Source: Alkalicella caledoniensis | GTDB lineage: Bacteria > Bacillota > Proteinivoracia > Proteinivoracales > Proteinivoracaceae | Reading direction: 5' to 3' | Assembly (NCBI RefSeq): GCF_014467015.1 | Contig: NZ_CP058559.1 | Span: 1,178,001 to 1,242,000, forward strand | Length of the DNA: 64,000 nucleotides | Shown here: piece after piece, positions 1 to 64,000 of the stretch | How the letters are laid out: every line of letters starts with the position of its first letter | Position numbering within the stretch: the stretch's first letter is position 1 | Position numbers and translations under genes: made by a program | The notes under the pieces: model-generated | The model's database searches: none | Told to the model about the DNA's origin: nothing | Seen by the model: only the letters and a program-made list of their open reading frames with translations

Positions 1-287
1 ACTTATTTTCATAAAAATATAGAAACAAAACAACAAAAATAATAGGGGTAATATGTTTCCAAACATATTAAACTTATTTTGATATATGTTAAAGACTTGG
101 GGTTTCGGGAGTATAAATAATTTAGTGTAATTGGATTTCTTACTTTACTGCATCTACTAGTAGAAAATCTAAACATACATCAGAAATATTTTCCCATTAC
201 TGGGATATAATATTCATGGCTCTTACTTACTAAAAGGATAAGGCAATACTGGAGAGTAACCTGAGCGATTAGTAAGGTTCTGCCGAG

Positions 288-317
288 GATAGAGGATCTG
301 ACCCTCTATCTTTTTTT
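288..317 (+). terminator. Rho-independent terminator-like hairpin
   Basis: A perfect 8-bp stem, GATAGAGG (288-295) with CCTCTATC (303-310), is followed by seven T residues (311-317). It reads on the plus strand, towards the 3' end of the transposase, and could block transcription coming from outside the element. The 60 bases before it (about 230-287) look structured, but I do not recognise an RNA family. Confidence 0.55.
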
Positions 318-375
318 GCCCTTTTTTCTATCCTTGGGAGAACTAAAGCGATAAACTCCTGGGCAAAGCCCAGCA

Positions 376-1593
376 CTAAACAGCTAAATTTGAGTCAATT
401 CTATCCTCAAAATATATTGCAAACTGGGAGATACATTGTTTCCAGATCCTAAGTGGTTGAGTCCACTTCTTAGATATTTCCATGGTAGCTAAGTACAATA
501 TTTTTTCTAAGGCTTCATCGTTAGGGTAAGATGTTTTAGTTTTAGTAACTTTACGCAGCTGTCTATGGTATGCTTCGATGGTATTTGTAGTATAGATCAA
601 TTTACGTATCTCGTTAGGATACTTAAAGTAAACAGTTAACTCATCCCAATTTTTTTCCCATGATTTAATAATTATTGGGTGTTTTTTACCCCACTTTTCT
701 TTGAACTCTTCAAAAGCATATTCTGCTTCATCAAGAGTTAAAGCTTGGTATACTTTTTTCAGGTCTACCATTACCTGTTTCATTTCTTTATACGAAACAT
801 ACTTCATCGAGTTTCTGATTTGGTGAATAACACATAGCTGTATTTCTGTTTTTGGAAAGGCAGAGTTAATAGCCTCAGAAAAGCCTGAAAGTCCGTCCTT
901 ACAAGCAATTAGGATGTCTTCTACACCTCTATTTTTAAGGTCATTAAGTACTCCTAGCCAGAACTTTGAACTTTCGTTACCACCAATCCATATTCCTAAA
1001 ACTTCCTTGTGACCTGCCATATTTATACCTAGTACACTGTAAGCCGCTTTATTAATTATCCTGTTATCTTCACGAACTTTAAAGTGAATTGCATCAAGGA
1101 AAACTATAGGGTAGATCCTATCTAGTGGCCTAGATTGCCATTCAGCAATCATAGGTAGTATCCTGTCTGTAACTTTACTAACCATTGTTGCTGATACCTC
1201 GATGCCGTAGATATCTTGCATATGGCTTTCTATGTCACGTGTGGTCATTCCGTTAGCATACATGGATATTATTTTATCTTCGAGCTCATTGCTAGTCCGT
1301 TGATATTTCTTGATTACTTGTGGTTCAAAATCCCCATTACGATCCCTTGGGATTTCTATGGTTGATTCTCCGTACTTAGTCTTAATGGTTTTCTTGTTGT
1401 AACCATTTCTACTATTCCCTGAATGATCGCCAATGGGTGAGTGTTTATCATAGCCTAAATGCTCATCCATTTCAGCTTCGAAGATTTCCTGCATAGTATC
1501 TTTGAATAAACTTTTTAAGTGTTCTTGTACTTCTTCTACACTTCGGCACTCTTTTGCTAATTCTTTGGCTAATAAATTACCCTTTGTAGTCAT
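376..1593 (-). CDS. IS256-family (mutator) transposase
   Basis: This 405-residue protein has the full length expected for IS256 transposases. The mutator-type DDE catalytic residues are visible as FLDAIHFK (first Asp, near 167), ACKDGLSGF (second Asp, near 233) and TTNTIEAYHRQLR (Glu, near 340). The CVIHQIRNS segment typical of the family precedes the last one. It catalyses cut-or-copy movement of its own element, acting on the terminal repeats at 125 and 1638. No frameshift or stop is seen, so it is probably active. It is the only gene of the element. Confidence 0.95.
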   Translation of the reverse strand: MTTKGNLLAKELAKECRSVEEVQEHLKSLFKDTMQEIFEAEMDEHLGYDKHSPIGDHSGNSRNGYNKKTIKTKYGESTIEIPRDRNGDFEPQVIKKYQRTSNELEDKIISMYANGMTTRDIESHMQDIYGIEVSATMVSKVTDRILPMIAEWQSRPLDRIYPIVFLDAIHFKVREDNRIINKAAYSVLGINMAGHKEVLGIWIGGNESSKFWLGVLNDLKNRGVEDILIACKDGLSGFSEAINSAFPKTEIQLCVIHQIRNSMKYVSYKEMKQVMVDLKKVYQALTLDEAEYAFEEFKEKWGKKHPIIIKSWEKNWDELTVYFKYPNEIRKLIYTTNTIEAYHRQLRKVTKTKTSYPNDEALEKILYLATMEISKKWTQPLRIWKQCISQFAIYFEDRIDSNLAV

Positions 1594-1631
1594 AATTGGA
1601 CAACCCCTTTTTTAGTGGTATTATTATCCAA

Positions 1632-2204
1632 TTACACGTAATTTATTACGCTCTCTTGGTTTCTTCTATTAGCTTTAGCTCCTATACTACAAAAATCAAT
1701 TTTATCTACTATTTTCTTATCCCCTAATTCTCCCAATTCCTTTACTAAAATTTCCGTAAAGGTGTAATTTTTGTCTTCTGATATAATCCTCAATTGTCTT
1801 ATTATTTTTTCAACTTCTGAAAAATTGCTTAGACTAATCTCATAAGCTAAATAATCCTGGTCAACTACATAGAATATTTTCAAAAACGATGTTTTCTTGC
1901 TATGCATTACAATAGTGATATTATAAATATCACTCCATAATACTTTCTTAGGTTTCAGTTTTAACAAATCGGTTAACTGTAGATATTCTCTTTCAAACAA
2001 GATAGTAGTTGGATTGTTTTTGTATACGGTAGTATATATAAAAAATAAAAAAATTACATTTAAAGCTATGATACCTGCCAAAGGTATTTCATCTTGTGTG
2101 CCTTTAAGAATAATATAGATACACCAAAGTGATATTTTAAACATAAATAAAGGCAAAATTTTTAAAAATACATCTGTTTTTTTTCTTTTAAATATGTTAT
2201 TCAT
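1632..2204 (-). CDS. Hypothetical membrane protein, 3' end clipped by IS256
   Basis: A 190-residue protein with a short basic N-terminus and two hydrophobic helices (about residues 13-33 and 41-57), followed by a soluble domain. The arrangement resembles small membrane-anchored proteins with a PH-like cytoplasmic domain, but I do not recognise a family. The last codons (NYV, stop) are read from the end of the IS256 element, so the native C-terminus is probably lost. The gene is followed upstream by the YD-repeat protein at 2238-3305, with 33 bp between them, and the two may form an operon. Confidence 0.6.
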   Translation of the reverse strand: MNNIFKRKKTDVFLKILPLFMFKISLWCIYIILKGTQDEIPLAGIIALNVIFLFFIYTTVYKNNPTTILFEREYLQLTDLLKLKPKKVLWSDIYNITIVMHSKKTSFLKIFYVVDQDYLAYEISLSNFSEVEKIIRQLRIISEDKNYTFTEILVKELGELGDKKIVDKIDFCSIGAKANRRNQESVINYV

Positions 2205-2237
2205 TACATCCTCCCCGCCTAAATATATCCCTATACT

Positions 2238-3305
2238 CTAGTAGTATTTAATCTCCCTATATGTGATACTTACTGGTCTAGAAGATAGATTTTTTTCAAA
2301 CTTTAGATAAACTTTCTTTATCCAATTGTCTTCAGAATTGTATTTGTACATAATATCTATTTTGCTTTCTTGTTCTAAGTGACCATATAGTCCTTTACCT
2401 ATTCCCATTGGGGAAAGCTTAATTTGCGAATGATATACCTCTCCAATTAAATTATCATTGCTATCATAAGTGTATTTAATTATGCTTCTTATAACATCCT
2501 TCTCATCATAACTAATATCCTCTATCCTTCTACATTCCTTGTCATATTTATATACTATTTTATCACTCCTAATATTTCCTTCTAAAAAACATCTTTCTTC
2601 GATTTTCCACCCGTTAGAGTCATACCTATAATCAAAACCAATGATCAAACAGTCATCAGCATTATATCCCTTGACTTCAAGAATCCTATTGTCTTCTGAG
2701 AGCATATATTCTATCTTTGCTATAATTTTATCACTATCATCAAACACAGTAGATGCTATCCTATCGTTAATATTTTCATAAACACACTTTCCTTTTAAAC
2801 TTCCGTCTCCTGTATAGTAAGTTTCCTCTAGTAGAACCCCAGTCTGACTATATTTATAAACTACTCTTTTCTCAATTTCATTTTTGAAATTGTAGGAAAT
2901 TTGTTCACTCAATCTAGAATTTGAATTATTGCTAATTACTACCTTTCGGACCAGATTATCTTTACGATACCAATTCCACTCTACTAGGTTTCCATTGTAA
3001 TCATAATCCCAAACCATTTTATCTATTATTTTATTCTCTTTCCAAGGTCCAAAAAATACATACTTCTTTTTAATATCTAAAAATTTGTGCTCAATTTTTC
3101 TTATTTTTTTATGCGTCTTAATTTCTAGGTTGTTTTGTTGAATTAAGGAGGATATACCATTAAGTAGTGCTTGTACAATAATTTCTTTCTCTGATAATCC
3201 ACTCTCAAAAAAATCAAATGAATAGTTAACTTTAGCATTTACACCAGCATAGACCTCTAACTCACATAAGGTCATTTCATTCTTTCCTAAATCTGAAATA
3301 TACAT
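2238..3305 (-). CDS. Hypothetical protein with tyrosine-rich RHS/YD-like repeats
   Basis: I choose the ATG at 3305 rather than the upstream ATG at 3368, because AAAGGAG lies at good spacing before it (MYISDLGK start, 355 residues). The N-terminal 100 residues are mixed alpha/beta. From about residue 95 onwards there are repeating units of the type YxYDxxGxLxEExxY, for instance VYKYSQTGVLLEETYY and FDYRYDSNGWKIEERCF. Such units form beta-hairpin arrays in RHS/YD and YwqK-like proteins. No signal peptide is seen. A role in toxin immunity or binding is possible but unproven. Confidence 0.65.
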   Translation of the reverse strand: MYISDLGKNEMTLCELEVYAGVNAKVNYSFDFFESGLSEKEIIVQALLNGISSLIQQNNLEIKTHKKIRKIEHKFLDIKKKYVFFGPWKENKIIDKMVWDYDYNGNLVEWNWYRKDNLVRKVVISNNSNSRLSEQISYNFKNEIEKRVVYKYSQTGVLLEETYYTGDGSLKGKCVYENINDRIASTVFDDSDKIIAKIEYMLSEDNRILEVKGYNADDCLIIGFDYRYDSNGWKIEERCFLEGNIRSDKIVYKYDKECRRIEDISYDEKDVIRSIIKYTYDSNDNLIGEVYHSQIKLSPMGIGKGLYGHLEQESKIDIMYKYNSEDNWIKKVYLKFEKNLSSRPVSITYREIKYY

Positions 3306-3807
3306 CTTTCTCTCTCCTTTATTATAAGAACATACTATTCTCTTAAATTTGGATGGCATAGTTGACAAGTCATGCTTTAAACGCGAGAAATTATTTTGTT
3401 ATTACATGTGAACCATAATCCTGAGGATAAAATGTAACTGTTAACATTAAGGTTAAAAAGATATGTCTTCCTTTCCCCCTTTTAGTAAATGGTTAAACCT
3501 AGATTTCCATATTAGAATTATGTACCTTGTGATATCCCAGAGTTTCTCGAGATCACTCACTATCTCCTATTCTGCTAAATAGCATATTTCCCCTCTAAAT
3601 TTGACTAACTTTTTTATTATTTAGGATTAAAGCGACAAATTTTATCCTGAGAATCTTATCCTAACCACATCCACAAACCCATATCCAAAGAACACAAGCC
3701 TAAAGCTTCTCAGCTTCAGGCTTGTTTCATTACGGTTAATACACGGTCTTTAAAGAATGTATCATAACTCAAATACATTTTAATCTTGTAGTTCATAATT
3801 AGACTAA
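3306..3807. other. Intergenic stretch without a gene
   Basis: About 500 bp with no convincing reading frame on either strand. It holds the upstream region of the YD-repeat gene and a terminator-like hairpin at 3694-3725. Nothing else is recognised. Confidence 0.5.
3694..3725 (-). terminator. Terminator-like hairpin after the DUF3788/DUF3795 gene
   Basis: ACAAGCCTAAAGCT pairs with AGCTTCAGGCTTGT with one mismatch over 14 bp. It lies about 85 bp after the stop of the gene at 3808-4539. The U tract is weak on the minus strand. Confidence 0.45.
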
Positions 3808-4539
3808 TTAATTTCCGTATTGATTAGGAACAAATGGTAAAATCGCCCACGTAACATCATCGGCAAGAATGCTTTTTGCTTCAATTTTAGAGCTTGCAGC
3901 TGTAGCATTGGAACAGGGGTATTCCTTACACGCCACGCAAGTATCACAGCCTTTTTCTTTTGCACATTTTAGTTGATCGCATAGTTCATCATTTGTATGG
4001 CAACCTGAAGTACCACATCCCGAACAGCGCATTGACCAGTCAGTAATATTCCACACTCTAGTTAACCTATCTTCTAACTCTTTTCTAAATTCGTCACTGA
4101 TTGTGCCGCCGGCAAAGTGAATACACAAGTCGCACCTATGACCGCATTTTCCGTATACAGCATTCTCTTTGGGAAATGGCTTACGGTTTGGTTTTTTCTT
4201 AATCATTATTAGACGTTTTATCTCATCCAAAACATCCAAAGATGTGACATCTATAAACATCCACTTACCATCATGGTAAGTCTTGGAATTATCATAGTAA
4301 TCTTGTATGTACTTTGAAAAATTGTGTCTTTCTTGTACAAATTTTTCCCGTTCTGCTCTTCCAAATATAACAAGAAAAGTAAATTTATCTTCATGAATAT
4401 TGATAGTAAGGATTGTTTTTTTACCTTGCCGAAATTTTAATTCATTTTTGCCGTCTGATAACTCGTCCAACCGATATTTACCCCTCATAAAACGCATGGT
4501 TTCTTCACTGATCTTATTAAGCATTTCATATTTATCCAC
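3808..4539 (-). CDS. DUF3788 plus DUF3795 cysteine-rich protein
   Basis: A 243-residue two-domain protein. Residues 1 to about 118 resemble DUF3788 (small alpha/beta domain, ending WMFIDVTSLDVLDEIKRLI). The C-terminal part, from about residue 128, is a DUF3795-type cysteine-rich domain with CGHRCDLCIHF, CSGCGTSGCH, CDTCVACKEYPC and other cysteine pairs that probably bind zinc or an iron-sulfur cluster. This fusion is known among Firmicutes and its function is unknown. The reading frame is intact and monocistronic. Confidence 0.8.
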   Translation of the reverse strand: MDKYEMLNKISEETMRFMRGKYRLDELSDGKNELKFRQGKKTILTINIHEDKFTFLVIFGRAEREKFVQERHNFSKYIQDYYDNSKTYHDGKWMFIDVTSLDVLDEIKRLIMIKKKPNRKPFPKENAVYGKCGHRCDLCIHFAGGTISDEFRKELEDRLTRVWNITDWSMRCSGCGTSGCHTNDELCDQLKCAKEKGCDTCVACKEYPCSNATAASSKIEAKSILADDVTWAILPFVPNQYGN

Positions 4540-4699
4540 AATTTCACCTCCATATCATAATTATATATTTTGTAACTTGTCAACAGTATGTCATATTTGA
4601 TTTTTTGTCCCATTACGTGGACGACCTGAATGTTTATGATGTTCATACCTTTTCCCCTTGCCCCAGAGATCTACCCCAGCAATTTACTGAGGGAGTTTT

Positions 4700-4722
4700 T
4701 ATAACGCCTGCCATTTCCGACT
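4700..4722 (-). repeat. Half of an attC-like element
   Basis: ATAACGCCTGCCATTTCC matches the outer R box and L box half of the long attC-like elements at 33975 and 60218. It lies just after the stop of the ankyrin gene, where a cassette attachment site would sit, but the partner half is missing. Confidence 0.45.
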
Positions 4723-4740
4723 CCTCGAAAGAAAAACCCT

Positions 4741-5607
4741 TTAATAGAGCTTTATAAACTCCTGCCAATCATTAGGATATAATTTCATTATGCTTTTTAA
4801 CCTTTTATCGGTGACTTCTGTATGCCAATAATTAACGCCTTGTCGTAAAAACTCCTTTACCACTTCCATTTTTAGTATGTATTCTTCCGAATCTAAATCA
4901 CTTACCCAATCTCGCAAAAGATCTATTGTATAATTTTCTTTCCTTTCACTTTCATTTATATTTTTAGCCCTTGAAAAATAAGGTTCGGATACATTAGCTT
5001 TTTTTTCAACAATTAAATAATGGGCAACGACTGCACTTTTTGCTTCCTTCTTATAAAAACTTCCATCAATAAGAGCATTAATTGCTGGAGTACGTCCACT
5101 TTTAGTTTTAATGTTTATATCCGCTCCACCTTCCACCAATACTTTTGTTTTTTCTATACCCATGTAAACAGCTCTATGTAATGAACTTGTTCCAGATTCC
5201 ATCATCAAAGTATCTTCTCCTATGTAACCCTTATTAGGATCTGCTTTATATTTAAGTAATAACTCTATAATATTTGTATTATCAACATATTTGTCATCCC
5301 AGGGCTTCATTACTGCAACTAGTAGTGGTGTTCCTAGTTCTCCTTTTGCAGGGATATTTGGATCTGCACCACATTTCAAAAGTGCTTCACCAGATTTATA
5401 TTTCCTTACTCCTACAGCCCACAGCAATGGAGTAATTCCGTAATTATCATCATGAAAATTTATCAGTTCTGGGTTTGTTTTTAATATCTCTTCTATACTG
5501 TTAGCGTCTTCCTTCTCTACTGCTAGAGCCAAGTCCCAAGCTGGTGTATCTTTAAAAATTTCTACATTTTTTATTCTATAATTTTCATTATTTTCATTAA
5601 GGTTCAT
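4741..5607 (-). CDS. Ankyrin-repeat protein
   Basis: A cytoplasmic protein of about 288 residues built from ankyrin repeats. Typical units are GITPLLWAVGVRKYKSGEAL with LKCGADPN, then GTPLLVAVMKPW with LLKYKADPN, then GTSSLHRAVYMG with LVEGGADIN, and SGRTPAINALI. The C-terminal 90 residues carry no repeat. I take the ATG at 5607 (MNLNENNE) because it overlaps the end of the upstream membrane-protein gene, which suggests translational coupling; an ATG at 5625 is also in frame. Ankyrin proteins bind partner proteins, and the likely partner is the coupled membrane protein. Role unknown. Confidence 0.75.
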   Translation of the reverse strand: MNLNENNENYRIKNVEIFKDTPAWDLALAVEKEDANSIEEILKTNPELINFHDDNYGITPLLWAVGVRKYKSGEALLKCGADPNIPAKGELGTPLLVAVMKPWDDKYVDNTNIIELLLKYKADPNKGYIGEDTLMMESGTSSLHRAVYMGIEKTKVLVEGGADINIKTKSGRTPAINALIDGSFYKKEAKSAVVAHYLIVEKKANVSEPYFSRAKNINESERKENYTIDLLRDWVSDLDSEEYILKMEVVKEFLRQGVNYWHTEVTDKRLKSIMKLYPNDWQEFIKLY

Positions 5608-6025
5608 GATAACTAATACCCACAAAATACACCGTTATAAATAGTACAATACACATCAGGATAGTAGGAATAATCAGATTTTTCATTCTACTATTTTTAA
5701 AAAAACTATAAATGCATATTACATATATAATAGGATAAGCAGTAGTAATAATGAAAAGCCCTAATATCAATATCCTAGGTAATAAGTCATCAATAGCCCA
5801 TGTACCTCCAAAGGCTGCCAAACTCATAATATTTGCCAATAAAACAAAGGGGTAAATAATTATAGGCAAAGCGCCAATAATTGCCAAAAATATCCCTACT
5901 ATTTTTTTATACTTCACACTAGCTAAAGTATCTTCATTAGTTTTTCTAATATTAACTTTTAAAAATATAATAATCATTGCAATAACAAGAATTGCACTAA
6001 ATAAAACTACGTAGCTTACATCCAT
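5597..6025 (-). CDS. Small multi-pass membrane protein
   Basis: 142 residues with four hydrophobic segments (about 5-24, 42-70, 80-108 and 118-137). It ends inside the start of the ankyrin gene (11-bp overlap), so the two are almost certainly co-translated. I do not recognise the family. It may anchor the ankyrin protein or act with it as a toxin/immunity-like pair, which is inference only. Confidence 0.65.
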   Translation of the reverse strand: MDVSYVVLFSAILVIAMIIIFLKVNIRKTNEDTLASVKYKKIVGIFLAIIGALPIIIYPFVLLANIMSLAAFGGTWAIDDLLPRILILGLFIITTAYPIIYVICIYSFFKNSRMKNLIIPTILMCIVLFITVYFVGISYHEP

Positions 6026-6352
6026 ACTATTTTCCTATTCTATGCCCCCTGCTTGAATTTTGTACATTATCCTTTGGCATATAATTACATGCCTTTACAA
6101 ACCTTCTATTTGAAAAAGTCACTACACGACTCCCGCCCCCGAGCAAGTGAGCTCCATAGTATCTGGATCTTTATGCCACTTAATGCTAGTTGACAATTTG
6201 TGAGGATTGACAATTTTAACATCCAATGTATATCACTAGACTCATCCTCTTACATACACCTTGGTTCGCCACTCTTATACTTACATAAAAATACAATATT
6301 AATCACATTTTCCCATTGTCAGTTATAAATGATTTACTCTTAACATAATGAA
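6026..6352. other. Intergenic stretch without a gene
   Basis: No reading frame of interest and no clear terminator or promoter can be assigned. Nothing recognisable is seen. Confidence 0.4.
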
Positions 6353-6574
6353 TTACCTCAGACCATTCACGTTTTTAAGGTACTCCTTTAACTCATTATA
6401 ATTCCATTCATACATTGATAGCAAAAAGTCATATGGATCTCCAGATACCTTTAGATAAGCCCCGCATTGCCAAATCCTTTCAGCTGGACCCCAAAGGAAT
6501 GCTTCTTGGAGGAGTTTATCTATCAGGGAAAAGGTTTGGAGTCGGAGCAGGCAATGCATTGTTAGGTAGCGCAA
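6353..6574 (-). pseudogene. Fragment of an unrecognised gene
   Basis: The last 45 residues (ERIWQCGAYLKVSGDPY, then EWNYNELKEYLKNVNG) read like the C-terminus of a genuine soluble protein, but the first part looks out of frame and no ribosome binding site precedes it. It starts only 26 bp after the flavodoxin stop. I treat it as a remnant. Confidence 0.3.
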
Positions 6575-6599
6575 GTGCTACAAGCCCATCACCTCAATA

Positions 6600-7115
6600 C
6601 TATGTAGAACAGCTTACCTTATGCAAAAGACTAACAGCAAACTTTTCTGCATGCTCGAGGTCCTCGCTGTTCGGTCTTCCCTTGTTCATTCCACCAAAAT
6701 ACTTGAGAAAGCTATTTGTATTAAATCCCTTACAGCTGAATTCATCGACAATTATATAACCTTTTGAAATCAACTTTTCCTTAAGCAATGAGTGATCCTT
6801 TTTCACCTTGGCTACTCCCTGTATTGCGCTTGTTGAAAATATAAAACCTTTCTGATTATTGACTTTTGATAGTTTGTCCACAAAGTCCAGAAGGGGTTTA
6901 TAGTGTTTTCCACTGTCTATTCCCGCGCCAAAACCAATTAGATTATACTGCTGAAGATCCTCCTGAGTTACCTGATCTGGTGTCTTGATTTGTGCATTTA
7001 GAACCTCAGAAAAAACCTGAGCGATTTTTGCCGTGTTATTATGGTGATATGAATAAACCACAATTAGGCATTTAATAGTTAATGAATCTGTAACTTTACT
7101 TTCTTTCCTACTCAT
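6600..7115 (-). CDS. Flavodoxin-family protein
   Basis: I choose the ATG at 7115 (MSRKESKV) because GGAGGT stands 7 bp before it; an in-frame ATG at 7181 lacks a site. The resulting 171-residue protein starts with the beta-1/P-loop region CLIVVYSYHHNNTAKIA of FMN-binding flavodoxins. It continues with YNLIGFGAGIDSGKHYKPLLDF and GFIFSTSAIQG, which correspond to the second and third flavin-contacting strands. It would carry electrons or act as a flavodoxin-like reductase partner in the cytoplasm. Confidence 0.8.
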   Translation of the reverse strand: MSRKESKVTDSLTIKCLIVVYSYHHNNTAKIAQVFSEVLNAQIKTPDQVTQEDLQQYNLIGFGAGIDSGKHYKPLLDFVDKLSKVNNQKGFIFSTSAIQGVAKVKKDHSLLKEKLISKGYIIVDEFSCKGFNTNSFLKYFGGMNKGRPNSEDLEHAEKFAVSLLHKVSCST

Positions 7116-7267
7116 TTTATCGACCTCCGATTCATATATTTGAACAGTACTTATATCTGGAAACTGTTTTAACCAGGGCAAGATAGGACATGATACTTTA
7201 TCACAAAGGCAATTCTTAGATGAATTTTCCCAATTATCTTCCCATATATAAAAATACTCATGAAGTC

Positions 7268-7331
7268 ACAAAAACCTCTAAGCTGATGGCTTAGGGATTA
7301 TATCTTCATATTTTGTGGAGGTGGGGGGAGT
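7268..7331 (-). other. Decayed ssrA 3' end and its terminator (island scar)
   Basis: The hairpin ACCTCTAAGCTGATGGCTTAGG and the following sequence to TGTGGAGGTGGGGGGAGT closely resemble the terminator and last 20 nt of tmRNA at 38690-38745 and 54050-54115, in the same orientation. The T-arm and the rest of the RNA are gone. It is best read as an old attachment-site scar of an island that used ssrA. Confidence 0.6.
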
Positions 7332-7858
7332 ATACTTAACTAAATTATGAACATCTACCTTTGAATAAGTAATATAAGCTAGATGGGGTTACAACAAAGA
7401 CTGCTAACAAAACAATAATAAGAAAATATAAGGGATTATTATCAGCAAAATTTCCAAAGGAAATCTTATTCAGTATCAAGCTCATCGTGTTAATTGAAGC
7501 CATGCAATAAATATATTCTTTATAGCACGGAACTTTTTCCCCATAATTTACACACCCTTTCTTGAATTCCTTATAAATGTGTTTTTAAATTTTAATGTTT
7601 CCCTTCTTCTTCTTCTAAGAATTACTACATAAGGCTTTAATAAACTATAGGTTTTGCAAATACACGATCCTTTAGTAAGCTTTAAACCACTCCTATTGAG
7701 AAGTGGTTTAAAGCTGTGGGTGAAGTTTCTAGTCTTATTTTTTAAGGGCAAATCCAGTTCAGTTCATCATAAGTAACACAACCAGAAGTACTAGCCATGG
7801 CCCTTTACCCACCTTGCAATAATAACATTAATGCAATTAAACCATATTTTTTTCCTTC
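7332..7858. other. Decayed intergenic region
   Basis: It contains a possible 52-codon minus-strand frame (7345-7503) with one transmembrane helix (FLIIVLLAVFVVTPSSLYYL), probably a remnant of a membrane protein. It also holds a perfect 13-bp-arm hairpin at 7679-7714. Nothing else is supported. Confidence 0.4.
7679..7714. repeat. Perfect hairpin, possible IS200/IS605 end
   Basis: GCTTTAAACCACT (7679-7691) pairs perfectly with AGTGGTTTAAAGC (7702-7714) across a 10-nt loop, followed by GTGGGTGAAGTTTCTAG. Subterminal hairpins of this kind occur at the right ends of IS200/IS605-type elements, but no tnpA or tnpB remains here. Confidence 0.35.
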
Positions 7859-7941
7859 AACTCATTTTTTACCTGCCTAACTATCTGAACAACCTCAATA
7901 TCAAGACGCTTATTCTCTGCTTTAATCTTGGAGGTATCATA
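7859..7941 (-). pseudogene. C-terminal scrap of the REP-type Y1 transposase
   Basis: The stretch from about 7859 (ctcattttttacctgcctaa) to 7938 is nearly the same as 37035-37115, which encodes the C-terminal helix-turn-helix of the transposase at 37001-37942. The rest of the gene is absent. It interrupts the small gene at 7942-8106. Confidence 0.7.
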
Positions 7942-8106
7942 TCAGAGGAGGGTATTTTCTAAGTCTTTTATTTCTACTGCTTTATAATCATCATCGTTAA
8001 TGTATATCTCCATTTCCTTAACTAATTTGTTGCTTATAATAAATCTGTTATAAAAAGATACACCTTTGCCTTCATTGCAAAATTCTTCTAAAGTTCTTAT
8101 AACCAT
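7942..8106 (-). CDS. Small hypothetical protein, truncated
   Basis: 54 codons starting MVIRTLEEFCNEGKGVSFYN, with its ATG overlapping the stop of the gene upstream (TAATG). The C-terminus (EIKDLENT) runs into the transposase scrap, so the gene is probably truncated. A copy of its coding sequence (IYINDDYKAVEIKDLE) recurs at 13642-13695, joined there to tmRNA sequence. Family not recognised. Confidence 0.5.
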   Translation of the reverse strand: MVIRTLEEFCNEGKGVSFYNRFIISNKLVKEMEIYINDDDYKAVEIKDLENTLL

Positions 8107-8192
8107 TACCTTTTTTTAGCTTTAATTTCTTCCTCAATAGATTTTACTGCTTCTTGATACTCTTCCCAATGCTTTGATTTAATAAACCACAT
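8106..8192 (-). CDS. Very small hypothetical protein (28 aa)
   Basis: MWFIKSKHWEEYQEAVKSIE and eight more residues, preceded by a strong GGGAGGGG ribosome binding site 6 bp before the ATG at 8192. Its stop overlaps the start of the next gene (TAATG), a sign of coupled translation. The protein is amphipathic and helical. Two tiny coupled genes could be a toxin-antitoxin or regulator pair, but I recognise neither. Confidence 0.5.
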   Translation of the reverse strand: MWFIKSKHWEEYQEAVKSIEEEIKAKKR

Positions 8193-8506
8193 TTATATCC
8201 CCTCCCAATGTTTTATATAATTATATTCTTCAAAGATTCTAAATATCCTACTATTAAATTGTTGAGAAAACAAATAATTATTTTACCTCCTCACAGGTCG
8301 CGTAATTACCTTTCGTATCAGGTTTTCATTAGCTTGCTTAATTTTCTTATCCCTTAGGCTCTGTATCCCCTTACTAGGCTAAACAATAAATGCACACCCC
8401 TTCTCTACTGGAGGGGTGTGCATTTTCTGTATGGGGTGTGTACTGATAATGGCTAATTTTTAAGTGAATATTTCTAAGATAAATCGTGCGCCATATTCTC
8501 GCCCTG
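8193..8506. other. Intergenic stretch with gene scrap and terminator
   Basis: A startless minus-strand fragment reading KGIQSLRDKKIKQANENLIR and ending near 8287 is visible. The terminator of the histidine kinase operon is at 8390-8423. No intact gene is present. Confidence 0.4.
8390..8423 (-). terminator. Terminator of the two-component/ABC operon
   Basis: ATGCACACCCCT (8390-8401) and AGGGGTGTGCAT (8412-8423) form a perfect 12-bp stem with a 10-nt loop, about 85 bp after the histidine kinase stop. On the minus strand it is followed by a T-rich run. Confidence 0.7.
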
Positions 8507-9820
8507 TTAATTGATATTAAGTTCAAACCAAAATGTACTGCCCTTGTCTATTTCCGAAGTGACTCCGTATTCACCACCGTGCAATTCTATGATTTTCTTC
8601 ACAATGAACAATCCCAATCCAGTACCGATGACGGGGCGTTTGTGCTTTTTCCCGCTTTTGAAATACCGATCCCATATAAACGGCAAATCATCTTCCGATA
8701 TTCCTTCTCCCCTATCCGTTATGCTAATCCTCACACGATTTTCAGTAATCGTCTGCATTATTTCAATGTTCCAGCTATCGCCGGAATAATTAATTGCGTT
8801 GATTAGCAGGTTGTAAAACGCCCTGCCGATTTTCGTTTCGTCTGCGTTTACATATACATCGCTGTTATGAGCAAATGCGATGTCAAAACTCTCGTTTTTC
8901 AGCAATTTCTGAACCCGCTCTACAGTCTCCCTAATGTTGAGTGTAAGGTTGAATCTCGAAGGAGCCAAACGCTCTATATCGCTCTCCAATTTCGATATGT
9001 CCAGTACATCGTTGACAAGAGCTGTCAGCCGACGTGTTTCGTCCATAATCACCCGCGTCTGCTCCGGCGTAATTTCGTCGGGAAAATCGTTCATCATTTC
9101 GGCATAGCTGTAAATCAGCGACAGCGGCGTCCGCAAATCGTGGGACACGTTTGCCAGCAGTTCGCGTCTCAGGGCTTCAACCCGGCCTAACTCGACCGCC
9201 GCCGTGTTAAGAGTGTCGGACAAAGCTACAATTTCAAAGAAGCCTTTTCCGTCGAAACGTGTATCATAATCCCCTTTTGCAAGGGTCTGTGCTTTTTGAC
9301 TTATTTCCTCAATGGGTTTGCTAACGCGCTTGGCAATAATAAGAGCCAAGCTTACTGCGAGTAAAAGCATAATACCGGAGATGAAATACAACTGATACCG
9401 TATTGTCGTTATGGTGGCATTGACCGGGGCAACCAGTGCATAAAAGGTCAGCGACACGGTATGCCCATTTTGAAGGGTGAACTCCTTTACTTCGGTGATT
9501 GTTTCAAGGGAAATATTCCGACTGCCAAAATCTTCACGCCCAGGTCTGTACGGCGGAATAAAATCCCGCGTAGAAGCAATGAATATATCGTTTTCGGCTT
9601 GGATTTTGAATAAAATCGTTTGCAGTTCCGGATTGTCGATTTCTCTTTCCACTATAGAGATTACCCGATTCAATTCCTGCTTCCGAATATATTTATACAT
9701 ATCATTGAGGAACACAGTCTGAAACAGCCATAGGATCACAAGCAATAGGGAGCAGAATCCCAGTAAAAACGCAAAAACTTTCCATTTTAGTCGCAATTTA
9801 TTCAATTTCAGGATGCTCAC
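8507..9820 (-). CDS. Sensor histidine kinase
   Basis: A 437-residue membrane kinase. Transmembrane helices lie at about 12-34 and 143-165 and flank an extracytoplasmic sensor of some 110 residues. A HAMP domain follows (IIAKRVSKPIEEISQKAQTL). The HisKA motif is LLANVSHDLRTPLSLI with the phosphorylated His. The ATPase domain shows N (LLINAINYSG), G1 (DRGEGIS), F and G2 (GTGLGLFIVKKIIELHGG) boxes. Its start overlaps the response regulator stop by 4 bp (ATGA type). With the ABC genes upstream it should sense envelope stress or an antimicrobial compound and control the exporter. Confidence 0.92.
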   Translation of the reverse strand: MSILKLNKLRLKWKVFAFLLGFCSLLLVILWLFQTVFLNDMYKYIRKQELNRVISIVEREIDNPELQTILFKIQAENDIFIASTRDFIPPYRPGREDFGSRNISLETITEVKEFTLQNGHTVSLTFYALVAPVNATITTIRYQLYFISGIMLLLAVSLALIIAKRVSKPIEEISQKAQTLAKGDYDTRFDGKGFFEIVALSDTLNTAAVELGRVEALRRELLANVSHDLRTPLSLIYSYAEMMNDFPDEITPEQTRVIMDETRRLTALVNDVLDISKLESDIERLAPSRFNLTLNIRETVERVQKLLKNESFDIAFAHNSDVYVNADETKIGRAFYNLLINAINYSGDSWNIEIMQTITENRVRISITDRGEGISEDDLPFIWDRYFKSGKKHKRPVIGTGLGLFIVKKIIELHGGEYGVTSEIDKGSTFWFELNIN

Positions 9821-10482
9821 CCCTCAAACCTATAACCTAATCCGCGCAAGGTCGTGATAAAGTTGGCATAAGGGCCCATGGCTTTTCTCAACTGTTTCAT
9901 GTGTGTGTCCAGAGTCCTATCGTCACCACAATAATCATAGCCCCATACCTCAGTTAGAATTTTATCACGCGGGATGGCTATATTCTTGTTCCGTATCAGG
10001 AAAAACAATAAATCGTAGACCTTTGGTGCTATCTTGACCTGTTCGCCATCAACAAACACCTTATAAGCAGTTATATCAACTATTAATCCTTCTTTTGTAA
10101 AAACCAAATGATCTTCTCTATCAATGGCGCTTTTTCCTGTCCTTCTTAAAATTGCACCAATTCTGAGCATGATTTCTTTGGAGGAAAAAGGTTTAACCAC
10201 ATAATCATCAACTCCTACTTCAAAACCAAGAACCTTGTCATATTCCTCACCTCTGGCAGATAGCATAATAACGGGTACATCGGAGGTTTCACGAATCTTC
10301 CTGACTGCTGAGAATCCGTCAAGTTCCGGCATCATTACGTCCATAATGATGATGTCGAATATTTCTCGCTTGCATATTTCTACTGCTTCTAAGCCGTCTC
10401 CCGCTTCGAAGATTTCATGCCCGTCAAACTCCGCGTAACGTTTGATTACAGAGCGAAGCCCCGGCTCATCGTCGCATATCAA
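9817..10482 (-). CDS. OmpR-family response regulator
   Basis: About 221 residues: a receiver domain (acidic pocket DDE, phospho-Asp in IIIMDVMMPELDG, Lys in VVKPFSSKE), then a winged-helix DNA-binding domain (DYCGDDRTLDTHMKQLRKAM, RGLGYRFEG). The annotated start is a TTG at 10482 (MICDDEPG). Homologues normally begin a few residues earlier, and here the in-frame codon at 10494 is ATA, ideally placed 7 nt behind a GGGGTGAT site, so an unusual ATA start is possible. It is translationally coupled to the kinase and probably regulates the ABC genes just upstream. Confidence 0.92.
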   Translation of the reverse strand: MICDDEPGLRSVIKRYAEFDGHEIFEAGDGLEAVEICKREIFDIIIMDVMMPELDGFSAVRKIRETSDVPVIMLSARGEEYDKVLGFEVGVDDYVVKPFSSKEIMLRIGAILRRTGKSAIDREDHLVFTKEGLIVDITAYKVFVDGEQVKIAPKVYDLLFFLIRNKNIAIPRDKILTEVWGYDYCGDDRTLDTHMKQLRKAMGPYANFITTLRGLGYRFEG

Positions 10483-10562
10483 TACTTTAGCTATGAAATC
10501 ACCCCTCTTCTAAAATTTTATTATACTATGTTCTCACAAGTATTGCGACATTTTTTGATCGT

Positions 10563-11237
10563 TCAATGCTCATTTCTGCGTTTTACAGTCTTACGAAAAG
10601 AAGCTAGTTCGTAAACTTCATCAACAGATGCAGCTACCTCCGGTGAATGGGTTACAATTATCACACATTTATTTTCCTCATGGGCCAGACGCTTGAAGAT
10701 GTCCATTACATCCTCTTGAGTAGTTAGATCAAGGTTTCCGGTGGGTTCGTCGGCTAATACTATATCGGGGTCGAAAGATAAGGCTCTTGCTATGGCCACC
10801 CTCTGCTGTTCACCGCCAGAAAGTTTCAAAACTCTGCGCTTGGCAAGTGCTTCGTCTAGATCAACCTTATCCAACAAATCAGTTGCCCGTTTCCTTTTAT
10901 TCTCAATTTTTTTACCGGAAGCCCTCATGGATAACTCCACGTTTTCTACAGCGTTCAGATGAGGCAACAGATTGAACTGCTGGAATACTACACCCACATA
11001 ACGACTGCGGTATTGATAACGGTCAATATTGCGCACATCTTTATCCTCGAATAAGATTCTTCCTTCTGTTGGAGATGTCAAACCGGACAGCAGAGAGAGA
11101 AGAGTGGTTTTTCCAGCACCAGATCGCCCCACGATGGCGTATACCTTTCCTTTTAAAAATTCATAGTTCACTCCGGCCAGCACTTTATTAAGTCCGTCAT
11201 AGGTATAGCTTATGTTTTCTAATTTCAAGATACTCAT
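10563..11237 (-). CDS. ABC transporter ATP-binding protein (MacB/LolD type)
   Basis: 224 residues with Walker A GRSGAGKTT (38-46), Q-loop VFQQFNLLPH, signature LSGGEQQR (140-147), Walker B VLADEPTGNLD and switch His (VTHSPEVAA). The PTGNLD form is characteristic of the MacB/LolD/FtsE exporters that pair with FtsX-like permeases. It sits 33 bp after the permease gene and about 80 bp before the response regulator, all on the minus strand. Confidence 0.93.
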   Translation of the reverse strand: MSILKLENISYTYDGLNKVLAGVNYEFLKGKVYAIVGRSGAGKTTLLSLLSGLTSPTEGRILFEDKDVRNIDRYQYRSRYVGVVFQQFNLLPHLNAVENVELSMRASGKKIENKRKRATDLLDKVDLDEALAKRRVLKLSGGEQQRVAIARALSFDPDIVLADEPTGNLDLTTQEDVMDIFKRLAHEENKCVIIVTHSPEVAASVDEVYELASFRKTVKRRNEH

Positions 11238-11270
11238 TATTTTTTCCTCCAGTACTCATTAGTTTTTCGC

Positions 11271-12830
11271 TTACGTCCGATTTGCCAATATCTTGAGTGG
11301 CTCATATCGCATTACAAATACCACCGCTGCGAAACTGGAAATGAGGGTGAGTATGATACCAATGCCGATTAGCTGGCCTAAAATCGAGAAGTTGACAGTT
11401 GCGTTGATTTGATCTAGATAATTAACATCCGACCGGTTACCATTGAATATATCAATGATCGAATTTCTCCCGCCCTGAAGGTTTTCTCTACCTCCAGCCG
11501 TGCCACCTGGCACTCTACCAAAGTTCGTTTCTTGGTTTGCTTGCTGCGATTGTATTTGCTCAATCTGTACGGCAAGCAGATTGTTGGAAACCGGCACACT
11601 GACCGCTGCTCCGACGCCCGCTCCGATGACAATGGCAATCAAAGTGACGAATAGAAGTTCGGTCACAAACTGCATGGCTACTTTGCCTTTTTTTATACCC
11701 ATCGCTGTCAATACTCCGACCTCGTATTTGCGTTCACGGATATTGAATACGTTAATAACGATTAGAATAACTCCGCCTATGGCAAGTACGATGAACAATA
11801 AAGTCACAGCAAATCGTGAAAGATTTTGAAGTGGGACCAAACCTGCTTCGTAATTGCTTATGTCCGAAGATGAGAGTGTGTAATATTCAGATAACCCCAT
11901 TGTGCTCAATTCCTCGCCAAAGTTCTCATAATCTTCATGACTGGAAAAAACGAAAGTACTGGAAAGCTGACCGTTGATAGTAGTGCTGATTTCAAAACCG
12001 TTCGCATTAGTTTCAGTCACAGCAACGGAAGCAGAGTGTTCCACAATGGTTTGCAGTGCATCGTAACTGATATAGATTGAGTTTGCCGGATCCATCGCTG
12101 TAGAGAAACGAGGAATATTGCTGGATTCGCTGGAACTGGAATCTGTGTAAATCCCGGTAATTGTAAAAGTATAAGTTTCTTCTTCTACATTTGGGTTAGT
12201 CAGCGTGATAGTATCGCCCACGGATAAACCATTGTATAAAGCTAGTTCATAGCTAATCAGGCAGTTCATATCAGTAGACGAAATGTCGAACATATCCCCG
12301 TCTGCTATTTTGGAAGTACCGTTAACAAACTTAGTCATTGCATCCTCTGCGCTATATCCTGTCACAGTGAAGTCTCCCATAGCCATGCCACCCATCAACA
12401 TGCCTCCTTGACGGCCCATCCCACCAGAGAAATTGCTGCCGGAACTGTCGTCTGTACCGTATGCTTCCAAGTCCCCGCTTGCGTTGAGAGATATTGAGCT
12501 GGAATAATAAAAGTTTTTCACATAATCAGATTCAGAGTAGGCCATAAGTTCAGGCAAACTTAAATTCTGATATTGCGACATCATTTCCTGCATACTGCTC
12601 ATATCAGCGCCATCTCTTTGTGCTACTTCCATTATTCTTTGCGTGTCTACCGTAATAGATGCGGTAATGTTCAATAACTCCCCACCGGCTGTCTCTGCTT
12701 CATGAGCGGTGTTTCGGATTGCCAGCGCCACACAGGAAGCGGCGGCGATAGCAACGACGATGATGCCTATGAGAATATTTCTTCCTTTTGAACGGGAAAT
12801 ACTTTTAAGTGCGTTGATAATCACAAACAT
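11271..12830 (-). CDS. FtsX/MacB-type ABC transporter permease
   Basis: 519 residues. A transmembrane helix near the N-terminus (NILIGIIVVAIAAASCVALA) is followed by a large extracellular domain (about 40-345), then three helices in the FtsX-like core (FAVTLLFIVLAIGGVILIVI, FVTLIAIVIGAGVGAAV, IGIGIILTLISSFAAVVFV). The external domain has a Gly/Met-rich insertion around residues 133-152 (GGMGRQGGMLMGGMAMG), which could bind a metal or be flexible. With the ATPase it would form an efflux or mechanotransmission exporter. The adaptor gene that usually precedes it seems lost. Confidence 0.9.
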   Translation of the reverse strand: MFVIINALKSISRSKGRNILIGIIVVAIAAASCVALAIRNTAHEAETAGGELLNITASITVDTQRIMEVAQRDGADMSSMQEMMSQYQNLSLPELMAYSESDYVKNFYYSSSISLNASGDLEAYGTDDSSGSNFSGGMGRQGGMLMGGMAMGDFTVTGYSAEDAMTKFVNGTSKIADGDMFDISSTDMNCLISYELALYNGLSVGDTITLTNPNVEEETYTFTITGIYTDSSSSESSNIPRFSTAMDPANSIYISYDALQTIVEHSASVAVTETNANGFEISTTINGQLSSTFVFSSHEDYENFGEELSTMGLSEYYTLSSSDISNYEAGLVPLQNLSRFAVTLLFIVLAIGGVILIVINVFNIRERKYEVGVLTAMGIKKGKVAMQFVTELLFVTLIAIVIGAGVGAAVSVPVSNNLLAVQIEQIQSQQANQETNFGRVPGGTAGGRENLQGGRNSIIDIFNGNRSDVNYLDQINATVNFSILGQLIGIGIILTLISSFAAVVFVMRYEPLKILANRT

Positions 12831-12908
12831 ATTTTTTCCTCCTAAAATTTAATCGTTTTTGGCTTTGCGATAAAAACAGTTGTTCCAGCCAGTATAGTCA
12901 ATAGAATG

Positions 12909-13121
12909 TCAGTATGGCATTGTTTGTATTAGAACCAGTTGACGCCAACATACCACCTGCATTGTTCCAGTGTGCCTGTTCATACCTTGAGGATTATCGG
13001 CCTTTCCCCCAGGCATAGTCCTTTGACCACCACCGGGTTGCCTACCCCTTGATGTGGCTGGGATTGTCCCAGTAAGCTGACCCTTGATGCTCTCGGCACC
13101 TAAACGACCAAGCTCTATCAA
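12909..13121 (-). pseudogene. Possible remnant of an exporter adaptor gene
   Basis: A 70-codon frame rich in Gly, Gln and Pro (RGRQPGGGQRTMPGGKADNP) stands where clostridial MacB-type operons often carry an adaptor with a Gly-rich tail. No ribosome binding site or recognisable domain is seen. It may simply be chance. Confidence 0.25.
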
Positions 13122-13530
13122 ATGCGGCAGTGAAACTTCATACTGCTCATGTGTGTAAAAAACTAAAACATCATTTCTTACAAATCATTGATTTTTCGTC
13201 CAACTGACGTCAACGTCAAAGTATTTTCCAAATCAATACCGGGGTTTAAGTTTTCACTCCCTTCAAGCTATTTAAATGTATGATACCGTACAAAACTGAA
13301 TATATAATGTTTGCTGTCTGAACTTTAGCTGAACTTTTATTCTTTTAATTTTCGCTAATATGACGTTTGCGTTGTGTACATGCTAGGGCCTCGTCGCTAG
13401 AGTGGTGCATATTTTCACACGAAAGGCAGGACGTCGGAGGGGTGACTAATTAATTGTATTGTTCTAACGGGATTTCTTTATCAACATCTCCCCCTTGATA
13501 AAACATCTATAACTATGTATGTTTTTTCTA

Positions 13531-13605
13531 ACTATATCAGCAACCTCAATATCAAGACGCTTTTTCTCTGTTTTAATCTTGGTGGTAGCTGATGGCCATA
13601 TGTTT
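13531..13605 (-). pseudogene. C-terminal scrap of the REP-type Y1 transposase
   Basis: This stretch is nearly identical to 37050-37125, the C-terminal region of the transposase at 37001-37942. It is another relic of the same repeat family seen at 7859, 26985 and 55967. Confidence 0.7.
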
Positions 13606-13655
13606 AAAAGACTTAGAAAAGAGCCTTTTTAAGAAGGCTCTTTTCTAAGTCTTTT
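13606..13655. repeat. 50-bp perfect palindromic hairpin
   Basis: Two 22-bp arms (13606-13627 and 13634-13655) are exact inverted copies around the 6-nt centre TTTAAG. The right arm matches the coding sequence of the small gene at 7942-8106, so the left arm looks like an inverted duplication made during rearrangement. It could also work as a bidirectional terminator. Confidence 0.8.
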
Positions 13656-13687
13656 ATTTCTACTGCTTTATAATCATCGTTAATGTA

Positions 13688-13757
13688 TATCTCCATATTT
13701 GGTGGAGACGGGGAAGTCGAACTTCCGTCTGAAGGTATTTTTAACAGCACTCCTTGC
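13688..13757 (-). other. Diverged ssrA 3' end (attachment-site scar)
   Basis: Read on the minus strand, this stretch matches the tmRNA 3' end: CTGTTAA, then TACCTTCAGACGG, then a T-arm and TCTCCACCA. The T-stem is GGAAG/CTTCC here against GGGGG/CTCCC in the other copies, so the substitutions are compensatory. This suggests it came from a functional tmRNA of another lineage. The stop and last codons of the PatB-like gene lie within it. Confidence 0.75.
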
Positions 13758-14955
13758 TTTGAGTACTTTGATCCTTCCCCTTAGATAATATTGCATTTTT
13801 TAGTCTTTCTAAAGCCCCTTTAATCATAGATTTGGGACATGCCAAATTGATTCTCATAAATCCTTTACCATTGTCTCCAAACCAGTACCCACTATCTAAT
13901 GCCAATCCTGCTCCATCAACAAAAAGACTGTCTAATTCCTCAGTGTCCAATCCTAGATTTCTACAATCTAACCACATAAGGTAGGTACCCTGCATTTTCC
14001 TTGCTTTTACTTCAGGAATGTATTTACTTGTAAAATCATAGACAAAGTTCATATTATTCTCCAAATAATCAACAAGCTCATCTACCCATTGATGCCCTTT
14101 TTCGTAGGCCACCTGAGTTATTTCCCTACTGAAGGAGTTTGATCTGTTTAAATCTAATAATCCCAACTCCTTTCTATAAACATCCATTTTCTTTTGATCA
14201 TAGATGATACAAAAGGCACTATGTAATCCTGCAATATTAAAAGTTTTGCTTGGAGCAGTACAGGTAATAGAGTGCATTTTAAAATCATCAGATAAACTGG
14301 CAAAAGGTATGTGCTTGTTGGGCTTAAATACCAGATCAAAATGTATCTCATCTGATACTACTAGGACATTGTTATCTATACATATTCTTCCTAGCTCTTC
14401 TAATTCCTCTCTAGTCCATACCCTACCCACTGGGTTGTGTGGACTACAGAGAATTAACATTGAACAATCTGGATCACTGGCCTTTTCCTTAAGGTTCTCA
14501 AAGTCCATTGTATACATTCCATCTTTTTCAATTAGAGGGTTCTCCGATATAATTCTATTATTCCCCCTGATTATATTGTAGAAAGGATAGTAAACGGGAG
14601 TTTGGATGATTATTTTATCTCCTTCTTTGGTAAATTTCCTAATCATCATGTTTAGTAAAAAAACTACACCAGGACCATATTCAATATTTTCTCTGTTTAC
14701 TTCTAAACCATGTCGATCCTTTAACCAACTAATTATCGCATCATAGAATTCTGGCATCCTATTAGTATAGCCAAAAACACCGTGTTTTGCTCTTTTCACT
14801 AGAATATCAATCATAAAGTCTGGAACTTTAATATCCATATCCGCTACCCAAAAAGGCAATAAATCCTTTCTTCCAAAATTGATATCCATTTCTTCATATT
14901 TTACAGAACTTGTATTTTTTCTATCTACGACTTCATCGAAATTATACATATCCAT
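13741..14955 (-). CDS. patB: PatB/MalY-type PLP-dependent C-S lyase (aminotransferase class I/II)
   Basis: 404 residues, full length for the PatB/MalY family. The N-terminus has DINFGRKDLLPFWVADMDI, the family hallmark; the PLP lysine is in CTAPSKTFNIAGLHSAF (near 236), with SDEIHFDLVF supplying the cofactor Asp. The enzyme should cleave cystathionine or cysteine-type substrates to a thiol, ammonia and a keto acid. It lies 13 bp after the carrier gene, in one sigma-54-driven operon. The last codons (KECC, stop) come from tmRNA-derived sequence, so the C-terminus was reshaped by island insertion. Confidence 0.9.
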   Translation of the reverse strand: MDMYNFDEVVDRKNTSSVKYEEMDINFGRKDLLPFWVADMDIKVPDFMIDILVKRAKHGVFGYTNRMPEFYDAIISWLKDRHGLEVNRENIEYGPGVVFLLNMMIRKFTKEGDKIIIQTPVYYPFYNIIRGNNRIISENPLIEKDGMYTMDFENLKEKASDPDCSMLILCSPHNPVGRVWTREELEELGRICIDNNVLVVSDEIHFDLVFKPNKHIPFASLSDDFKMHSITCTAPSKTFNIAGLHSAFCIIYDQKKMDVYRKELGLLDLNRSNSFSREITQVAYEKGHQWVDELVDYLENNMNFVYDFTSKYIPEVKARKMQGTYLMWLDCRNLGLDTEELDSLFVDGAGLALDSGYWFGDNGKGFMRINLACPKSMIKGALERLKNAILSKGKDQSTQSKECC

Positions 14956-14968
14956 CCCTCTTTTTTGG

Positions 14969-16270
14969 CTAGTTTAGTGATACCTCAGCAGATGAACCTA
15001 AGATTTCCTCTTTGTTTCCATCTGTTTTTTCCATCCAATGCCTGCCATCTACCGTTCTACTGACCATCATACTTACAACAACATCTCCAGTGGAATTAAT
15101 CATAGTTGCCACCGCGTCTGTTAAAAGACCGATAGTTACCACGATTGGAAGGACTTCGGGATTAAAACCATAGAAGCTCACAATCATAATACAGCCCATC
15201 ATTCCCCCTCCTGGAATACCACTTAAGATAACCCCAGACATAACAGAAATTAGTATTGCTGTACTCCAAACTCCTATTCCGCTAAATTCCAATCCAAAAA
15301 TTCCAAATAAGAAAGCAATTTTCATCAGGCTGGTTAGCGCAGTTCCATCCATGTGTATGGTGGCACCCATAGGTAAGATGATATTACTAATGTCATCCTT
15401 TACGTTCATACGTTTTGTGGCCGCTAAGTTTGTTGGCAAAGTAGCTATAGAGCTTTGGGTAGCTAGAGATGTAACGACTGATGGGAAAATATTTTTATAA
15501 AATACTTTAACACCTTTAATGCCACCTGCAAAATAAACATAAAGAGTAAATGCAGTTAAAAAGTACGCAACGCAGATAGGATAGAACATGATGACTGCCC
15601 TACTGTAGGCACCTAAGAGCTGAGAACCAAATTCTCCGATAAGGGCAGCAAAATATGCTCCTAGCCCTATAGGTGCATAAAGCATAATAATTCTAATCAT
15701 TTTCATGAAGGCCTCAGCCATAATATCAAGAAAACTTACAACTGAATTATTCTCGTTACCTTTGCTGACAAAACGGATACAATACCCAAGTGTAATAGAA
15801 AAAATAATCAAAGGTAACATAGCGCCTTTTGAAAGAATGAGATTAAAATCGTTTACAGAAATTGCACTTACAACCTGATCTAAGATGTTCATCTTTGCGG
15901 GCTCTTCATATCCACCAAAATCAATTTCCACTCCTTGAGCGGGTGGGAAAACACTGACAACCATAATTATAAATACCGAGGCAATAATCCCTGTGATCAC
16001 AAAAACCATCAAAGAATGTCTTAGAATCTTACCTAGTCTCTTCATATTTGTCATTTTAGCAATAGAACTTGATAAACTGAAAAACACCAAAGGTACAACA
16101 GCTGTAAACATCATATTGAGAAATAACTGTCCAAAAGGTTTAAGGACTACAGCTTTTTCCTTATAAATTAGCCCAACAATACAACCTACAACGATACCTA
16201 AGACTAATAATATTAAGGACTTATAGTTTTTAAAAACGCTCTTTTTACTGATCTTTTCACTTGACATCAT
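14969..16270 (-). CDS. Dicarboxylate/amino acid:cation symporter (DAACS family)
   Basis: About 433 residues with eight membrane-spanning stretches and the re-entrant loops of the GltP/DctA/SstT fold. Signatures are TQSSIATLPTN (HP1, serine-rich), the NIILPMGATIHMDGTAL stretch, GIPGGGMMG and the DAVATMINSTGDVV motif of helix 8. AGGAGG stands 5 bp before the ATG at 16270, which is preferred to the in-frame ATG at 16297. It would import an amino acid with sodium or protons, presumably the substrate of the neighbouring lyases. It is expressed from the sigma-54 promoter at 16354. Confidence 0.92.
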   Translation of the reverse strand: MMSSEKISKKSVFKNYKSLILLVLGIVVGCIVGLIYKEKAVVLKPFGQLFLNMMFTAVVPLVFFSLSSSIAKMTNMKRLGKILRHSLMVFVITGIIASVFIIMVVSVFPPAQGVEIDFGGYEEPAKMNILDQVVSAISVNDFNLILSKGAMLPLIIFSITLGYCIRFVSKGNENNSVVSFLDIMAEAFMKMIRIIMLYAPIGLGAYFAALIGEFGSQLLGAYSRAVIMFYPICVAYFLTAFTLYVYFAGGIKGVKVFYKNIFPSVVTSLATQSSIATLPTNLAATKRMNVKDDISNIILPMGATIHMDGTALTSLMKIAFLFGIFGLEFSGIGVWSTAILISVMSGVILSGIPGGGMMGCIMIVSFYGFNPEVLPIVVTIGLLTDAVATMINSTGDVVVSMMVSRTVDGRHWMEKTDGNKEEILGSSAEVSLN

Positions 16271-16353
16271 AATTCCCTCCTGTTTTTTTAATTCCACCTG
16301 ATTTACTAACTAAAATCTTAAATATACTCTTCCTCCTCTCACTATGTGAATTT

Positions 16354-16369
16354 AGCAACAATCGTGCCA
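16354..16369 (-). promoter_or_regulatory. Sigma-54 promoter of the carrier-patB operon
   Basis: On the minus strand the sequence reads TGGCACGATTGTTGCT, an almost perfect -24/-12 element (TGGCAC, 5 nt, TTGCT). It is 84 bp before the carrier start codon and about 140 bp downstream of the operator at 16509. Confidence 0.9.
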
Positions 16370-16508
16370 TTATTCTAATATCAGTTTATAAAACTTATAA
16401 ATAAGCACCAACTACACTGGCTGGCGGGAATAAACACGTTTTTTCTTTCATCCTTATGGGCGACTTTATATAAAAAGAAAATATTATGAGATCCACTTCC
16501 TAAATAAT

Positions 16509-16540
16509 AAATGGGTTATCTGTCGCCAGATAACCCATTT
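16509..16540. promoter_or_regulatory. Operator / enhancer palindrome for the sigma-54 activator
   Basis: AAATGGGTTATCTG (16509-16522) and its exact complement (16527-16540) flank the centre TCGC. The same 14-bp arms recur at 18698-18729 before megL with a different 4-nt centre. Each lies 130-140 bp upstream of a sigma-54 promoter, the usual place of an enhancer-binding site. It also follows the activator stop by 4 bp, so it could double as a terminator. Confidence 0.88.
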
Positions 16541-16544
16541 AACC

Positions 16545-18593
16545 CTATTGCTGATTTACCTCCATTAGTTTTATCCCTTTATCACTAATGGTAGTTCCTC
16601 CTCTTCCGAGGTTGATATTGACTAATTCTAGTTTTGAGAGTTCTTGCATAATTTTTTTTACATCATACTCTGATAAGTGATGATTTTTTTCATATGCTCT
16701 TTCACTTATTAGCTTCCTACCCACCTTCAATCTTTTTTTGAAAGATTCGTATAAAATTTCTAATACAACCGCGTATCTCTCGTTATCAAATTTAAAGGGC
16801 ATTTCTCTCTTTTTATCTATTCTAGCATCCTGTTCATTTACATTATTTTTAATATGATATGGCAGGTCCTCTATGGAAATTGTACTCTTCCCAAGGTTGT
16901 CTAGATATTCTACACCGTTGATGAGCTCCCGTATGTTTCCATCCCACCTATAATTCTTCAATAATTCTATTGCTTCCCTACTGATAACATACTTGCAGTT
17001 ATTTCTTATCATAAAGTAATCAAATAAAAGAGGAATATCTTCCTTCCTCTTTCTCAAAGGAGGAACATTTATAGGCAAGACATTTAACCTATAGTATAGA
17101 TCTTTTCTAAAAGTTCCTTTTAATATCTCATGGGCTAAGTTCAAGTTAGTTGCTGCAATAATCCTTAAGTTCACCTTGATGACTTCCTGCCCGCCTACCC
17201 GCATAATTTCCCGTTCTTGAATAACCCTTAAAAGTTTCACTTGAAGTTCTAAGGGCATTTCCCCAATTTCGTCTAGAAACAAAGTTCCGTTATTGGCCAT
17301 TTCAAATATACCTTTACTACCCTCTTTAGAAGCACCTGTAAATGCCCCTGCTTCATATCCAAAGAGTTCACTTTCCAATAGAGAAGTGTTAAAAGCAGCA
17401 CAATTTATTGCAACAAAGTGCTTATCCTTGTTTTGGGAAAGATTGTGAATAGCCTGAGCAACCAGTTCCTTTCCTGTACCACTCTCCCCTGTTATCAATA
17501 CAGAAGAACTTGATTTTGCCATCCTTCGGATAAGGTCCTTTACTTCGGTTATCTCCTTACTTTCTCCTATAATATGTTGGATATTATATTTTGCTATATG
17601 TCCTTTGTTCATCAACTGTAGTCTCAATTTATTTTGGGTATTTTCTTTAGATTGAAAGTCCTCTATTATGGCATAAGCACCATTAAATTCCCCATTTTTC
17701 CCTTCTATTCCATAGATAGAGAGGGTTATGTATTTTTTTTTAATCTTAATCAACCTATTTAGCACTTTAGTATTGCTAAAATCAATTTCTGGTAATATGT
17801 ACTGAGCATTTTTTCCAATCATATCAGTTTGATTGATCTTAACTATTTTTTCAGCACTACCGTTACACGAAGTTACAGTATTGTCCTTATCAACACAAAT
17901 TACTCCTTTATCCATCAAACTCAAGAGAGTATCAAACTGATTCTTTAAAATATTTGACTTACTTAAAAGATATTCTACACCCACATTAGTAGACACCAAG
18001 GTTCCAAAGTAATCCCTCGTACTTTTTTTTGTAAGGTATTCCTCTAGTCCTAGGGCTACTAATAACTCTATAACAGTATTTTTGTCAATCAGCCTATGTC
18101 CTAAATCATATGTCTTTTTAGCCTTTTCGGGAACAAAACGTAACTCGCCAGTTGTAATGGCTACTTCAGCATCAGGAACTTTTTCCATATTAGGGTAAAC
18201 TGGGAAAAACTTCAGATAATCAAATCCCAATTGGTACAACAAGGTTATAGTTTCCAAGGACATTTCAAGACTTAGGTTTACCATCATAACTGTATCCATA
18301 TTACCTAAGGATTTCAAAGTGTCATATCCTTTTTTCGATAGTGTAAGTTTTGCTATAACGATATTAAAATCCTTGTCAATGTATTTCTTTAGTATCTCGT
18401 ATTGAGATTGAGTACTAATCAAAATAGCATCTAGTCTTTTAAGGTTCTCTATCTTCTCTATGTTATCAAAGTCATTATTCTCAAAAGAGAATGTCAGTAT
18501 CTCTACTTCTGAATCCAAAACCTTTGAAAGCTGATCTCTATAAGTTTGTCCCACATCTACACTTAAGGTTATAATACCTAATCTTTTTTTCAT
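16545..18593 (-). CDS. Sigma-54-dependent transcriptional activator
   Basis: 682 residues. Residues 1-200 form a sensory region of PrpR-N-like type (periplasmic-binding-like fold), followed by a PAS domain at about 215-312. The AAA+ domain has Walker A GESGTGKE (369-376), the sigma-54 contact loop GAFTGA (416-421) and Walker B LFLDEIGEM (438-446). Instead of a Fis-type helix-turn-helix, the C-terminus looks like a winged helix (about 600-682). It lies between the two sigma-54 units it should control and next to both copies of its presumed operator. The likely signal is methionine or a related sulfur amino acid or a breakdown product. Confidence 0.93.
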   Translation of the reverse strand: MKKRLGIITLSVDVGQTYRDQLSKVLDSEVEILTFSFENNDFDNIEKIENLKRLDAILISTQSQYEILKKYIDKDFNIVIAKLTLSKKGYDTLKSLGNMDTVMMVNLSLEMSLETITLLYQLGFDYLKFFPVYPNMEKVPDAEVAITTGELRFVPEKAKKTYDLGHRLIDKNTVIELLVALGLEEYLTKKSTRDYFGTLVSTNVGVEYLLSKSNILKNQFDTLLSLMDKGVICVDKDNTVTSCNGSAEKIVKINQTDMIGKNAQYILPEIDFSNTKVLNRLIKIKKKYITLSIYGIEGKNGEFNGAYAIIEDFQSKENTQNKLRLQLMNKGHIAKYNIQHIIGESKEITEVKDLIRRMAKSSSSVLITGESGTGKELVAQAIHNLSQNKDKHFVAINCAAFNTSLLESELFGYEAGAFTGASKEGSKGIFEMANNGTLFLDEIGEMPLELQVKLLRVIQEREIMRVGGQEVIKVNLRIIAATNLNLAHEILKGTFRKDLYYRLNVLPINVPPLRKRKEDIPLLFDYFMIRNNCKYVISREAIELLKNYRWDGNIRELINGVEYLDNLGKSTISIEDLPYHIKNNVNEQDARIDKKREMPFKFDNERYAVVLEILYESFKKRLKVGRKLISERAYEKNHHLSEYDVKKIMQELSKLELVNINLGRGGTTISDKGIKLMEVNQQ

Positions 18594-18670
18594 AGTCCTC
18601 CCCCTCTAATGCCTGAATGAATTTTCCCTCATCTTTATATTATTATCAAAAATCATATTTTACAAGGATT

Positions 18671-18692
18671 TAATCTTGATATAACAAGATTA
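18671..18692. promoter_or_regulatory. Second small palindrome upstream of the activator
   Basis: TAATCTTG and CAAGATTA (8-bp arms, 6-nt centre) stand 6 bp from the main operator and about 80 bp before the activator start. It may be an autoregulatory site or an accessory operator. It is not repeated before the carrier gene. Confidence 0.4.
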
Positions 18693-18697
18693 GGATT

Positions 18698-18729
18698 AAA
18701 TGGGTTATCTGAAAACAGATAACCCATTT
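18698..18729. promoter_or_regulatory. Operator / enhancer palindrome upstream of megL
   Basis: AAATGGGTTATCTG (18698-18711), centre AAAA, and the exact complement (18716-18729). It is identical in both arms to 16509-16540 and lies 130 bp before the sigma-54 promoter of megL. Confidence 0.88.
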
Positions 18730-18858
18730 AATGCTTGTTTTATATTAGGGACAAGTTTTTTCCCAAGTAATTTTAAACATTAGCAAAAACAGTTATTAGG
18801 ATGTTTATATAAATATGACTTAGCTTATTTTAATCTAAAAGAAAACATTTTTCAATTT

Positions 18859-18874
18859 TGGCACACTTTTTGCA
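18859..18874 (+). promoter_or_regulatory. Sigma-54 promoter of megL
   Basis: TGGCACACTTTTTGCA is a consensus -24/-12 element. It lies 93 bp before the megL start codon; a leader of about 80 nt follows. Confidence 0.92.
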
Positions 18875-18966
18875 TAATAGTCACATATAGAGGGATAGGC
18901 GTGTTGAAATCACTTACACAGTACTTCTGTTTAAAAAAATAAAACAATGAAAGGTAGGAGTTATAC

Positions 18967-20154
18967 ATGTACAATAATTTTGAAACTAAAGCTATTCATC
19001 AGGGTAACGAGAAAAATGCTTTTGGGTCATTAACAACACCAATTTTCCAAACCTCCACATTTGTATTTGATAATGCCGAACAAGGAGGGGATAGATTCGC
19101 AGGAAGACATGATGGATATATGTATACTCGTCTTGGGAATCCAACTGTACGTACTCTTGAGAAAAAGCTTGCAGCCATGGAAGATGGCGAATCATGCGTG
19201 GCATTTTCTTCAGGTATGGGCGCGATATCAGGAACTCTATTAAGCTTTCTTAGCAGCGGTGATCACATAGTTGCTGATAAAATGTTATACGGCTGTACTT
19301 TTTCCCTTATGGCCCATACATTTAGTAGATTTGATATTGAAGTTGACTTTATAGATTGTAGTGATATAAACTCAGTTATTCAATCTATCAAATCTAACAC
19401 CAAGGTGGTATATTTCGAGACCCCAGCCAATCCAAGTATGAAAATAGTTGATATCAATAAATTATGTATTGAGGTACATAAAAAGAAATCAGACTGTAAA
19501 ATTGTGGTTGATAATACTTTCGCTACACCATATATTACACAACCGTTAAAATTAGGTGCGGATATCGTTTTGCATTCTGCAACGAAATACCTAAATGGTC
19601 ATGGCGATGTAGTTGCAGGTATGGCAGTTGGCAAAAAAGATGTAATGGATCAAATTCGTAGTATTGGTCTCAAAGATATCACAGGAGCAGTTTTAAGTCC
19701 TAATGATGCTTTTCTAATCCTTAGGGGACTAAAAACTCTAAAACATCGTATGGATGCCCACTCTTACAATGCACAAATGGTTGCTGAATTCCTTGAAAGT
19801 CATGAAATGATTGAAAATGTATACTATCCAGGTTTGCCGTCTAATTCAGGATATAAGATTGCAAAAAAACAAATGAGAAAATTTGGTGGTGTAATATCAT
19901 TTGAAGTTAAAGGTGGGTTCAATGATGCAATAAACCTAATTAATAATCTTCACTTATGTACCCTTGCAGTAAGCTTAGGAGATGTTGAAACATTGATACA
20001 GCATCCTGGGTCTATGACACACTCTGCATACTCTAAAGAAGAAATAGAAGCAGCAGGCTTTTCTGATGGATTAATTCGCTTATCTGTAGGGTTAGAAAAT
20101 TATCAAGATATTATTGATGATTTGTTACATGGATTAAGTTTAATTAGAGCGTAA
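18967..20154 (+). CDS. megL: Methionine gamma-lyase
   Basis: 395 residues of the Cys/Met-metabolism PLP enzyme family. PLP contacts are visible as YTRLGNPT (53-60), SSGMGAI, VDNTFATPY (Asp 182) and the Schiff-base lysine in SATKYLNGHGD (Lys 207). The YGCTF motif with Cys 110 is typical of methionine gamma-lyase rather than cystathionine lyases. The reaction turns methionine into methanethiol, ammonia and 2-oxobutyrate. It is transcribed divergently from the activator under the sigma-54 promoter at 18859. AGGTAGGAG precedes the ATG. Confidence 0.93.
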   Translation: MYNNFETKAIHQGNEKNAFGSLTTPIFQTSTFVFDNAEQGGDRFAGRHDGYMYTRLGNPTVRTLEKKLAAMEDGESCVAFSSGMGAISGTLLSFLSSGDHIVADKMLYGCTFSLMAHTFSRFDIEVDFIDCSDINSVIQSIKSNTKVVYFETPANPSMKIVDINKLCIEVHKKKSDCKIVVDNTFATPYITQPLKLGADIVLHSATKYLNGHGDVVAGMAVGKKDVMDQIRSIGLKDITGAVLSPNDAFLILRGLKTLKHRMDAHSYNAQMVAEFLESHEMIENVYYPGLPSNSGYKIAKKQMRKFGGVISFEVKGGFNDAINLINNLHLCTLAVSLGDVETLIQHPGSMTHSAYSKEEIEAAGFSDGLIRLSVGLENYQDIIDDLLHGLSLIRA

Positions 20155-20218
20155 CACCATTTCCGATTTTTCTCTTAAGACCCACTCCCACCTTTTTATT
20201 TTATATGGATTAATTGCG

Positions 20219-20283
20219 ACATAACGTTTTCGTGTTTACGACCCTCGGACTCAGCAGCTCCATGGGCGCGCTTCCCTATATTT
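20219..20283 (-). repeat. Partial attC-like element
   Basis: ACATAACGTTTTCGTGTTTACG matches the left half of the complete element at 27864 (ATAACGTTCTCGTGTTTGCG). The opposite half is replaced by the end of the XRE gene. It marks the low-coordinate edge of the main array. Confidence 0.5.
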
Positions 20284-20703
20284 TCAGCCTTCTTTTTCTT
20301 CTGGAAAAAAGCAATATAACCCTAAACAAATAACTGCCAAACTAAGTAGTTTAACCGCATCATTTGAAGAAATCACTCCCAAGAGATTCAAAACAAAAGT
20401 TCCGACACCTATTGAAATAGCTACGCATTTTATAAAAAGAGAAAATATTTGCTTTAAATCTCGTCTTTCAAGCTGTTGAAATCCGTTTTTACTATTTTCT
20501 CTACCCTGCATTAACCCTTCAACAGATACACCAAGTACTTCTGCAAGTTTAGGAATAGTGCTTATGTCAGGACAGGAAATATTGCGTTCCCATTTTGATA
20601 CTGCCTTATCTGTTACTCCCAATCTTTTTGCTAGTACTGCTTGTGTCATATCATTTTCTTTTCTATGTTCGGAAATTACTTCTCCCATAGATTTATTTTC
20701 CAT
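20284..20703 (-). CDS. XRE-family regulator with membrane tail
   Basis: 139 residues. The N-terminal 65 residues are a Cro/CI helix-turn-helix (MTQAVLAKRLGVTDKAVSKW with ERNISCPDISTIPKLAEVLG). The C-terminal half has two hydrophobic helices (about 91-110 and 114-131). Membrane-tethered XRE regulators of this sort are common in Firmicutes. The target is unknown. It is followed on the minus strand by a half attC-like element. Confidence 0.88.
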   Translation of the reverse strand: MENKSMGEVISEHRKENDMTQAVLAKRLGVTDKAVSKWERNISCPDISTIPKLAEVLGVSVEGLMQGRENSKNGFQQLERRDLKQIFSLFIKCVAISIGVGTFVLNLLGVISSNDAVKLLSLAVICLGLYCFFPEEKEG

Positions 20704-21014
20704 TTTAAATCACTCCTCGTATGTTTTGTATAAATACATCTTAAATCACAAATGCAGTTTACTCAACCTACCACAAGTAGAACCAAGTAAATAGATGGTT
20801 TAGTAGCAGTTTAGTGTTTGCTTTCCTCGCAAATAATGTTCTTCCTCCTAATATGTAATAAACTTTTACTTCCTTTAAAATATCTTGACGATTTGCCGGT
20901 AGCCATCCTCTGTTATAACTACACCCTTAGTTAGGACGATAGCGCAAAAAAGCCTACGCATTATTTGCCTAGGCTTTCTATCTCCATAACTTGTAAGGGC
21001 TAGGGTGGGATTAT
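20704..21014. other. Intergenic stretch
   Basis: It contains the upstream region of the XRE gene and, near its high-coordinate end, the terminator of the 21015-21627 operon. No other element is recognised. Confidence 0.4.
20948..20977 (-). terminator. Terminator of the HTH/membrane gene pair
   Basis: AAAGCCTACGCA pairs with TGCCTAGGCTTT with one mismatch across a 5-nt loop, flanked by A-rich sequence that gives a U tract on the minus strand. It follows the stop at 21015 by about 40 bp. Confidence 0.65.
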
Positions 21015-21428
21015 TTACATCCTTTTATTCCATTGAAATTGAGCTACTCTATTCACTGCTGCTAAAAATAATGTTACTGTTGCAGCCCCATAGGAAATAG
21101 CTCCGCTTCTAAGTACTATTCCTATGAACGCAATTATAAATAATGTAATGTAAGTTATTATTAATGTAAACCTTGCTGCCCTACCTTGAATTGCGTGATT
21201 ACGCTCATCATCAGACAGAATCTTAATTTCACCCTTTAATTTTGGATCCTTCTTAAACTGATACAATTCTCCTAATATCATTAAAATGGCTGAACCTAAA
21301 GCTGCTGCTATGAAACGCAAACCGTTATTTTCTCCTCCGAAAAGCACATATACCGTACCTCCTAGGAAGTAACCTACTATGGCCAGAATAAATAATCTCC
21401 TGTAATACCTACTCACCTTTTCCACCAT
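21015..21428 (-). CDS. Small multi-pass membrane protein paired with an XRE repressor
   Basis: Start placed at the ATG at 21428 (MVEKVSRYY), preceded by GAGGGGG; the upstream in-frame ATGs overlap the repressor gene more deeply. About 137 residues with four hydrophobic helices (for example LFILAIVGYFLGGTVYVLFG and FTLIITYITLFIIAFIGIVL). Membrane protein plus tiny XRE repressor pairs are widespread in Firmicutes and function is not established. Confidence 0.75.
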   Translation of the reverse strand: MVEKVSRYYRRLFILAIVGYFLGGTVYVLFGGENNGLRFIAAALGSAILMILGELYQFKKDPKLKGEIKILSDDERNHAIQGRAARFTLIITYITLFIIAFIGIVLRSGAISYGAATVTLFLAAVNRVAQFQWNKRM

Positions 21429-21627
21429 TTTCATCCCCCTCATAAATAAATATTTCCTCAATACTCATCTTAAAGTAACAAGCAATTTTGAAAGCAAGCT
21501 GAATAGATGGATTATACTTCCCGTTTTCTAAAGAACTAATAGTCTGTCTTGAAACCTGTAATATTTCAGCAAGTTCATCCTGCTTTAAAGCTCGTTTCTT
21601 ACGGATCTCTTCCAAGCGATTCTTCAA
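21409..21627 (-). CDS. Small XRE-family transcriptional regulator
   Basis: 72 residues, a stand-alone helix-turn-helix of the YozG/Cro type (RKKRALKQDELAEILQVSRQ then TISSLENGKYNPSIQLAFKI). It overlaps the start of the membrane-protein gene, so the two are coupled. It most likely represses its own operon. Confidence 0.9.
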   Translation of the reverse strand: MKNRLEEIRKKRALKQDELAEILQVSRQTISSLENGKYNPSIQLAFKIACYFKMSIEEIFIYEGDENGGKGE

Positions 21628-21811
21628 TAGCCTACCTCCTTTAACGTAAAGCTTCCTTTACATTAAAGATATACTACTACTAATAATTTGTCAAGCCAAC
21701 TTTACATATATTTCTGAAATTTTGACTAGTTTTATCCCATGGCGATAGTGGATAATGACCACACAACGGACTTTCATCGCCAAGTTAACGCACATCCGGC
21801 GCACCAAAAAT

Positions 21812-21836
21812 AATACCGCTCAAGCTGAGCGGTATT
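21812..21836 (-). terminator. Perfect terminator hairpin
   Basis: AATACCGCTCA (21812-21822) pairs perfectly with TGAGCGGTATT (21826-21836) over a 3-nt loop, with a T run (from ACCAAAAATA on the plus strand) following on the minus strand. It serves the gene at 21888-22292. Confidence 0.85.
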
Positions 21837-21887
21837 GTAACAGTGTTTGGAGTCTTATTAGTGATATTATAAATTAGCTTACTATGG

Positions 21888-22292
21888 TCATTGTTTTGAA
21901 ACAGTAAATTCAGCAATAATTATTTTTGCTGTTTCTTCATCACTCAGGTCAGAAAACACTTCTTTTAGTATACGGTACTGACCTGGTTCTGATGGAACAA
22001 AGAGTATTACCTGCTCAAACTTCTTTCTTGGTTTCAGACTATACGCGATATCTTCCCAACCATCTGGAATATAAATAGTTTCCCACTCATTGTTTGTATA
22101 TCGTTGTATTTCGTACTTTTGTCCAAAGTATATCGTGTTCCAGCTCCTGTTATTTATGGTTATTGTTAAATCATCACCCGATGAAATAACGTCTACGTTC
22201 AAACTTAGTTGAGGACTATTGTTTGTACTAACATAAACAATAATAATAATTACTACAATCAAGACGGCAAGTATAATTTTACGTGAATTCAT
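21888..22292 (-). CDS. Membrane-anchored Ig-like domain protein
   Basis: 134 residues: an N-terminal anchor helix (IILAVLIVVIIIIVYV, no lipobox) and an external beta-sandwich of about 100 residues (LSLNVDVISSGDDLTITINN, ending IIIAEFTVSKQ). The pattern fits small bacterial Ig-like domains exposed outside the membrane. It is a single gene with its own terminator and no recognised specific function. Confidence 0.65.
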   Translation of the reverse strand: MNSRKIILAVLIVVIIIIVYVSTNNSPQLSLNVDVISSGDDLTITINNRSWNTIYFGQKYEIQRYTNNEWETIYIPDGWEDIAYSLKPRKKFEQVILFVPSEPGQYRILKEVFSDLSDEETAKIIIAEFTVSKQ

Positions 22293-22451
22293 ACTATTAC
22301 CTCCTTACATTTTAGTTTCACAACTCAAAGACAGAGTTATCCATACTCCTAAGTTTCTGAAAATGTTTTATATAAATTCAATTTTAACTTTATATAATTT
22401 TTTGTCAATATCATTTGTACGAACTTATAAACAGGTTTTTAAATCCATTAT

Positions 22452-22967
22452 CTATTTTAATTTCATTTTGTAAATAGTAGATTCATGTTCAACACCAGTG
22501 TTATGGTTTTTAAAACTACTAGCTATATCTGCCTTAAGTCCACATTTTTCCATCACACGGCAAGATGCTATATTATCTGTAGCTACAGTACAATAAAAAT
22601 CTCGCACCCCCAGTGAGTAGGCAAATTTAATCATTGCTTTTGCCATTTCAGTCGCATATCCATTCCCCCATAGTTCTTTTACAACATCATATCCAAACCC
22701 CCATTCTCCTTCTGGCCCCTCTGTTCCTATACAACAAGTTCCTATTGGTTTATTTGTCACCTTATCATATGCTATAAAGGGATATTCGTCTTGCCAATCA
22801 TCAATATCAAAGATTATTTCTCTGAGTTCATCACCATTTTTATATGGTGGATTATTCAAGTATTTCCCAGTCTCAGGATCCCCCCATAATTTGGCCGCAA
22901 AATCACAATCGTCTAAAGTCATACTCTTAAGTATCATTCTTTCTGTTACTATATCCTTGGTTTTCAT
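22452..22967 (-). CDS. GNAT acetyltransferase, RimJ/RimL type
   Basis: 171 residues. TERMILKSMTLDDCDFAAKL at the N-terminus is typical of the RimJ/RimL group. The acetyl-CoA loop is in VKELWGNGYATEMAKAMIKF (Q/RxxGxG/A form), followed by NIASCRVMEKCGL. It transfers acetyl groups to protein N-termini or small molecules. GNAT genes are frequent integron-type cassettes. Confidence 0.9.
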   Translation of the reverse strand: MKTKDIVTERMILKSMTLDDCDFAAKLWGDPETGKYLNNPPYKNGDELREIIFDIDDWQDEYPFIAYDKVTNKPIGTCCIGTEGPEGEWGFGYDVVKELWGNGYATEMAKAMIKFAYSLGVRDFYCTVATDNIASCRVMEKCGLKADIASSFKNHNTGVEHESTIYKMKLK

Positions 22968-23097
22968 TCTCCAAACTCCTTTTCTTGCAATTTATCTACG
23001 TTCTAAATAGTCTTATTGAATCTAATTCTACTAAATATGTATCACTTTGCTTTAAAATAGACACCAAAGAAAGAAAATCCCCATATCACTATTTCCT

Positions 23098-23245
23098 ATA
23101 ACATCCCAGCCATTTCCAACGCCTTCGAACTGGAACCCAGAGCAATACCCCTTAAAAGGAGCTCGCACCCAGTGAGAAGGTGTGGTGCTGAATCTGCCCT
23201 AGACACGTGCTTTCAGCAACTTTATGTTTTGTTCTCCGATGCCAT
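23098..23245 (-). repeat. Partial attC-like element
   Basis: CTATAACATCCCAGCCATTTCC matches the R box and L box half of the long elements. The interior (from CTTCGAACTGGAACCCAGAG) resembles the element at 25482. The partner L and R boxes at the other end are degenerate. Confidence 0.55.
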
Positions 23246-23377
23246 ACACCCCCGTGCTCAGGTGGAAACAGGATATCTCCCTCTTAGAGCTATCTTTTGA
23301 TTGTCACATCACATTAAAATATAAATTATACAAAATAACATTTCATGACTCACCAATTCTTCTGTTCACTTTAAATA

Positions 23378-23728
23378 TTAAACTTCTTCTAAATGATTTA
23401 GTGGAGCCCATCCTTTTGTGAGCGGATCATATTGTTTAGTTCCCCATATCCAACCATTTAATATTTTATTCATAATTATAATTTCATCTACTTCTATATC
23501 AAATTCTCTTGCATCATAATCTTCTAATACAGTACCTATATCATCATTTCTATTAATTATTTGCTTCGGAACCCATCCTTCATTATTTTCCCTTTTACAA
23601 TAAATCCACCCAGCCCAATCTCCATCTACACTGGACTCTTCAATACATATAACTTTGTCACCTTTATATAAAACTATTGGATTATCTGAATCGGTTTTTC
23701 TGTTTTTAATCACTCTATACTTACTCAT
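23378..23728 (-). CDS. Tandem SH3-like domain protein
   Basis: 116 residues with two SH3-type modules: VLYKGDKVICIEESSVDGDW with AGWIYCKRENNEGWVPKQII, and YDAREFDIEVDEIIIMNKIL with GWIWGTKQYDPLTKGWAPLN. The GWVP and GWAP motifs are characteristic. No signal peptide. It probably binds a peptide or protein partner. It stands alone between attC-like elements on both sides. Confidence 0.8.
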   Translation of the reverse strand: MSKYRVIKNRKTDSDNPIVLYKGDKVICIEESSVDGDWAGWIYCKRENNEGWVPKQIINRNDDIGTVLEDYDAREFDIEVDEIIIMNKILNGWIWGTKQYDPLTKGWAPLNHLEEV

Positions 23729-23910
23729 GCTTGCATCTCCTTATATTTTAAAATTCAGTCTGCTTGTCCCAAAATATCCTCTTTAAAATCAAACTGTAAA
23801 AACTGTTGCCCAAATTGACTGTTTTCTGTATCGATGTGTTTACAAATTTGTATAACTATTACGTTATTAAATAATCAACGCCATGATCTACTGTTTCAAC
23901 GTATGGTTTC

Positions 23911-24076
23911 GGAAAACGCCCCAGCCACTTCCAAAGTGGCCGTCCCTTTAGGGCTGGGGCAAGACTTGCCTATCCCTTATTGCCGTCCCAAGCTGCAAGT
24001 CTTGTGACAGAGGACGTGGTGCGCCTAGCCCCAGAGCCTGTCCACACCGCACCCTTGTGGGAATATTGTGCTATCT
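23911..24076 (-). repeat. attC-like element, long form
   Basis: It begins with the CCCCAGCCACTTCC L half, contains GCCGTCCCTTTAGGGCTGG, CAAGACTTGC...GCAAGTCTTG and GTCCACACCGCAC as in the other long copies, and ends GTGGGAATATTGTGCTATCT. Its R box is weaker (AAAAC / GCTAT) than in other copies. It follows the stop of the small gene at 24162. Confidence 0.75.
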
Positions 24077-24161
24077 GCTGTCCGTCAATGCCAATATTTT
24101 TTTACATCACTAACCATTTTTTGTTCACCGATATCGTAATTTATAAATAATGTTCACTAAA

Positions 24162-24350
24162 TCAATTATTATAATTTCTAATAATTGATTTATGACTCTT
24201 ATAAGCAGCTAAAAAACTCAAAACTGCCAAACTTCCAATGAAAATAGCAATTACACACAATCCATTATTTAATAATATTGAAAAAAATGATATCTGTGTA
24301 ATTCCTGCGATTATTCGGGTATTTCTAACCTTCTTTAATTCCTTTTTCAT
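24162..24350 (-). CDS. Small membrane protein (62 aa)
   Basis: Two hydrophobic stretches (ITQISFFSILLNNGLCVIAI and FIGSLAVLSFLAAY) between basic ends. The gene is the only one between two attC-like elements, so it is read as a one-gene cassette. Family not recognised. Confidence 0.55.
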   Translation of the reverse strand: MKKELKKVRNTRIIAGITQISFFSILLNNGLCVIAIFIGSLAVLSFLAAYKSHKSIIRNYNN

Positions 24351-24469
24351 AGAAAAACCTCACTTTATTTTATTTCACATAATTCTACTTATATGACTAA
24401 CTCTTTTCTCATATATTTCTTCTTTCAACATAAGTCAACTACTAACTGAACACTTTGCTAAGGTTTGCA

Positions 24470-24546
24470 AGATAACGATCCGCGTACTCCCGAAGTCTGG
24501 TTGCTACTTTCACCGTCTCTCAGATTTTGGGAATACACTGTTAGAT
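24470..24546 (-). repeat. attC-like element, short form (77 bp)
   Basis: Outer boxes AGATAAC (24470-24476) and GTTAGAT (24540-24546) both fit the attC R consensus. The L boxes GTACTCCC and GGGAATAC pair with one G-U. Its size lies in the range of classical attC sites. Confidence 0.8.
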
Positions 24547-24663
24547 GCTGTTACATGCCCCGAGAAGACAGGGCCATACGGACGTGGCGCCTCAATCTCT
24601 ACTAAAACTCATATACTATTTTGAATATAAGGATTGTATGTTGTTTGTATACAGATTATGTTC

Positions 24664-25413
24664 TCATCTGTTAAGCATCTTCTTCAAATAGCCCTCGTTA
24701 AGTAAATGTACTGTTTCAAACTTACCTTTATAAAAAACAGCCCAATTATTAAACACACAAGGAAGTTTTTTCGCTTTTTCTAATGTGTCAACTTTTATCA
24801 GTTTAAACGGAATGTTGTTTGAGTTACAATATGTTTCAATTTGTTCTATGCAATTGGGAATATATGGGCATTGCAATCCATAATAAATAGTCAGCATTTC
24901 ACTATCTATTTTATGCGTTTTTATATTTGGCGTAAACTGCGGCTGTAAGTTACCAAAAGACAATGCCATAAGTTCATACTCACCATGAATAGTATCAACA
25001 GTTTTAAAACCAAATTTTTGCATGAACTTTTTATCTGAAAGAAAAGGTTTTTTCTTTTTTGAGCTGATTATGCAAACACCAGCCATATCTTGTTTTTTTG
25101 CGTCCGCAATACAATAGTCGAGCAATTCTTTGGCATATCCTTTTCCCTTAAAGCTACCTGAAACCCAAAGGCAGTAGATGTAAATGTAGTTATCCCCAAC
25201 AACTGGCACCCATGCCTTTTCAAGTGGCGCATATTCAATGAAAACCTTACCTTTCTCATTTAGCTTTCTAAATACATGTCCCTCTGGAATTCTTTCAGCA
25301 AGCCAAGCTTTTTTAATATTAACACCACATTGATGTTTCTTATCGGCGATAGCGCAACACAAATGCTCATTTGCAATATTACCTGTAGTTAAATTTATAA
25401 ATTCATTGCTCAT
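24664..25413 (-). CDS. GNAT acetyltransferase with YoaP-type C-terminal domain
   Basis: 249 residues. The N-terminal GNAT domain has the acetyl-CoA motif WVSGSFKGKGYAKELLDYCI and KKFMQKFGFKTVD. From about residue 165 a YoaP-like module follows (IYYGLQCPYIPNCIEQIETY, with cysteines CPYIPNC), as in the Bacillus YoaP family of about 250 residues. Likely a small-molecule acetyltransferase. Full length. One-gene cassette between elements at 24470 and 25482. Confidence 0.88.
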   Translation of the reverse strand: MSNEFINLTTGNIANEHLCCAIADKKHQCGVNIKKAWLAERIPEGHVFRKLNEKGKVFIEYAPLEKAWVPVVGDNYIYIYCLWVSGSFKGKGYAKELLDYCIADAKKQDMAGVCIISSKKKKPFLSDKKFMQKFGFKTVDTIHGEYELMALSFGNLQPQFTPNIKTHKIDSEMLTIYYGLQCPYIPNCIEQIETYCNSNNIPFKLIKVDTLEKAKKLPCVFNNWAVFYKGKFETVHLLNEGYLKKMLNR

Positions 25414-25481
25414 TGTTTTGCCCTCCTAAAAACCCTTCTTTGCGGCACGATGTCGCCGCCATAAGTTCTGCATGGGATTGC

Positions 25482-25626
25482 ATCTAACGTGGCGCATTTG
25501 CAACGCCTTAGAACTGAACCCCAGAGTAATACCCTAAACGGAGCTTCGCTCCCAGTGAGAAGGTGTGGCGCTGAACCTGCCTACAAAAACTGCTCCCAAC
25601 ATCCCTGTGCAAATGTTATGTTATGG
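25482..25626 (-). repeat. attC-like element
   Basis: R boxes ATCTAAC and GTTATGT; L boxes CATTTGCA and TGCAAATG pair perfectly over 8 bp, with a different sequence from the GCCATTCCC type, showing covariation. The interior (GGAGCTTCGCTCC hairpin, AGAAGGTGTGGCGCTGAA) is a second subfamily shared with 23098. Confidence 0.85.
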
Positions 25627-25670
25627 GAAGTCGTTTAAATTCCCTTTTTACATAATACAGATAAATACTC

Positions 25671-26357
25671 CTATAGCGTCCTTAACATATTTAAAACTAT
25701 GTTTGCTGAGTTTTCAGCTGAGATTTTCTCAAATTTTTCATAACTCATAGTTGCTTCATTATCTGCATTATCTGAAATGCTTCTTATTATAACAAATGGT
25801 ACATCATTAATATTAGCTACATGGCCAATTGCAGCTCCTTCCATTTCTACACAATGTGGCGAGTATTCTTCTACTATTTTCTTTTTTAAATTGTCATCTG
25901 ATACAAAGCTTTCACCACTAACAATTCTCCCCAAATGATAGTTCAAATCGCTATTATTATTTAGCTTACAGGCATTTAACGCAAGTTCAATCAATTCTTT
26001 ATCTCCATCAAAAAATTCTTTATAAGGAAAGCATGATTTCATTTGAGCTTTTCTCACATCATGATATGTAACATTGTCCGAGATTATTACGTCACATATT
26101 TTCACATTGTTGTGTAATCCACCAGCTATTCCAGTATTTATAATACAATCTACTCCATATCTATCTATTAAAATTTGGGTACAGGATGCAGCATTTACCT
26201 TTCCAACTCCACAACATGTTAAGATTACTTGATTTCCCTCAATTTCTCCAATATAGTAATTAAAACCTGCTACTTTTTCATTATTACTTACATTCATTTT
26301 ATCTCTCAATAATTTTATTTCTAAATCCATTGCTCCCATAATTCCTATGATTTTCAT
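25671..26357 (-). CDS. mtnN: 5'-methylthioadenosine/S-adenosylhomocysteine nucleosidase
   Basis: 228 residues, full length. It has GIMGAMDLEIKLL at the start, GVGKVNAA, NTGIAGG, the Glu pair in CVEMEGAAIGHV and the catalytic Asp in RSISDNAD, all diagnostic of MTA/SAH nucleosidase. It removes adenine from MTA and SAH in the methyl and quorum-signal cycle. It follows an attC-like element on its 3' side. Chromosomal housekeeping function is possible, but its place in the array suggests a mobile copy. Confidence 0.93.
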   Translation of the reverse strand: MKIIGIMGAMDLEIKLLRDKMNVSNNEKVAGFNYYIGEIEGNQVILTCCGVGKVNAASCTQILIDRYGVDCIINTGIAGGLHNNVKICDVIISDNVTYHDVRKAQMKSCFPYKEFFDGDKELIELALNACKLNNNSDLNYHLGRIVSGESFVSDDNLKKKIVEEYSPHCVEMEGAAIGHVANINDVPFVIIRSISDNADNEATMSYEKFEKISAENSANIVLNMLRTL

Positions 26358-26507
26358 TTTCTCATCTCCTGTTCGAATTTGGATACACAGAGACTTGCCC
26401 CTCTTGATATAATCTCTTCTGAATAATCTTTTTCGAGATCTTTAACCAAATGAGTTGATAGATAACAGTCTTCTATTATTTAAACACAACATAAAACTAT
26501 CAGTTTT

Positions 26508-26957
26508 TTAATTTACAATAACATTAAATCCAAATTTAACCATTTCATTAGTCTCAAAGTTTGTAATCGCTAAAATTATAGTATAAGTTCCTAAATCATT
26601 AGGTAAAGTTAGTTTATTTCCATCCATCAATAAAATAAGTGGTTCATTATCTTTAAGAATTATTCTATTAATAGAATAATTCTTAAGTTTTTTATTAGTA
26701 TAGATCAATTCCAACTCAGTATTAGTTGCATCTATAGCTATCGTCTCTAGCTCAAAATTTAAAAAATTATGTTCATCTGTTTGTTGTCCATCTTCTATAT
26801 ATTTTTTATAAGCAGTTATTTCTTTATCAACGTTCCTTACTCTTAATTCTATATTCTTAAAATCATTTTGATACAATAAACCTTTATACACCACTCCTAA
26901 TATACCTACCACTAAAATCAAAGATAAAAAACTGATTAACAAAACTTTTTTTTTCAT
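26508..26957 (-). CDS. Hypothetical membrane-anchored protein
   Basis: 149 residues: an N-terminal anchor (VLLISFLSLILVVGILGVVY) and an external domain rich in beta strands, ending YTIILAITNFETNEMVKFGF. It resembles the fold of Ig-like proteins at 21888 but without sequence identity that I can see. Function unknown. Confidence 0.6.
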   Translation of the reverse strand: MKKKVLLISFLSLILVVGILGVVYKGLLYQNDFKNIELRVRNVDKEITAYKKYIEDGQQTDEHNFLNFELETIAIDATNTELELIYTNKKLKNYSINRIILKDNEPLILLMDGNKLTLPNDLGTYTIILAITNFETNEMVKFGFNVIVN

Positions 26958-26984
26958 ATTAGTTCTCTTCTCCTTATTTATAAA

Positions 26985-27225
26985 TTTTTTTATTCTTTAT
27001 CATTATCATTACGAAAAATATACTCCCCACTGTTACCTCTGCACATTACATGATAAAAAGCTCCTGGATATTCTATCCTAGGCTTTCTAGGCATAAGGAC
27101 CATCTCTGTTATTTCCGAATTATATGTTTAATAAATTATTCAACAACAAATCTAGATAACCTTCAAAACGGACAAAAAAAAGAAGTTTTTCCAAGAATGG
27201 AAAAACTTCAAGCCTGACCCCGAAG
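26985..27225 (-). pseudogene. N-terminal end of a REP-type Y1 transposase element (remnant)
   Basis: The stretch is nearly identical to 37840-38062, the start codon region and right end of the intact element, including the hairpin GAAGTTTTTCC/GGAAAAACTTC and CAAGCCTGACCCC. The rest of the gene is missing. It has replaced the left part of the attC-like element that precedes the gene at 27299. Confidence 0.8.
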
Positions 27226-27234
27226 ATTCCTGAA

Positions 27235-27304
27235 TCGACTTCTCCGAAATGCCTCTGTAGACCAAGGGGCCTTTAGGTCCCGTCGCGTGAATACGGTGTT
27301 ATCG
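27235..27304 (-). repeat. Partial attC-like element
   Basis: GGGGCCTTTAGGTCCC hairpin, GCGTGAATACGGTGTTATCGG right end. The left half was removed by the transposase remnant. GTTATCG is the outer R box also seen at 60369. Confidence 0.6.
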
Positions 27305-27823
27305 GATGTTGCCACTCTTCGAATAACTATCAGGTTGAAATGGTTTCAAGTTTTTATTGTCAGCTAATCTAATAAGTTTTTTGTTGTACAATTTTAATTT
27401 CTCTTCGAAACTAACCCGATTTCTTTCAAAATCTATTGTCCATTTGTACATCATCTTTAGCATTTTTATATCTGATTTATAATGACTCTTTTCAAAACCG
27501 AATTTTTGTTTTAGAAAACGTATAAAAATTCTTGACTTCCTTTTCCATAAGGGTGTATCAAGAAAAATGATTGTATCAGCCATATCAAATAAGCATCGGT
27601 AAGATTCTCTATCTGTTCCTTCAAATATCCATGATCCCCCGCTATCAATATTGTTAATTACCGCAATTTGTTCTTCTTGAGTTCGTTTATATCTTTCGTT
27701 TTCTGTTTGATGATAAACAATACAGTCAAGTTCAAACCATGGGATACCTAGTGTCTTTGATAATCTTTTGGCTAATGTTGTTTTACCACTTGCTACAATT
27801 CCAATTACTAATATTTTTTTCAT
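27299..27823 (-). CDS. P-loop kinase-like protein (adenylate kinase/FlaR type)
   Basis: 174 residues. Walker A is GIVASGKTTLAKRLSKTLG (7-25), followed by PWFELDCIVYH (binding of the acceptor) and DTIIFLDTPLWKRKSRIFIR, typical of the DNA topology modulation protein FlaR family of nucleoside-kinase-like proteins. Phosphoryl transfer to an unknown substrate is likely. The stop codon overlaps the R box of the following attC-like element, as expected in a compact cassette. Confidence 0.82.
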   Translation of the reverse strand: MKKILVIGIVASGKTTLAKRLSKTLGIPWFELDCIVYHQTENERYKRTQEEQIAVINNIDSGGSWIFEGTDRESYRCLFDMADTIIFLDTPLWKRKSRIFIRFLKQKFGFEKSHYKSDIKMLKMMYKWTIDFERNRVSFEEKLKLYNKKLIRLADNKNLKPFQPDSYSKSGNIR

Positions 27824-27863
27824 TTGAGGTTAATCCTCCTAATTAATGCACTTTGGGAATTTC

Positions 27864-28028
27864 CGATAACGTTCTCGTGTTTGCGACGTGGCGTCCCTTT
27901 GGGGCTGGCGCAAGATTTGCCTCTCCCTCATTACCGTTCCGAGCTGCAAGTATTATGACAGAGGACAAGTGGTGCGGCTTGCCCCATATCCTATCCATCC
28001 CGCCCCTTGCGCAAATATTGTGTTATCT
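27864..28028 (-). repeat. attC-like element, long form
   Basis: R boxes CGATAAC and GTTATCT; L boxes GTTTGCG and CGCAAAT, a third covarying type. The inner plan is the usual one: GTCCCTTTGGGGC hairpin, CAAGATTTGC...GCAAGTATTA and GTGGTGCGG. An IS3 element lies 35 bp beyond it. Confidence 0.85.
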
Positions 28029-28134
28029 GCTGTCCGTTAATACACGACCTTATATATCCCTATGTGTTAGGATAGTTGTCGTAAGAAATTGATGTATAAT
28101 AGAAAATACGACAATGAACCTAAGGAGAGAGAAT

Positions 28135-28629
28135 ATGCCTAGAACTAGCAAGTATAGTCAAGATTTTATAGATACAGTTTTAAAGAGGCTTGAGCCCCCT
28201 TCATCAGAGACAGTGAATGATTTATCAGAAGAGCTAGGGATACCAAGCTCAACTATCTATACATGGGTAAAAAGGAGCAATGGTAGTTTAAGAAAGCAAA
28301 AGCCCAAGGATAAGTGGACATCCAAAGATAAGTTTCATGTTGTTTTAGAGACAGCCACTCTATCGGAACTGCAACTAGCAGAGTATTGTAGGAGAAAAGG
28401 CCTTTATGTAGAGGAAGTTAAAGCCTGGAAAGATCAGTGTCTTAATGCTAATAATGAACCTGTGGAAGATACTAAAAAGATAAAGAATGAGCTTAAAGAG
28501 GAAAAACTAAAAGCTAAAGAGCTAGAAAAAGAACTTCGTATGAAAGAAAAGGCATTAGCTGAAACGGCTGCTTTACTGGTACTTAGAAAAAAGGCAAACG
28601 CGATTTGGGGGGACCCCGAGGAAGACTGA
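28135..28629 (+). CDS. IS3-family transposase OrfA
   Basis: About 164 residues: N-terminal helix-turn-helix (LSEELGIPSSTIYTWVKRSN), a second such region, and a C-terminal leucine-rich coiled coil (KNELKEEKLKAKELEKELRM). Start set at the ATG at 28135 with AAGGAGAG upstream; an in-frame ATG at 28114 lacks one. The 3' end overlaps OrfB by 25 bp, which suits programmed frameshifting to an OrfAB fusion. Confidence 0.88.
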   Translation: MPRTSKYSQDFIDTVLKRLEPPSSETVNDLSEELGIPSSTIYTWVKRSNGSLRKQKPKDKWTSKDKFHVVLETATLSELQLAEYCRRKGLYVEEVKAWKDQCLNANNEPVEDTKKIKNELKEEKLKAKELEKELRMKEKALAETAALLVLRKKANAIWGDPEED

Positions 28630-29693
28630 TCAGTGACTCAGATCGTGTAGACGCAGTAAAGCTGATCAAAGAGGCAGTAGATAGTGGTGCTAGATTAAGA
28701 CCAGCCTGTGCAGAATTGAATATAAGCGACCGGACATATCAGCGCTGGTCTAAGGGTAATGAAGTAAAAAAAGATCAACGTCCGTTGGCGCAAAGGCCTG
28801 TTCCCAAAAACAAGTTAAGCGATGAAGAACGCTCCATAATACTAGATACGCTAAATAGCCCAGAGTACGCTGACCTACCTCCCTCTCAGATTGTACCGAA
28901 GTTAGCTAACGAGGGTAAATACCTTGCTTCCGAATCGACAATTTACCGAATATTGAGAGAAGAAAAAATGAATGCACATAGATCTAAAACTAAAGAGCCT
29001 ATAAAAAAGGAAGCTCCTACACATATTGCGACAGCTCCAAATAAGGTATGGACATGGGACATAACCTGGTTGAATGCTTCTGTAAAAGGTGCTTACTTTA
29101 AGCTATATTTAATCTTGGATATGTTTAGTAGAATGATAGTGGCGTACGAAGTTTGGGAGTCAGAAAAAGCAGAATATGCAGAGCAACTAGTAAGAAAAGC
29201 AACCTTGTCACAAGGCATAGCTGGAAGACCCCTGGTCCTTCATTCTGATAACGGTAGCCCAATGAAAGCTGCTACATTTCAAGCAACCCTAGAAAAGCTT
29301 GGTATCCAAAGCTCATTTTCTAGACCTAGGGTAAGTAATGATAATCCGTACTCTGAATCACTTTTTAAAACGATGAAGTATGTTCCGAAGTACCCTACTA
29401 AAGGGTTTCATTCAATAGATGAAGCAAGGAAATGGGTAAGAAAATTTGTAAGTTGGTACAACAACGAGCATTTGCATAGTGGTATTAAGTTTATAACACC
29501 CTATCAGAGACATTACGGTCTCGATAAGGCAATAATGGCTAAACGTATCGAAGCTTATAAACTAGCTCAACGAAAGCATCCTGAAAGGTGGGCTAGACAT
29601 ATCAGAAATTGGGAGTTGCCAGAGTTTGTGGCATTAAATCCTATTAAGGATGAAGAAGCAGTGGAACTTATTAGTCAGGAAGAGCAAGTGTAA
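28605..29693 (+). CDS. IS3-family transposase OrfB (integrase core)
   Basis: 362 residues with the retroviral-type DDE core: WTWDITWLNASVKG (Asp), VLHSDNGSPM (Asp) and NPYSESLFKTMKYV (Glu), followed by VSWYNNEHLHSGI. HTH_21-like segment near residues 60-120. Intact and probably active with OrfA. Confidence 0.93.
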   Translation: MGGPRGRLISDSDRVDAVKLIKEAVDSGARLRPACAELNISDRTYQRWSKGNEVKKDQRPLAQRPVPKNKLSDEERSIILDTLNSPEYADLPPSQIVPKLANEGKYLASESTIYRILREEKMNAHRSKTKEPIKKEAPTHIATAPNKVWTWDITWLNASVKGAYFKLYLILDMFSRMIVAYEVWESEKAEYAEQLVRKATLSQGIAGRPLVLHSDNGSPMKAATFQATLEKLGIQSSFSRPRVSNDNPYSESLFKTMKYVPKYPTKGFHSIDEARKWVRKFVSWYNNEHLHSGIKFITPYQRHYGLDKAIMAKRIEAYKLAQRKHPERWARHIRNWELPEFVALNPIKDEEAVELISQEEQV

Positions 29694-29891
29694 TCACAAG
29701 ACTAGATTTGGCGAAGCGTATCATTTACTTGGAGAGGCCCACATGGTAGCCTGTTGAAAAGGCAGGACTTATTATTTATGGGCATGCCTTTAAGGACCTA
29801 TACCTTGTGGGCAGAGGCTCCATGTCAATGACAAATCGGGTCCAGAACTCATAATTATTTTTATTAAAATGCGACAACTTTATTGACAAAC

Positions 29892-30040
29892 ACCGATATC
29901 CACCAAACTTAAATTGTCTAATTCGCTAATAACGGAATTATAAGAAGTCACCAAGACTGGTTGATTTACTATCAGAGTCCAATGTAGAACATCCACCCTT
30001 CTCTCTCACTTCAACCTATCTTCTTGATTAAGTAAATAAC
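29892..30040. other. Short intergenic stretch after the IS3 element
   Basis: It holds only AT-rich sequence between the IS right end and the broken cassette gene. No element recognised. Confidence 0.3.
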
Positions 30041-30260
30041 CTATCTATTAATAATTTTTTTAATTATTTCAAGTTGATCTTCCGTTATTGTAAGACCTTT
30101 TTCTCTTTCAAAATCAGTATAAATAAATATTCTATTATTATCCAATATCCTCTTTACTTTCAAGTATCAATGGTGTAGATGGATTAGATGGGTGATGTAT
30201 TGTTATTTCCTTAGGATTATTATTGATAAATAGTCCTGCATGATTTTTGTAATTATTTTA
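30041..30260 (-). pseudogene. Frameshifted cassette gene
   Basis: Two frames join into one plausible protein: AGLFINNNPKEITIHHPSNP then LILESKEDI, a shift near 30145, then NNRIFIYTDFEREKGLTITE with DQLEIIKKIINR and a stop at 30041. The product is not recognised. Confidence 0.5.
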
Positions 30261-30600
30261 AATTTTTAAGCCCTCCAGGTAGCTCAAAGTACCCATCTTT
30301 ATTGGGCTCAAATTCAAAAACGTCTATTACAGAATCAATATTAAGTTCTCCATAAATATGAGGATAATCTCTTCCTTCATTATATAAATCTTCCCACTTA
30401 ATTTCTGAAATAACTCTATCTTCATCTATACACAAGAGAACTAATCCTTCAATACCCTTAAAATTATAATTAGCGACATCAACTATTTTTTCAATAGGAG
30501 AACAGTGAATAAAACCGTTCTTAGCTAAAGTATCTCCTTTATAGGTTCCTTTTTTTTTAGCTCTTTCCCAATCTTTTTTCTTTAGAGCATGTATAATCAT
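30253..30600 (-). CDS. DUF952 family protein
   Basis: 115 residues matching the DUF952 pattern: FIHCSPIEKIVDVANYNFKG near residue 32 (the FIHCS motif), VLLCIDEDRVISEIKWED and YPHIYGELNIDSVIDVFEFE. The family is small and cytoplasmic with a possible glutathione- or nucleotide-related fold; function not established. The nearest upstream element is the attC-like site at 30630. Confidence 0.88.
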   Translation of the reverse strand: MIIHALKKKDWERAKKKGTYKGDTLAKNGFIHCSPIEKIVDVANYNFKGIEGLVLLCIDEDRVISEIKWEDLYNEGRDYPHIYGELNIDSVIDVFEFEPNKDGYFELPGGLKNLK

Positions 30601-30629
30601 AATTTTCCTCCTTTTATGTACTAAATTTC

Positions 30630-30699
30630 ACCTAACGTTCCGTATTTGCGACGCAACAATCCGTCCGCTTTCATGATGTGTTGGAATATGCTGTTAGTT
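30630..30699 (-). repeat. attC-like element, short form (70 bp)
   Basis: R boxes ACCTAAC (30630-30636) and GTTAGTT (30693-30699) pair over CTAAC/GTTAG. L boxes TATTTGCGAC and GTTGGAATA pair with a bulge. It ends 18 bp after the stop of the broken gene at 30718. Confidence 0.75.
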
Positions 30700-30717
30700 G
30701 TCGTAGCTTGAAGTTAA

Positions 30718-30960
30718 CTATTGGATAACTGCGCGATTTCTACACTTCTTTCAATTATGTCTTTACTTAATTTGTTACCACTCAGAACTTCTCTCATTTC
30801 CAATACAATTAATTCTTCCATTGTGTTTAGTACTAAACTAAAACTTCCAATTCCAGTATACTCACTTTGCTTATATATTGACCTAAAAGTTTATTACACA
30901 ATGCTCCAAGATGATCGTCGTTGTACTATGGTTCTATACTGTTGTTTAAAATTCCACGAG
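30718..30960 (-). pseudogene. Frameshifted cassette gene
   Basis: The N-terminal part reads LGALCNKLLGQYISKVSILE in one frame and the C-terminal part TGIGSFSLVLNTMEELIVLE with MREVLSGNKLSKDIIERSVE in another, ending at 30718. One frameshift near 30860 separates them. The helical product is not recognised; the tail resembles short Spo0E-like helical-hairpin proteins only loosely. Confidence 0.5.
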
Positions 30961-31054
30961 TAAAAAGAAAAAGGTTGCGCAACATGAAAGCTTCATAGAG
31001 TGAGAATTTAGCCCACAACTCTGAATCAGTAAATGGTTTCAACTCAACAGTTCA

Positions 31055-31282
31055 TTGGCTGCAATATCAAATAACAATGAGTTTTTCTCACAAAGGCAAG
31101 TTGAATCTATCGAGGAACTGTGGAAAATTATATTGAGAATTCGTAAGTTTTCAGCACCAATGAGTTTAGTATATGGCATTTTGAAACCCGATGAATACCT
31201 TGGATTTGTCTTCTCAGAGAAGTTTGATATATCTGATATAAACGAGTCGGAATTAAATAAATTAACATTGGAAATAGGCTAA
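31055..31282 (+). pseudogene. Plus-strand gene fragment
   Basis: SNNNEFFSQRQVESIEELWK and 50 more residues read as real coding sequence (C-terminus KFDISDINESELNKLTLEIG), but no ribosome binding site or start context is present and its direction is opposite to the other cassette genes. Treated as an unrecognised fragment. Confidence 0.35.
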
Positions 31283-31324
31283 TTACTATATAAGACATAG
31301 AGAGGCAAAGAGAGAAAACATATT

Positions 31325-31407
31325 TTAAGCTTGTGACAGAGGCCATGTAGTGTGGCAAGCCCTAGAGCCTGTCCACACCGCACTCTTGTGGGAATGGCTT
31401 GTTATGC
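31325..31407 (-). repeat. Right half of a long attC-like element
   Basis: AGCTTGTGACAGAGG, GTAGTGTGGCAAGCCC, GTCCACACCGCAC and GGGAATGGCTTGTTATGC match the right half of the elements at 33053 and 33975. The left half is missing. Confidence 0.7.
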
Positions 31408-31420
31408 GTAGTTGACTTAG

Positions 31421-31513
31421 CTATAACCCATGGTTTTTGAGAAACTCTTTTGCTTTTTTCATAGTTTTAGGACTAATACTATTAGATTGAGATATTACAA
31501 ATTCCTCAATCAT
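31421..31513 (-). pseudogene. Short or truncated cassette gene (30 codons)
   Basis: MIEEFVISQSNSISPKTMKK then AKEFLKNHGL and a stop 14 bp before the R box of the partial element at 31325. It may be the C-terminus of a longer gene, since the frame stays open a little upstream. Not recognised. Confidence 0.35.
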
Positions 31514-31700
31514 GCTCTTATGCTTTGTTGTGATAAATTTAAAAAAGATTATTAAATACAAAAGTGAATATATAGAAAATGTTGTTCAATTACTATTAGA
31601 AGTAGATAACAGATGTAATTACCTAGAAAAACAAAAAGAATTATTAAAGAGCGATATTATTGAAGTTTTAGGTGAAGCATATGAACATTCTCTTATATAA
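31512..31700 (+). CDS. Doubtful small plus-strand ORF
   Basis: 62 codons with a helical product (VVQLLLEVDNRCNYLEKQKE). No good ribosome binding site is seen and it overlaps the minus-strand fragment. Could be a gene scrap. Confidence 0.2.
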   Translation: MLLCFVVINLKKIIKYKSEYIENVVQLLLEVDNRCNYLEKQKELLKSDIIEVLGEAYEHSLI

Positions 31701-31717
31701 TTGAAATCTAGAAAGCA

Positions 31718-32920
31718 TTAGAATTCTTTTGTTCTAGTTGCTCTAGGAAGTAAAACAAATCCGTCAAATTGTTCCTTAGGTATGATATTTAGCATAGTGT
31801 AGTGATAGTTTATATAGATTGCTTTCTCAAGAAATAATACATCATCTAGAGATAAAAAAGCTCTACGTTCTTCTGCTAGATCTTTCATAATCCTAAGCAA
31901 TTCATCTCTTCTGCCACTCCTAGTAATATCAATTGTTTTGTATTCAGTATCTCCCCATTTAATTTCTCCTTTTGCTGGCACCACCACTAGGGAGTAGCTT
32001 TTTTTATTTGTGTAAGGACTTTGATGTTTAAGGTACTCTCCTAGCCATTTGTTTTCTGTGCCTAAAAAGTGGCTATTTTGGGCATGATAAAAGCCAACAT
32101 TAATAATAGTCCCATTATTATTTTTCTTTAAGTATCCATCTACCATATTTTTTATAAAATCCTCTCTGAGCTGGCTGCGCAACTGTACATTTCCCTCTTC
32201 TAATGGTTTTCTACATACAATACTCTGTATCTCAATCTCAACAATATCTAAAATCCTGTGGTAGTATCTCTCACCCCAGACTTCAGTTAGATTAGCTTCT
32301 TCAGCTATTAGATTTTGATAAAATTCTTCTACATGTTTATAAAATGCTTTATTATCTTCTATGATGCCTTTGTTGTCATCAAAGACAGATAAAAATTCTT
32401 CTACTGGCTCTTTGTATTCAATCAATCCAATTTCCAGCATTGTCCTCAAAGAGACTCCCATAAAGATTGGGCTGTGGTTAATATCTATAGCCCTTACTCT
32501 TATTCGCTCCTCCTCAGGAACCCTTTGGTTAAAATCTCTAATTCGTGAAATATCCGCCTGAGGAAGACTTTGAAAATAAGCAGGCAATTGGTCTAGTACT
32601 CCCCAGGTGTAATCCTCTAAAATCCAGCCTAATGAATGAGACATTTCTAGAAGCAGTTGATCAAATTGATTATAGTTATTTAAATCCAACATTAGATCTG
32701 TCACAAAATCCTTATGCTCCTGTATCCCATGATACTCCCCTACTACTACTGCTTTTTTATCCTTTAGCCTTTCGATTAATTCGGTTGGGATAACTGTCTC
32801 ATCAAATACAACAACATGACTTTCAATGCTGTTTTTTAATGAGTTGTCACAGGCAGTCAACAAGAATATTAGTGAAGTAACAATTAATATACATATCTTT
32901 TTACTTATTTCTCTATTCAT
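31718..32920 (-). CDS. Lipoprotein of the erythromycin-esterase/ChaN-like superfamily
   Basis: 400 residues. A lipoprotein signal (KKICILIVTSLIFLLTACDN, lipidated Cys near 24) puts it on the outer face of the membrane. AVVVGEYHGIQEHKDF contains the GE-H motif that starts catalytic domains of the erythromycin-esterase/ChaN/TraB-like group; LLLEMSHSLGW and YHAQNSHF supply further conserved acids and histidines. Substrate unknown, a hydrolase is likely. No attC-like element follows its stop directly. Confidence 0.65.
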   Translation of the reverse strand: MNREISKKICILIVTSLIFLLTACDNSLKNSIESHVVVFDETVIPTELIERLKDKKAVVVGEYHGIQEHKDFVTDLMLDLNNYNQFDQLLLEMSHSLGWILEDYTWGVLDQLPAYFQSLPQADISRIRDFNQRVPEEERIRVRAIDINHSPIFMGVSLRTMLEIGLIEYKEPVEEFLSVFDDNKGIIEDNKAFYKHVEEFYQNLIAEEANLTEVWGERYYHRILDIVEIEIQSIVCRKPLEEGNVQLRSQLREDFIKNMVDGYLKKNNNGTIINVGFYHAQNSHFLGTENKWLGEYLKHQSPYTNKKSYSLVVVPAKGEIKWGDTEYKTIDITRSGRRDELLRIMKDLAEERRAFLSLDDVLFLEKAIYINYHYTMLNIIPKEQFDGFVLLPRATRTKEF

Positions 32921-33052
32921 CTATTTAACCCCCTTCAAGTTTTATCAATGGCAAAATTATTTTACGTAGTCTATCAAATATTAATTAACGAGATTTTCCC
33001 GGTGTTCTTTTGCCAATTGAAGCAGGACTCACATCCTATGGGTGTGGTTTTG

Positions 33053-33218
33053 GAGAACGTCCGGCCATTCACAACGTGGCCGTCCCTTTAGGGCTGGCGC
33101 AAGACTTGCCCATCCCAACTACACCAATCCAACTGCAAGTCTTGTGACAGAGGGCATGTGGTGCGGCTAGCCCCAGAGCCTGTCCACACCGCACCCTTGT
33201 GGGAATGGCTTGTTATAT
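33053..33218 (-). repeat. attC-like element, long form
   Basis: L boxes GGCCATTCACA and TGTGGGAATGGC pair with one bulge; the right R box is GTTATAT. The left R box is weaker (GAGAAC). Inside are GGCCGTCCCTTTAGGGCTGG, CAAGACTTGC...GCAAGTCTTG and GTGCGG...CCGCAC hairpins. It follows the HAD gene stop by 24 bp. Confidence 0.85.
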
Positions 33219-33241
33219 GTTGTTATTACTGCTACTAAGTA

Positions 33242-33880
33242 TTACCCGAGTATATGTTTCATAATATCAACTAAATCATTAGTTCTTATATAAACATCAG
33301 CAATTCCTAGTAATTTGCTTGAGTAATTAATTGCTATTGATTTTCCACTTTCCTTAAATATTTTTATATCAGATGCACTATCTCCTACTGAAACAACTTT
33401 TTCTAATGATATATCATGTTCTTTACAAAATGATTTTAAGCTGTTTAATTTTCCCCTATCTCCTAGATGTTTTAATATTCTGCCAGTAAATCTTCCATTT
33501 TCAACTTCATATACACTTCCATAGATTTTATCGAATTTAAACATCTTTTGTATAACTTCTGCAACTTGTACTGGTCCAGCCGTCACTAGGATTACGAAAA
33601 TACCGCTGCTTTTTAATTCATTTATTACTTTTTCAATGTTATTAATCAGTTTAATATATCTTTCAAACTCTTGCTCTACTCTCTTTACTTCTAATGCAGT
33701 AAATAATTTAGATTTTATGTAATCTGCTTCTATCCAAGAAATTTCACCTTGGTCTTCTCTGTTTTCTACATCTCTAACTTCATCTATTTTTCCGCTTAAC
33801 AAACAAAGATACTCTACAGAATTAGTATTAGTAATCAGTGTTCCATCCATATCAAAACAAACTACTTTAACCTTATCCAA
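33242..33880 (-). CDS. HAD-superfamily phosphatase (SerB-like, IB type)
   Basis: 212 residues. Motif I VVCFDMDGTLI (Asp 10 nucleophile, Asp 12), motif II VILVTAGPVQ, motif III Lys (RGKLNSL) and motif IV VVSVGDSASDIKIF. A helical cap of about 60 residues sits between motifs I and II, as in phosphoserine phosphatase-like enzymes. It hydrolyses a small phosphate ester; substrate unknown. One-gene cassette between elements 33053 and 33975. Confidence 0.9.
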   Translation of the reverse strand: MDKVKVVCFDMDGTLITNTNSVEYLCLLSGKIDEVRDVENREDQGEISWIEADYIKSKLFTALEVKRVEQEFERYIKLINNIEKVINELKSSGIFVILVTAGPVQVAEVIQKMFKFDKIYGSVYEVENGRFTGRILKHLGDRGKLNSLKSFCKEHDISLEKVVSVGDSASDIKIFKESGKSIAINYSSKLLGIADVYIRTNDLVDIMKHILG

Positions 33881-33974
33881 TCCATATCTCTCCCTATAAG
33901 AAAATCACTTTTTAAATTAGAATTCTCTGAAGTTTATATCGACCCCATAGTCCTGCCCCGATAGTGATAATGTC

Positions 33975-34118
33975 ATCTAACGCCCCAGCCATTTCCAACG
34001 TGGCCGTCCCTTTAGGGCTGGCCTTCATACATTACCATCCCAAGCTGCAAGTCTTGTGACAGAGGGCATGTGGTGCGGCCTACCAACACCGCACTCTTGT
34101 GGGAATGGCTTGTTATAC
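33975..34118 (-). repeat. attC-like element, long form (best example)
   Basis: R boxes ATCTAAC (33975-33981) and GTTATAC (34112-34118); on the minus strand the 3' box is GTTAGAT, an exact GTTRRRY. L boxes GCCATTTCC and GGGAATGGC pair, with an unpaired spacer (GCCCCA against TT) between R and L. It lies 14 bp after the stop of the metallo-beta-lactamase-fold gene. Confidence 0.9.
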
Positions 34119-34132
34119 GATGGTTTAATTCG

Positions 34133-35380
34133 TTATATATAACTTTTTTTAATTTTACTTCCGTCAAGTTTATAGTAAGTGGTCTGCTTAACCTTTTTAG
34201 AAAGTGTATAACTAGAAACATTAGCTTTTAACAAATTATCTATTTCAGTATGAGGATGTTTAAAGCCTTTGTGATTTCCAGCAGATACAAATGCAAATTG
34301 CGGTTTGATCTCATCTAACAAATCTTTATTTGTTCCAGTTCTACTGCCATGATGAGATACCTTTAATATACTTTGCTCATATGCTTTCATTTTCCCTAAT
34401 AAATGATTGTAACCAATATCTCCTGTTAAATGAGCTGAGGTATTATGATAACCCAATGTAAAACAAATAGAACTGTCATTAATATCAGGAGATACGACAT
34501 TCGTACTTGTTCTACTATCTGGGTTAACGAATTCTAAAACTGTATTTCCTTCTTTAAATTTACATGGTCTATTTAGATTAATCCATTTAGGTATTGATTT
34601 AGCTGACTTCAATAAATCACTTACTGTCTTAGTAGGATGATGATAATCCTGATTTATAATAAAATATTCTATATCAAACAGTCCTCTATCAATAATATAT
34701 TTAGCACCACGCAAGTGATCTAAATGTTTATGTGTGATTATTAAACCTTTGATTTTATCTGTATCTAACTTATGCTTACCTAATATGTGCTTAATTTCAG
34801 AACAAAACCGATTAGCATTATTTCTGCTATATACATTAGTATCTATTATATAGGCATTACCAACTGATGTAATGGCCAAAAACGAATCTCCTTGCCCGAC
34901 GTTAAAGCAATAAATATAAGGACAATCTATATCCAATTTCCCCTGTTGACAAAACAGTGGCTCCTTAATATCTTCAGGATTTCGATTATAGTCAACTGAT
35001 ATATTCAAATCATTAAATGGTGATTCAACGCGATTATCAGCAAAAATGTCATTTTTTATATCAAACCTATACTCATCGTAAGCAAATATATTCTGTCCTC
35101 TAATAGTTGATTGAGGAATCGAATAATACCCTCCTTGTACTACTGACCCAATACTTTTTTCTACCAAATAATTATAATCTACCTGAGCATTTAAAAATTC
35201 CTTTTGTAGTAATTCATCAGCAACCCTTATGTATCTTAAGTGAAATGGAGGAAAAAACTCCGAATTAATGTTTGGAATTATCTTCAACAAAAAATCTCTT
35301 TCTTTATAATGGGATATTTCATCAATTGAAAATCTTACTAAATTTCTATTTAGCAGGTAATCTTTAAACATTCTTATCAT
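34133..35380 (-). CDS. ComEC-like metallo-beta-lactamase-fold hydrolase
   Basis: 415 residues. The N-terminal 150 residues are unassigned. From about 155 the ComEC/Rec2-type MBL domain begins with CFNVGQGDSFLAI, then IIDTN, the metal motif THKHLDH (216-222), HLTGDIG and VSHHGSRTGTN, ending HPHTEIDNLL. It is soluble and lacks the ComEC membrane channel, so it is a stand-alone nuclease or phosphodiesterase-like enzyme. Such proteins turn up in defence loci. It is the sole gene of its cassette. Confidence 0.85.
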   Translation of the reverse strand: MIRMFKDYLLNRNLVRFSIDEISHYKERDFLLKIIPNINSEFFPPFHLRYIRVADELLQKEFLNAQVDYNYLVEKSIGSVVQGGYYSIPQSTIRGQNIFAYDEYRFDIKNDIFADNRVESPFNDLNISVDYNRNPEDIKEPLFCQQGKLDIDCPYIYCFNVGQGDSFLAITSVGNAYIIDTNVYSRNNANRFCSEIKHILGKHKLDTDKIKGLIITHKHLDHLRGAKYIIDRGLFDIEYFIINQDYHHPTKTVSDLLKSAKSIPKWINLNRPCKFKEGNTVLEFVNPDSRTSTNVVSPDINDSSICFTLGYHNTSAHLTGDIGYNHLLGKMKAYEQSILKVSHHGSRTGTNKDLLDEIKPQFAFVSAGNHKGFKHPHTEIDNLLKANVSSYTLSKKVKQTTYYKLDGSKIKKSYI

Positions 35381-35417
35381 GCCTTCCTAGTAAGAAATGT
35401 GTTACAATTAAACTTTT

Positions 35418-35584
35418 GTATAACTTATCGAGTATTCCCGACGCTTCCGTCCCTTTAGGGGCTGGCGCAAGACTTGCCTTACCCTTATACCGTCCCGAGC
35501 TGCAAGTTTTGTGACAGAGGATATGTGGTGCAGCTTGCCCTAGAGCCTGTCCAATCCGCACTCTTTGGGAATGGCTTGTTATAT
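35418..35584 (-). repeat. attC-like element, long form
   Basis: R boxes GTATAAC (35418-35424) and GTTATAT (35578-35584); L boxes GTATTCCC and GGGAATGGC pair in part. The inner hairpins GTCCCTTTAGGGGCTGGC, CAAGACTTGC...GCAAGTTTTG and GTGGTGCAG are present. Confidence 0.82.
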
Positions 35585-35609
35585 GATGACGCCTATTAAG
35601 TAAACCTAT

Positions 35610-35720
35610 TTAAGAAACTCTCTTGTCAAAAGGATTAACCGATTGTAAATATTTTCTAATCTCCAATCTAATTTGATGTACTTCCTCTTCAATTTGAGAA
35701 ATACCACACCCATTTTCATA
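35610..35720 (-). pseudogene. C-terminal tail of a cassette gene
   Basis: ENGCGISQIEEEVHQIRLEI then RKYLQSVNPFDKRVS and a stop at 35610, 26 bp before the R box of the element at 35418. It is helical, and the rest of the gene is missing. Confidence 0.45.
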
Positions 35721-35727
35721 TAACCGG

Positions 35728-35797
35728 TAAAGGAATGTGCTACAGAACTGCCCTAGAGCACTACCCTCCGTAGCCAACGGCAATCTTTTGTTATTGG
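35728..35797 (-). repeat. Partial attC-like element
   Basis: CAGAACTGCCCTAGAGCAC and a GTTATTGG right R box resemble the element type at 23098/25482. It is degenerate and followed by sequence of no known kind. Confidence 0.35.
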
Positions 35798-35997
35798 ATG
35801 CCGGGTGCCCCGGGATTCAGAGGACAACAGGATGTTGCTCCAAATACTACAGAGCCCTTCTTACTTATAAACACTTGGCTTTGTATTATGCTTCATAGGC
35901 ATGGTAAGAACTATTATGTGACTATCCCCCAAAAATCAAATTTTATGGCTCGTTTTGTCACTTTTAATAAAGTCTTTTTACCAGTGATAACAAAATA

Positions 35998-36864
35998 TTA
36001 TTCAAACTTCAACATGAGTGAATCGCAAATAGCCGTATATCCTATCTTTTTATAAATACTATTTGATGTTGGGTTTAACAAATCCGTGTATAATACGCAC
36101 TTAGTAAATCCGTTATCTAAAGCAATTTGACTGATTTGAGCCACGCATGAGGAGGCGTAACCCTTTCCGCGATAATAAGGAGGAGTATATACATATGTCA
36201 CGCCGATAGCTGTTTGCATTTCCCTTGTATATCCCGCCATAGAGACAGGTATCCCATTGTCTTCTAGAACGTAGAGCTTTTTTGTTGATAATCGATAGCA
36301 ATATGGTTTTGCATCTTGTGGGATAAACATTTCTATTTTCCCATAAATATTTGCTGCATTAAATGCCTCAGCCCAGTATGGAAAAAAATACATATCTTTT
36401 TCATCCAGCAAACGAACAACACCAAATTGTTTAATATCTGGGTTTACTGCCTTAAGCTCATATATGCGCTGGTTCATGGTTGTTTTAAAGCTTAATTCCT
36501 TTCGTGCGGTATATTCTTTGGCAAAATACTCCGCCAACGTTTTTTCGCTTGTCACGCCAGGAATTTCATGGTCTTTCAGTCCATCTATCAGACAGTTTAT
36601 AGCTTTTGGATTAATTATATTGTCTGTTGCATAAAGTGTGATATTATGCGGCGGTGTCATTATAGCTGTAAGCTGTATACCGTTTGCATCCGAAATAGTT
36701 GCCATAAGCCAATTTACAGGGTCACGCCAGTCTGTTTTATCTTTCCCCTCATGTCCAATTATGATATTACCAAGAGGAATCATATTCTGAGCCTCGTGAC
36801 GCATTAACACATCATAGGTATCATTGTAAAACTCATGTACATCCATATACAATTTGAATTGCAT
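35998..36864 (-). CDS. GNAT-family N-acetyltransferase (two-domain)
   Basis: 288 residues. The C-terminal GNAT domain shows TYVYTPPYYRGKGYASSCVA (acetyl-CoA loop RGKGYAS) and NPTSNSIYKKIGYTAICDSL. The N-terminal 140 residues are a degenerate GNAT-like domain. Proteins of this layout acetylate small molecules. It lies at the upstream end of the main array, before the REP-type transposase. Confidence 0.88.
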   Translation of the reverse strand: MQFKLYMDVHEFYNDTYDVLMRHEAQNMIPLGNIIIGHEGKDKTDWRDPVNWLMATISDANGIQLTAIMTPPHNITLYATDNIINPKAINCLIDGLKDHEIPGVTSEKTLAEYFAKEYTARKELSFKTTMNQRIYELKAVNPDIKQFGVVRLLDEKDMYFFPYWAEAFNAANIYGKIEMFIPQDAKPYCYRLSTKKLYVLEDNGIPVSMAGYTREMQTAIGVTYVYTPPYYRGKGYASSCVAQISQIALDNGFTKCVLYTDLLNPTSNSIYKKIGYTAICDSLMLKFE

Positions 36865-36984
36865 TGTTATATCACCCTTTCATTGCATCTATACCATTTT
36901 ACTGCTTTTAACCATTCGTACATAAAAATACTTGCATAAGGCGAATCCGTATTATAGACACTTATTCCTGTAGTGAGATTAGGG

Positions 36985-38062
36985 GTCACGAGATTAGGGA
37001 TCAGGCTTGAAGTTTTTCCATTCTCTCTTTCAGCTCATCATTTACCTGCCTAACTATATCAGCAACCTCAATATCAAGACGCCTTTTCTCTGCTTTAATC
37101 TTGGAGGTAGCTGATGGCGATAAGTTTAGAAGCCTTGCTACTTCGTTGTTTGAAATCTCAACGTATTTATCACTGAGTATCACAATGGCTTTTCTAGCAA
37201 TTACGTACTCTTTAAGCTTCGTCTTCTCTGTTAATTCTTTCTTGCTTAAACCAGTTTTCTCATATACACAATTTATTATATCATCAACGCTAACAACTAA
37301 ATCAGGCTCAACCCTCTTCATTTCCTTGAACTCCTCTACAGTAGCGTGTACTTCTTTTTCATCTAAGACAAATTCACTAAGTTCCATTTTCCCTTGGTCA
37401 AGATTCATAAATCTTCTATACTCCTTAACTCCACGCTTAATATCTCCACCCAGCATTTCCAGTATAAACTCCACTTCAACTACGGATTTCTTATTCACCT
37501 TTAAATAATCCTGATGACTACTCCATTTATAATTAAGCCCATCATCAATCCATGCTTCAACTGGATTTAAGTGTATATACTTTACTAGCTGTAACAAGTA
37601 TGAATCCCCGTCGCATAGCAATGCTTTGTACCGCTGCTGGAATACATGACCAGTTCTAGAATGCTTCAAATTAATTCTTTGGGTATAGCTTTGCTGTATT
37701 CCCTGCATGATCTTAGACAGTGGCACCTCCCCAGTTTCTATAAGCAAATGAACATGGTTATCCATAATGCAATAGGCATAGAGCTTAAAGCGATATCGTT
37801 CTTTATATTTATCCACTAGAAATAAGTATAGTTCTTTATCTTGATTATTGCGAAAAATATACTCCCCATTGTTACCTCTGCACATTACATGATAAAAAGC
37901 TCCTGGATATTCTATCCTAGGCTTTCTCGGCATAAGGACCACCTCTGAGATTTCCGAATTAAATGTTTAATGAATTATTCAACAATAAATCTAGATAACC
38001 TTCTAAGCGGGACAAAAAAAAGAAGTTTTTCCAGGAATGGAAAAACTTCAAGCCTGACCCCG
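36985..38062 (-). mobile_element. REP-associated Y1-transposase element
   Basis: The ends are inverted copies of about 25 bp (TCAGGCTTGAAGTTTTTCC on the left, its complement ending CTTCAAGCCTGACCCC on the right at 38040-38062). The right end also folds into the hairpin GAAGTTTTTCC/GGAAAAACTTC. One intact transposase lies inside. Remnants of the same element lie at 7859, 13531, 26985 and 55967. Confidence 0.75.
37001..37942 (-). CDS. REP-associated tyrosine (Y1, IS200-like) transposase
   Basis: 313 residues. The HUH motif is in MDNHVHLLIETG and the catalytic tyrosine probably in MQGIQQSYTQRINLKHSR, followed by GHVFQQRYKALLCD and VKYIHLNPVEAW, a family signature. The C-terminal 130 residues form a helix-turn-helix domain (EISNNEVARLLNLSPSATSK). 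It nicks single-stranded DNA at hairpins. Probably active, being the source of the remnants around it. Confidence 0.93.
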   Translation of the reverse strand: MVLMPRKPRIEYPGAFYHVMCRGNNGEYIFRNNQDKELYLFLVDKYKERYRFKLYAYCIMDNHVHLLIETGEVPLSKIMQGIQQSYTQRINLKHSRTGHVFQQRYKALLCDGDSYLLQLVKYIHLNPVEAWIDDGLNYKWSSHQDYLKVNKKSVVEVEFILEMLGGDIKRGVKEYRRFMNLDQGKMELSEFVLDEKEVHATVEEFKEMKRVEPDLVVSVDDIINCVYEKTGLSKKELTEKTKLKEYVIARKAIVILSDKYVEISNNEVARLLNLSPSATSKIKAEKRRLDIEVADIVRQVNDELKERMEKLQA

Positions 38063-38079
38063 AAGATTTGCGCTATGAA

Positions 38080-38405
38080 AAGAACTATTATTCAGTGCCT
38101 ACTATAAACGCCTACTTAAGTTTGAAAAACAGTTAGCTAAAACGGGTTTATTGATTATCGATGAGATGTCGTATTTGACGTTTAATAGACATCAATCAGA
38201 GTTACTTTTCAAAGTTGTTGCTGATCGAGCAGAAAAAAGAAGTGTCATAGTTTCTACTAACTTAAAGTTCTCAGAGTGGACAACCCTCTTTGAAAATGAA
38301 ACAATGGTCGCCGCCTTGGTTGATAGGCTAACATTTAGATCCCACGTACTTAACATGAATGGCCCATCTTATCGTAGTGAAAACTCAGAGCAAGATATGG
38401 ATTAA
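38080..38405 (+). pseudogene. Truncated IstB (IS21) ATPase fragment
   Basis: The C-terminal part reads KQLAKTGLLIIDEMSYLTFN (Walker B DE), then SVIVSTNLKFSEWTTLFENE, which matches IstB helper proteins. Its N-terminal two thirds are missing. It lies in the plus direction, next to repeat copies of an IS21 end. Confidence 0.8.
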
Positions 38406-38439
38406 TTAAACTAAGGAAATACTCGTGGGGTATTTCCTA

Positions 38440-38563
38440 TTATTAAACAACTTTGTGGCAAATCTTTTGAGTAGCGAAAACTATGCTAGTGGTAAACTTT
38501 TTCGATATCACTAGTGGTAAACAAATTGAATAGCAAGTGGTAAAAAAATTCGTTGACATTCGC
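38440..38563 (+). repeat. IS21-type terminal repeats (remnant)
   Basis: AGTGGTAAACTTTTT, AGTGGTAAACAAATTG and AAGTGGTAAAAAAATTCG are three direct copies of an AGTGGTAAAC unit, the usual arrangement at an IS21 end. They lie between the IstB fragment and a terminator-like hairpin. Confidence 0.65.
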
Positions 38564-38586
38564 AGTCTTCAGATTCTAGGCGCAAG

Positions 38587-38634
38587 AAAAAACCAGCCCG
38601 GAGCGTATACTCAATACGTGAGGACTGGTTTTTT
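38587..38634 (-). terminator. Terminator-like hairpin downstream of ssrA
   Basis: AAAAAACCAG (38587-38596) pairs with CTGGTTTTTT (38625-38634), with an inner CGTAT/ATACG stem. It follows ssrA by 90 bp, is bidirectional in form, and has a second copy at 45705 that was split by the IS21 element. Confidence 0.6.
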
Positions 38635-38689
38635 TGAAGCAACGACGAAGATGATGGCTTTTCAACAGTCGTATATACAAAAAAAACCT

Positions 38690-38712
38690 AAAGCTTATCG
38701 CTTTAGGGTTCA
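38690..38712 (-). terminator. ssrA terminator
   Basis: CCTAAAGCTTATCGCTTTAGG hairpin (CCTAAAGC/GCTTTAGG) with flanking A run, directly after the tmRNA 3' end. Confidence 0.75.
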
Positions 38713-38724
38713 TATCTCCATATT

Positions 38725-39051
38725 TGGTGGAGGCGGGGGGAGTCGAACCCCCGTCCGAAGGTATCTTAACAGCAGTCTCTCCGAGCGCAGTCTCTATTTT
38801 AGGGTTTCGCTTCTCTAAGCTTCTAAAGACAAAATCTTAAAGTTGCTAGCTTCTAAGTTTCCCTACCAAGTCGAAGCAACTTTGGTAAGTAGTCTGCTAT
38901 TTGTTTTCGTCTTAGTCACCAGTCACAGACAAACTAGTGGTAAGACGTCCGCTGACTATGCAGCGAAAGCTAAATTATTGTTTGTTTTAGCGTTTAATTT
39001 AAGTTTCCAGTTATTAACGTGGCCCTGGCCCACGGCTCGCTACTCCCATCT
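38725..39051 (-). ncRNA. ssrA: tmRNA (ssrA) copy 1, 5' end not found
   Basis: Minus-strand sequence ends with the tmRNA 3' half: the T-arm in GACGGGGGTTCGACTCCCC and CGCCTCCACCA. The tag frame at 38956-38991 encodes AKTNNNLAFAA then stop. Copies 1 and 2 are almost identical up to AGATGGGAGTAGCG, and diverge there. Before that point I cannot find the expected partner strand GGAGGCG or the TTCGACAGGG loop of the 5' part in either copy. So this is probably a 5'-truncated duplicate, and the intact gene lies elsewhere. Cells would otherwise lack a working tmRNA here. Confidence 0.85.
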
Positions 39052-39095
39052 TGACCCTAATCAAGTAGTGATCGCAAAGGAGACAAAAGAAACGT

Positions 39096-40752
39096 CAGAC
39101 TGTGTGGATAATCTCTAAAAACTCAAAGATTAGCTGTAAATTTCCTGTCTTTTGGAGCAATATGATTTAAACCTATAAAAACACAATGATAAAATGGGTC
39201 TAAGAGCTACTAATATCCTTAGTAGTTCTTTCACACCTATAATATTTATTACTCTTTTAAAATTATAGGCTAGCAAAACTAGGGCTGTCTCTGTAGTTAC
39301 AGAATCCATCCCTCTTGTTAAAAAATACCCAGCATTCATTGTCCTTTTGATGGTTCCATAAGGATGCTCAACAATCATCTGTCTTTGTAGGTATTTGTCC
39401 ATATTTGCTTCTGTTCTAGCATCTATAGTATCCAAAAAATCTTGGCTAGGTGATCGATTTATTATCCTGCCTTTAGCTGCAGTGGTACATTTGCTTTTTG
39501 ATTCACAGTTTTTACAGGCATCGTAGTTTCTATATTTTATTCTCTTTGGTTCTTTTGATTTGTGATTTATTCTGCGAAGTTCATGTCCTAAAGGACAAAT
39601 ATATAAATCTTTTTCAGGCACATAAGTAAATTTATCTCCGTAGAAATCTTTGTCTCCTGTGGCGTTAGAATACGACTGTTTTGGCAAATAGACTGTTGTT
39701 TGGTTTCTCTCACATTTCATAAGATCGTCTGCTTGGTAATAGCCTTTATCTGCTGCTACTTCGAGTTTCCTTTTTCCAAATATATCTTTAGTTTCTTCTG
39801 CAAGTGAATTTAGATTGCCTTGATCTGCGGGATTGTTTGTAACATCATATGCCACTATAATACTATGCTTAGAGTCTACAGCTGTTTGTATGTTATATGC
39901 TACAGTAACACCATTGTTTTTGTTGTCCATAAGCCTAGCATCTTCGTCAACTGTAGATACTTCATTACATTCGCTATCCTGTAGTTTTTTTTCCAACTCT
40001 TCAAATTTAATTTTACGCTCCTTGAGTTTTTCAATTTTTTGCTGAATTTCTTCAGGTGTATACTTAAGTTTAGGTGAATCGTCTTTGTCACTGCTTTCTA
40101 ACAAATCTAGATAGGAATTAACCTTATCTTCGATATATTGCTTGTGTCTCTGTATTTTTTTCTTTGAGAAATTATTCTTCTTTGAATTATTAGCTTGAAT
40201 TTTAGTCCCATCTATTGCTATGAATTCCTCGCCTAATAGTTTGAGATCCTTACACAACTTAGTAAAATCCTTGAAAACTTGTTTTAGCTGAGTTTTATTT
40301 TCTTTCCTGAAATCAGCTATTGTTTTAAAATCAGGTTTTAGTTTTTGTAATAGCCAAACCACTTCTATATTCCTGTGAGATTCTGTTTCTAGCTTTCTAG
40401 ATGATCTTATGCCATTTACATACCCGTATAGATATAACTTCAATAAAACAGAGGGATGATATCCTGGTGCACCTCTGCGGTGTTCCTTTGATTTAGTGAA
40501 TGCACTCATATTGACCAGTTCTACGTATTCATCAATTACTCTAACGGGATTATCCTCACCTATGTAATCTTCTATGCAGTCAGGAAACATTGTTTTTTGC
40601 TTTCTATCTGTACCTTTTATAAATGACAATTTAAAATCCCCTCTCCGATATTCTATAACTTAATTATACTACAGAAAAAGGGAAAAGTACTGTATTTACA
40701 GTACTTTAGAGCCATTTAGACATATATTATTCTCTAATTCTCACACAGTCTG
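39096..40752 (-). mobile_element. IS1182-family insertion sequence
   Basis: The ends are CAGACTGTGTG (39096) and its complement (40752). A 4-bp duplication ACGT (39092-39095 and 40753-40756) flanks it. It contains one transposase. It lies 45 bp beyond the ssrA copy and joins to an istA remnant. Confidence 0.88.
39130..40629 (-). CDS. IS1182-family transposase
   Basis: 499 residues, full length. The N-terminal DUF772-type part reads YHPSVLLKLYLYGYVNGIRS with SRKLETESHRNIEVVWLLQK; the first Asp is FIAIDGTKIQAN, the second VAADKGYYQADD, and the Glu is in VEHPYGTIKRTMNAGYFL. A cysteine set (CPLGH, CKNCESKSKC) is typical of the IS1182 group. Intact. Confidence 0.93.
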   Translation of the reverse strand: MSFIKGTDRKQKTMFPDCIEDYIGEDNPVRVIDEYVELVNMSAFTKSKEHRRGAPGYHPSVLLKLYLYGYVNGIRSSRKLETESHRNIEVVWLLQKLKPDFKTIADFRKENKTQLKQVFKDFTKLCKDLKLLGEEFIAIDGTKIQANNSKKNNFSKKKIQRHKQYIEDKVNSYLDLLESSDKDDSPKLKYTPEEIQQKIEKLKERKIKFEELEKKLQDSECNEVSTVDEDARLMDNKNNGVTVAYNIQTAVDSKHSIIVAYDVTNNPADQGNLNSLAEETKDIFGKRKLEVAADKGYYQADDLMKCERNQTTVYLPKQSYSNATGDKDFYGDKFTYVPEKDLYICPLGHELRRINHKSKEPKRIKYRNYDACKNCESKSKCTTAAKGRIINRSPSQDFLDTIDARTEANMDKYLQRQMIVEHPYGTIKRTMNAGYFLTRGMDSVTTETALVLLAYNFKRVINIIGVKELLRILVALRPILSLCFYRFKSYCSKRQEIYS

Positions 40753-40757
40753 ACGTC

Positions 40758-40906
40758 CCCATGTCTCTTCTTTCTTTGTATTTCTAAAAACTCATCAGGG
40801 GTAAAATATCAGTACTTTCTTACTGTTTTGTAATTTAGATTAAGCCTATTATCTGCTTGACTCTTATTTAACCCAATATCTTTAAAATGACGAATATCGC
40901 TGTACA
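40758..40906 (-). pseudogene. N-terminal fragment of IstA (IS21)
   Basis: MYSDIRHFKDIGLNKSQADN then RLNLNYKTVRKY and a stop; the sequence continues in another frame with TPDEFLEIQRKK. The pattern is the helix-turn-helix start of IstA transposases. GAGGTGA precedes the ATG. The remainder was lost at the IS1182 insertion. Confidence 0.7.
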
Positions 40907-41603
40907 TTTTTCACCTCACCAATTTCTCCACATTCCTTAAAATTCAGCTAAGATAAATATATCAGCTTTTTTAAGAAAGTGGTGATTTTTTTGGCCATTT
41001 TTAGTTGCCGAAATTCATCCATTTTATTTTACCATTTACACCCTTTGGCATCATGGGTTATCTCGAACTGATCCACGATACTATTGGAGGTGCTTATGGT
41101 TACATTATGATTGTGTTTTATAGTTGTTGTTGCTTTCTGTTCCCTCCCATCTTATTTAACCGCATGCTCCAACGTTACGTCTACAATCAGAGCTACTTTC
41201 AGCAGGATGGGATCATCTCCATCAATGTTACAGACACAACAAAAACGAGGGCGGCATCCTCAGGACCGAATCAACTCATGTTAATGAGCAACTTACCCCG
41301 ACAGCTACTCCCTCATTCAATTAATATTATATCATACTTTTGTAATTATTTTTGGGGCCATAGCTTTCTATTTCCATGTTAGACCCTGAAAACCTTACAT
41401 GTAATATACCCTTGTAGGCATCTTGAAAAAACTCCTACAGTTGTTCGAACACTTGGTAGACCCTAAGATCTTTATGGTTGCTTGATACAAACATTTATGG
41501 TGTCGCCTATTTTTTTGATAATTGCCTTCTGAACTCCTCAACGTCTAGGGTAAACAAACATGTTTCCTTTCAAGTTAGTGCTTTACCGCAAGAAAGCAGG
41601 TAT
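40907..41603. other. Stretch without a clear gene
   Basis: A 125-codon plus-strand frame at 41005-41382 is hydrophobic (YGYIMIVFYSCCCFLFPPIL) and slightly richer in GC than its surroundings. It could be a membrane-protein scrap, but no start signal or family is seen. Nothing else is recognised. Confidence 0.3.
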
Positions 41604-42371
41604 TTATTTAGTAATTTGTTCTATAATAGCCCCTAATAATTTTGTCCCGTTACTGCCTAAACTTACAATGCTGTTGATTTTATTGATTGTCTTGAATATT
41701 TCCTCTACTACACCTTTTTCCTTTTCACTATTTACTTTGTCCCGATTCAATATTAAAGTTCCTAAAGTTGCTGAAATTCCATTTTTAATACCCTCAGCTC
41801 CAAATAACTTATATTTTAGAAGCGATTCTCTAACATTATTCAATTGAAAAACAACTATTTGCTGCAATTCTTTATTAATATTGCTCACTGAAATATTTTC
41901 AATCATATTTTCAATATCACTAATCAATTCCTTGACTTTTTCGTCTTGGATTATAACCTCATCACTCATGTTTGATAAATATTCTGCACAATACTCAAGC
42001 GAAGTCATTAGCCTCACATCAAAATGAGTTTTGAACTTATCCAACCCATTATTCAAAGAATTCCTACTTGCATTAAAGTAAATTTTTGACAAGCCGTCTA
42101 TAACACTATCTAAGGTATTTAAATATTTCTTGAGGCTTTTAGGAGAATGTTTGTCCACCTGTTTCTTACCTTCCAAAGCCATCCTATACAATTCAGCATA
42201 ATTAGAGAATATTGAAGCTGTATCATCTTCATCTAACTCAAATACTTGACTAAGAGCAGTTTCTGCATTGCCGGTACTATTTATAATTTTTTCAATAATA
42301 TTATATAACCTACCAACTACATTATCTGATGATACAAATAGATTTTGTCCCCCATCATCACTTGTAAACAT
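41604..42371 (-). CDS. Hypothetical helical protein, possible partner of the TrlF-like ATPase
   Basis: 255 residues, mainly alpha-helical, with no signal peptide. The last 60 residues (GIKNGISATLGTLILNRDKV, and SIVSLGSNGTKLLGAIIEQI) are mildly hydrophobic and glycine-containing and could insert in a membrane or oligomerise. An AGGAGG-like site precedes the ATG. It lies on the same strand downstream of the PHP-ATPase and its 103-residue partner, but 473 bp separate them, so co-transcription is uncertain. Family not recognised. Confidence 0.55.
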   Translation of the reverse strand: MFTSDDGGQNLFVSSDNVVGRLYNIIEKIINSTGNAETALSQVFELDEDDTASIFSNYAELYRMALEGKKQVDKHSPKSLKKYLNTLDSVIDGLSKIYFNASRNSLNNGLDKFKTHFDVRLMTSLEYCAEYLSNMSDEVIIQDEKVKELISDIENMIENISVSNINKELQQIVVFQLNNVRESLLKYKLFGAEGIKNGISATLGTLILNRDKVNSEKEKGVVEEIFKTINKINSIVSLGSNGTKLLGAIIEQITK

Positions 42372-42844
42372 TTTCGTCCTCCTTATTTTCTATTATTTAC
42401 CTCTATTTTGTCCCCTGATTTACTTAAAAAAATCTGTAACATAACGTGAATCTTCAGGCTCAGACTTTTGAGTTCTGATTTGGGTTCAGGCTTGAGAAAT
42501 TATCTTAAAACATAATGATTTATTCAACGTCAAACAGCTAACTTACCTTCTAACAATAGTAAAAACTTCCTTAGTAGAAGGTGTTTACAGAGAATAAGAA
42601 AACCCAAAGCCAGACCACAAGGCCTCAGATCTTGAACCTGGTGTGATCTCAAGACTTTATATTCTAATCACACTCCCATGGAGGGAGTACTTAGGATGTA
42701 TTTGCAATCGAACGCAAAGTAAGCTTTAAGTCAACAACTCCTACGGTTCAATCATGACCCATTTTACTATATGCTTCAATTTTTAGAATAACAGTGCAAA
42801 AAAATCAAACAGTTTCTAGAAGCTCTGTGTTATGTAAAGTCAAA
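42372..42844. other. Intergenic stretch within the TrlF-like locus
   Basis: No gene. It includes a stretch (42500-42580) with weak likeness to the start side of the REP-type element (ATTTATTCAACG) and several short direct and inverted repeats. The promoter of the 255-residue protein should be here. Confidence 0.35.
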
Positions 42845-43156
42845 TTACAGAGCTTCTGCTTCACTTTCTTCGATGGTCAGACCGTAGTCAACCAGCTCGT
42901 TATAGATTGTTGATAATTCAGAATTAAGTTGTGATAGGTACTCTTTACTAATTTGGCTGTATAAACTATTATTTTCATTTTTCAGCACAAATTTGAATTC
43001 TTCCTTTTTAAGGTCAATTATTAACTTATTAAAAACTTCTTTTACAGCATTTTGATTATCAGTAGTTAAAGATATTTCGACTTTGCCATCAGAAAGTGTT
43101 AATTGAAGAAAATAGTTCCCCTCTCTTTCAACAACACTAGCATCTCTAGTTACCAT
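42845..43156 (-). CDS. Small partner protein of the PHP-ATPase
   Basis: About 103 residues from the ATG at 43156 (MVTRDASVVEREGNYF), preceded by GGGGG and overlapping the PHP-ATPase stop by 11 bp, so translation is coupled. The upstream in-frame ATG at 43198 is less likely. The protein begins with a beta-rich segment (FLQLTLSDGKVEISLTTDNQ) and ends with acidic helices. It could be a subunit or inhibitor of the ATPase. Not recognised. Confidence 0.65.
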   Translation of the reverse strand: MVTRDASVVEREGNYFLQLTLSDGKVEISLTTDNQNAVKEVFNKLIIDLKKEEFKFVLKNENNSLYSQISKEYLSQLNSELSTIYNELVDYGLTIEESEAEAL

Positions 43157-45284
43157 ATATTTTCCCCCTTTCACCAAACGCTTCCTTACCTCCTTCAAGT
43201 GTTTTCATGCTTACTTCTTTCCAGTTAAGTATATTATCAGGTTTATTTACTTCAATTAGATTATCTGAAAAAGGATTTCCAATGAATGTACTATAATTGG
43301 TTATTTCGTGTTTTCGATATACAGAACAATATGGTAAAGTTCTGACTGCTATGTTTGCATCATGTGTTGCAATTACGACTTTTTTCCCAAGTTTAGCTCG
43401 TTCTTGAATTAAGGGAACTATTATATCGTTGATATAGTCATTTCCTAAACTTTTTTCTGGCTCGTCAAGTAGATAAATTTCTTTATCTTCACTCAATTCC
43501 TTATGTAAGAGTAGCATTGAAGCTTCACCATTAGAAGGCGAGTATAGATTATTATCTATTGCAAAGTACCTATGAAATAACAGTAAATCATCTATATCAA
43601 CAATCTCTTCAATACCGTTAATATCATTAAACTCAGATAATTCTACAAATAGATCACTTGAATACAATCGTTCTTCTATTTTAGTAATTATATTCGCGAA
43701 TTCTTTCTGAGGAGTCTTTTTTGTTCCTTTTAGAGTATTGTAATTTCCATTAGAAATCGTTCCATCCTGGGTAAATATATCCGTCTTGCAATATAGGTCT
43801 CCCTTAACACCTAAATCACCTACATATTCGCTAATAGAGTTAATTTCCTTATTCATGCTTTTTCGTATTTTCTTAACGCTATGTTCAAGGTTTACTCGAT
43901 TCCCTGCATACTTACTGAAACCAGTAGTCGTTGGTTTTGCTGGCCGTCCAGTTTTTTTAGCAATTTCAGTATTAAATACCGAGATCAAATTATTGTATAA
44001 CTCTGTGGACATCATATTTACAAATCTTGATTCACGCTCACTCTTTATAGCTCCAAAGACTTTTTCAAGAATTAACTTTAGTTCTTCATATAGCTCTGAT
44101 TTTAATATCTCTTCAAGTATTCTGTTATCAATTGCATACTCAAGTAAACCACTGATTTTGTCATGTGTGTCAATAACTTCATCAAACTTCCTACTTATCG
44201 TTGTTAAGTCTGAGATCGGATAGTCTTTAATCTTAATGCTATTAGCTCTTTGATTATTGATTCGAGAGGAAAAGAACCTTAAGTAATTAGTAAGACTTGT
44301 GATATTCTCTTCTGATGCATTTTTCAGTATATTGATTTCATCGGAGCATGATTCTATGTTCATTGATTCAAGCGTTAGATTTAAATCATTCCCCTTTATG
44401 TCATACATAGTACCCAGGTTGTCTCGACTAGACTCAAAAACAGATGTTTTTAGCCCTTTGCTATTGTAGTAGTCAGATATTGACCTAAGTATTTCTGTTT
44501 TTCCTGTACCCTTTGAACCAAATAATATATTTATATCATTGTAAATATCCAATGTAATAGATTCAGTTGGTCCGAATGGCTCCAGCTTAATAGTGTCTTT
44601 ACTTTTTAGATCTAGTAAAGTATTAATTGATGGTGCATTTTTATCTAACAGCAAACAGAATTGATTAAATGATTCCACAGGCAGTCTAAGCTCTGGTAGC
44701 TTTTCAGCCTCTTCAGTATATAAGCTCCAGTCATGAACATCTGAACCATAAATTGATTTATGGCCATGGCTTACATAAATTCCTGCTGATATTGAGTTAG
44801 TAGCCTCCTTGATAAGTCGATTTTTATTAGAAATTAATGATTCCATTTTATTAATGTCATCATCAATCAAACAAGGCTTTTTAGTAAGATAATGAGGAAT
44901 AAAAACACTATCTAAACTATCAAAATGTTTAACCGTATCCTCAATGGTTATTGTAAATTTATCAAACTTAGTACCTTCAATTAAACTGGTCATTCTTTCA
45001 TACAAAACACCTGCATTTTCCGGATTTACAATTATTAATATATGTCCTCTCCTATCTTCTTCAACAACATCTAATTCAACACCAGGCCATATTTGACAAA
45101 TGCCAGTAGTTTTTTCAACTATTTGTTCAAATTGTTCTAAGTCAAAGTAATTGTGATTTGTTATAGCTAATATTTTCACGTCTGTTGCTTTAATAATCTC
45201 AGCAAATGAATCTGGATCGACATTCCGTTTTGGTGAATCACCAGATTTTGTTTTAAGAGTATGTGCATGTACATCAATTTTCAT
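43146..45284 (-). CDS. PHP-domain AAA/ABC-type ATPase (TrlF-like), putative defence protein
   Basis: About 712 residues from the ATG at 45284, which has AAAGGAG 10 bp upstream. The N-terminal PHP phosphoesterase domain shows DVHAHTL, TNHNYFD, GVELDV, FIPHYL and SDVHDW (metal-binding His/Asp set, residues 4-184). Then comes an ABC/SMC-like ATPase with Walker A FGSKGTGKTE (about 255-264), a helical insertion of some 300 residues, an NGEASML signature, Walker B EIYLLDEPEKSLG and switch VVIATHDANIA. Proteins of this plan (TrlF-like) occur in defence islands. The PHP domain may cut nucleic acid when the ATPase senses a trigger. Confidence 0.85.
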   Translation of the reverse strand: MKIDVHAHTLKTKSGDSPKRNVDPDSFAEIIKATDVKILAITNHNYFDLEQFEQIVEKTTGICQIWPGVELDVVEEDRRGHILIIVNPENAGVLYERMTSLIEGTKFDKFTITIEDTVKHFDSLDSVFIPHYLTKKPCLIDDDINKMESLISNKNRLIKEATNSISAGIYVSHGHKSIYGSDVHDWSLYTEEAEKLPELRLPVESFNQFCLLLDKNAPSINTLLDLKSKDTIKLEPFGPTESITLDIYNDINILFGSKGTGKTEILRSISDYYNSKGLKTSVFESSRDNLGTMYDIKGNDLNLTLESMNIESCSDEINILKNASEENITSLTNYLRFFSSRINNQRANSIKIKDYPISDLTTISRKFDEVIDTHDKISGLLEYAIDNRILEEILKSELYEELKLILEKVFGAIKSERESRFVNMMSTELYNNLISVFNTEIAKKTGRPAKPTTTGFSKYAGNRVNLEHSVKKIRKSMNKEINSISEYVGDLGVKGDLYCKTDIFTQDGTISNGNYNTLKGTKKTPQKEFANIITKIEERLYSSDLFVELSEFNDINGIEEIVDIDDLLLFHRYFAIDNNLYSPSNGEASMLLLHKELSEDKEIYLLDEPEKSLGNDYINDIIVPLIQERAKLGKKVVIATHDANIAVRTLPYCSVYRKHEITNYSTFIGNPFSDNLIEVNKPDNILNWKEVSMKTLEGGKEAFGERGKIYGN

Positions 45285-45761
45285 AAAAAAGTCTCCTTTC
45301 AATTTAAATGAAATAGCTTTTAATGCCTACCTTTTCCACTGCTTTATTAACAACTTGAACCGTCCTTGGATGTTTCATTTTTACTGGACCATTTCTTTGG
45401 TTATATTCAGGTTATACACCTTTACGGATTCATCTTCTTTTCTTAGATATTCATTCTATTCCCCCTATAATAGTCCCTTCTTTTATTCGCTAAAACAACT
45501 CTTATTTCCTTTATTTTCTAGTTATTTTTCTATTTATTAAGAATTCTCGACATTTTTCACACATCTAAGCTCCTTTTGTGTTCTTCCGTTTAATGCTGCA
45601 CCTTTTGCTAGTGGATAGTCATGCACTTTTTGTATAGTTCTTTTCCCTTTTAGCAATAAGCATGTTCTGACCCTCTCAGACTGTTCAAAAGTATTCAGAT
45701 TCAAGGCACAAAAAAGCCCAGCACCGCAGCGTATAACGAATACGTGAGGATGCTGGGTGTA
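45285..45761. other. Intergenic stretch with split hairpin
   Basis: An 86-codon minus frame (45537-45797) overlaps the IS21 end and is unlikely to be a gene as such. At 45705-45757 lies a copy of the ssrA-downstream hairpin (AAAAAAGCCCAGCA ... TGCTGGG), interrupted by the IS21 element. The rest is T-rich DNA upstream of the PHP-ATPase. Confidence 0.45.
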
Positions 45762-45905
45762 GATTGTCAAGTAAAATTGACCACTTTTTACAAACAAAAT
45801 TGACCATCAGTATTATAACACTTTGGATTTCTATAGGTAGCCATTTTACATTGAAAATTGACCACCAAAAATTTATCCTTTTTCATTTAAAACTGACCAC
45901 TAAGA

Positions 45906-46343
45906 TTAATATATCTTTATATGGTAACCATCAGTTAAAATAGATGTTTTATCGATATCTATTGTGTTTGTAATCCGATCTAGCCTGATGTATTTACTAA
46001 GTTCTAATAGTTTTTCTTGTAGAAGCTCTTTATATAGTAAATCTAGTGAGGTTTCCTTGGAGTAATGTATTTGGTGAACGATAGTATGTGAAGGCTCTTT
46101 TGAAACTTGCTTGTTACATATTTCATCTATACCCATGAATAGAGGTTCTTCTTCGTCCTTGATAACTATTTTGTTGCTAAATTCGTCATATGTGTACCCT
46201 GGGGACTTTTTAATTCTATACAACACTCCGTTAGGGGCCTTAATTCCGTATTCATTTGTTATATACTCCATAGCAGCTTTATTACCACTCTCATTATATA
46301 TTTTCACTATCGTTCCATAGTCTTCCTTACTAACTCTAGGCAT
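45906..46343 (-). CDS. Accessory gene of the IS21 element
   Basis: 145 residues, overlapping the istB stop by 8 bp. The N-terminus (MPRVSKEDYGTIVKIYNESG) has a helix-turn-helix look; the rest is helical and charged. It lies inside the IS21 ends, so it travels with istA and istB. IS21 elements usually have only two genes. I do not recognise the family; it may regulate or target transposition. Confidence 0.65.
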   Translation of the reverse strand: MPRVSKEDYGTIVKIYNESGNKAAMEYITNEYGIKAPNGVLYRIKKSPGYTYDEFSNKIVIKDEEEPLFMGIDEICNKQVSKEPSHTIVHQIHYSKETSLDLLYKELLQEKLLELSKYIRLDRITNTIDIDKTSILTDGYHIKIY

Positions 46344-46594
46344 CTTTGTTCCCCCTATTCATCTGTTTATTCTTTAGGTATTCAGCCATGTACTTTTCCC
46401 CTTTGACACGAAAACTGTCCCCTGTTATACTTAATACATGACAATGATGAACTAATCTATCTAGTATTGCAGTAGCCGCTAGTTGGCCTGTAAAAACTTC
46501 GTCCCACCTGCTTAGGGGAAGATTAGTTGTTATGATAAGGGAGCTTTTTTCGTATCTTTGCCGGATAACCTGAAAAAAAATGCTCTCTTTTTCT

Positions 46595-48292
46595 GAGGGC
46601 ACTGAAAATCTTATGTATTTCATTTAAACAGAATAACTTGTACTAAAAAAAAACGACTCTCTATTCAAAATTTGAATCTAGAGTCGTTTTTTAATGATTA
46701 TGCCATTTTTTATTTCGCTTATTCTTAATCCATTATTTTTAAAATTCTTTTTAGGTTTACCGTAAATATTGACATAGCTCCCTGCATCTCCATGCCAATT
46801 AGACCCGAGGATTTTGAAACATCATACCCGTGTCTATGTTTTAATTCACTATTTTTTGCTTCTATTTTATAGCGCTCTTTAGATTTTTCTTTAAAGTAAT
46901 CACTTTCTTGGAATTTCGCCTGCTCGGTATGTTCGTCAGATTTGATGCTTACGGAATAGGTCTTACTTTTAGCTCCAGATTTATAGCACCCTTCTTTTAA
47001 ATGGCATACCTTACACTTTTCTATATCAAAATAGTATGTGTCTGTTTGATTAGTGGAAAATTTTTTCTTCCCTTGGCGAGCTTTACGTATAGCCATATGG
47101 CCAGCCTTACATATATACATTCCAGCATCTTTATTAAAATCGAATTCATCTTCTTTTTTTCGGAAACCTTGTGTTACAGATGGGTTTAATTTGGCGACTA
47201 ATTTTATTTTTTTCTCTTTTGTATATTCAATGTTGCCTTTTTCAGAATATGCAGCATCACCGATAACAGTTTCAACTTTCATCCCAGCTTTTACACTTTT
47301 TTCTATCAGTGTTTCTAATTGTTTCCCATCATTTTTTTCTCCGGTTGTAACTGTTGCAGCTGTAATAATTCTTTCTTCGCTTATGGCAATATGGGTTTTG
47401 TAACCAAAAAATGATGTATCGGCACTTTTATGACCTATTCTTGCATCTTGATCCTGAGATATTTGTAAGTGTTCAATATCATCAGCAACTGATTCTTTTA
47501 AAAGGTTCAATTGTTCCTTTACTTTTGGATATTGAGCAAAAGCATCTTCCTTTTCAACCACCTCAATAAGCTTGTGGCAATAGTCTATTTCAGCTTCTAA
47601 GGCATCTGTTGTGTTTTTGGTAGGAAATTTATCCTTCATAGTTTCATCTATCTGATAAATAACTTTTCTCAGCTTTTTAGACCGATCCATCAGAATTTCT
47701 CTGGGGGATTTTTGATTGTAGCGCGCTCTTGTGTGGGTGGCATCCACGATAATGGATTTACTTTTGATGATTTCCTTTTCAATGGCTATTTCAACAGTTT
47801 TATTGATAAGCATATCCAATAAGTTTATATTTTCTAAGCGTAGTTTTCGAAATTTCGTAAGAGAACTTGGCTCTATCACCGACTCTTCAGGAGCCATATT
47901 TAGAAAATACTTAAAGGACATGTCATATTTTGAGCGTTCCACCACATCTACATCCGACAAGTCATAAATCGTTTTTAGTAATAAATACTTAAACATGCGA
48001 ATGGGATCGATAGCATTTCTACCGTTATTATGGCAATATTTATCTTTAAGCTCACCATAAACAAAAGAGAAGTCGACCAGATCATTAATTCTACGGAGTA
48101 AATTTTCCTTTGGAACGACCAAATTATATATCTCCATATATGGACTTAAAATCATTGACTGTTGATTTTGTATCATAGCACCCACCCAATTCTTAATTGA
48201 TACTTCAATTATACAGCAAAAAAAGCATAATTACCTTAGTGTTTAAGGAATTATGCCTTTTTTCGCTTTGAAGGGACTTTTTCAGTGCCCTC
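46595..48292 (-). mobile_element. IS1182-type insertion sequence inside istB
   Basis: Inverted ends GAGGGCACTGAAAA (46595) and TTTTTCAGTGCCCTC (48292). The 8-bp target duplication CTTTTTCT flanks it on both sides (46587-46594 and 48293-48300). 1698 bp with one transposase. The ends also fold strongly with ACGACTCT/AGAGTCGT near the left end. Confidence 0.92.
46725..48185 (-). CDS. IS1182-type transposase
   Basis: 486 residues. Conserved DDE residues lie in SIIVDATHTRARYN (Asp), VIGDAAYSEKGN (Asp) and RYKIEAKNSELKHRHG (Glu). A zinc-finger-like CKVCHLKEGC occurs near 390. The gene is complete, with no frameshift, so the element is probably active. Confidence 0.93.
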   Translation of the reverse strand: MGAMIQNQQSMILSPYMEIYNLVVPKENLLRRINDLVDFSFVYGELKDKYCHNNGRNAIDPIRMFKYLLLKTIYDLSDVDVVERSKYDMSFKYFLNMAPEESVIEPSSLTKFRKLRLENINLLDMLINKTVEIAIEKEIIKSKSIIVDATHTRARYNQKSPREILMDRSKKLRKVIYQIDETMKDKFPTKNTTDALEAEIDYCHKLIEVVEKEDAFAQYPKVKEQLNLLKESVADDIEHLQISQDQDARIGHKSADTSFFGYKTHIAISEERIITAATVTTGEKNDGKQLETLIEKSVKAGMKVETVIGDAAYSEKGNIEYTKEKKIKLVAKLNPSVTQGFRKKEDEFDFNKDAGMYICKAGHMAIRKARQGKKKFSTNQTDTYYFDIEKCKVCHLKEGCYKSGAKSKTYSVSIKSDEHTEQAKFQESDYFKEKSKERYKIEAKNSELKHRHGYDVSKSSGLIGMEMQGAMSIFTVNLKRILKIMD

Positions 48293-49636
48293 CTTTTTCT
48301 TTGTCCATTTTTAGGTAAGATAACTCATCTATGACTAAAAGTTGTACCTTACTCAAGGACTTCAGTGTCTGCTTTAAAGTATCTTTCTTGGCTGCATCTG
48401 ATAACTTGTCCATAAGTTCCTTAGCATTAAAAAACATAACTGACTTTCCTGCTCTACATGCGTTGATACCTATACCTGTTGCAATCATACTTTTACCCAC
48501 TCCTGGAGGACCGATGATAATGATATTTTCATTTCTGTCCATAAAGGATAGAGTGCCGAGCTCTTTTACCTTTTGGAAATTTATCGTTTCATTAAAACTG
48601 TACTCTATTTCATCTAAGGTTTTGATGAAATCAAAGCCAGCTTTCATAGTAAGCTTTTCTGTTAGTCGTTTTCTTTTTCCTTCTTCCTCAGTCTGAATTA
48701 ACCTAATTAGAAAGTCTTTGTACCCAAGTTTCTCTTTGATAGCTTCATCGATAATTCTTTGGTAGTTTTCTCGGATATCAACTAACTTAAAGTCCTTTAA
48801 TTTATCATTAATATATATATCATCATAGGCAACTTTTCTATTTATCATATTGGTGTTACCTCCTGACTCTCATAGTAGTCACAACTTCTTGTGATCCCTT
48901 CAATTTCACTTGTTTGAATAGAGGAGGCAACCTGATTAGAACTATCAAGAATGATCTTAAAGAAATCATTTTTAATTAACTCTTTAATTGATTTAATATC
49001 AATCACATCCTTAGCGATAGCATATGCCATTATTTTATCAAGAACTTCTGCTTCATATAGGTCCAGTAATTCAAGGATCTTTCTGGCATGATAGCTTGGC
49101 TGTTGAAGTATGCCATTAGCTGCATCAAAATATGCTTGTCCATACTTAAAGGTGTTTACAAAGTCTCTTTTGATTTGTGGAATTGACTTGCTTGCCCTTA
49201 CGGATATCGCTTCATAATGAGCAGGATCTTTAAGTGTTCCGTATTTCCCCTTTTGCGATTCTAATGACATAAGGAATTCAGACTGTAAGGTGAAAAGCTC
49301 AATTCTAAATCCATAAACAATCCTGAACTGAAGCTCTTTTGTAGCATATTTAACTGGGACACTATACTTGTTTGTGTTTATATGTATGTAGCTATCATTA
49401 CTAATGAGTCTTTTTTGAAGTTGACCCATCCTAAATCTATCTCTAGGTAATGGGAGAAGACAATGAATTTCCTCGTTTTCAAAAAACTCATTTGGAACTC
49501 TTCTAGTTGTTGAGTGCACTTTATCGTTCCATTGGCTAATAAAGTTTTTTCCCCTTGCATTTAGCTCTTCCATTGAAGAAAACTTATTACCTTTTATAAA
49601 TTGCTCTTCAATGTATTGGAATGGTTTCTCAATCTT

Positions 49637-49670
49637 ACCTTTATTATGTCAAGATTAACATAATAAAGGT
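49637..49670. repeat. Palindrome at the left RIT junction
   Basis: ACCTTTATTATGT (49637-49649) and ACATAATAAAGGT (49658-49670) are perfect 13-bp inverted arms around CAAGATTA. The outer 7 bp are istA sequence, the inner ones element sequence. It is absent from the right junction. Confidence 0.85.
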
Positions 49671-49806
49671 TATGTTAAGACTTTCGTTATGTAAAGCTGA
49701 TGAAACTAAAACTCTAAAATACTATGATTGATGCTGATACATCTTTACATAATAATTGATTAGAAGTGTTATTTATAAATTAAACATCACAAGGAGGGTT
49801 TGATTT

Positions 49807-51060
49807 ATGATAACAGATTTTAAGACATTGATTACTTTGTGTGAAGATGAGTTGAACATTCGGCAGTATAATGCTTCATATCAGCGAAGTATCCTAGCGG
49901 AGTGGGGGAATCTTACAAAATGGATGACTTTAAACAAGTTTAAGGATTTTACCGAGTCTATTGGTTTCCAATACTTAGATGAGACTTTAGGGACCCATAT
50001 TTCTGTCAAGGGTCTAGCGAACGGTAAAAAGCTACGTTTACGTGCAGTCCGTATGCTCTCTTCTTATCAAAAGGATGGTGATTTTGAATTCCGTACGCCA
50101 CGAATTGAGAGAGTTTTTTATGGAGATATAGGCAATGAAATGTTATTGTATCTATCCTACCTTAGAAGTGAAAAAAATCTTTCTGAGAGTACACTCAAAA
50201 ATAAGGAACAGTATTTATATGATTTCTTCTGTTATCTAGAAAAAAAATCGCTTAAATTGAATAATCTTTCTGTTGAAACAATGGAGGATTTTTTTAGTTC
50301 TATGAAATATTCACTCGCATCTAGGCACAACTGCGGTTCAGCGCTACGCATTTATTTTAGATATGCATATGAAAATGGAATTTCCAAATCAGACAGTTCG
50401 TTGTTAATTTTAAAAGATAATTACAACCATAACTGTAAGCTCCCCACAACTTACGAAGAAGACGAAATTCGCACAATCATTTCCTCAGTTGAGCGAACCT
50501 CTGCCACTGGGAAAAGGGATTATTTGATTTTGCTCCTTGCCGCTGAATATGGATGGCGATCAAATGATATTGTGAACTTTCAGTTTAACCAAATAGACTG
50601 GGAGAAAAATATCGTTTGTTTCAACCAACATAAAACTGATATGGCAGTAGAATATCCTCTACTATCTTCAATTGGTAATGCCATTATTGACTATTTGAAG
50701 CACGGTAGGCCGTCAACAGATGTACAGGAAATCATCGTTTCCACAGAATCATCAAAAAGGGGTCGGCCACTTTCAACACCGACGATACATTCTATTGTAA
50801 CGAAGTACATGCGTAAGGCAAACATAAAGAACTGGAAAAACAAGAAACACGGTCCACATTCTCTACGCCACAGCCTAGCTACAAACATGCTAAAAAAGAA
50901 TGTATCTATGCCCATAATCAGTTCCGTGCTTGGACACCAGAATACTGAAACAACCAAGATATATCTGAAAGTAGATATCGAAAAGTTACGATTATGCCCA
51001 CTTTCCTTGCCAATAATATCTTCAAAACATTACATGGCAGGGAGGTGTAAGCATGAGTAG
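49807..51060 (+). CDS. RIT tyrosine recombinase A
   Basis: 417 residues. A SAM-like/core-binding N-terminal domain (LSYLRSEKNLSESTLKNKEQ) precedes the catalytic domain with Arg (AAEYGWRSND), HSLRH (HxxR), LGHQNTETTK and nucleophile Tyr (TTKIYLKVD). Its 3' end overlaps the next gene by 8 bp. GGAGGG precedes the ATG. Longest of the three, as in other RIT elements. Confidence 0.93.
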   Translation: MITDFKTLITLCEDELNIRQYNASYQRSILAEWGNLTKWMTLNKFKDFTESIGFQYLDETLGTHISVKGLANGKKLRLRAVRMLSSYQKDGDFEFRTPRIERVFYGDIGNEMLLYLSYLRSEKNLSESTLKNKEQYLYDFFCYLEKKSLKLNNLSVETMEDFFSSMKYSLASRHNCGSALRIYFRYAYENGISKSDSSLLILKDNYNHNCKLPTTYEEDEIRTIISSVERTSATGKRDYLILLLAAEYGWRSNDIVNFQFNQIDWEKNIVCFNQHKTDMAVEYPLLSSIGNAIIDYLKHGRPSTDVQEIIVSTESSKRGRPLSTPTIHSIVTKYMRKANIKNWKNKKHGPHSLRHSLATNMLKKNVSMPIISSVLGHQNTETTKIYLKVDIEKLRLCPLSLPIISSKHYMAGRCKHE

Positions 51061-52027
51061 ACCAATGTTTAAATCTATTTTTTCTGAGGAAATGTATCAT
51101 TATTTAGACCATATGGTAGCAACGGGTCATAAAGAAGTAAGTTTTTGCAAGCATTTACGGCTGTTTGACCGATTTTGTACTGAAAATGAAATACTTCAGC
51201 CAGTATTCAATAGTCAACATGCAATGAAATGGATTCAACGGAAAGAAAACGAAGCTAGTACCACCCATTATTCTCGAATCAATGGAATTAAGCAATTTCT
51301 GATCTATCTCTGTCGTAAAGGATATGAAATCTTTGTGACAAGAGATGTATGTTTCAAGCAAACAGATTTCCAACCATATATTTATGCGGAAGATGAGATA
51401 GCAAGATATTTTCATGCAGTTGATACATATGAATCTGCACGTAATCGTAAGGACAGCATTCAACTACCAATCCTTTTCCGATTACTCTACTGCTGTGGAA
51501 CTAGAATTAACGAAACGCTTGGTATCAGAAAACAGGATGTGGACCTTGAGGATGGAATCATTAAGCTATTTGAAACAAAGAACAATAATGAGCGTTATAT
51601 CGTGTTAAACGAAGAGATGGCCGGTCTTATGTGTCAGTATGCACAAAAATGTTTTTACCTTTTAGATGAAAAAGACTATATATTTACCAAGTCTAATGGA
51701 AGCCGATTAGATGGTGAGGCTCTTTATGAACGTCATAGGCTTTTCCTTCAAAAAGCAAGAATTCCGTATATTGGTGGAGGAAGAGGTCCAAGACTGCACG
51801 ACTGGCGTCATACTTTTTCTGTGCAATCATTTAAGCAAATGGTTGATTCTGGCCTAGATATGTACGTAGCGCTCCCCATTCTATCCAGTTATCTCGGCCA
51901 CAAAACAATATATGCTACTGAGAGATATGTTCGACTGACAATGAGTCTGTATCCGTATATTGAGGATCGTTTTAAAGACAAAGTAAATAAGGTGTTCGGC
52001 GAGGTGGACAAACATGAAATCCACTGA
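51053..52027 (+). CDS. RIT tyrosine recombinase B
   Basis: 324 residues. Catalytic Arg is in YCCGTRINETLGIRKQDVDL, HxxR is LHDWRHTFS, then LGHKTIYATERYVRL with the nucleophile Tyr. Its ends overlap both neighbours (8 and 14 bp), so the trio is translated together. GGGAGGTG precedes the ATG. Confidence 0.93.
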   Translation: MSRPMFKSIFSEEMYHYLDHMVATGHKEVSFCKHLRLFDRFCTENEILQPVFNSQHAMKWIQRKENEASTTHYSRINGIKQFLIYLCRKGYEIFVTRDVCFKQTDFQPYIYAEDEIARYFHAVDTYESARNRKDSIQLPILFRLLYCCGTRINETLGIRKQDVDLEDGIIKLFETKNNNERYIVLNEEMAGLMCQYAQKCFYLLDEKDYIFTKSNGSRLDGEALYERHRLFLQKARIPYIGGGRGPRLHDWRHTFSVQSFKQMVDSGLDMYVALPILSSYLGHKTIYATERYVRLTMSLYPYIEDRFKDKVNKVFGEVDKHEIH

Positions 52028-53033
52028 TTTTGCAATGTACCTTAACAAATATTTTACCGTTTACCTTCCAAATGTTAAGGGTATGACACCATTAACAATT
52101 GATTCTTACAGATACACTTTTATACTTTTCTTGACGTGCTTGCAGGAAGAACTTAATATTTCTGCAAACAGAGTACAGATGTCTGACCTTTCGTATAAGA
52201 ACGTACTTCTATTCCTGGAATGGCTTCAGAAACAACGTCTAAACAGTATATCAACAAGGAACCAGAGGCAGGCAGCAATCAATAGTTTTGTAAGGTTTCT
52301 AATGTATGAATTTCCTGAGTGTCTAGATAATTATCAACGAATCGTAGGGATTCCGATAAAAAAAGCACCGCAGAAAGAAATATCCTACATGAAAACAGAT
52401 GGGGTAAAATTAATGATGTCTCAGATAGATGTCGCTTCTTCTGGAGGGTTGCGAGATTATGTCATGTTGTCCCTTCTCTATACTACAGGCATGCGTGTCA
52501 GCGAACTCATAAGTATCCGGGTAAAAGATTTATCCCTTTATGAACCATACACGCTTTTACTTCGCGGTAAAGGGCATAAAAGCCGCTATGTACCACTTAT
52601 GAAGGATATCATTCCTTTCATCCACCAATATTTAGTACAAGAAGGATATGATAGGCAAGAAAAACTTAGTGAATGGTTGTTTAAGAACCATATGAAAAGC
52701 CAATTAACTAGACAGGGTATAAATTACCTTGTCGGTAAATATGCGAAACGTGCTAGAGAAATTAATTCGGAGATAATTCCAGCGGATTTTAGTCCTCACA
52801 AAATGAGACATACAACGGCTATGGGACTCGTTGATTCTGGGGTTGACCTAATTTACATACGGGATTTACTAGGTCATGTCAGTGTTAAAACTACGGAAGT
52901 TTACGCAAAAGCAGAAGTAAGCAGAAAGCGTGAAGCTATTGAAGCTGCTAGCAAGGAGATTGTTCCACCGGAAAAAGCACAATGGGATAACAATACTGAT
53001 TTAAAACAGTGGCTAAAAACATTCAACCGCTGA
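52014..53033 (+). CDS. RIT tyrosine recombinase C
   Basis: 339 residues. Catalytic residues in TTGMRVSELISIRVKDLSL (Arg), SPHKMRHTTAM (HxxR), DLLGHVSVKTTEVYAKAE (His and Tyr), which is the most XerD-like of the three. The C-terminal tail (KAQWDNNTDLKQWLKTFNR) is element-specific. Confidence 0.93.
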   Translation: MKSTDFAMYLNKYFTVYLPNVKGMTPLTIDSYRYTFILFLTCLQEELNISANRVQMSDLSYKNVLLFLEWLQKQRLNSISTRNQRQAAINSFVRFLMYEFPECLDNYQRIVGIPIKKAPQKEISYMKTDGVKLMMSQIDVASSGGLRDYVMLSLLYTTGMRVSELISIRVKDLSLYEPYTLLLRGKGHKSRYVPLMKDIIPFIHQYLVQEGYDRQEKLSEWLFKNHMKSQLTRQGINYLVGKYAKRAREINSEIIPADFSPHKMRHTTAMGLVDSGVDLIYIRDLLGHVSVKTTEVYAKAEVSRKREAIEAASKEIVPPEKAQWDNNTDLKQWLKTFNR

Positions 53034-54059
53034 TGATTATGTAAAGATATTTGCTTAGGACTTTCGTTACTTTAAGGTCTTTTTTCAAGACTTTACATAA
53101 CGAAAGTCTTAACATAACCTTTAGTTCTTGGCCAGTAACAGTTGCATGCGTTAAGTTCTGTCCCTAAGTGCTTAGCTAGAAGTAATGCGTATTCATTGTA
53201 CTTTAGTTCATTTCCTTTCCTAGGGTTGTTCTCAATTACTAGTGCTTTAGGATTATCAATTAGGAGTTCCTGTGTAATTCCACTTAAGTCTTCGAACAAT
53301 TCCTGAATAGCCTCGTAAATGGCTTCAGCATCAACTGTAAGAGAGAAGCAAAGAGCCTTTTTTCTGCTGGCTGCAAGAATCATTGACAAGCAATATACTG
53401 TCTCAATTCTATCATTAACAAATACCTTGTATTCAGACCAATCAAATTGAGCTTGGTCACCGGGGGGTGTTTCAATTCTAACTGTTGCTCGTCTGGATAC
53501 CTCACGCTTTACTTCGTCAATCTTCTTTAGAGCCCTGTAAATTGGGTTGATTGAGCCATCATAACCTCGTTGTTTCAACTCCTCATATATTCTAGTGCCA
53601 TTAAAGAAGAATTCTGGTGATGTTCGCCATAAAATTATCTCATCCATATACATGTCAACCTTTGAGGGGTAACTTGCTCTTGTATACTTAGGCTCTTTTT
53701 TTAACTTGATTAGCCTTTTAACAGTATTACGAGATATTCCCAGTTGCTTAGAGATTTGTAATTTAGGGACTTTCTGCTTGTGTAGTTCCTGCACTGCTGC
53801 CCACTGCTGCAAATTTTTCACGTCCTTTTGCCCACCTTTTGTAAGTTTATACTACAAAAGGATGGTAGCTTATTTTGGCAAAGTGGTCAATTTTAAACGT
53901 AAAAAATACATTAGAGTGTTTTAACGAGTAAATTATTTACCCATGCTAGTGGTCAATTTTACTCGTCAATTAGTGGTCACTTTTAATTGTAAATCAATAG
54001 CTGGGCTTTCGCAGTAACGCAGAAGATGGATGCTTTTCAACAGTCGCATACAAAAAACC

Positions 54060-54082
54060 CTAAGCTTATGGCTTAGGGTTCA
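54060..54082 (-). terminator. ssrA terminator, copy 2
   Basis: CCCTAAGCTTATGGCTTAGGG is a perfect short hairpin (CCCTAAGC/GCTTAGGG) next to an A run, placed as at 38690. Confidence 0.75.
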
Positions 54083-54094
54083 TATCTCCATATT

Positions 54095-54420
54095 TGGTGG
54101 AGGCGGGGGGAGTCGAACCCCCGTCCGAAGGCATCTTAACAGCAGTATCTCCGAGCGCAGTCTCTACTTTGGAGTTCGCATCTTTAGGCTTCTAGAGACA
54201 AAATCTTAAAGATACTAGCTTCTTAGTTTCCTTACCAAGTCGAAGCAACTTTGGAAAGTAGTCTGCTATTTGTTTTCGTCTCAGTCACCAGTCACAGACA
54301 AACTAGTGGTAAGACGTCCGCTGACTATGCAGCGAAAGCTAAATTATTGTTTGTTTTAGCGTTTAATTTAAGTTTCCAGTTATTAACGTGGCCCTGGCCC
54401 ACGGCTCGCTACTCCCATCT
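54095..54420 (-). ncRNA. ssrA: tmRNA (ssrA) copy 2, 5' end not found
   Basis: Nearly identical to copy 1 at 38725-39051 over the whole 326 nt, including the tag frame (AKTNNNLAFAA), the pseudoknots, the T-arm and CCA. The two copies diverge immediately upstream of AGATGGGAGTAGC. No 5' tRNA-like strand is visible in the next 100 bases. It is the second duplicate of an ssrA 3' portion in the same orientation, about 15.4 kb from copy 1. Confidence 0.85.
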
Positions 54421-54534
54421 CAACTAGAGATATAGATCATTAAAAATAGTAGCAGTTTGCTTTTAAACATAGTCATAACTTTCGCAAACAACTACACATA
54501 GCTTTGTATATTGGTCTCATTTTTTCAAGAATTG

Positions 54535-55647
54535 TTACTTTGCCAGTTCTAGCCTACTATATGGTTCTAAAAGTTTTTTTAGTTTCTGCCAGTTTTTTAA
54601 AACCTTCTCTGTATGTTCAACAGTTTCATTATTTAATTGATTATTTATTTCTAGTGTATCTACTTTTAAATTATATAAACTATTATAATCTTTCTCAGCA
54701 GTTACTGCACTCCAAATATACAATTCCTTCAAGGTTTCCTTATTTAGATTCATCTTTTTTGCAATGTCAGGATATACTTTTTCTAGCACATCACATGCAA
54801 CACTTCCGTTCAAACTCTGTCTTATTCTTCTTGGAAGATATTCTGCTTTATGATAATTCGTTTTATCTATGTTATCCTTCCCTAATATTAAAAATAGTGT
54901 CTGCACAGAATACATCCAAATTTTCAGAAGCTCTTTATAGTCGTTAACATACGTAAAAAAATTATTATCATTAAATCTTTCTCTATTTTTGTATAACTCA
55001 ATGATGTGAATGAGACACTGAGTAACGGCATGAGCATCTGCATCCATCTCTATAGTTTGATAATCTAAAGGACTTAATACCATATCTTTATTATCAACCA
55101 TTCGTTGCTTATACAACCCAGATAAACTATTCTGGAATAACATATGACCATTGTAATGGTGACCCAGTTCGTGATAAATGACAAACATTATACTTATATA
55201 GCTTAATAGAAACACAAAATCTTGCCGGTCAATATCACTAGGAGAATTGTAAAAATTTAATTGTTTTAAGTTTTTATTAATAACAGGCTCTGTATGAATG
55301 CTTATATCAAATAAAGATGGTTTTCCGACATTTATAAAAGCATCTGGTTGAGATAACAATTTATAATAATAATCAAAAATGCTTGAAATCGTTCCATAGT
55401 TCAAAGCCACAAAATCAATATTATCCTCATGAAAAGCAAAAGCATTAACTGTTTTATTTTCAAGATATGTAAAATGAAGTTCATATTCTTTAAATCTCTT
55501 AAATTTTCCTCTTATTCTCTCTTCAATTATTTTCGTACTCTCCTTAAAAACGTTAAAAAAACTGTTTTGGTTCCAAGACTCAGTATCTAATATATCTCCA
55601 ATATCGCTTCGATATTTGATTAAAATCTTGTGTGCATCGTTCTTCAT
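54535..55647 (-). CDS. Zinc metallopeptidase
   Basis: 370 residues with the gluzincin-type zinc site HELGHH (159-164) and a third ligand in EMDADAHA (Glu 200). The preceding helix SYISIMFVIYHELGHHYNGH packs the active site; no signal peptide or clear membrane segment. The reading frame is complete. Stand-alone proteases of this type occur in defence and toxin loci; the substrate is unknown. A DinB-like fragment lies directly upstream, probably unrelated. Confidence 0.8.
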   Translation of the reverse strand: MKNDAHKILIKYRSDIGDILDTESWNQNSFFNVFKESTKIIEERIRGKFKRFKEYELHFTYLENKTVNAFAFHEDNIDFVALNYGTISSIFDYYYKLLSQPDAFINVGKPSLFDISIHTEPVINKNLKQLNFYNSPSDIDRQDFVFLLSYISIMFVIYHELGHHYNGHMLFQNSLSGLYKQRMVDNKDMVLSPLDYQTIEMDADAHAVTQCLIHIIELYKNRERFNDNNFFTYVNDYKELLKIWMYSVQTLFLILGKDNIDKTNYHKAEYLPRRIRQSLNGSVACDVLEKVYPDIAKKMNLNKETLKELYIWSAVTAEKDYNSLYNLKVDTLEINNQLNNETVEHTEKVLKNWQKLKKLLEPYSRLELAK

Positions 55648-55682
55648 CGAAACACTCCTTTAAATATTTATTAACATACAAC

Positions 55683-55937
55683 CTAGGTAAAAACTGCGCT
55701 ATATTTATCAAATTTTCTTTTCATATCCTTACTAGTAAGATTTTTTATTATATCTCTAGTCTTTCTCCCTACTTCAATTCTATAATTTTTTAATTCTAGA
55801 ACATTTATATGTTCACTAAACTCCATTATTTCATTTTCTGACATTGCATTGCCAGTATCTGTTATTTGTGAGTTTATTCTTTTGTGCCAATTTTCTCTAT
55901 TAAAAATCTGTTTATCTCCTGCAACTAATAAGTTCAT
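55683..55937 (-). pseudogene. DinB-like protein fragment
   Basis: 84 codons, QIFNRENWHKRINSQITDTG then NAMSENEIMEFSEHINVLEL, resemble the middle of DinB-like (DUF664) four-helix proteins of clostridia. The N-terminal bundle and C-terminus are missing and no good start signal exists. Confidence in the family is modest. Confidence 0.5.
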
Positions 55938-55966
55938 TGTTATGTCCTCTATTCTGCTGGAGGAAG

Positions 55967-56857
55967 ATTAGGGGTCAGGCTTGAAGTTTTTCCATTCTCT
56001 CTTTCAACTCATCATTTACCTGCCTAACTATATCAGCAACCTTAATATCAAGACGCTTTTTCTCTGCTTTAATCTTGGAGGTAGCTGATGGCGATAAGTT
56101 TAGTAGCCTTGCTAGTTCGTTGTTTGAAATCTCAACGTATTTATCACTGAGTATCACAATGGCTTTTCTAGCAATTACGTACTCTTTAAGTTTCGTCTTA
56201 TCTGTTATTTCTTTCTTGCTTAAACCAGTTTTCTCACATACACAATTTATTACATCATCAACGCTAACAACTAAAGCAGGCTAAACCCTTGAACTCCTCT
56301 ACAGTAGCGTGTACTTTTTTTTCATCTAAGACAAATTCACTAAGTTCCATTTTCCCTTGGTCAAGATTCATAAATCTTCTATATTCCTTAACTCCACGCT
56401 TAATATCTCCACCCAGCATTTCCAGTATAAACTCCACTTCAACTACGGATTTCTTATTCACCTTTAAATAATCCTGATGACTACTCCATTTATAATTAAG
56501 TCCATTATAAATCCATGCTTCAACTGGATTTAAGTGTATATACTTTACTAGTTGTAACAAGTATGACTCCCAGTCGCATAGCAATGCTTTGTACCGCTGC
56601 TGGAATACATGACCAGTTCTAGAATGCTTCAAATTAATTCTTTGGGTATAGCTTTGCTGTATTCCCTGCATGATCTTAGACAGTGGCACTTTCCCGGTTT
56701 CTATAAGCAAATGAACATGGTTATCCATAATGCAATAGGCATAGAGCTTAAAGCCATATCGTTCTTTATATTTATCCACTAGAAATAAGTATAGTTCTTT
56801 ATCTTGATTATTGCGAAAAATATACTCCCCATTGCTACCTCTGTACATTACATGATA
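55967..56857 (-). pseudogene. REP-type Y1 transposase, frameshifted copy
   Basis: About 95 % identical to the gene at 37001-37942. An 11-bp deletion near 56285 breaks the frame, leaving 56264-56848 (with the HUH motif) and 55975-56157 (C-terminal helix-turn-helix). The left terminal repeat is present (from 55970); the right end is cut off at 56857 by an IS3 remnant. Confidence 0.9.
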
Positions 56858-56865
56858 AAAGCTCC

Positions 56866-57045
56866 TGGATATTCTAAAATGTACCCTTTGTAAAGAACAA
56901 TTTAAAAAAAGACTAAGCAGCTTGAAGATGATTCCTGAATTGTTCAGGGGTCATCTTTTTTAATCCCCATTGACATCTATACTGATTATAATAGACCAAA
57001 TAATCATTTATTTCGTCTTGTAGGTCTCCAAAGGTATTACATGAT
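56866..57045 (-). pseudogene. C-terminal remnant of an IS3-family OrfB
   Basis: The minus strand reads DEINDYLVYYNQYRCQWGLK then KMTPEQFRNHLQAA and a stop near 56921, the typical C-terminus of IS3 integrases. The IS end (TGTACCCTTTGTAAAG) follows. Everything N-terminal is missing. Confidence 0.75.
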
Positions 57046-57072
57046 TTATATATGTGGATTTTGTGGATTTCT

Positions 57073-57546
57073 TTATTCTTCACCGACTATTTTCTCTAAT
57101 CTCCGATTCCTTTTTTCTTTACAAGATTCACACCATGCATTTAACGCAATTTTGCCCATTCCAACAAGTAATAAAGCTATAACGGGAGCTATAAAGGCAC
57201 CTGATGAACCAACTACAGGTGCTATTGCAGAGGAAATCAATCCTATGGCATACCCTTTAGATAAATTGACTTCACTAGAAAGTTTCTTCCTATAATCGTC
57301 ATATTTTTCATCACCACAAATCAAACCTTCTAGCTCTTCTTCTACTTTTTCCAAGAATATATTTTCTCCCTTTATGGTACCAAAAGGAGCGGTATTTTGG
57401 GGACTTGCTGTTAACCATAATATCGCGGTTTCTTTTGGCGATTTACCACTCGAGAGAATTTGCTTAATTCTATTTTTTTGATATGAAGGTAAAGTGTCAA
57501 CCCATGACTCTTGTTCATCAAAAATTAGTCCATTAAAACTATCCAT
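57073..57546 (-). CDS. Helical membrane protein coupled to the protease
   Basis: 157 residues. The N-terminal 95 residues are soluble (SWVDTLPSYQKNRIKQILSS, containing AILWLTASPQNTAPFGTIKG). A hydrophobic, glycine-rich double helix follows (YAIGLISSAIAPVVGSSGAF and IAPVIALLLVGMGKIALNAW) and a basic tail. Its start overlaps the protease stop by 8 bp. It might be a membrane effector activated by proteolysis, which is inference. Confidence 0.65.
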   Translation of the reverse strand: MDSFNGLIFDEQESWVDTLPSYQKNRIKQILSSGKSPKETAILWLTASPQNTAPFGTIKGENIFLEKVEEELEGLICGDEKYDDYRKKLSSEVNLSKGYAIGLISSAIAPVVGSSGAFIAPVIALLLVGMGKIALNAWCESCKEKRNRRLEKIVGEE

Positions 57547-58408
57547 TGTATATCATCTCCTTTAAATATTCTGCAGAAACAGCATGTGTTGTTTGATGTA
57601 GAGTTTGAGGATCGATTCCCCCGATACTAATTCCACCATTGCTTGAAGGTGCGTATGAACCAATAAGTATTCCAACTACCTCCATACTACTTAGCTTAAT
57701 TATAGGTCCACCAGATTGTCCTGGACGAGATTGAACATTTAAAATTATATGTTTAGTTTTTATTCCCCCACTTTCTATCATTACCTTTGCTCCTATTTGT
57801 GTCCTCTGTTCAGTCAATACCATTCTACCTTGATCTGCGTGTGGAAAACCAAAAATAGCAACTGAATCACCAGGCACACATTCATCTGCTCCACTAATAT
57901 TTACATTTGAAGTTGCTCCATTTTCTACCTTTATAATAGATAAATCACAAAAAGGGTCTGTAGCATGTATTTTAGCAGGGATACTATTAACTTTTTTATT
58001 AGTCGTATCTTGGTAATTGTAAAATGATTCAGTTTTATTAAGTATAATCACTAAGTTCTTGTCATCATTATTTGTCACATGGGATGCCGTTGCAAAATAA
58101 CCTGGTGCCCCTAACATAAAAGCTGTACCTAAAAGATTAATTCCATTTTGCGTTATTCTTCCTACTGGAAAAACAATTTTATTAATATGTTGAAATGAAC
58201 ATGCCCCTGTCAAGTAGACAGTAGAAAAAACAAAAAATACTATGCCGTCAATCATTAATTTGATTGGCGTTATTTTTTTGAAGGTTTTATTTATTTTACC
58301 CGCATTTATTCCACGGTCCTGTTGACATGGGGGCCCCTGTACCCTCTGGACTCCCATTCTTGGGCGGAAGTTGATACTTGACAAATATTTGGCTTCCGCC
58401 ACACACAT
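57539..58408 (-). CDS. Trypsin-like serine protease
   Basis: 289 residues as drawn. Catalytic triad: His in FATASHVTN (110), Asp in DPFCDLSIIKV (155), Ser in SRPGQSGGPIIKL (232), the S1 fold family. The true start is probably the ATG at 58255 (MIDGIVFFVFSTVYLTGACS), which gives a signal with a lipobox-like LTGAC; the 51 residues before it overlap a palindromic element and lack coding character. So the protease is likely membrane anchored. Paired with the membrane protein at 57073. Confidence 0.82.
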   Translation of the reverse strand: MCVAEAKYLSSINFRPRMGVQRVQGPPCQQDRGINAGKINKTFKKITPIKLMIDGIVFFVFSTVYLTGACSFQHINKIVFPVGRITQNGINLLGTAFMLGAPGYFATASHVTNNDDKNLVIILNKTESFYNYQDTTNKKVNSIPAKIHATDPFCDLSIIKVENGATSNVNISGADECVPGDSVAIFGFPHADQGRMVLTEQRTQIGAKVMIESGGIKTKHIILNVQSRPGQSGGPIIKLSSMEVVGILIGSYAPSSNGGISIGGIDPQTLHQTTHAVSAEYLKEMIYNG

Positions 58409-58424
58409 TTTACCAGAGGGTACA
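58338..58424. repeat. Nested palindromic element of 87 bp
   Basis: TGTACCCTCTGG (58338-58349) and its exact complement (58413-58424) enclose a second inverted pair GGCGGAAG/CTTCCGCC (58363-58370 and 58393-58400). TGTACCCT is also the end of the IS3 remnant at 56866, so this may be a MITE of an IS3-type element. Confidence 0.6.
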
Positions 58425-58457
58425 CCCCATATAAACAGGCTTTCGCGGCATAAAAGC

Positions 58458-59347
58458 TTATGCTACCTTACTTAAAAGGTGTTGCCTATACTCCATTGGA
58501 GTCATACATTCAAGCCTCTTCTGATAACGATGATTATTGTAATACTCTATGTATTCAATGACAGCAGATTCCAATTCCTGATATGAGCTGAATTTGTTGA
58601 GATAGTACATTTCTGACTTAAGGGTACCAAAAAATGCCTCCATAGGGCCGTTATCTATACAACGGGAGATTCTAGACATACTCTGTGTCATACCCGCATT
58701 ATCCAACTTGTTTTTGAACATTTTTGAGGTGTATTGAAATCCCCTATCACTGTGGAAAATTGGCTTTGCATCAGGGTGCTGCTCATGGGCAATGTCAAAC
58801 GTTCTAAATACCAGTGCATTGTTATTTGAATGACCCAAGACAAAGGACACTATGCTCTTATCTCCGAGGTCAAGTATGGCACTTAGATAGGCTTTTCCAC
58901 TGATTCCATATTTCATCTCTGTTACATCAGTAAGCCATTTCTCCCCAAATCCATTTGCATTAAAGTTCCTGCTTAGTACGTTTTTTGCAGTTATTTCTGG
59001 TGTGGATTTGATGTAGTTCTTTCTCTTTCTACGGCATACAGATTTTAAACCTAGTATTTTCATCAGTCTGTAGATTCTCTTATGGTTTACATGGAATTCT
59101 TGCTCTCTGTTTAACTTGATTGTCATCTGACGATACCCAAGTATACCGCCTCTCTCTTCATATGCATCTCTGATTAATGGTATTAAAGTTTTGTTAAATT
59201 GTTCATTAGTACTTGCTTCTCTGTTTAACCATTTGTAATATGAGGAACGTTGAACCTTCGCAAAAACACAGAGTTTTGTGATTGAATAACCTTTAGTCTT
59301 TTTAAGTTCCTGTATCGTAAGATAGATCGTCTCATATCTTACTTGGC
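58458..59347 (-). CDS. IS3-family transposase OrfB
   Basis: The reading frame runs from about 59347 (YETIYLTIQELKKTKGYSIT) through the integrase core: WLTDVTEMKYGISGK (Asp), IFHSDRGFQYTS (Asp) and NGPMEAFFGTLKSEMY (Glu), ending YRQHLLSKVA. It has no initiation signal of its own at 59347; an internal ATG is at 59126. It is presumably made as an OrfAB fusion by a -1 frameshift. Confidence 0.9.
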
Positions 59348-60031
59348 TTAAAACCGCCCCCTTTCTATTTCTTTCAACTTTTTTAAAAAATCTATCTCCA
59401 TTTGCTTCTGGCGAATTTCAGCTTCAAGTAGTTTGTTTTGGGCTTTAAGTTTGTCCATTTCAGACATGTCATCTTCTGACTTTCTTTTGCCTCGCTTGTC
59501 TTGAAGGGCTTCTATACCTTTTTTTAGGTATTTATTAGTCCATGAATTAACCTGCTGGTAAGATACATTAAACTTCTGTGCTGTTTCAACATAGTTGCAT
59601 TTATTCTCAATACAGTACTTTACTATTTCTACTCTTTCATCAAAATGGGTCTTTCTTCCTTTAGTCATGATAGATACTCCTCCAGTACCAGAAGATTTTA
59701 ATTTCTCATGACTATTATACTTCATAACCCATGTATGAAGTATCCCTGTAGAGCGTATTCCATATTGAAAACATATATCATGCAAAGAACCCTTACCAGA
59801 AAGGTATTCCTTTATCGCTAATTCCTTTGCATTTGAAGAATGGCTAGTATTCTTTGCACTAGTAGTCAACCCATCAACACCCAACGACATATAATTACTG
59901 ACCCATCTCCTCATGGTATCTTTACTGACACCGATTAACTTAGCTGCATGGCTAACTGAATTTTTTCCTTCTATACACATAAGAACATACTCTAACTTTT
60001 CTTCTGGTGAGAATTTACTTTTCCGACCCAT
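59348..60031 (-). CDS. IS3-family transposase OrfA
   Basis: 227 residues: two helix-turn-helix segments (AAKLIGVSKDTMRRWVSNYM and AQKFNVSYQQVNSWTNKYLK) and a C-terminal leucine-rich coiled coil (KLKAQNKLLEAEIRQKQMEI). It provides DNA binding and multimerisation. GGAGGAG precedes the ATG. Confidence 0.9.
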   Translation of the reverse strand: MGRKSKFSPEEKLEYVLMCIEGKNSVSHAAKLIGVSKDTMRRWVSNYMSLGVDGLTTSAKNTSHSSNAKELAIKEYLSGKGSLHDICFQYGIRSTGILHTWVMKYNSHEKLKSSGTGGVSIMTKGRKTHFDERVEIVKYCIENKCNYVETAQKFNVSYQQVNSWTNKYLKKGIEALQDKRGKRKSEDDMSEMDKLKAQNKLLEAEIRQKQMEIDFLKKLKEIERGRF

Positions 60032-60217
60032 AAAAAATACTCCTCCTTGTTGTAAACAGTTTTTATTATTTTAACTGTCTACCACAAGGGGAGCATATCA
60101 AAATGACATATTTTTTTCTCCCTCTAGTTTATATTTTTAGTTTTGTGCTCTTTAACACAAATATTTTTTCCATCATACTAGTAAAGCCAACTCGTAAACA
60201 ATGTAACTAATCCTATC

Positions 60218-60375
60218 GTCTAACGTCCCAGCTATTTTCAACGTACCGTATTGACCCAAGACTTGCCCTCCTACAGGTACAGCCCCTAAGTTGCAAGTCT
60301 TGGGTCATAGGCCAATGTGGTGCGGCAATCCCCAAGCCTGCCCACACTGCACCTTGAGGGAATGGCTTGTTATCG
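60218..60375 (-). repeat. attC-like element, long form
   Basis: R boxes GTCTAAC (60218-60224) and GTTATCG (60369-60375); L boxes AGCTATTTTC and GGGAATGGCT. The inner hairpin CCCAAGACTTGC...GCAAGTCTTGGG is longer than in other copies, with both arms changed together. GTGGTGCGG...CCACACTGCAC follows. It lies 63 bp after the reverse transcriptase stop. Confidence 0.88.
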
Positions 60376-60438
60376 GATGTCAATGCCTTCCTCGAATTGC
60401 CTTGAGTTCCCTTCTTTTATTTTTATTACTTCATAGGA

Positions 60439-61995
60439 TCAATCCTCTTTTGTCGCTATTTTATTTTCATAAGCTGTGTTATTTTCTTCTATTTTCAAAG
60501 TTAAATAATCGTTAATTGCATCATTAACCTCTGGTACACTTCTGATAATTGATTTATTCAAAGAAATATTGTTCTTATAAAATTCCATGTATGTACTTTC
60601 TTGAAGGGGTTTTTTGGCGTTATCCGGCATCAAGTATTTTCTAACACTACCCTCCAAGTCAGCCTTTAAATCAGGTGAGTACAATATAAGATGATAATTC
60701 TGAAACCAATAATGCTCATCGTCCATTTCCTTCAATTTATTTATATCTATTGTACTGAATAGCCCATCTTTTAGGTAATAAGAGATTAGTAGTTGATTAT
60801 TAGTCAAAAGCACTTTTTGGGTAGTTGCTTCAAATATATCCGAGAAACCAAATATGCTAATTGCATAATAATAGTATAATTGTTCATCGTAAAACTGTTT
60901 CTGAAGTGCTTCTCTATATCTAACTTCTAGAAATTTGACTAGTTTTTGATTGTTGAAATTACTCATTGCATTAAATTTATCGGCTGTATATAAAAAAGCC
61001 TCAGGGGAAAATTTCAGAATAAAACAAAGTTGGTGATAGTCATAATTCATTACTGTATACTTTTCTAAATCTATCATTTCTCTAAAATACCTAGTTTTGA
61101 AAAAGTTATTGATAAAAACAGTTTTTAGTTTTCTATCAGACAAATTAGACATTCTATATATGATTTGATTTATAAAATGTAGCCTATGTTCTTCTTTTTC
61201 ATAGTTATAATATTTTATATTACATTCCGCAATCATTTTTTTCCAATATCGACCAACTAAATTATAGTTGTTAAAAGTCTCATATGTCCACTCTTCCTTC
61301 TTATCTTCGTTACGTTCAAGCTCATATTTTTCTAATACCTCATCAAAAATTCTTAATATAATCTCTGCATCCCCCTTATTACAGAAGAAATAAAAGTCAT
61401 CAGAAAAATAATTAAACTCGCAGTTTAACTGCAAATCAGTAATTTTCTTCTCAATATCATTGCTAATATTTTTTAAGTTTAGTTCAGCAAAATACAACGA
61501 TAAATAATTTCCCATTATTAATCCGTTTGTTTGCCCTAGGTTCATATTAGTTAGGTAATTCTCTTTATTCCCTAATGAGCCAATATAATGAGTATATATT
61601 CTTCCATAATACTCTTTTATATCTACCTTCAATAAAATATCGTACACACATAGCATGTTAAAATCCTTTTCCAGTTGTTTATCGTATTCTCCAGATACAA
61701 AATCTCCTGTTACTATGTTTGCTGATAATCGTTTATGACCTGAATCTAAATCCTGAATGCTATCAAAAGAAGGGAGATTTTTAAACTGCCCATAAGCAGT
61801 AACAAAGTTCAAGATATTTGGGATTTTGAGGGTACGAAATTTATCTTCATTTTTCTTCACTCTAAAATTAAACGGTTTAACCCAACATAAATTCTTTATA
61901 GTATAGGAAGATAAATCATCTGGGAAAGCAAGAGATTCAATATCAATAAAAAACCTGACTGGTTTTTTAAAATTATAAAGATTATTAAGACTCAT
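60439..61995 (-). CDS. Reverse transcriptase of the Abi/UG (defence-associated) type
   Basis: 518 residues. Motif A LLKVDIKEYYGRIYTH (Asp 125), motif B GQTNGLIMGNYLSLYFAEL (154 on) and motif C NYFSDDFYFF (Asp 199, Asp 200) are those of a polymerase. There is no maturase or endonuclease domain and no intron or retron RNA sign around it. The 250-residue C-terminal part is helical and repeat-like, as in AbiA/AbiK-type enzymes. The likely role is abortive phage defence. It is the only gene of its cassette. The class within the UG/DRT groups cannot be settled here. Confidence 0.85.
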   Translation of the reverse strand: MSLNNLYNFKKPVRFFIDIESLAFPDDLSSYTIKNLCWVKPFNFRVKKNEDKFRTLKIPNILNFVTAYGQFKNLPSFDSIQDLDSGHKRLSANIVTGDFVSGEYDKQLEKDFNMLCVYDILLKVDIKEYYGRIYTHYIGSLGNKENYLTNMNLGQTNGLIMGNYLSLYFAELNLKNISNDIEKKITDLQLNCEFNYFSDDFYFFCNKGDAEIILRIFDEVLEKYELERNEDKKEEWTYETFNNYNLVGRYWKKMIAECNIKYYNYEKEEHRLHFINQIIYRMSNLSDRKLKTVFINNFFKTRYFREMIDLEKYTVMNYDYHQLCFILKFSPEAFLYTADKFNAMSNFNNQKLVKFLEVRYREALQKQFYDEQLYYYYAISIFGFSDIFEATTQKVLLTNNQLLISYYLKDGLFSTIDINKLKEMDDEHYWFQNYHLILYSPDLKADLEGSVRKYLMPDNAKKPLQESTYMEFYKNNISLNKSIIRSVPEVNDAINDYLTLKIEENNTAYENKIATKED

Positions 61996-62050
61996 TTTGT
62001 ATCACTCATTTCTTTTAGAGTTTTCTATATGTTTATATATGCATGATTTC

Positions 62051-62206
62051 CAATAACGTCTCTGCCATTCCCATGTGCCCGTAATTGGCGCAAGACTTGC
62101 CCCTCCTACAATACAGTCTCTAGTTGCAAGTCTTGTGACAAATGCATGTGGGTGCGGCAAGCCCCAGAGCCTGTCCACACCTCGCCTGTGGGAATGGTGC
62201 GTAGAA
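62051..62206 (-). repeat. attC-like element, long form
   Basis: R box CAATAAC on the left; L boxes GCCATTCCCA and TGGGAATGGT pair almost perfectly. The right R box has changed to GCGTAGA. The inner CAAGACTTGC...GCAAGTCTTG and GTGCGGCAAGCCCC...CCACACC stems are conserved. Confidence 0.85.
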
Positions 62207-62222
62207 ATCGTTTTCGCGAATG

Positions 62223-62795
62223 TTAGTATGTTTCCCAAGAAATCTTGTCCAATTCATTCAATAAACTATCCCAAACTTCACCTTCAAACCATTCGACTTT
62301 TCCTTTATCAATTTTGCCAAGTGAAACCAACCATTCTGGCGCATAGCTCTTATTCCCATTATAAAGTCGCCATTCAAACCCATTGGTATAAAGAACTTTT
62401 TTAAACTTAGCAATATGATCTAGTAGTTGTTTTGATTTACCATTTAGCTTCACTGTCATACGTTTTATTTCAACTGCGCCAAGAATTTTACTTGTATCTC
62501 TAAATTTGTCATCAAACAAATAGAAGTCTTCAGATAGTATAACAAAATCTGGAAACCCAGACTTACTAGCATAAATCTCAGAACCTGAAAATTCGCTTTT
62601 GCGTCTAGTAGAAACATCTCGCAAAGAAATTTTTTTATTCTGATTTCTTTCTCTAATCAAACACGCAACAATCGAGTATAGTTCACACTCGATCGGATTT
62701 TGCATATAAATTAATTCCAGCTCCCGCTGATATAACCTGAAATCATCTGAATTCTTCATTACTCTCCTCCTAAAAATATGTTTCTTACATTTCAT
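62223..62795 (-). CDS. PD-(D/E)XK nuclease-like protein
   Basis: 190 residues. GFPDFVIL (Asp) and LGAVEIKRM (E-x-K) are spaced about 33 residues apart, as in the PD-(D/E)XK fold. The N-terminus has no signal, and the C-terminus (WVSLGKIDKGKVEWFEGEVW) is beta-rich. It lies between two attC-like elements as one cassette. Endonuclease or restriction-like function is inferred from the motif only. Confidence 0.7.
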   Translation of the reverse strand: MKCKKHIFRRRVMKNSDDFRLYQRELELIYMQNPIECELYSIVACLIRERNQNKKISLRDVSTRRKSEFSGSEIYASKSGFPDFVILSEDFYLFDDKFRDTSKILGAVEIKRMTVKLNGKSKQLLDHIAKFKKVLYTNGFEWRLYNGNKSYAPEWLVSLGKIDKGKVEWFEGEVWDSLLNELDKISWETY

Positions 62796-62851
62796 CCGGT
62801 TGTGCTATCCTTCTTTATCACATTTATATTATACTGCCAATTGATTCTTTC

Positions 62852-63003
62852 GCCTAACATCCTGCTACTCCCAACATGGTCGCCTCTTTAGGCTGGCGCA
62901 AGACTTGCATTCACCCTTTGCCATCCAGAGTCGCAAGTCTTGTGACAGAGGACATGTGGCGCGCAACCCCCAGGTCTTAAAAACAGGGAATGGTTTGTTA
63001 TCA
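62852..63003 (-). repeat. attC-like element, long form
   Basis: R boxes GCCTAAC (62852-62858; GTTAGGC on the minus strand) and GTTATCA (62997-63003). L boxes CTACTCCC and GGGAATGG pair in part. The CAAGACTTGC...GCAAGTCTTG stem is intact. It follows the membrane-protein stop by 116 bp. Confidence 0.85.
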
Positions 63004-63118
63004 ACCGTGATAATCTCTTAGCTTCGACTTCTCTAACTGGAACTAAAAGACAAATCTACCAGTTAAGAGATTTGATGGGTTGACCTTGCCTTATCAGACA
63101 AAAATTTACTATTTACTT

Positions 63119-63943
63119 TTATTTTTTAATAATGTATTTAATTCCTGTTACCAATACTGCTATAACACCAACAACACTACCTATCAAAGTTGCTAACCTT
63201 TCATCTTTGAAGATTAAAAAAATTAAACTGAATCCGGCAAAAACCCAAGTTGATAATATTATATACCTCTTCTTTCCTCTTAATAATGATTCACTCTTAG
63301 TTGATGAGAATTGAACGTCCTCGTCTGTAATGAATAAATCTAATTCGTGAAAAAGCTCATCATATTTTTGATTGTATAAATTCCTAACTTCCTTCGATGT
63401 ATTAGCCATTTCTGTATCTGTTTCAGAGTACAACGCTGTGTTACCAATAAGAAGCATATATTGTTTTTCGAGCTTATTTAATAACTCTACATATTTTTCT
63501 TTTATTTCCTCATTATCTATCTGTATAACAAAATATCCATTTAATAATTTAACTATCTTGTCTACCTTCTGGACAATATCTTCTTTATCTTTTAAGAAAA
63601 CAAAAGAATTCTCCAGGTTATATTTTAAAGTATATAAATCATTAACTATGATTCTGATAATAAATTTAAGCCTTAATTTTTGGTATAAACTATTGTATTG
63701 ATTAGATCTATAAACATTAATCTGTTTTATTAAGTAATGAATCCAGCAAAAAACCTTATCGTTTATACTAATCTTACTTAATGGGTTAATACTCTCATTC
63801 GTTATAAAAATAATAGAAGAAATAAAAACAATCGCTATGCCAACGAAATAATAAGTATCTTTAAAGGCGATTCTAAAGTATAAACCCTTAAAAAAACTTA
63901 TTAGCATAATCAATACTCCAACTATGGCTAATATAATAAACAT
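63119..63943 (-). CDS. Membrane protein with long cytoplasmic helical domain
   Basis: 274 residues. Two helices at the N-terminus (IILAIVGVLIMLISFF and IGIAIVFISSIIFITNESI), a helical middle domain of about 160 residues, and two helices at the C-terminus (YIILSTWVFAGFSLIFLIF and LIGSVVGVIAVLVTGIKYII). The arrangement recalls SLATT-like or defence effector membrane proteins, but I cannot assign a family. First cassette visible upstream of the RT group; the window ends 57 bp later. Confidence 0.6.
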   Translation of the reverse strand: MFIILAIVGVLIMLISFFKGLYFRIAFKDTYYFVGIAIVFISSIIFITNESINPLSKISINDKVFCWIHYLIKQINVYRSNQYNSLYQKLRLKFIIRIIVNDLYTLKYNLENSFVFLKDKEDIVQKVDKIVKLLNGYFVIQIDNEEIKEKYVELLNKLEKQYMLLIGNTALYSETDTEMANTSKEVRNLYNQKYDELFHELDLFITDEDVQFSSTKSESLLRGKKRYIILSTWVFAGFSLIFLIFKDERLATLIGSVVGVIAVLVTGIKYIIKK

Positions 63944-64000
63944 AGTAACAACAATAATATCTCGAATTATTATCTGGCTTAATTTATTTTCAGTATTTGT

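Follow-up and report, generated by a model that had tools for sequence, protein, structure and literature searches.

An ATPase-Fused PHP Protein and Its Obligate Small Partner in Alkalicella caledoniensis: a Candidate Anti-Invader Module Recurrent in Restriction-Modification Operons of Relatives

Introduction

The PHP fold is familiar from DNA repair and RNA processing, and the guardians PrrC and PARIS each respond to a trigger of their own and both act via tRNA cleavage. PrrC is described as being embedded in a type I restriction-modification (R-M) locus (PMC12707154), and precedents for the guarding of restriction have been published (PMC12707154; PMC2610378). In the temperature restriction locus (TRL) of Photorhabdus, TrlF is annotated as a histidinol phosphatase in a spreading operon (PMC7554251).

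In the present study, we analyzed a stretch of 64,000 nucleotides from Alkalicella caledoniensis (the window; contig NZ_CP058559.1, positions 1,178,001 to 1,242,000), in which a sequence-only reading had grouped three genes, designated here as A, B, and C, into one TrlF-like module. The three open reading frames (ORFs) were recovered at the sizes and with the 11-bp overlap given in that reading:

43146 to 45284, minus strand: A, 712 aa; PHP domain and ABC/Rad50-like ATPase in one chain
43146 to 43156, minus strand: overlap between the end of A and the start of B, 11 bp
42845 to 43156, minus strand: B, 103 aa
41604 to 42371, minus strand: C, 255 aa; helical protein

Domain architecture of A

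Gene A starts with ATG, with AAAGGAG located 5' of the start codon, and its product has the following parts:

Residues about 1 to 212: N-terminal PHP domain
Residues about 226 to 712: ABC/Rad50-like ATPase
Residues about 360 to 477: long helical insert inside the ATPase part

When the predicted structure of A (pLDDT 88.6) was compared with known structures, the PHP domain matched Endonuclease Q (Z 15.8, across residues 1-212 plus a few C-terminal residues) and the PHP domain of RNase AM (Z 15.1), and the modeled fold is that of the PHP superfamily. By sequence, the Pfam PHP cut-off (PF02811, 26.4 bits) was not reached; the A protein of genome G416 scored 20.3 and that of the host genome was not listed. 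Foldseek matched the PHP part to RNase AM and phosphoesterases, and the ABC part to retron PtuA, AriA, and SMC/Rad50, with AriA also being the top PDB profile match for the latter (1e-10).

Conservation was assessed in 60 rows of A relatives; row set A5 (60 rows) omits L046, L049, L056, L062, L068, L057, L058, and L066. The metal-ligand-type residues H6, H8, H131, and D182 were present in 60/60 rows, and H44, E70, and H81 in 59/60, the remaining row having a gap or X. Position 184, which we take to be the usual place of the second metal ligand, was variable (Q in 28, H in 18, and K in 10 of the 60). The ATPase part showed Walker A, a signature-like SNGE, DEPE, and THDAN, and all 60 rows retained G256, K258, G259, G261, K262, S584, G586, E587, D607, E608, E610, T640, and H641, such that A possesses each of the Walker A, signature, Walker B, D-loop, and H-loop elements of an ABC/Rad50-like ATPase. 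The earlier description of A as a PHP protein with an ABC-type ATPase is, thus, borne out by folds resembling those of EndoQ/RNase AM and AriA/Rad50 and by conserved motifs.

The PHP domain is most likely a metal-dependent phosphoesterase acting as a nuclease. A phosphatase with a small molecule or a nucleotide as its substrate, which would deplete a metabolite or signal, is an unlikely alternative: the matches of A included an AMP-bound amidohydrolase (2yb1, Z 13.6) as well as phosphoesterases, but the top structural matches were the nucleases EndoQ and RNase AM, and a nucleic acid target is suggested because the PHP domain is fused to a Rad50-like ATPase.

Pairing of A with B

We found 65 A loci, and a B-like ORF followed A in all 63 that were testable, the remaining two (L057 and L058) ending about 110-210 bp past the A match. 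In 62 of the 65 loci, this ORF was located where A ends, and it was also present in L066, the A of which has an internal stop. Blind searches for A and for B each gave hits in 3 of 398 Bacillota genomes, and the three genomes were identical; in one of them, A was split across two contigs. Distances among A proteins and those among B proteins were strongly correlated (r=0.96, 59 pairs), a value attained by 0 of 2000 permutations. Correlated distances between two such genes are also expected from shared descent alone. B is a genuine obligate partner of A, and the co-occurrence with its partners that had been proposed as a check on the module holds for B and, as described below, fails for C.

The presence of translational coupling between the two genes is suggested because the end of A overlaps the start of B by 11 bp; the overlap in relatives was typically 10-14 bp where the ATG start in that position was picked. 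As the sequence-only reading had noted, this second gene belongs to no named family. The predicted fold of B (beta-beta-beta-alpha-beta-alpha) gave no clear match in a structural search (best Z 3.9) and none at E<=0.001 among viral models. A RuvC/RNase H-like arrangement, to which the Z of 3.9 refers, was too weak to claim, and the Pfam and PADLOC candidates RE_HaeIII, REase_II, and LmuC were set aside because all of them were sub-threshold. The conservation of E80, K39, and N78 in B suggests a structural partner; F42, Y73, and L77 are likewise conserved. Row set A4 (63 rows) omits L046, L062, L068, and L077, which are near copies or short, and also L057, L058, and L066.

The A-B pair is spread over many bacterial phyla and includes plasmid-borne copies among relatives, and relatives of A were not found in viral contigs or phage records. 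Its occurrence on plasmids, together with the suggested coupling and with the two plasmid copies in which A is broken or shortened and B is open (Enterococcus faecium L004 and Staphylococcus epidermidis L005), would be consistent with a toxin-antitoxin-like pair, either member of which restrains the other and which stabilizes islands or plasmids. However, B is downstream of A, whereas many antitoxin genes sit upstream of the toxin, and the conserved residues of B, which point to a structural partner, and the defense-linked context of A-B also argue against such a pair, which we regard as distinctly unlikely.

Gene C and the surrounding island

A terminator-like hairpin was detected between B and C, and the three genes were located on a 15-kb island bounded by truncated tmRNA copies:

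42806 to 42857, minus strand: terminator-like hairpin, 11 pairs and then a T run; -16.8 kcal/mol, z -2.2
38725 to 39062, minus strand: tmRNA (ssrA) copy, 5'-truncated, by Rfam; one island edge
54095 to 54424, minus strand: tmRNA (ssrA) copy, 5'-truncated, by Rfam; other island edge
49807 to 53033, plus strand: three consecutive recombinase-like ORFs within the island (49807-51060, 51053-52027, and 52014-53033)

The hairpin begins inside the last codons of B and is predicted to end the A-B transcript ahead of C; it was absent from a simple hairpin scan because its loop is longer than the scan permits. Gene C lies 473 bp beyond B, with AAGGAGG located 5' of its start. No relatives of C were present among the 514 ORFs flanking the 65 A loci, and neither A nor B was present at any of six C-family loci (6/6). 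Relatives of C were instead found alone on phages and F-like plasmids; no relatives of the phage C were found in viral contigs. Weak matches to C in three Bacillota genomes (G147, G083, and G027) were partial and within longer frames, and were taken as chance, and an AAA ATPase near the C relative on the Escherichia coli plasmid L017 has the length of A (712 aa) and no similarity to it.

A three-gene system comprising A, B, and C has in its favor that the genes are neighbors on one island and on the same strand; it is extremely improbable in view of the 473-bp gap with the hairpin and T run before C, the flanking ORFs, and the C loci lacking A and B. The grouping of C with A-B in the sequence-only reading is contradicted by these results. 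C is an independent accessory gene outside the A-B module. Regarding the possible membrane tail that had been attributed to C, the signal was weak, with a 19-residue hydropathy maximum of 1.06 at residues 232-250; one plasmid relative reached 1.85.

The other elements described in the vicinity were confirmed, namely, a defense-like island next to tmRNA copies and transposase ORFs on both sides of A-B-C, which we take to be IS-type. An alignment with the complete tmRNA gene, which lies a short way beyond the window, showed that both copies lack the 5' end; ARAGORN reported no tmRNA in the window. The recombinase-like ORFs are presumably tyrosine recombinases. A composite transposon around A-B-C was rejected because no long bracketing repeats were present within 38000-50000.

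Restriction-modification context

An upstream gene was called at 62 loci, and was on the same strand and within 110 bp at 21. In 9 of these 21, called by Pfam and context, the close upstream gene was a member of a restriction locus of which A-B was the last part; the p value for this proportion is generous because the control was scored by motif and phmmer only. The close upstream gene was HsdR at L039, L040, and L069, a type III Res with an endonuclease domain at L072, and a member of an Eco57I/HSDR_N operon at L054, and methyltransferase operons were located upstream at L026, L027, L057, and L048, the last being counted by its operon, with the adjacent gene itself having no assignment; the operon at L027 is of the C5 methyltransferase type. 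In addition, HsdR abutted B on the downstream side at L081, a BsuBI R-M system adjoined A-B on a Photobacterium plasmid, and an OLD-type nuclease was located 36 bp upstream at L021. In the tree, the loci at which A-B follows type I, type II, or type III R-M genes fall into separate branches. Relative to control stretches (40 of 10 kb each, all from long contigs in 20 of the genomes that contain the 65 loci), the enrichment of flanking methyltransferase motifs by locus was marginal (12/65 vs 2/40, p=0.07; 10/63 vs 2/40, p=0.12, when three near-identical operons were collapsed).

This context bears on whether A-B is a stand-alone nuclease-ATPase defense of the Septu, Gabija, or PARIS type, which would directly recognize either a phage protein or the DNA of an invader and owe its place in restriction operons to shared defense islands. 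No close same-strand upstream gene was present at 44 of the 65 loci, no restriction gene was recognized beside A-B among the 51 other ORFs of the window, for which the first 25 of 48 matched families were listed, and the ABC part resembles AriA, retron PtuA, and Rad50, all of which are consistent with stand-alone defense. Its tight operonic place after R-M genes of three types in separate branches argues against this explanation, which we consider to be a realistic possibility that falls short of being probable. DrmD was the sole R-M match among the first 25 of the 48 families in the window, and was not traced to an ORF. The host genome carries HsdR and N6-methylase genes elsewhere.

Discussion

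The A-B pair is spread over many phyla and is often located in R-M operons and, therefore, is probably an anti-phage guard system. With moderate confidence, we propose that A-B is a mobile anti-invader module in which an ATPase-gated PHP nuclease guards restriction in a manner similar to PrrC and PARIS, with B being regulatory. The pairing, co-divergence, domain architecture, catalytic motifs, restriction-operon location, and mobility of A-B were obtained by computation. From here, we infer a nuclease activity with its substrate and trigger, a role for B, and protection of the host. A would be a PHP phosphoesterase, likely a nuclease, gated by the ABC ATPase of the Rad50/AriA type to which it is fused, and B, made by coupled translation, may bind A and serve as a subunit dedicated to regulation or sensing. 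Whether it guards restriction or forms a second line, A-B would be quiet while restriction functions and would be triggered by a signal from the phage. This signal may be an anti-restriction protein, DNA ends, or the inhibition of a restriction enzyme encoded in cis or in trans. The PHP domain may then cut invader DNA, or host tRNA or other RNA as in PrrC and PARIS, and this cutting of nucleic acid would stop the infection.

A more specific proposal, which we offer tentatively and consider rather unlikely as a whole, is that A-B represents a new type of guardian, in which a PHP nuclease is locked by a Rad50-like ATPase and the sensor B, and which sits as an exchangeable element at the end of type I, II, and III operons in several phyla and fires when phages disable any restriction type. 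If true, the presence of a PHP-ATPase module in such varied restriction operons would suggest that failing restriction gives rise to one shared signal, and the PHP fold would join the anti-phage effectors.

In comparisons with known systems, PrrC and RloC also combine an ABC ATPase with a nuclease effector, whereas the effector of A is a PHP domain rather than the anticodon-nuclease domain of PrrC, and A has an obligate small partner and occurs in type II and type III loci as well. PARIS shares the AriA-type ABC ATPase, with the PADLOC AriA model matching 59 of 60 A rows; however, the effector of PARIS is the TOPRIM nuclease AriB, which forms a chain of its own, whereas in A, the PHP effector is fused to the ATPase and the partner has 103 aa, and no match to an AriB-type TOPRIM effector was obtained for B or C. 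Endonuclease Q and RNase AM have the PHP fold at 12-18% identity to A, and neither is known to be fused to an ABC ATPase or to have a B-like partner.

TrlF combines a PHP domain with an ATPase, the latter according to its NCBIfam name, as does A. The likeness to TrlF in the sequence-only reading was, nevertheless, loose, since A scored 60.2 bits against a cut-off of 350 for NF045780, with the best stretch being the N-terminal part only. The TRL operon has the partners TrlG (Alba_2/HATPase) and TrlR (79 aa), and no candidates for these were seen adjoining A on inspection of the ORF list of the window. PADLOC PDC-M49A provided a better fit: A matched all three models (best 2.7e-31) and PDLC04678 matched 60 of 60 A rows, figures that stand without PADLOC's own cut-offs. 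By these profile matches, A appears to belong with the candidate PDC-M49 and not with TrlF proper. PDC-M49 also comprises two genes, but its own B model did not match B of the window; A-B is a divergent branch because PDC-M49B matched only one of 63 B rows of relatives (7.9e-4). No paper was found in the open-licence PMC literature for the term PDC-M49 or for a PHP-ABC ATPase defense module with a small partner. With the results on A-B, the PADLOC candidate PDC-M49 acquires a definition as a unit of two proteins, along with catalytic residues and examples of its natural association with restriction systems.

Gene A, its partner B, and gene C

The three open reading frames (ORFs) that the sequence-only reading had joined into one defense module were confirmed at exactly the positions it gave:

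45284-43146, minus strand: A, ORF of the 712-aa PHP plus ABC-type ATPase
43156-42845, minus strand: B, ORF of the 103-aa partner, overlapping A by 11 bp
42371-41604, minus strand: C, ORF of the 255-aa helical protein

A ribosome-binding site and an ATG are present at both A and B. C has a ribosome-binding site of its own and lies behind a 473-bp gap. At the start of this gap, a T run follows an 11-pair hairpin that arises from the last codons of B (-16.8 kcal/mol, equaled by 6 of 200 shuffled sequences). A and B thus appear to form a single operon, with C in a separate unit.

A scan of the genomes of 84,980 species with the alignment of A gave at least 65 loci. Among the matches listed, an ORF of 79-120 aa either starts at the end of A or overlaps it in 62 of 65; B is also present at L066, where A carries an internal stop, and the sequence ends too close to A for judging B at L057 and L058. 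Searches of 398 Bacillota genomes, run independently with B and with A, each hit 3, and the 3 coincide. In the 63-row alignment of B, E80 is invariant and K39, F42, Y73, L77, and N78 are nearly so; the predicted fold is beta-beta-beta-alpha-beta-alpha (pLDDT 88.6), for which structure comparison returned no clear relative. The pairwise distances of A and B are correlated (0.96 for 59 pairs, 0.95 for the 42 nearest; reached by none of 2000 permutations in either set), which the shared descent of a linked pair alone suffices to explain. Judged from these sequence comparisons, B is a real partner of A. B-like ORFs also stay open after a broken or truncated A in E. faecium pKO1 (L004) and S. epidermidis SAP105A (L005).

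The proposed co-occurrence of all three genes in other genomes held for B and failed for C: none of the 514 ORFs flanking the 65 A loci among the matches listed resembles C, and neither A nor B was found at any of six C-family loci. Together with the gap and hairpin, this removes C from the module. Its relatives, ORFs of approximately 250 aa, lie beside an S24/LexA-type repressor in phage records from Bacillus and Halomonas, and near ccdAB, vapBC, and pifC on plasmids of Vibrio, Pseudoalteromonas, and Enterobacterales. C seems to be an accessory gene that spreads by itself, and its family (loci L012-L017 besides the window copy) is a candidate for phage exclusion. On F-like plasmids, the family sits between ccdAB/vapBC and pifC; near the relative on an E. 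coli plasmid is a 712-aa AAA ATPase (L017:1854-3992, minus strand), unrelated to A and reminiscent of PrrC/RloC.

Architecture of A

Among PADLOC models, A matched PDC-M49A (2.7e-31), AriA (4.7e-10), and PtuA; NCBIfam TrlF, whose cut-off is 350 bits, scored 60, and the Pfam PHP profile did not reach its cut-off on the A sequence. In an AlphaFold2 model built from a 59-sequence alignment (mean pLDDT 88.6, pTM 0.64), residues 1-212 matched PHP proteins, with DNA-bound Endonuclease Q on top (Z 15.8; 208 aligned, 3.3 A, in a range that takes in a few C-terminal residues) and RNase AM, through its PHP domain, also among the matches (Z 15.1). The remainder matched ABC ATPases, ABCE1 and UvrA among them, and Foldseek also returned retron PtuA, AriA, and SMC and Rad50 heads.

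In a 60-row alignment, H6, H8, H131, and D182 are invariant, while H44, E70, and H81 are each found in 59 rows, the remaining row having a gap or X. PHP enzymes often have another histidine at the position equivalent to 184, which is Q, H, or K in these rows. Every row keeps the residues of Walker A, the signature-like motif, Walker B, and the H loop. These metal-type residues and ATPase motifs support a functional ATPase and a metal site that is active but varies in a family-specific way; conserved residues and fold name no particular substrate.

A-B is a divergent branch of PDC-M49, a listed PADLOC phage defense candidate for which we know of no reported test. A search of open-licence PMC literature found no paper with the term PDC-M49 or describing such a gene pair.

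Genomic islands and mobility

The tmRNA-marked islands proposed at this locus were borne out by one complete gene and two copies without the 5' end, all on the same strand:

64682-65038, just outside the window: complete tmRNA gene, near an ORF that we take to be smpB
54095-54424: tmRNA copy without 5' end, identical 3' end
38725-39062: tmRNA copy without 5' end, identical 3' end

Neither truncated copy was reported by an ARAGORN scan of the window. The arrangement suggests a tandem pair of islands at ssrA, the inner of which (approximately 39.1-54.1 kb) holds A-B-C and three recombinase-like ORFs. A direct repeat of 924 bp (96% identity; approximately 36991-37914 and 55965-56876) lies on both island sides over a transposase-like ORF.

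In the A tree, the window copy and its partner from genome G063 branch off basally in the Bacteroidota group, apart from the main Bacillota group, and the fork joining them to Bacteroidota has a support of only 92/72. A Photobacterium plasmid copy is near-identical to a Vibrio copy.

Other defense candidates lie in the window:

60439-61995, minus strand: reverse transcriptase in the neighboring island, RT_UG31 match in PADLOC (8.5e-96), DRT-class candidate
62223-62795: 190-aa ORF accompanying it
57539-58408, minus strand: PDC-M35A match (1.7e-94) in the neighboring island
57073-57546: adjoining ORF, probably the PDC-M35B match present among the window ORFs
34133-35380, minus strand: 415-aa ORF with weak LmuA (1.6e-13) and PDC-M48B (8.5e-9) matches

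Restriction genes beside A-B

Among the matches listed, an upstream gene was called at 62 loci; at 21 of these it lies on the same strand within 110 bp of A, and in 9 of the 21 it belongs to a restriction locus. The restriction loci at these nine are:

L039, L040, L069: HsdR
L072: type III Res protein with endonuclease domain
L054: Eco57I/HSDR_N operon
L026, L027, L057: XRE regulator (by eye), C5 methyltransferase, further genes, DPPY methyltransferase
L048: 461-aa gene, no family given, after XRE (by eye) and C5 methyltransferase genes

HsdR lies immediately downstream at L081, an OLD-type AAA/TOPRIM nuclease upstream at L021, and a BsuBI-type system beside A-B on the Photobacterium plasmid. 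With the restriction-linked loci spread over different branches of the A tree, the link to restriction probably has more than one origin. Methyltransferase motifs occurred in 17 of 514 flanking ORFs versus 2 of 397 ORFs in a control set of 40 10-kb stretches drawn from 20 of these genomes (p=0.004; 13 of 510 with near-identical operons collapsed, p=0.017), and by locus the signal was marginal (12/65 versus 2/40, p=0.07). Operon position is stronger evidence for the restriction link than these counts, within a comparison limited by the flank genes, and not the control genes, having been judged also by Pfam and context. Adjoining A-B in G063, a run of helicase-like, ATPase-like, and 426-aa ORFs (L018:7695-12453, minus strand; by eye) is possibly a further defense operon.

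Possible function of A-B

The weak points of a guardian role for A-B are that no restriction gene was recognized beside the window copy among the 25 of 48 matched families listed, and the 44 of 65 listed loci without a close upstream gene. A stand-alone DNA-sensing nuclease is a tentative alternative, which we rank below a restriction guardian or second-line nuclease. A restriction enzyme guarded by the window copy would act in trans, and type I restriction genes are found in the host genome at 932997 and 2985856. We hold the guardian or second-line role at an even balance of belief, and favor it because A-B appears to share the logic of PrrC and PARIS. These are described as restriction guardians in which an ABC ATPase protein detects either an anti-restriction protein or the inhibition of restriction, upon which a nuclease becomes active or is set free (PMC12707154, PMC2610378). 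The build of A-B is different, with effector and ATPase in one chain, a small obligate partner, and recurrent attachment to restriction operons.

What the first reader, a model, noticed from the sequence alone, without database searches (positions are those of the whole stretch)
60439..61995. Reverse transcriptase carried as a cassette
A complete UG/Abi-type reverse transcriptase (VDIKEYY, GQTNG, YFSDD) is the only gene between two attC-like elements. Reverse transcriptases of this type are phage-defence proteins. A mobile cassette form would link integron-like arrays to defence in Gram-positive bacteria.
Basis: partly seen in the sequence, partly recalled or inferred. Interest (0 to 1): 0.82.

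Follow-up and report, generated by a model that had tools for sequence, protein, structure and literature searches.

The report
Phage-defence-type enzyme in Gram-positive integron
A reverse transcriptase of an anti-phage type sits alone in a gene cassette of a decayed integron-like array in a Gram-positive bacterium. The array belongs to a widespread, apparently undescribed relative of integrons whose recombinase lacks the domain that defines known integron integrases, and related arrays carry other such defence-type enzymes.

Summary
ORF 60439-61995(-) is a complete 518-aa reverse transcriptase of the UG/Abi group RT_UG31 and the only gene between two attC-like sites. The window holds nine such sites, all on one strand, and the rest of the 3.7-Mb genome has none.

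The same site family, kept by compensatory base changes, occurs in 23 of 399 Bacillota genomes, often in dense arrays. The arrays examined start with one family of tyrosine recombinase that points the same way as the cassette genes. This family resembles integron integrase IntI but lacks the IntI-specific insert. In one genome, whole cassettes recur at distant array positions with breakpoints at the attC-type cut (G|TTA), so cassettes of this system have moved. The window's own array keeps only a stop-ridden relic of this integrase, between ssrA and the first cassette.

Sister arrays carry further defence-type RTs as cassettes: UG13a, and Drt8 with a broken frame.

Phage defence by this RT and recombination by these integrases are inferred, not tested.

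The parts
60439..61995 (-). UG31-type (UG/Abi, DRT) reverse transcriptase, 518 aa, motif C FSDD
60224..62056 (-). Predicted RT gene cassette (cut G|TT in gene orientation, AA|C on + strand): one gene plus its attC-like site
   Evidence: inferred from the cut site demonstrated in the sister array of G233
60220..60375 (+). attC-like site downstream of the RT; gene-strand R' box GTTAGAC fits GTTRRRY
   Evidence: 130.9 bits
62053..62207 (+). attC-like site upstream of the RT (belongs to the preceding cassette)
   Evidence: 138.1 bits
62853..63003 (+). attC-like site; gene-strand R' box GTTAGGC fits GTTRRRY
   Evidence: 116 bits
62223..62795 (-). 190-aa ORF of the neighbouring cassette (62057-62857); PDFVIL...GAVEIKR looks like a PD-(D/E)XK nuclease by eye only
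   Evidence: no library hit
63119..63943 (-). First cassette ORF, membrane protein of unknown family (313 aa if the start in L025 is used)
35420..35584 (+). attC-like site
   Evidence: 159.6 bits
33977..34118 (+). attC-like site with internal deletions
   Evidence: 124.1 bits
33053..33218 (+). attC-like site (best match; + strand fold z -3.3, - strand -0.8)
   Evidence: 178.6 bits
31267..31407 (+). Partial attC-like site (only the right part, from about 31330, is recognisable)
   Evidence: 58.1 bits
27865..28028 (+). attC-like site
   Evidence: 155.6 bits
23913..24076 (+). attC-like site at the distal end of the array
   Evidence: 169.5 bits
31718..32920 (-). Cassette ORF, 400 aa lipoprotein-like, weak ChaN/Tiki similarity
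33242..33880 (-). Cassette ORF, HAD-family hydrolase
34133..35380 (-). Cassette ORF, metallo-beta-lactamase fold, weak LmuA/RTasMBL similarity

Best explanation
The RT is the cargo of an integron-type gene cassette. The window holds a decayed (CALIN-like) array of an integron-like system found across Bacillota and in some Bacteroidota. In intact members a tyrosine recombinase related to IntI and XerA, lacking the IntI-specific insert, lies upstream of the array in the cassette direction. It probably binds the folded bottom strand of the attC-like sites and recombines at G|TTA, moving promoter-poor single-gene cassettes. In this genome the integrase is reduced to a 59-codon C-terminal relic between ssrA and the first cassette, so the array is frozen. 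Shown: UG31 placement, array anatomy, covarying structure, cassette movement in a sister genome, integrase association and the relic. Inferred: the catalyst, and RT function. The cassette leaves only about 60 bp on either side of the ORF outside attC, and the next-best models (Drt6, Drt3b, Drt4, AbiP2, AbiK) are Abi-like. The most likely RT mechanism is therefore stand-alone, class-1-like, protein-primed DNA synthesis without a separate ncRNA or effector, triggered by phage infection (about 65% likely).
For: RT_UG31 318.9 bits. Nine same-strand elements confined to this locus. Same family in 23/399 Bacillota genomes, many in arrays. 26 of 32 pairs show compensatory changes; covariation 0.310 against at most 0.095 for slid controls. 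Bottom strand folds better in 93/102 copies. Whole-cassette duplicates, 95-100% identical, unrelated flanks, identity ending 2-11 bp beyond the predicted cut in 9 of 11 pairs. Longest ORF in gene orientation in 50/63 cassettes and 168/199 ORFs. Array integrases lack the IntI insert, group with IntI apart from Xer, and are closest in PDB to IntI4 2a3v. In 22 of 25 integrase loci with 10 kb on both sides, three or more repeat copies lie downstream; in 2 of 25, upstream. Relic 47% identical to this family, E 2e-8, against 0.008 for true IntI. DRT-type RT cassettes in sister arrays.
Against: No recombination or phage assay. The window's own sites have lost the strand folding bias (mean -0.24 kcal/mol) and several R' boxes do not fit GTTRRRY. 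Transposons interrupt the array, and its middle 24.6 kb has no site. attI was not identified. Extrahelical bases were not mapped. No UG31 relative was found in another cassette; the UG31 family is rare in the sample.
Confidence: 0.85

Rival explanations
1. The repeats are dispersed palindromes of a transposon or RAYT/REP or MITE type, and the RT lies between two copies by chance.
For: Y1 (RAYT-like) transposases lie in the window and the elements are palindromic.
Against: All nine copies lie in one 39-kb stretch on one strand and nowhere else in 3.7 Mb. They alternate with single same-direction genes. Whole cassettes, not the element alone, are the moving unit. A recombinase heads the sister arrays.
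Confidence: 0.04
2. It is a canonical integron with an ordinary IntI acquired from Gram-negative bacteria.
For: TIGR02249 recognises the relic's C-terminus; the attC sites look alike; IntI4 is the best PDB match of the sister integrase.
Against: Sister integrases lack the IntI-specific insert and stay below the TIGR02249 cut-off (245.8, 212.8, 195.2 and 187.4 against 265). The relic fits them far better than true IntI. Integrase orientation is that of the cassettes. The relic itself is too short to show the insert.
Confidence: 0.08
3. The RT cassette is real but its product has a non-defence role (for example DNA-end processing or regulation), or is inert cargo.
For: No functional data for UG31 in the papers held; array cassettes carry many housekeeping-like functions.
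Against: Nearest families are DRT/Abi enzymes, many shown to be antiphage; further DRT-type RTs occur in sister arrays.
Confidence: 0.25
4. The RT is an integrated group II intron or retron enzyme; group IIC introns are known to target attC sites.
For: A group-II-like RT does lie in a sister array (L124:17612-18865).
Against: The window RT matches neither Pfam RVT_1 nor retron or group II models; its full length fits UG31. Intron RNA was not specifically sought beyond Rfam (no hit here).
Confidence: 0.01

Closest known systems
Sedentary chromosomal integrons / CALINs (IntegronFinder sense)
   Same: Tandem single-gene cassettes, attC sites with R''/L'' and L'/R' boxes and a GTTRRRY-type cut, bottom-strand folding bias, an IntI-like tyrosine recombinase at the array head, and whole cassettes as the moving unit
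   Different: The recombinase lacks the IntI-specific domain and points in the same direction as the cassettes. Hosts are mainly Bacillota, where IntegronFinder 2.0 reports one complete integron (Limnochorda pilosa) and a few CALIN (PMC9024848)
XerA / XerC-like tyrosine recombinases (NF040815)
   Same: Best NCBIfam model for the array integrases; catalytic R-K-H-R-H-Y present; no IntI insert
   Different: Found at cassette arrays, and the SPLD-type C-terminus is shared with IntI; the tree groups them with IntI apart from XerC/D
UG31 and other class 1 UG/Abi RTs (AbiK, Abi-P2, Drt3b, Drt4, Drt6)
   Same: Full-length match to UG31, weaker full-length or RT-domain matches to the Abi-like families
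   Different: Carried as a single-gene cassette; UG31 itself not found tested in the library
Defence cassettes of Vibrio and mobile integrons
   Same: Anti-phage-type genes carried as integron cassettes (from own knowledge of 2025 work; not read here)
   Different: Gram-positive hosts, a different integrase type, and RTs as cargo

Membership tests
RT_UG31 (UG/Abi, DRT) | Best and near full-length match to the family profile | tested here: met
   318.9 bits, residues 2-484, profile 5-453/456; next family 78.2 bits
RT_UG31 (UG/Abi, DRT) | Catalytic [YF]xDD and motif A Asp intact | tested here: met
   FSDD and VDIKEYY in the ORF
RT_UG31 (UG/Abi, DRT) | Antiphage activity | not testable with these tools
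   needs phage challenge
Class 1 UG/Abi RT (AbiK-like) | C-terminal alpha-helical HEAT-like repeat domain and template-free synthesis | not tested
   no structure predicted; inferred from next-best families and the lack of room for a separate ncRNA gene
Integron: attC sites | Imperfect palindrome with AAC...GTT ends and conserved structure | tested here: met
Integron: attC sites | R' box GTTRRRY | tested here: inconclusive
   met in some window sites (GTTAGAC, GTTAGGC, GTTAGAT) and many sister sites (GTTAGGC, L137, L138); others read GTTATNN or are decayed
Integron: attC sites | Strand asymmetry favouring the bottom strand | tested here: met
   93 of 102 sites family-wide; not met in the window's own decayed sites
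Integron: cassette mobility | Whole cassettes move, with breakpoints at the R' cut | tested here: met
   G233, 9 of 11 duplicate pairs; not shown for the window array itself
Integron integrase IntI | IntI-specific domain around patch III | tested here: not met
   absent from all sister array integrases aligned; TIGR02249 below cut-off
Integron integrase IntI | Catalytic tyrosine recombinase residues | tested here: met
   invariant R, K, H-x-x-R, H and Y columns in A6; only the C-terminal part survives in the window relic
Integron | attI site next to the integrase | not tested
   not searched for systematically
Integron | Integrase-catalysed single-strand recombination | not testable with these tools
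   bench assay needed

The most novel reading that the evidence does not exclude
Bacillota, and some Bacteroidota, hold a large, overlooked reservoir of integron-like arrays. They are run by integrases without the IntI-specific domain, in same-direction orientation, and defence-type reverse transcriptases recur among their cassettes. IntI may have arisen from within this integrase group by gaining its domain, which would make these arrays relatives of the ancestral integron.
Probability: 0.6. Interest if true: 0.93.

Novelty: new variant of a known kind. Interest (0 to 1): 0.85.

Why it matters
Integrons are regarded as nearly absent from Gram-positive bacteria, and their integrase is defined by a domain thought necessary for recombining folded attC sites. 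Arrays whose cassettes have visibly moved, but whose integrase lacks that domain, would change the definition of an integron and its evolutionary origin, and would explain a large hidden pool of mobile genes in Paenibacillaceae and Clostridia. DRT-type reverse transcriptases among the cassettes show that such arrays can act as a library of phage-defence genes outside Proteobacteria, and give a direct way to find new ones.

Tried and rejected
Rfam shows no known RNA family at the elements. RAYT/REP, MITE and terminator explanations were rejected because the elements are confined to one strand of one locus and sit in cassette anatomy. RIT recombinase trios (49807-53033) were considered as the mobiliser and rejected: they occur in four copies elsewhere in the genome, without such sites, and the matching relic belongs to another family. 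A canonical IntI was sought in the genome and found only as a relic. RT relatives were sought in plasmids and viral contigs, with none found. Other Bacillota hits to the UG31 profile that were checked are UG30, Drt4 and Abi-P2 enzymes, not UG31. The integrase N-terminal domain alone was too variable for a collection scan. A model of the window's sites (R1) finds only one site near 80 named integrase loci, because site sequences diverge between genera; self-comparison was used instead. An AU test does not reject a single clade of insert-less integrases excluding IntI (p 0.18), so nesting of IntI is suggested, not shown. The 32-pair structure was fitted to the same model, so the pair counts lean towards it. 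ARAGORN found no intact tmRNA in the window. The PDB has no sequence relative of the RT.

Full report
WHAT IS THERE. PADLOC places it in RT_UG31 with 318.9 bits over almost the whole profile; the next families are Drt6 (78 bits), Drt3b, Drt4, AbiP2, UG14, UG30 and AbiK. Pfam finds nothing, RVT_1 included. NCBIfam finds only a weak Drt3b domain match, and no PDB sequence is related. It is a UG/Abi enzyme, not a group II intron or retron enzyme.

THE FLANKING ELEMENTS. The RT lies between elements at 60220-60375 and 62053-62207. The core hairpin pattern occurs five times in the window, never in shuffles, and nowhere else in the genome. A covariance model built from eight copies finds nine in the window, all on the + strand, and none elsewhere in the 3.7-Mb genome or in twelve genomes of the same class. 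Genes between the elements run on the minus strand, one per interval in the clean stretches. Read in gene direction, an element begins near TATAACA and ends in CGTTA; the R' boxes near the RT and the next cassette are GTTAGAC and GTTAGGC, which fit the attC consensus GTTRRRY. The predicted RT cassette is 60224-62056.

THE SAME SYSTEM ELSEWHERE. The model matches in 23 of 399 Bacillota genomes from about 20 genera. In several they form dense arrays: G233 has at least 46 sites in two 40-kb regions. Sites keep their structure by compensatory changes: 26 of 32 pairs change on both sides, and the covariation score is 0.310 against at most 0.095 when partners are slid (the alignment was fitted to this structure, so the counts lean its way). 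Among 102 distinct sites the strand corresponding to attC bottom strand folds better in 93. In real attC sites the bottom strand is the one recombined (PMC8946536).

CASSETTES HAVE MOVED. In G233, whole cassettes recur at distant positions. Nine of eleven duplicate pairs examined have unrelated flanks on both sides (25-41% identity), are 95-100% identical, and lose identity 2-11 bp beyond the predicted cut on either side. The other two pairs belong to larger duplicated blocks. Cassettes are also shared between genomes, for example 1,022 bp at 97.6% between G233 and G363. This is the signature of site-specific cassette exchange.

THE RECOMBINASE. In the G233, G091, G058 and G134 arrays a tyrosine recombinase ORF lies upstream of the array in the cassette direction; in G233 it is split, apparently disrupted. 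These enzymes share the R-K-H-R-H-Y residues and the SPLD-type C-terminus with IntI but lack its specific insert. TIGR02249 stays below cut-off for all four tested, and XerA (NF040815, named by NCBI 'site-specific tyrosine recombinase/integron integrase') is the best model. The closest solved structure is IntI4 of Vibrio (2a3v). In trees they group with IntI and apart from XerC/D (100/99 support). IntI falls among them, but an AU test does not reject the alternative (p 0.18). A scan of one genome per species with the integrase core gave 80 named loci, all matching across the region where IntI has its insert with no room for it. Of the 25 loci with 10 kb on both sides, 22 have three or more repeat copies downstream of the integrase and 2 have them upstream (counted). 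Hosts include Cohnella, Saccharibacillus, Paenibacillus, Acididesulfobacillus, Halonatronum, Alkaliphilus and Flavobacterium. Their sites read as attC, for example in L137 TAACA-GCGTATTCCC ... GGGAATACGC-GGGAC-GTTAGGC. Of 199 array ORFs, 168 follow the integrase direction.

THE WINDOW'S OWN INTEGRASE IS A RELIC. The IntI profile picks up a fragment with three stops at genome position 1242118-1242276, 118 bases beyond the window's right end. It reads ...LLCHKSNKTTENYIHVSV*SLLKISNPLDQL and is 47% identical to the insert-less Bacillota integrases (E 2e-8 on 4 kb), against E 0.008 for true IntI. It lies between ssrA and the first cassette, in the cassette direction, as in the intact arrays. The window is therefore a decayed, CALIN-like array; its own sites have also lost the strand folding bias and transposons interrupt it.

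DEFENCE CARGO. Among 135 cassette-array ORFs of sister loci, four match RT/DRT models. These are a full-length RT_UG13a in Paenibacillus montaniterrae (E 1.9e-226; cassette about 17495-19586 in L158), both halves of a Drt8 in Paenibacillus sp. An7 (L190, frame broken), and a group-II-like RT in Halonatronum (L124). So RT cassettes of the UG/DRT kind recur, although UG31 itself was seen only here.

LIKELY MECHANISM OF THE RT. Outside the ORF and attC the cassette has only about 60 bp on either side, with no room for an effector gene or a sizeable separate ncRNA. [quoted passage not shown]), and the next-best profile matches are of the Abi-like kind. I infer the same for UG31. No promoter stands out upstream of the RT, so expression may depend on read-through or on an unrecognised promoter.

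LITERATURE. IntegronFinder 2.0 reports one complete integron in Firmicutes (Limnochorda pilosa) and a few CALIN (PMC9024848). Archaeal and bacterial IntI are defined by the IntI-specific domain (PMC9668308). Searches of the open library found no description of insert-less integron integrases in Bacillota. Subscription papers and most preprints are not held, so novelty is provisional.

Noticed in passing
window 38725-39062 and 54095-54424; L025:1682-2038: Three ssrA (tmRNA) copies: an intact one next to smpB just outside the window, and two copies in the window that lack the first ~30 bases but are otherwise near-identical, suggesting repeated island insertion or rearrangement at ssrA.
   Followed up: partly
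window 49807-53033: Three consecutive tyrosine recombinase genes (RIT-like trio), present in four copies in the genome.
   Followed up: partly
window 57073-58408: PDC-M35A/PDC-M35B pair (phage-defence candidate; trypsin-like protease plus small membrane protein) close to the RT cassette but without a recognisable attC site.
   Followed up: partly
window 43146-45302 and 46336-46623: Large PHP/AAA ATPase-like protein (PDC-M49A match) and a DrmD fragment in the 24.6-kb stretch without sites.
   Followed up: no
L100-L103 (G233): Many cassettes of about 425-500 bp without an ORF of 60 aa or more, some in several identical copies; what they carry is unknown.
   Followed up: no
L062, L118, L101 integrases, first ~90 aa: Array integrases carry an extra N-terminal domain (motif G-R-x-W-x-P-x-x-K-x-W-x-x-P) that matches no Pfam family.
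   Followed up: partly
L124:17612-18865 (Halonatronum saccharophilum): Group-II-intron-like RT inside the array, reminiscent of group IIC introns that target attC sites.
   Followed up: no
L155 and L161 (Flavobacterium, Bacteroidales): The same integrase type heads repeat arrays in Bacteroidota, so the system is not limited to Gram-positive bacteria.
   Followed up: partly
window 37001-37942 and 55975-56848: Two near-identical RAYT-like Y1 transposase genes, the second one broken.
   Followed up: no
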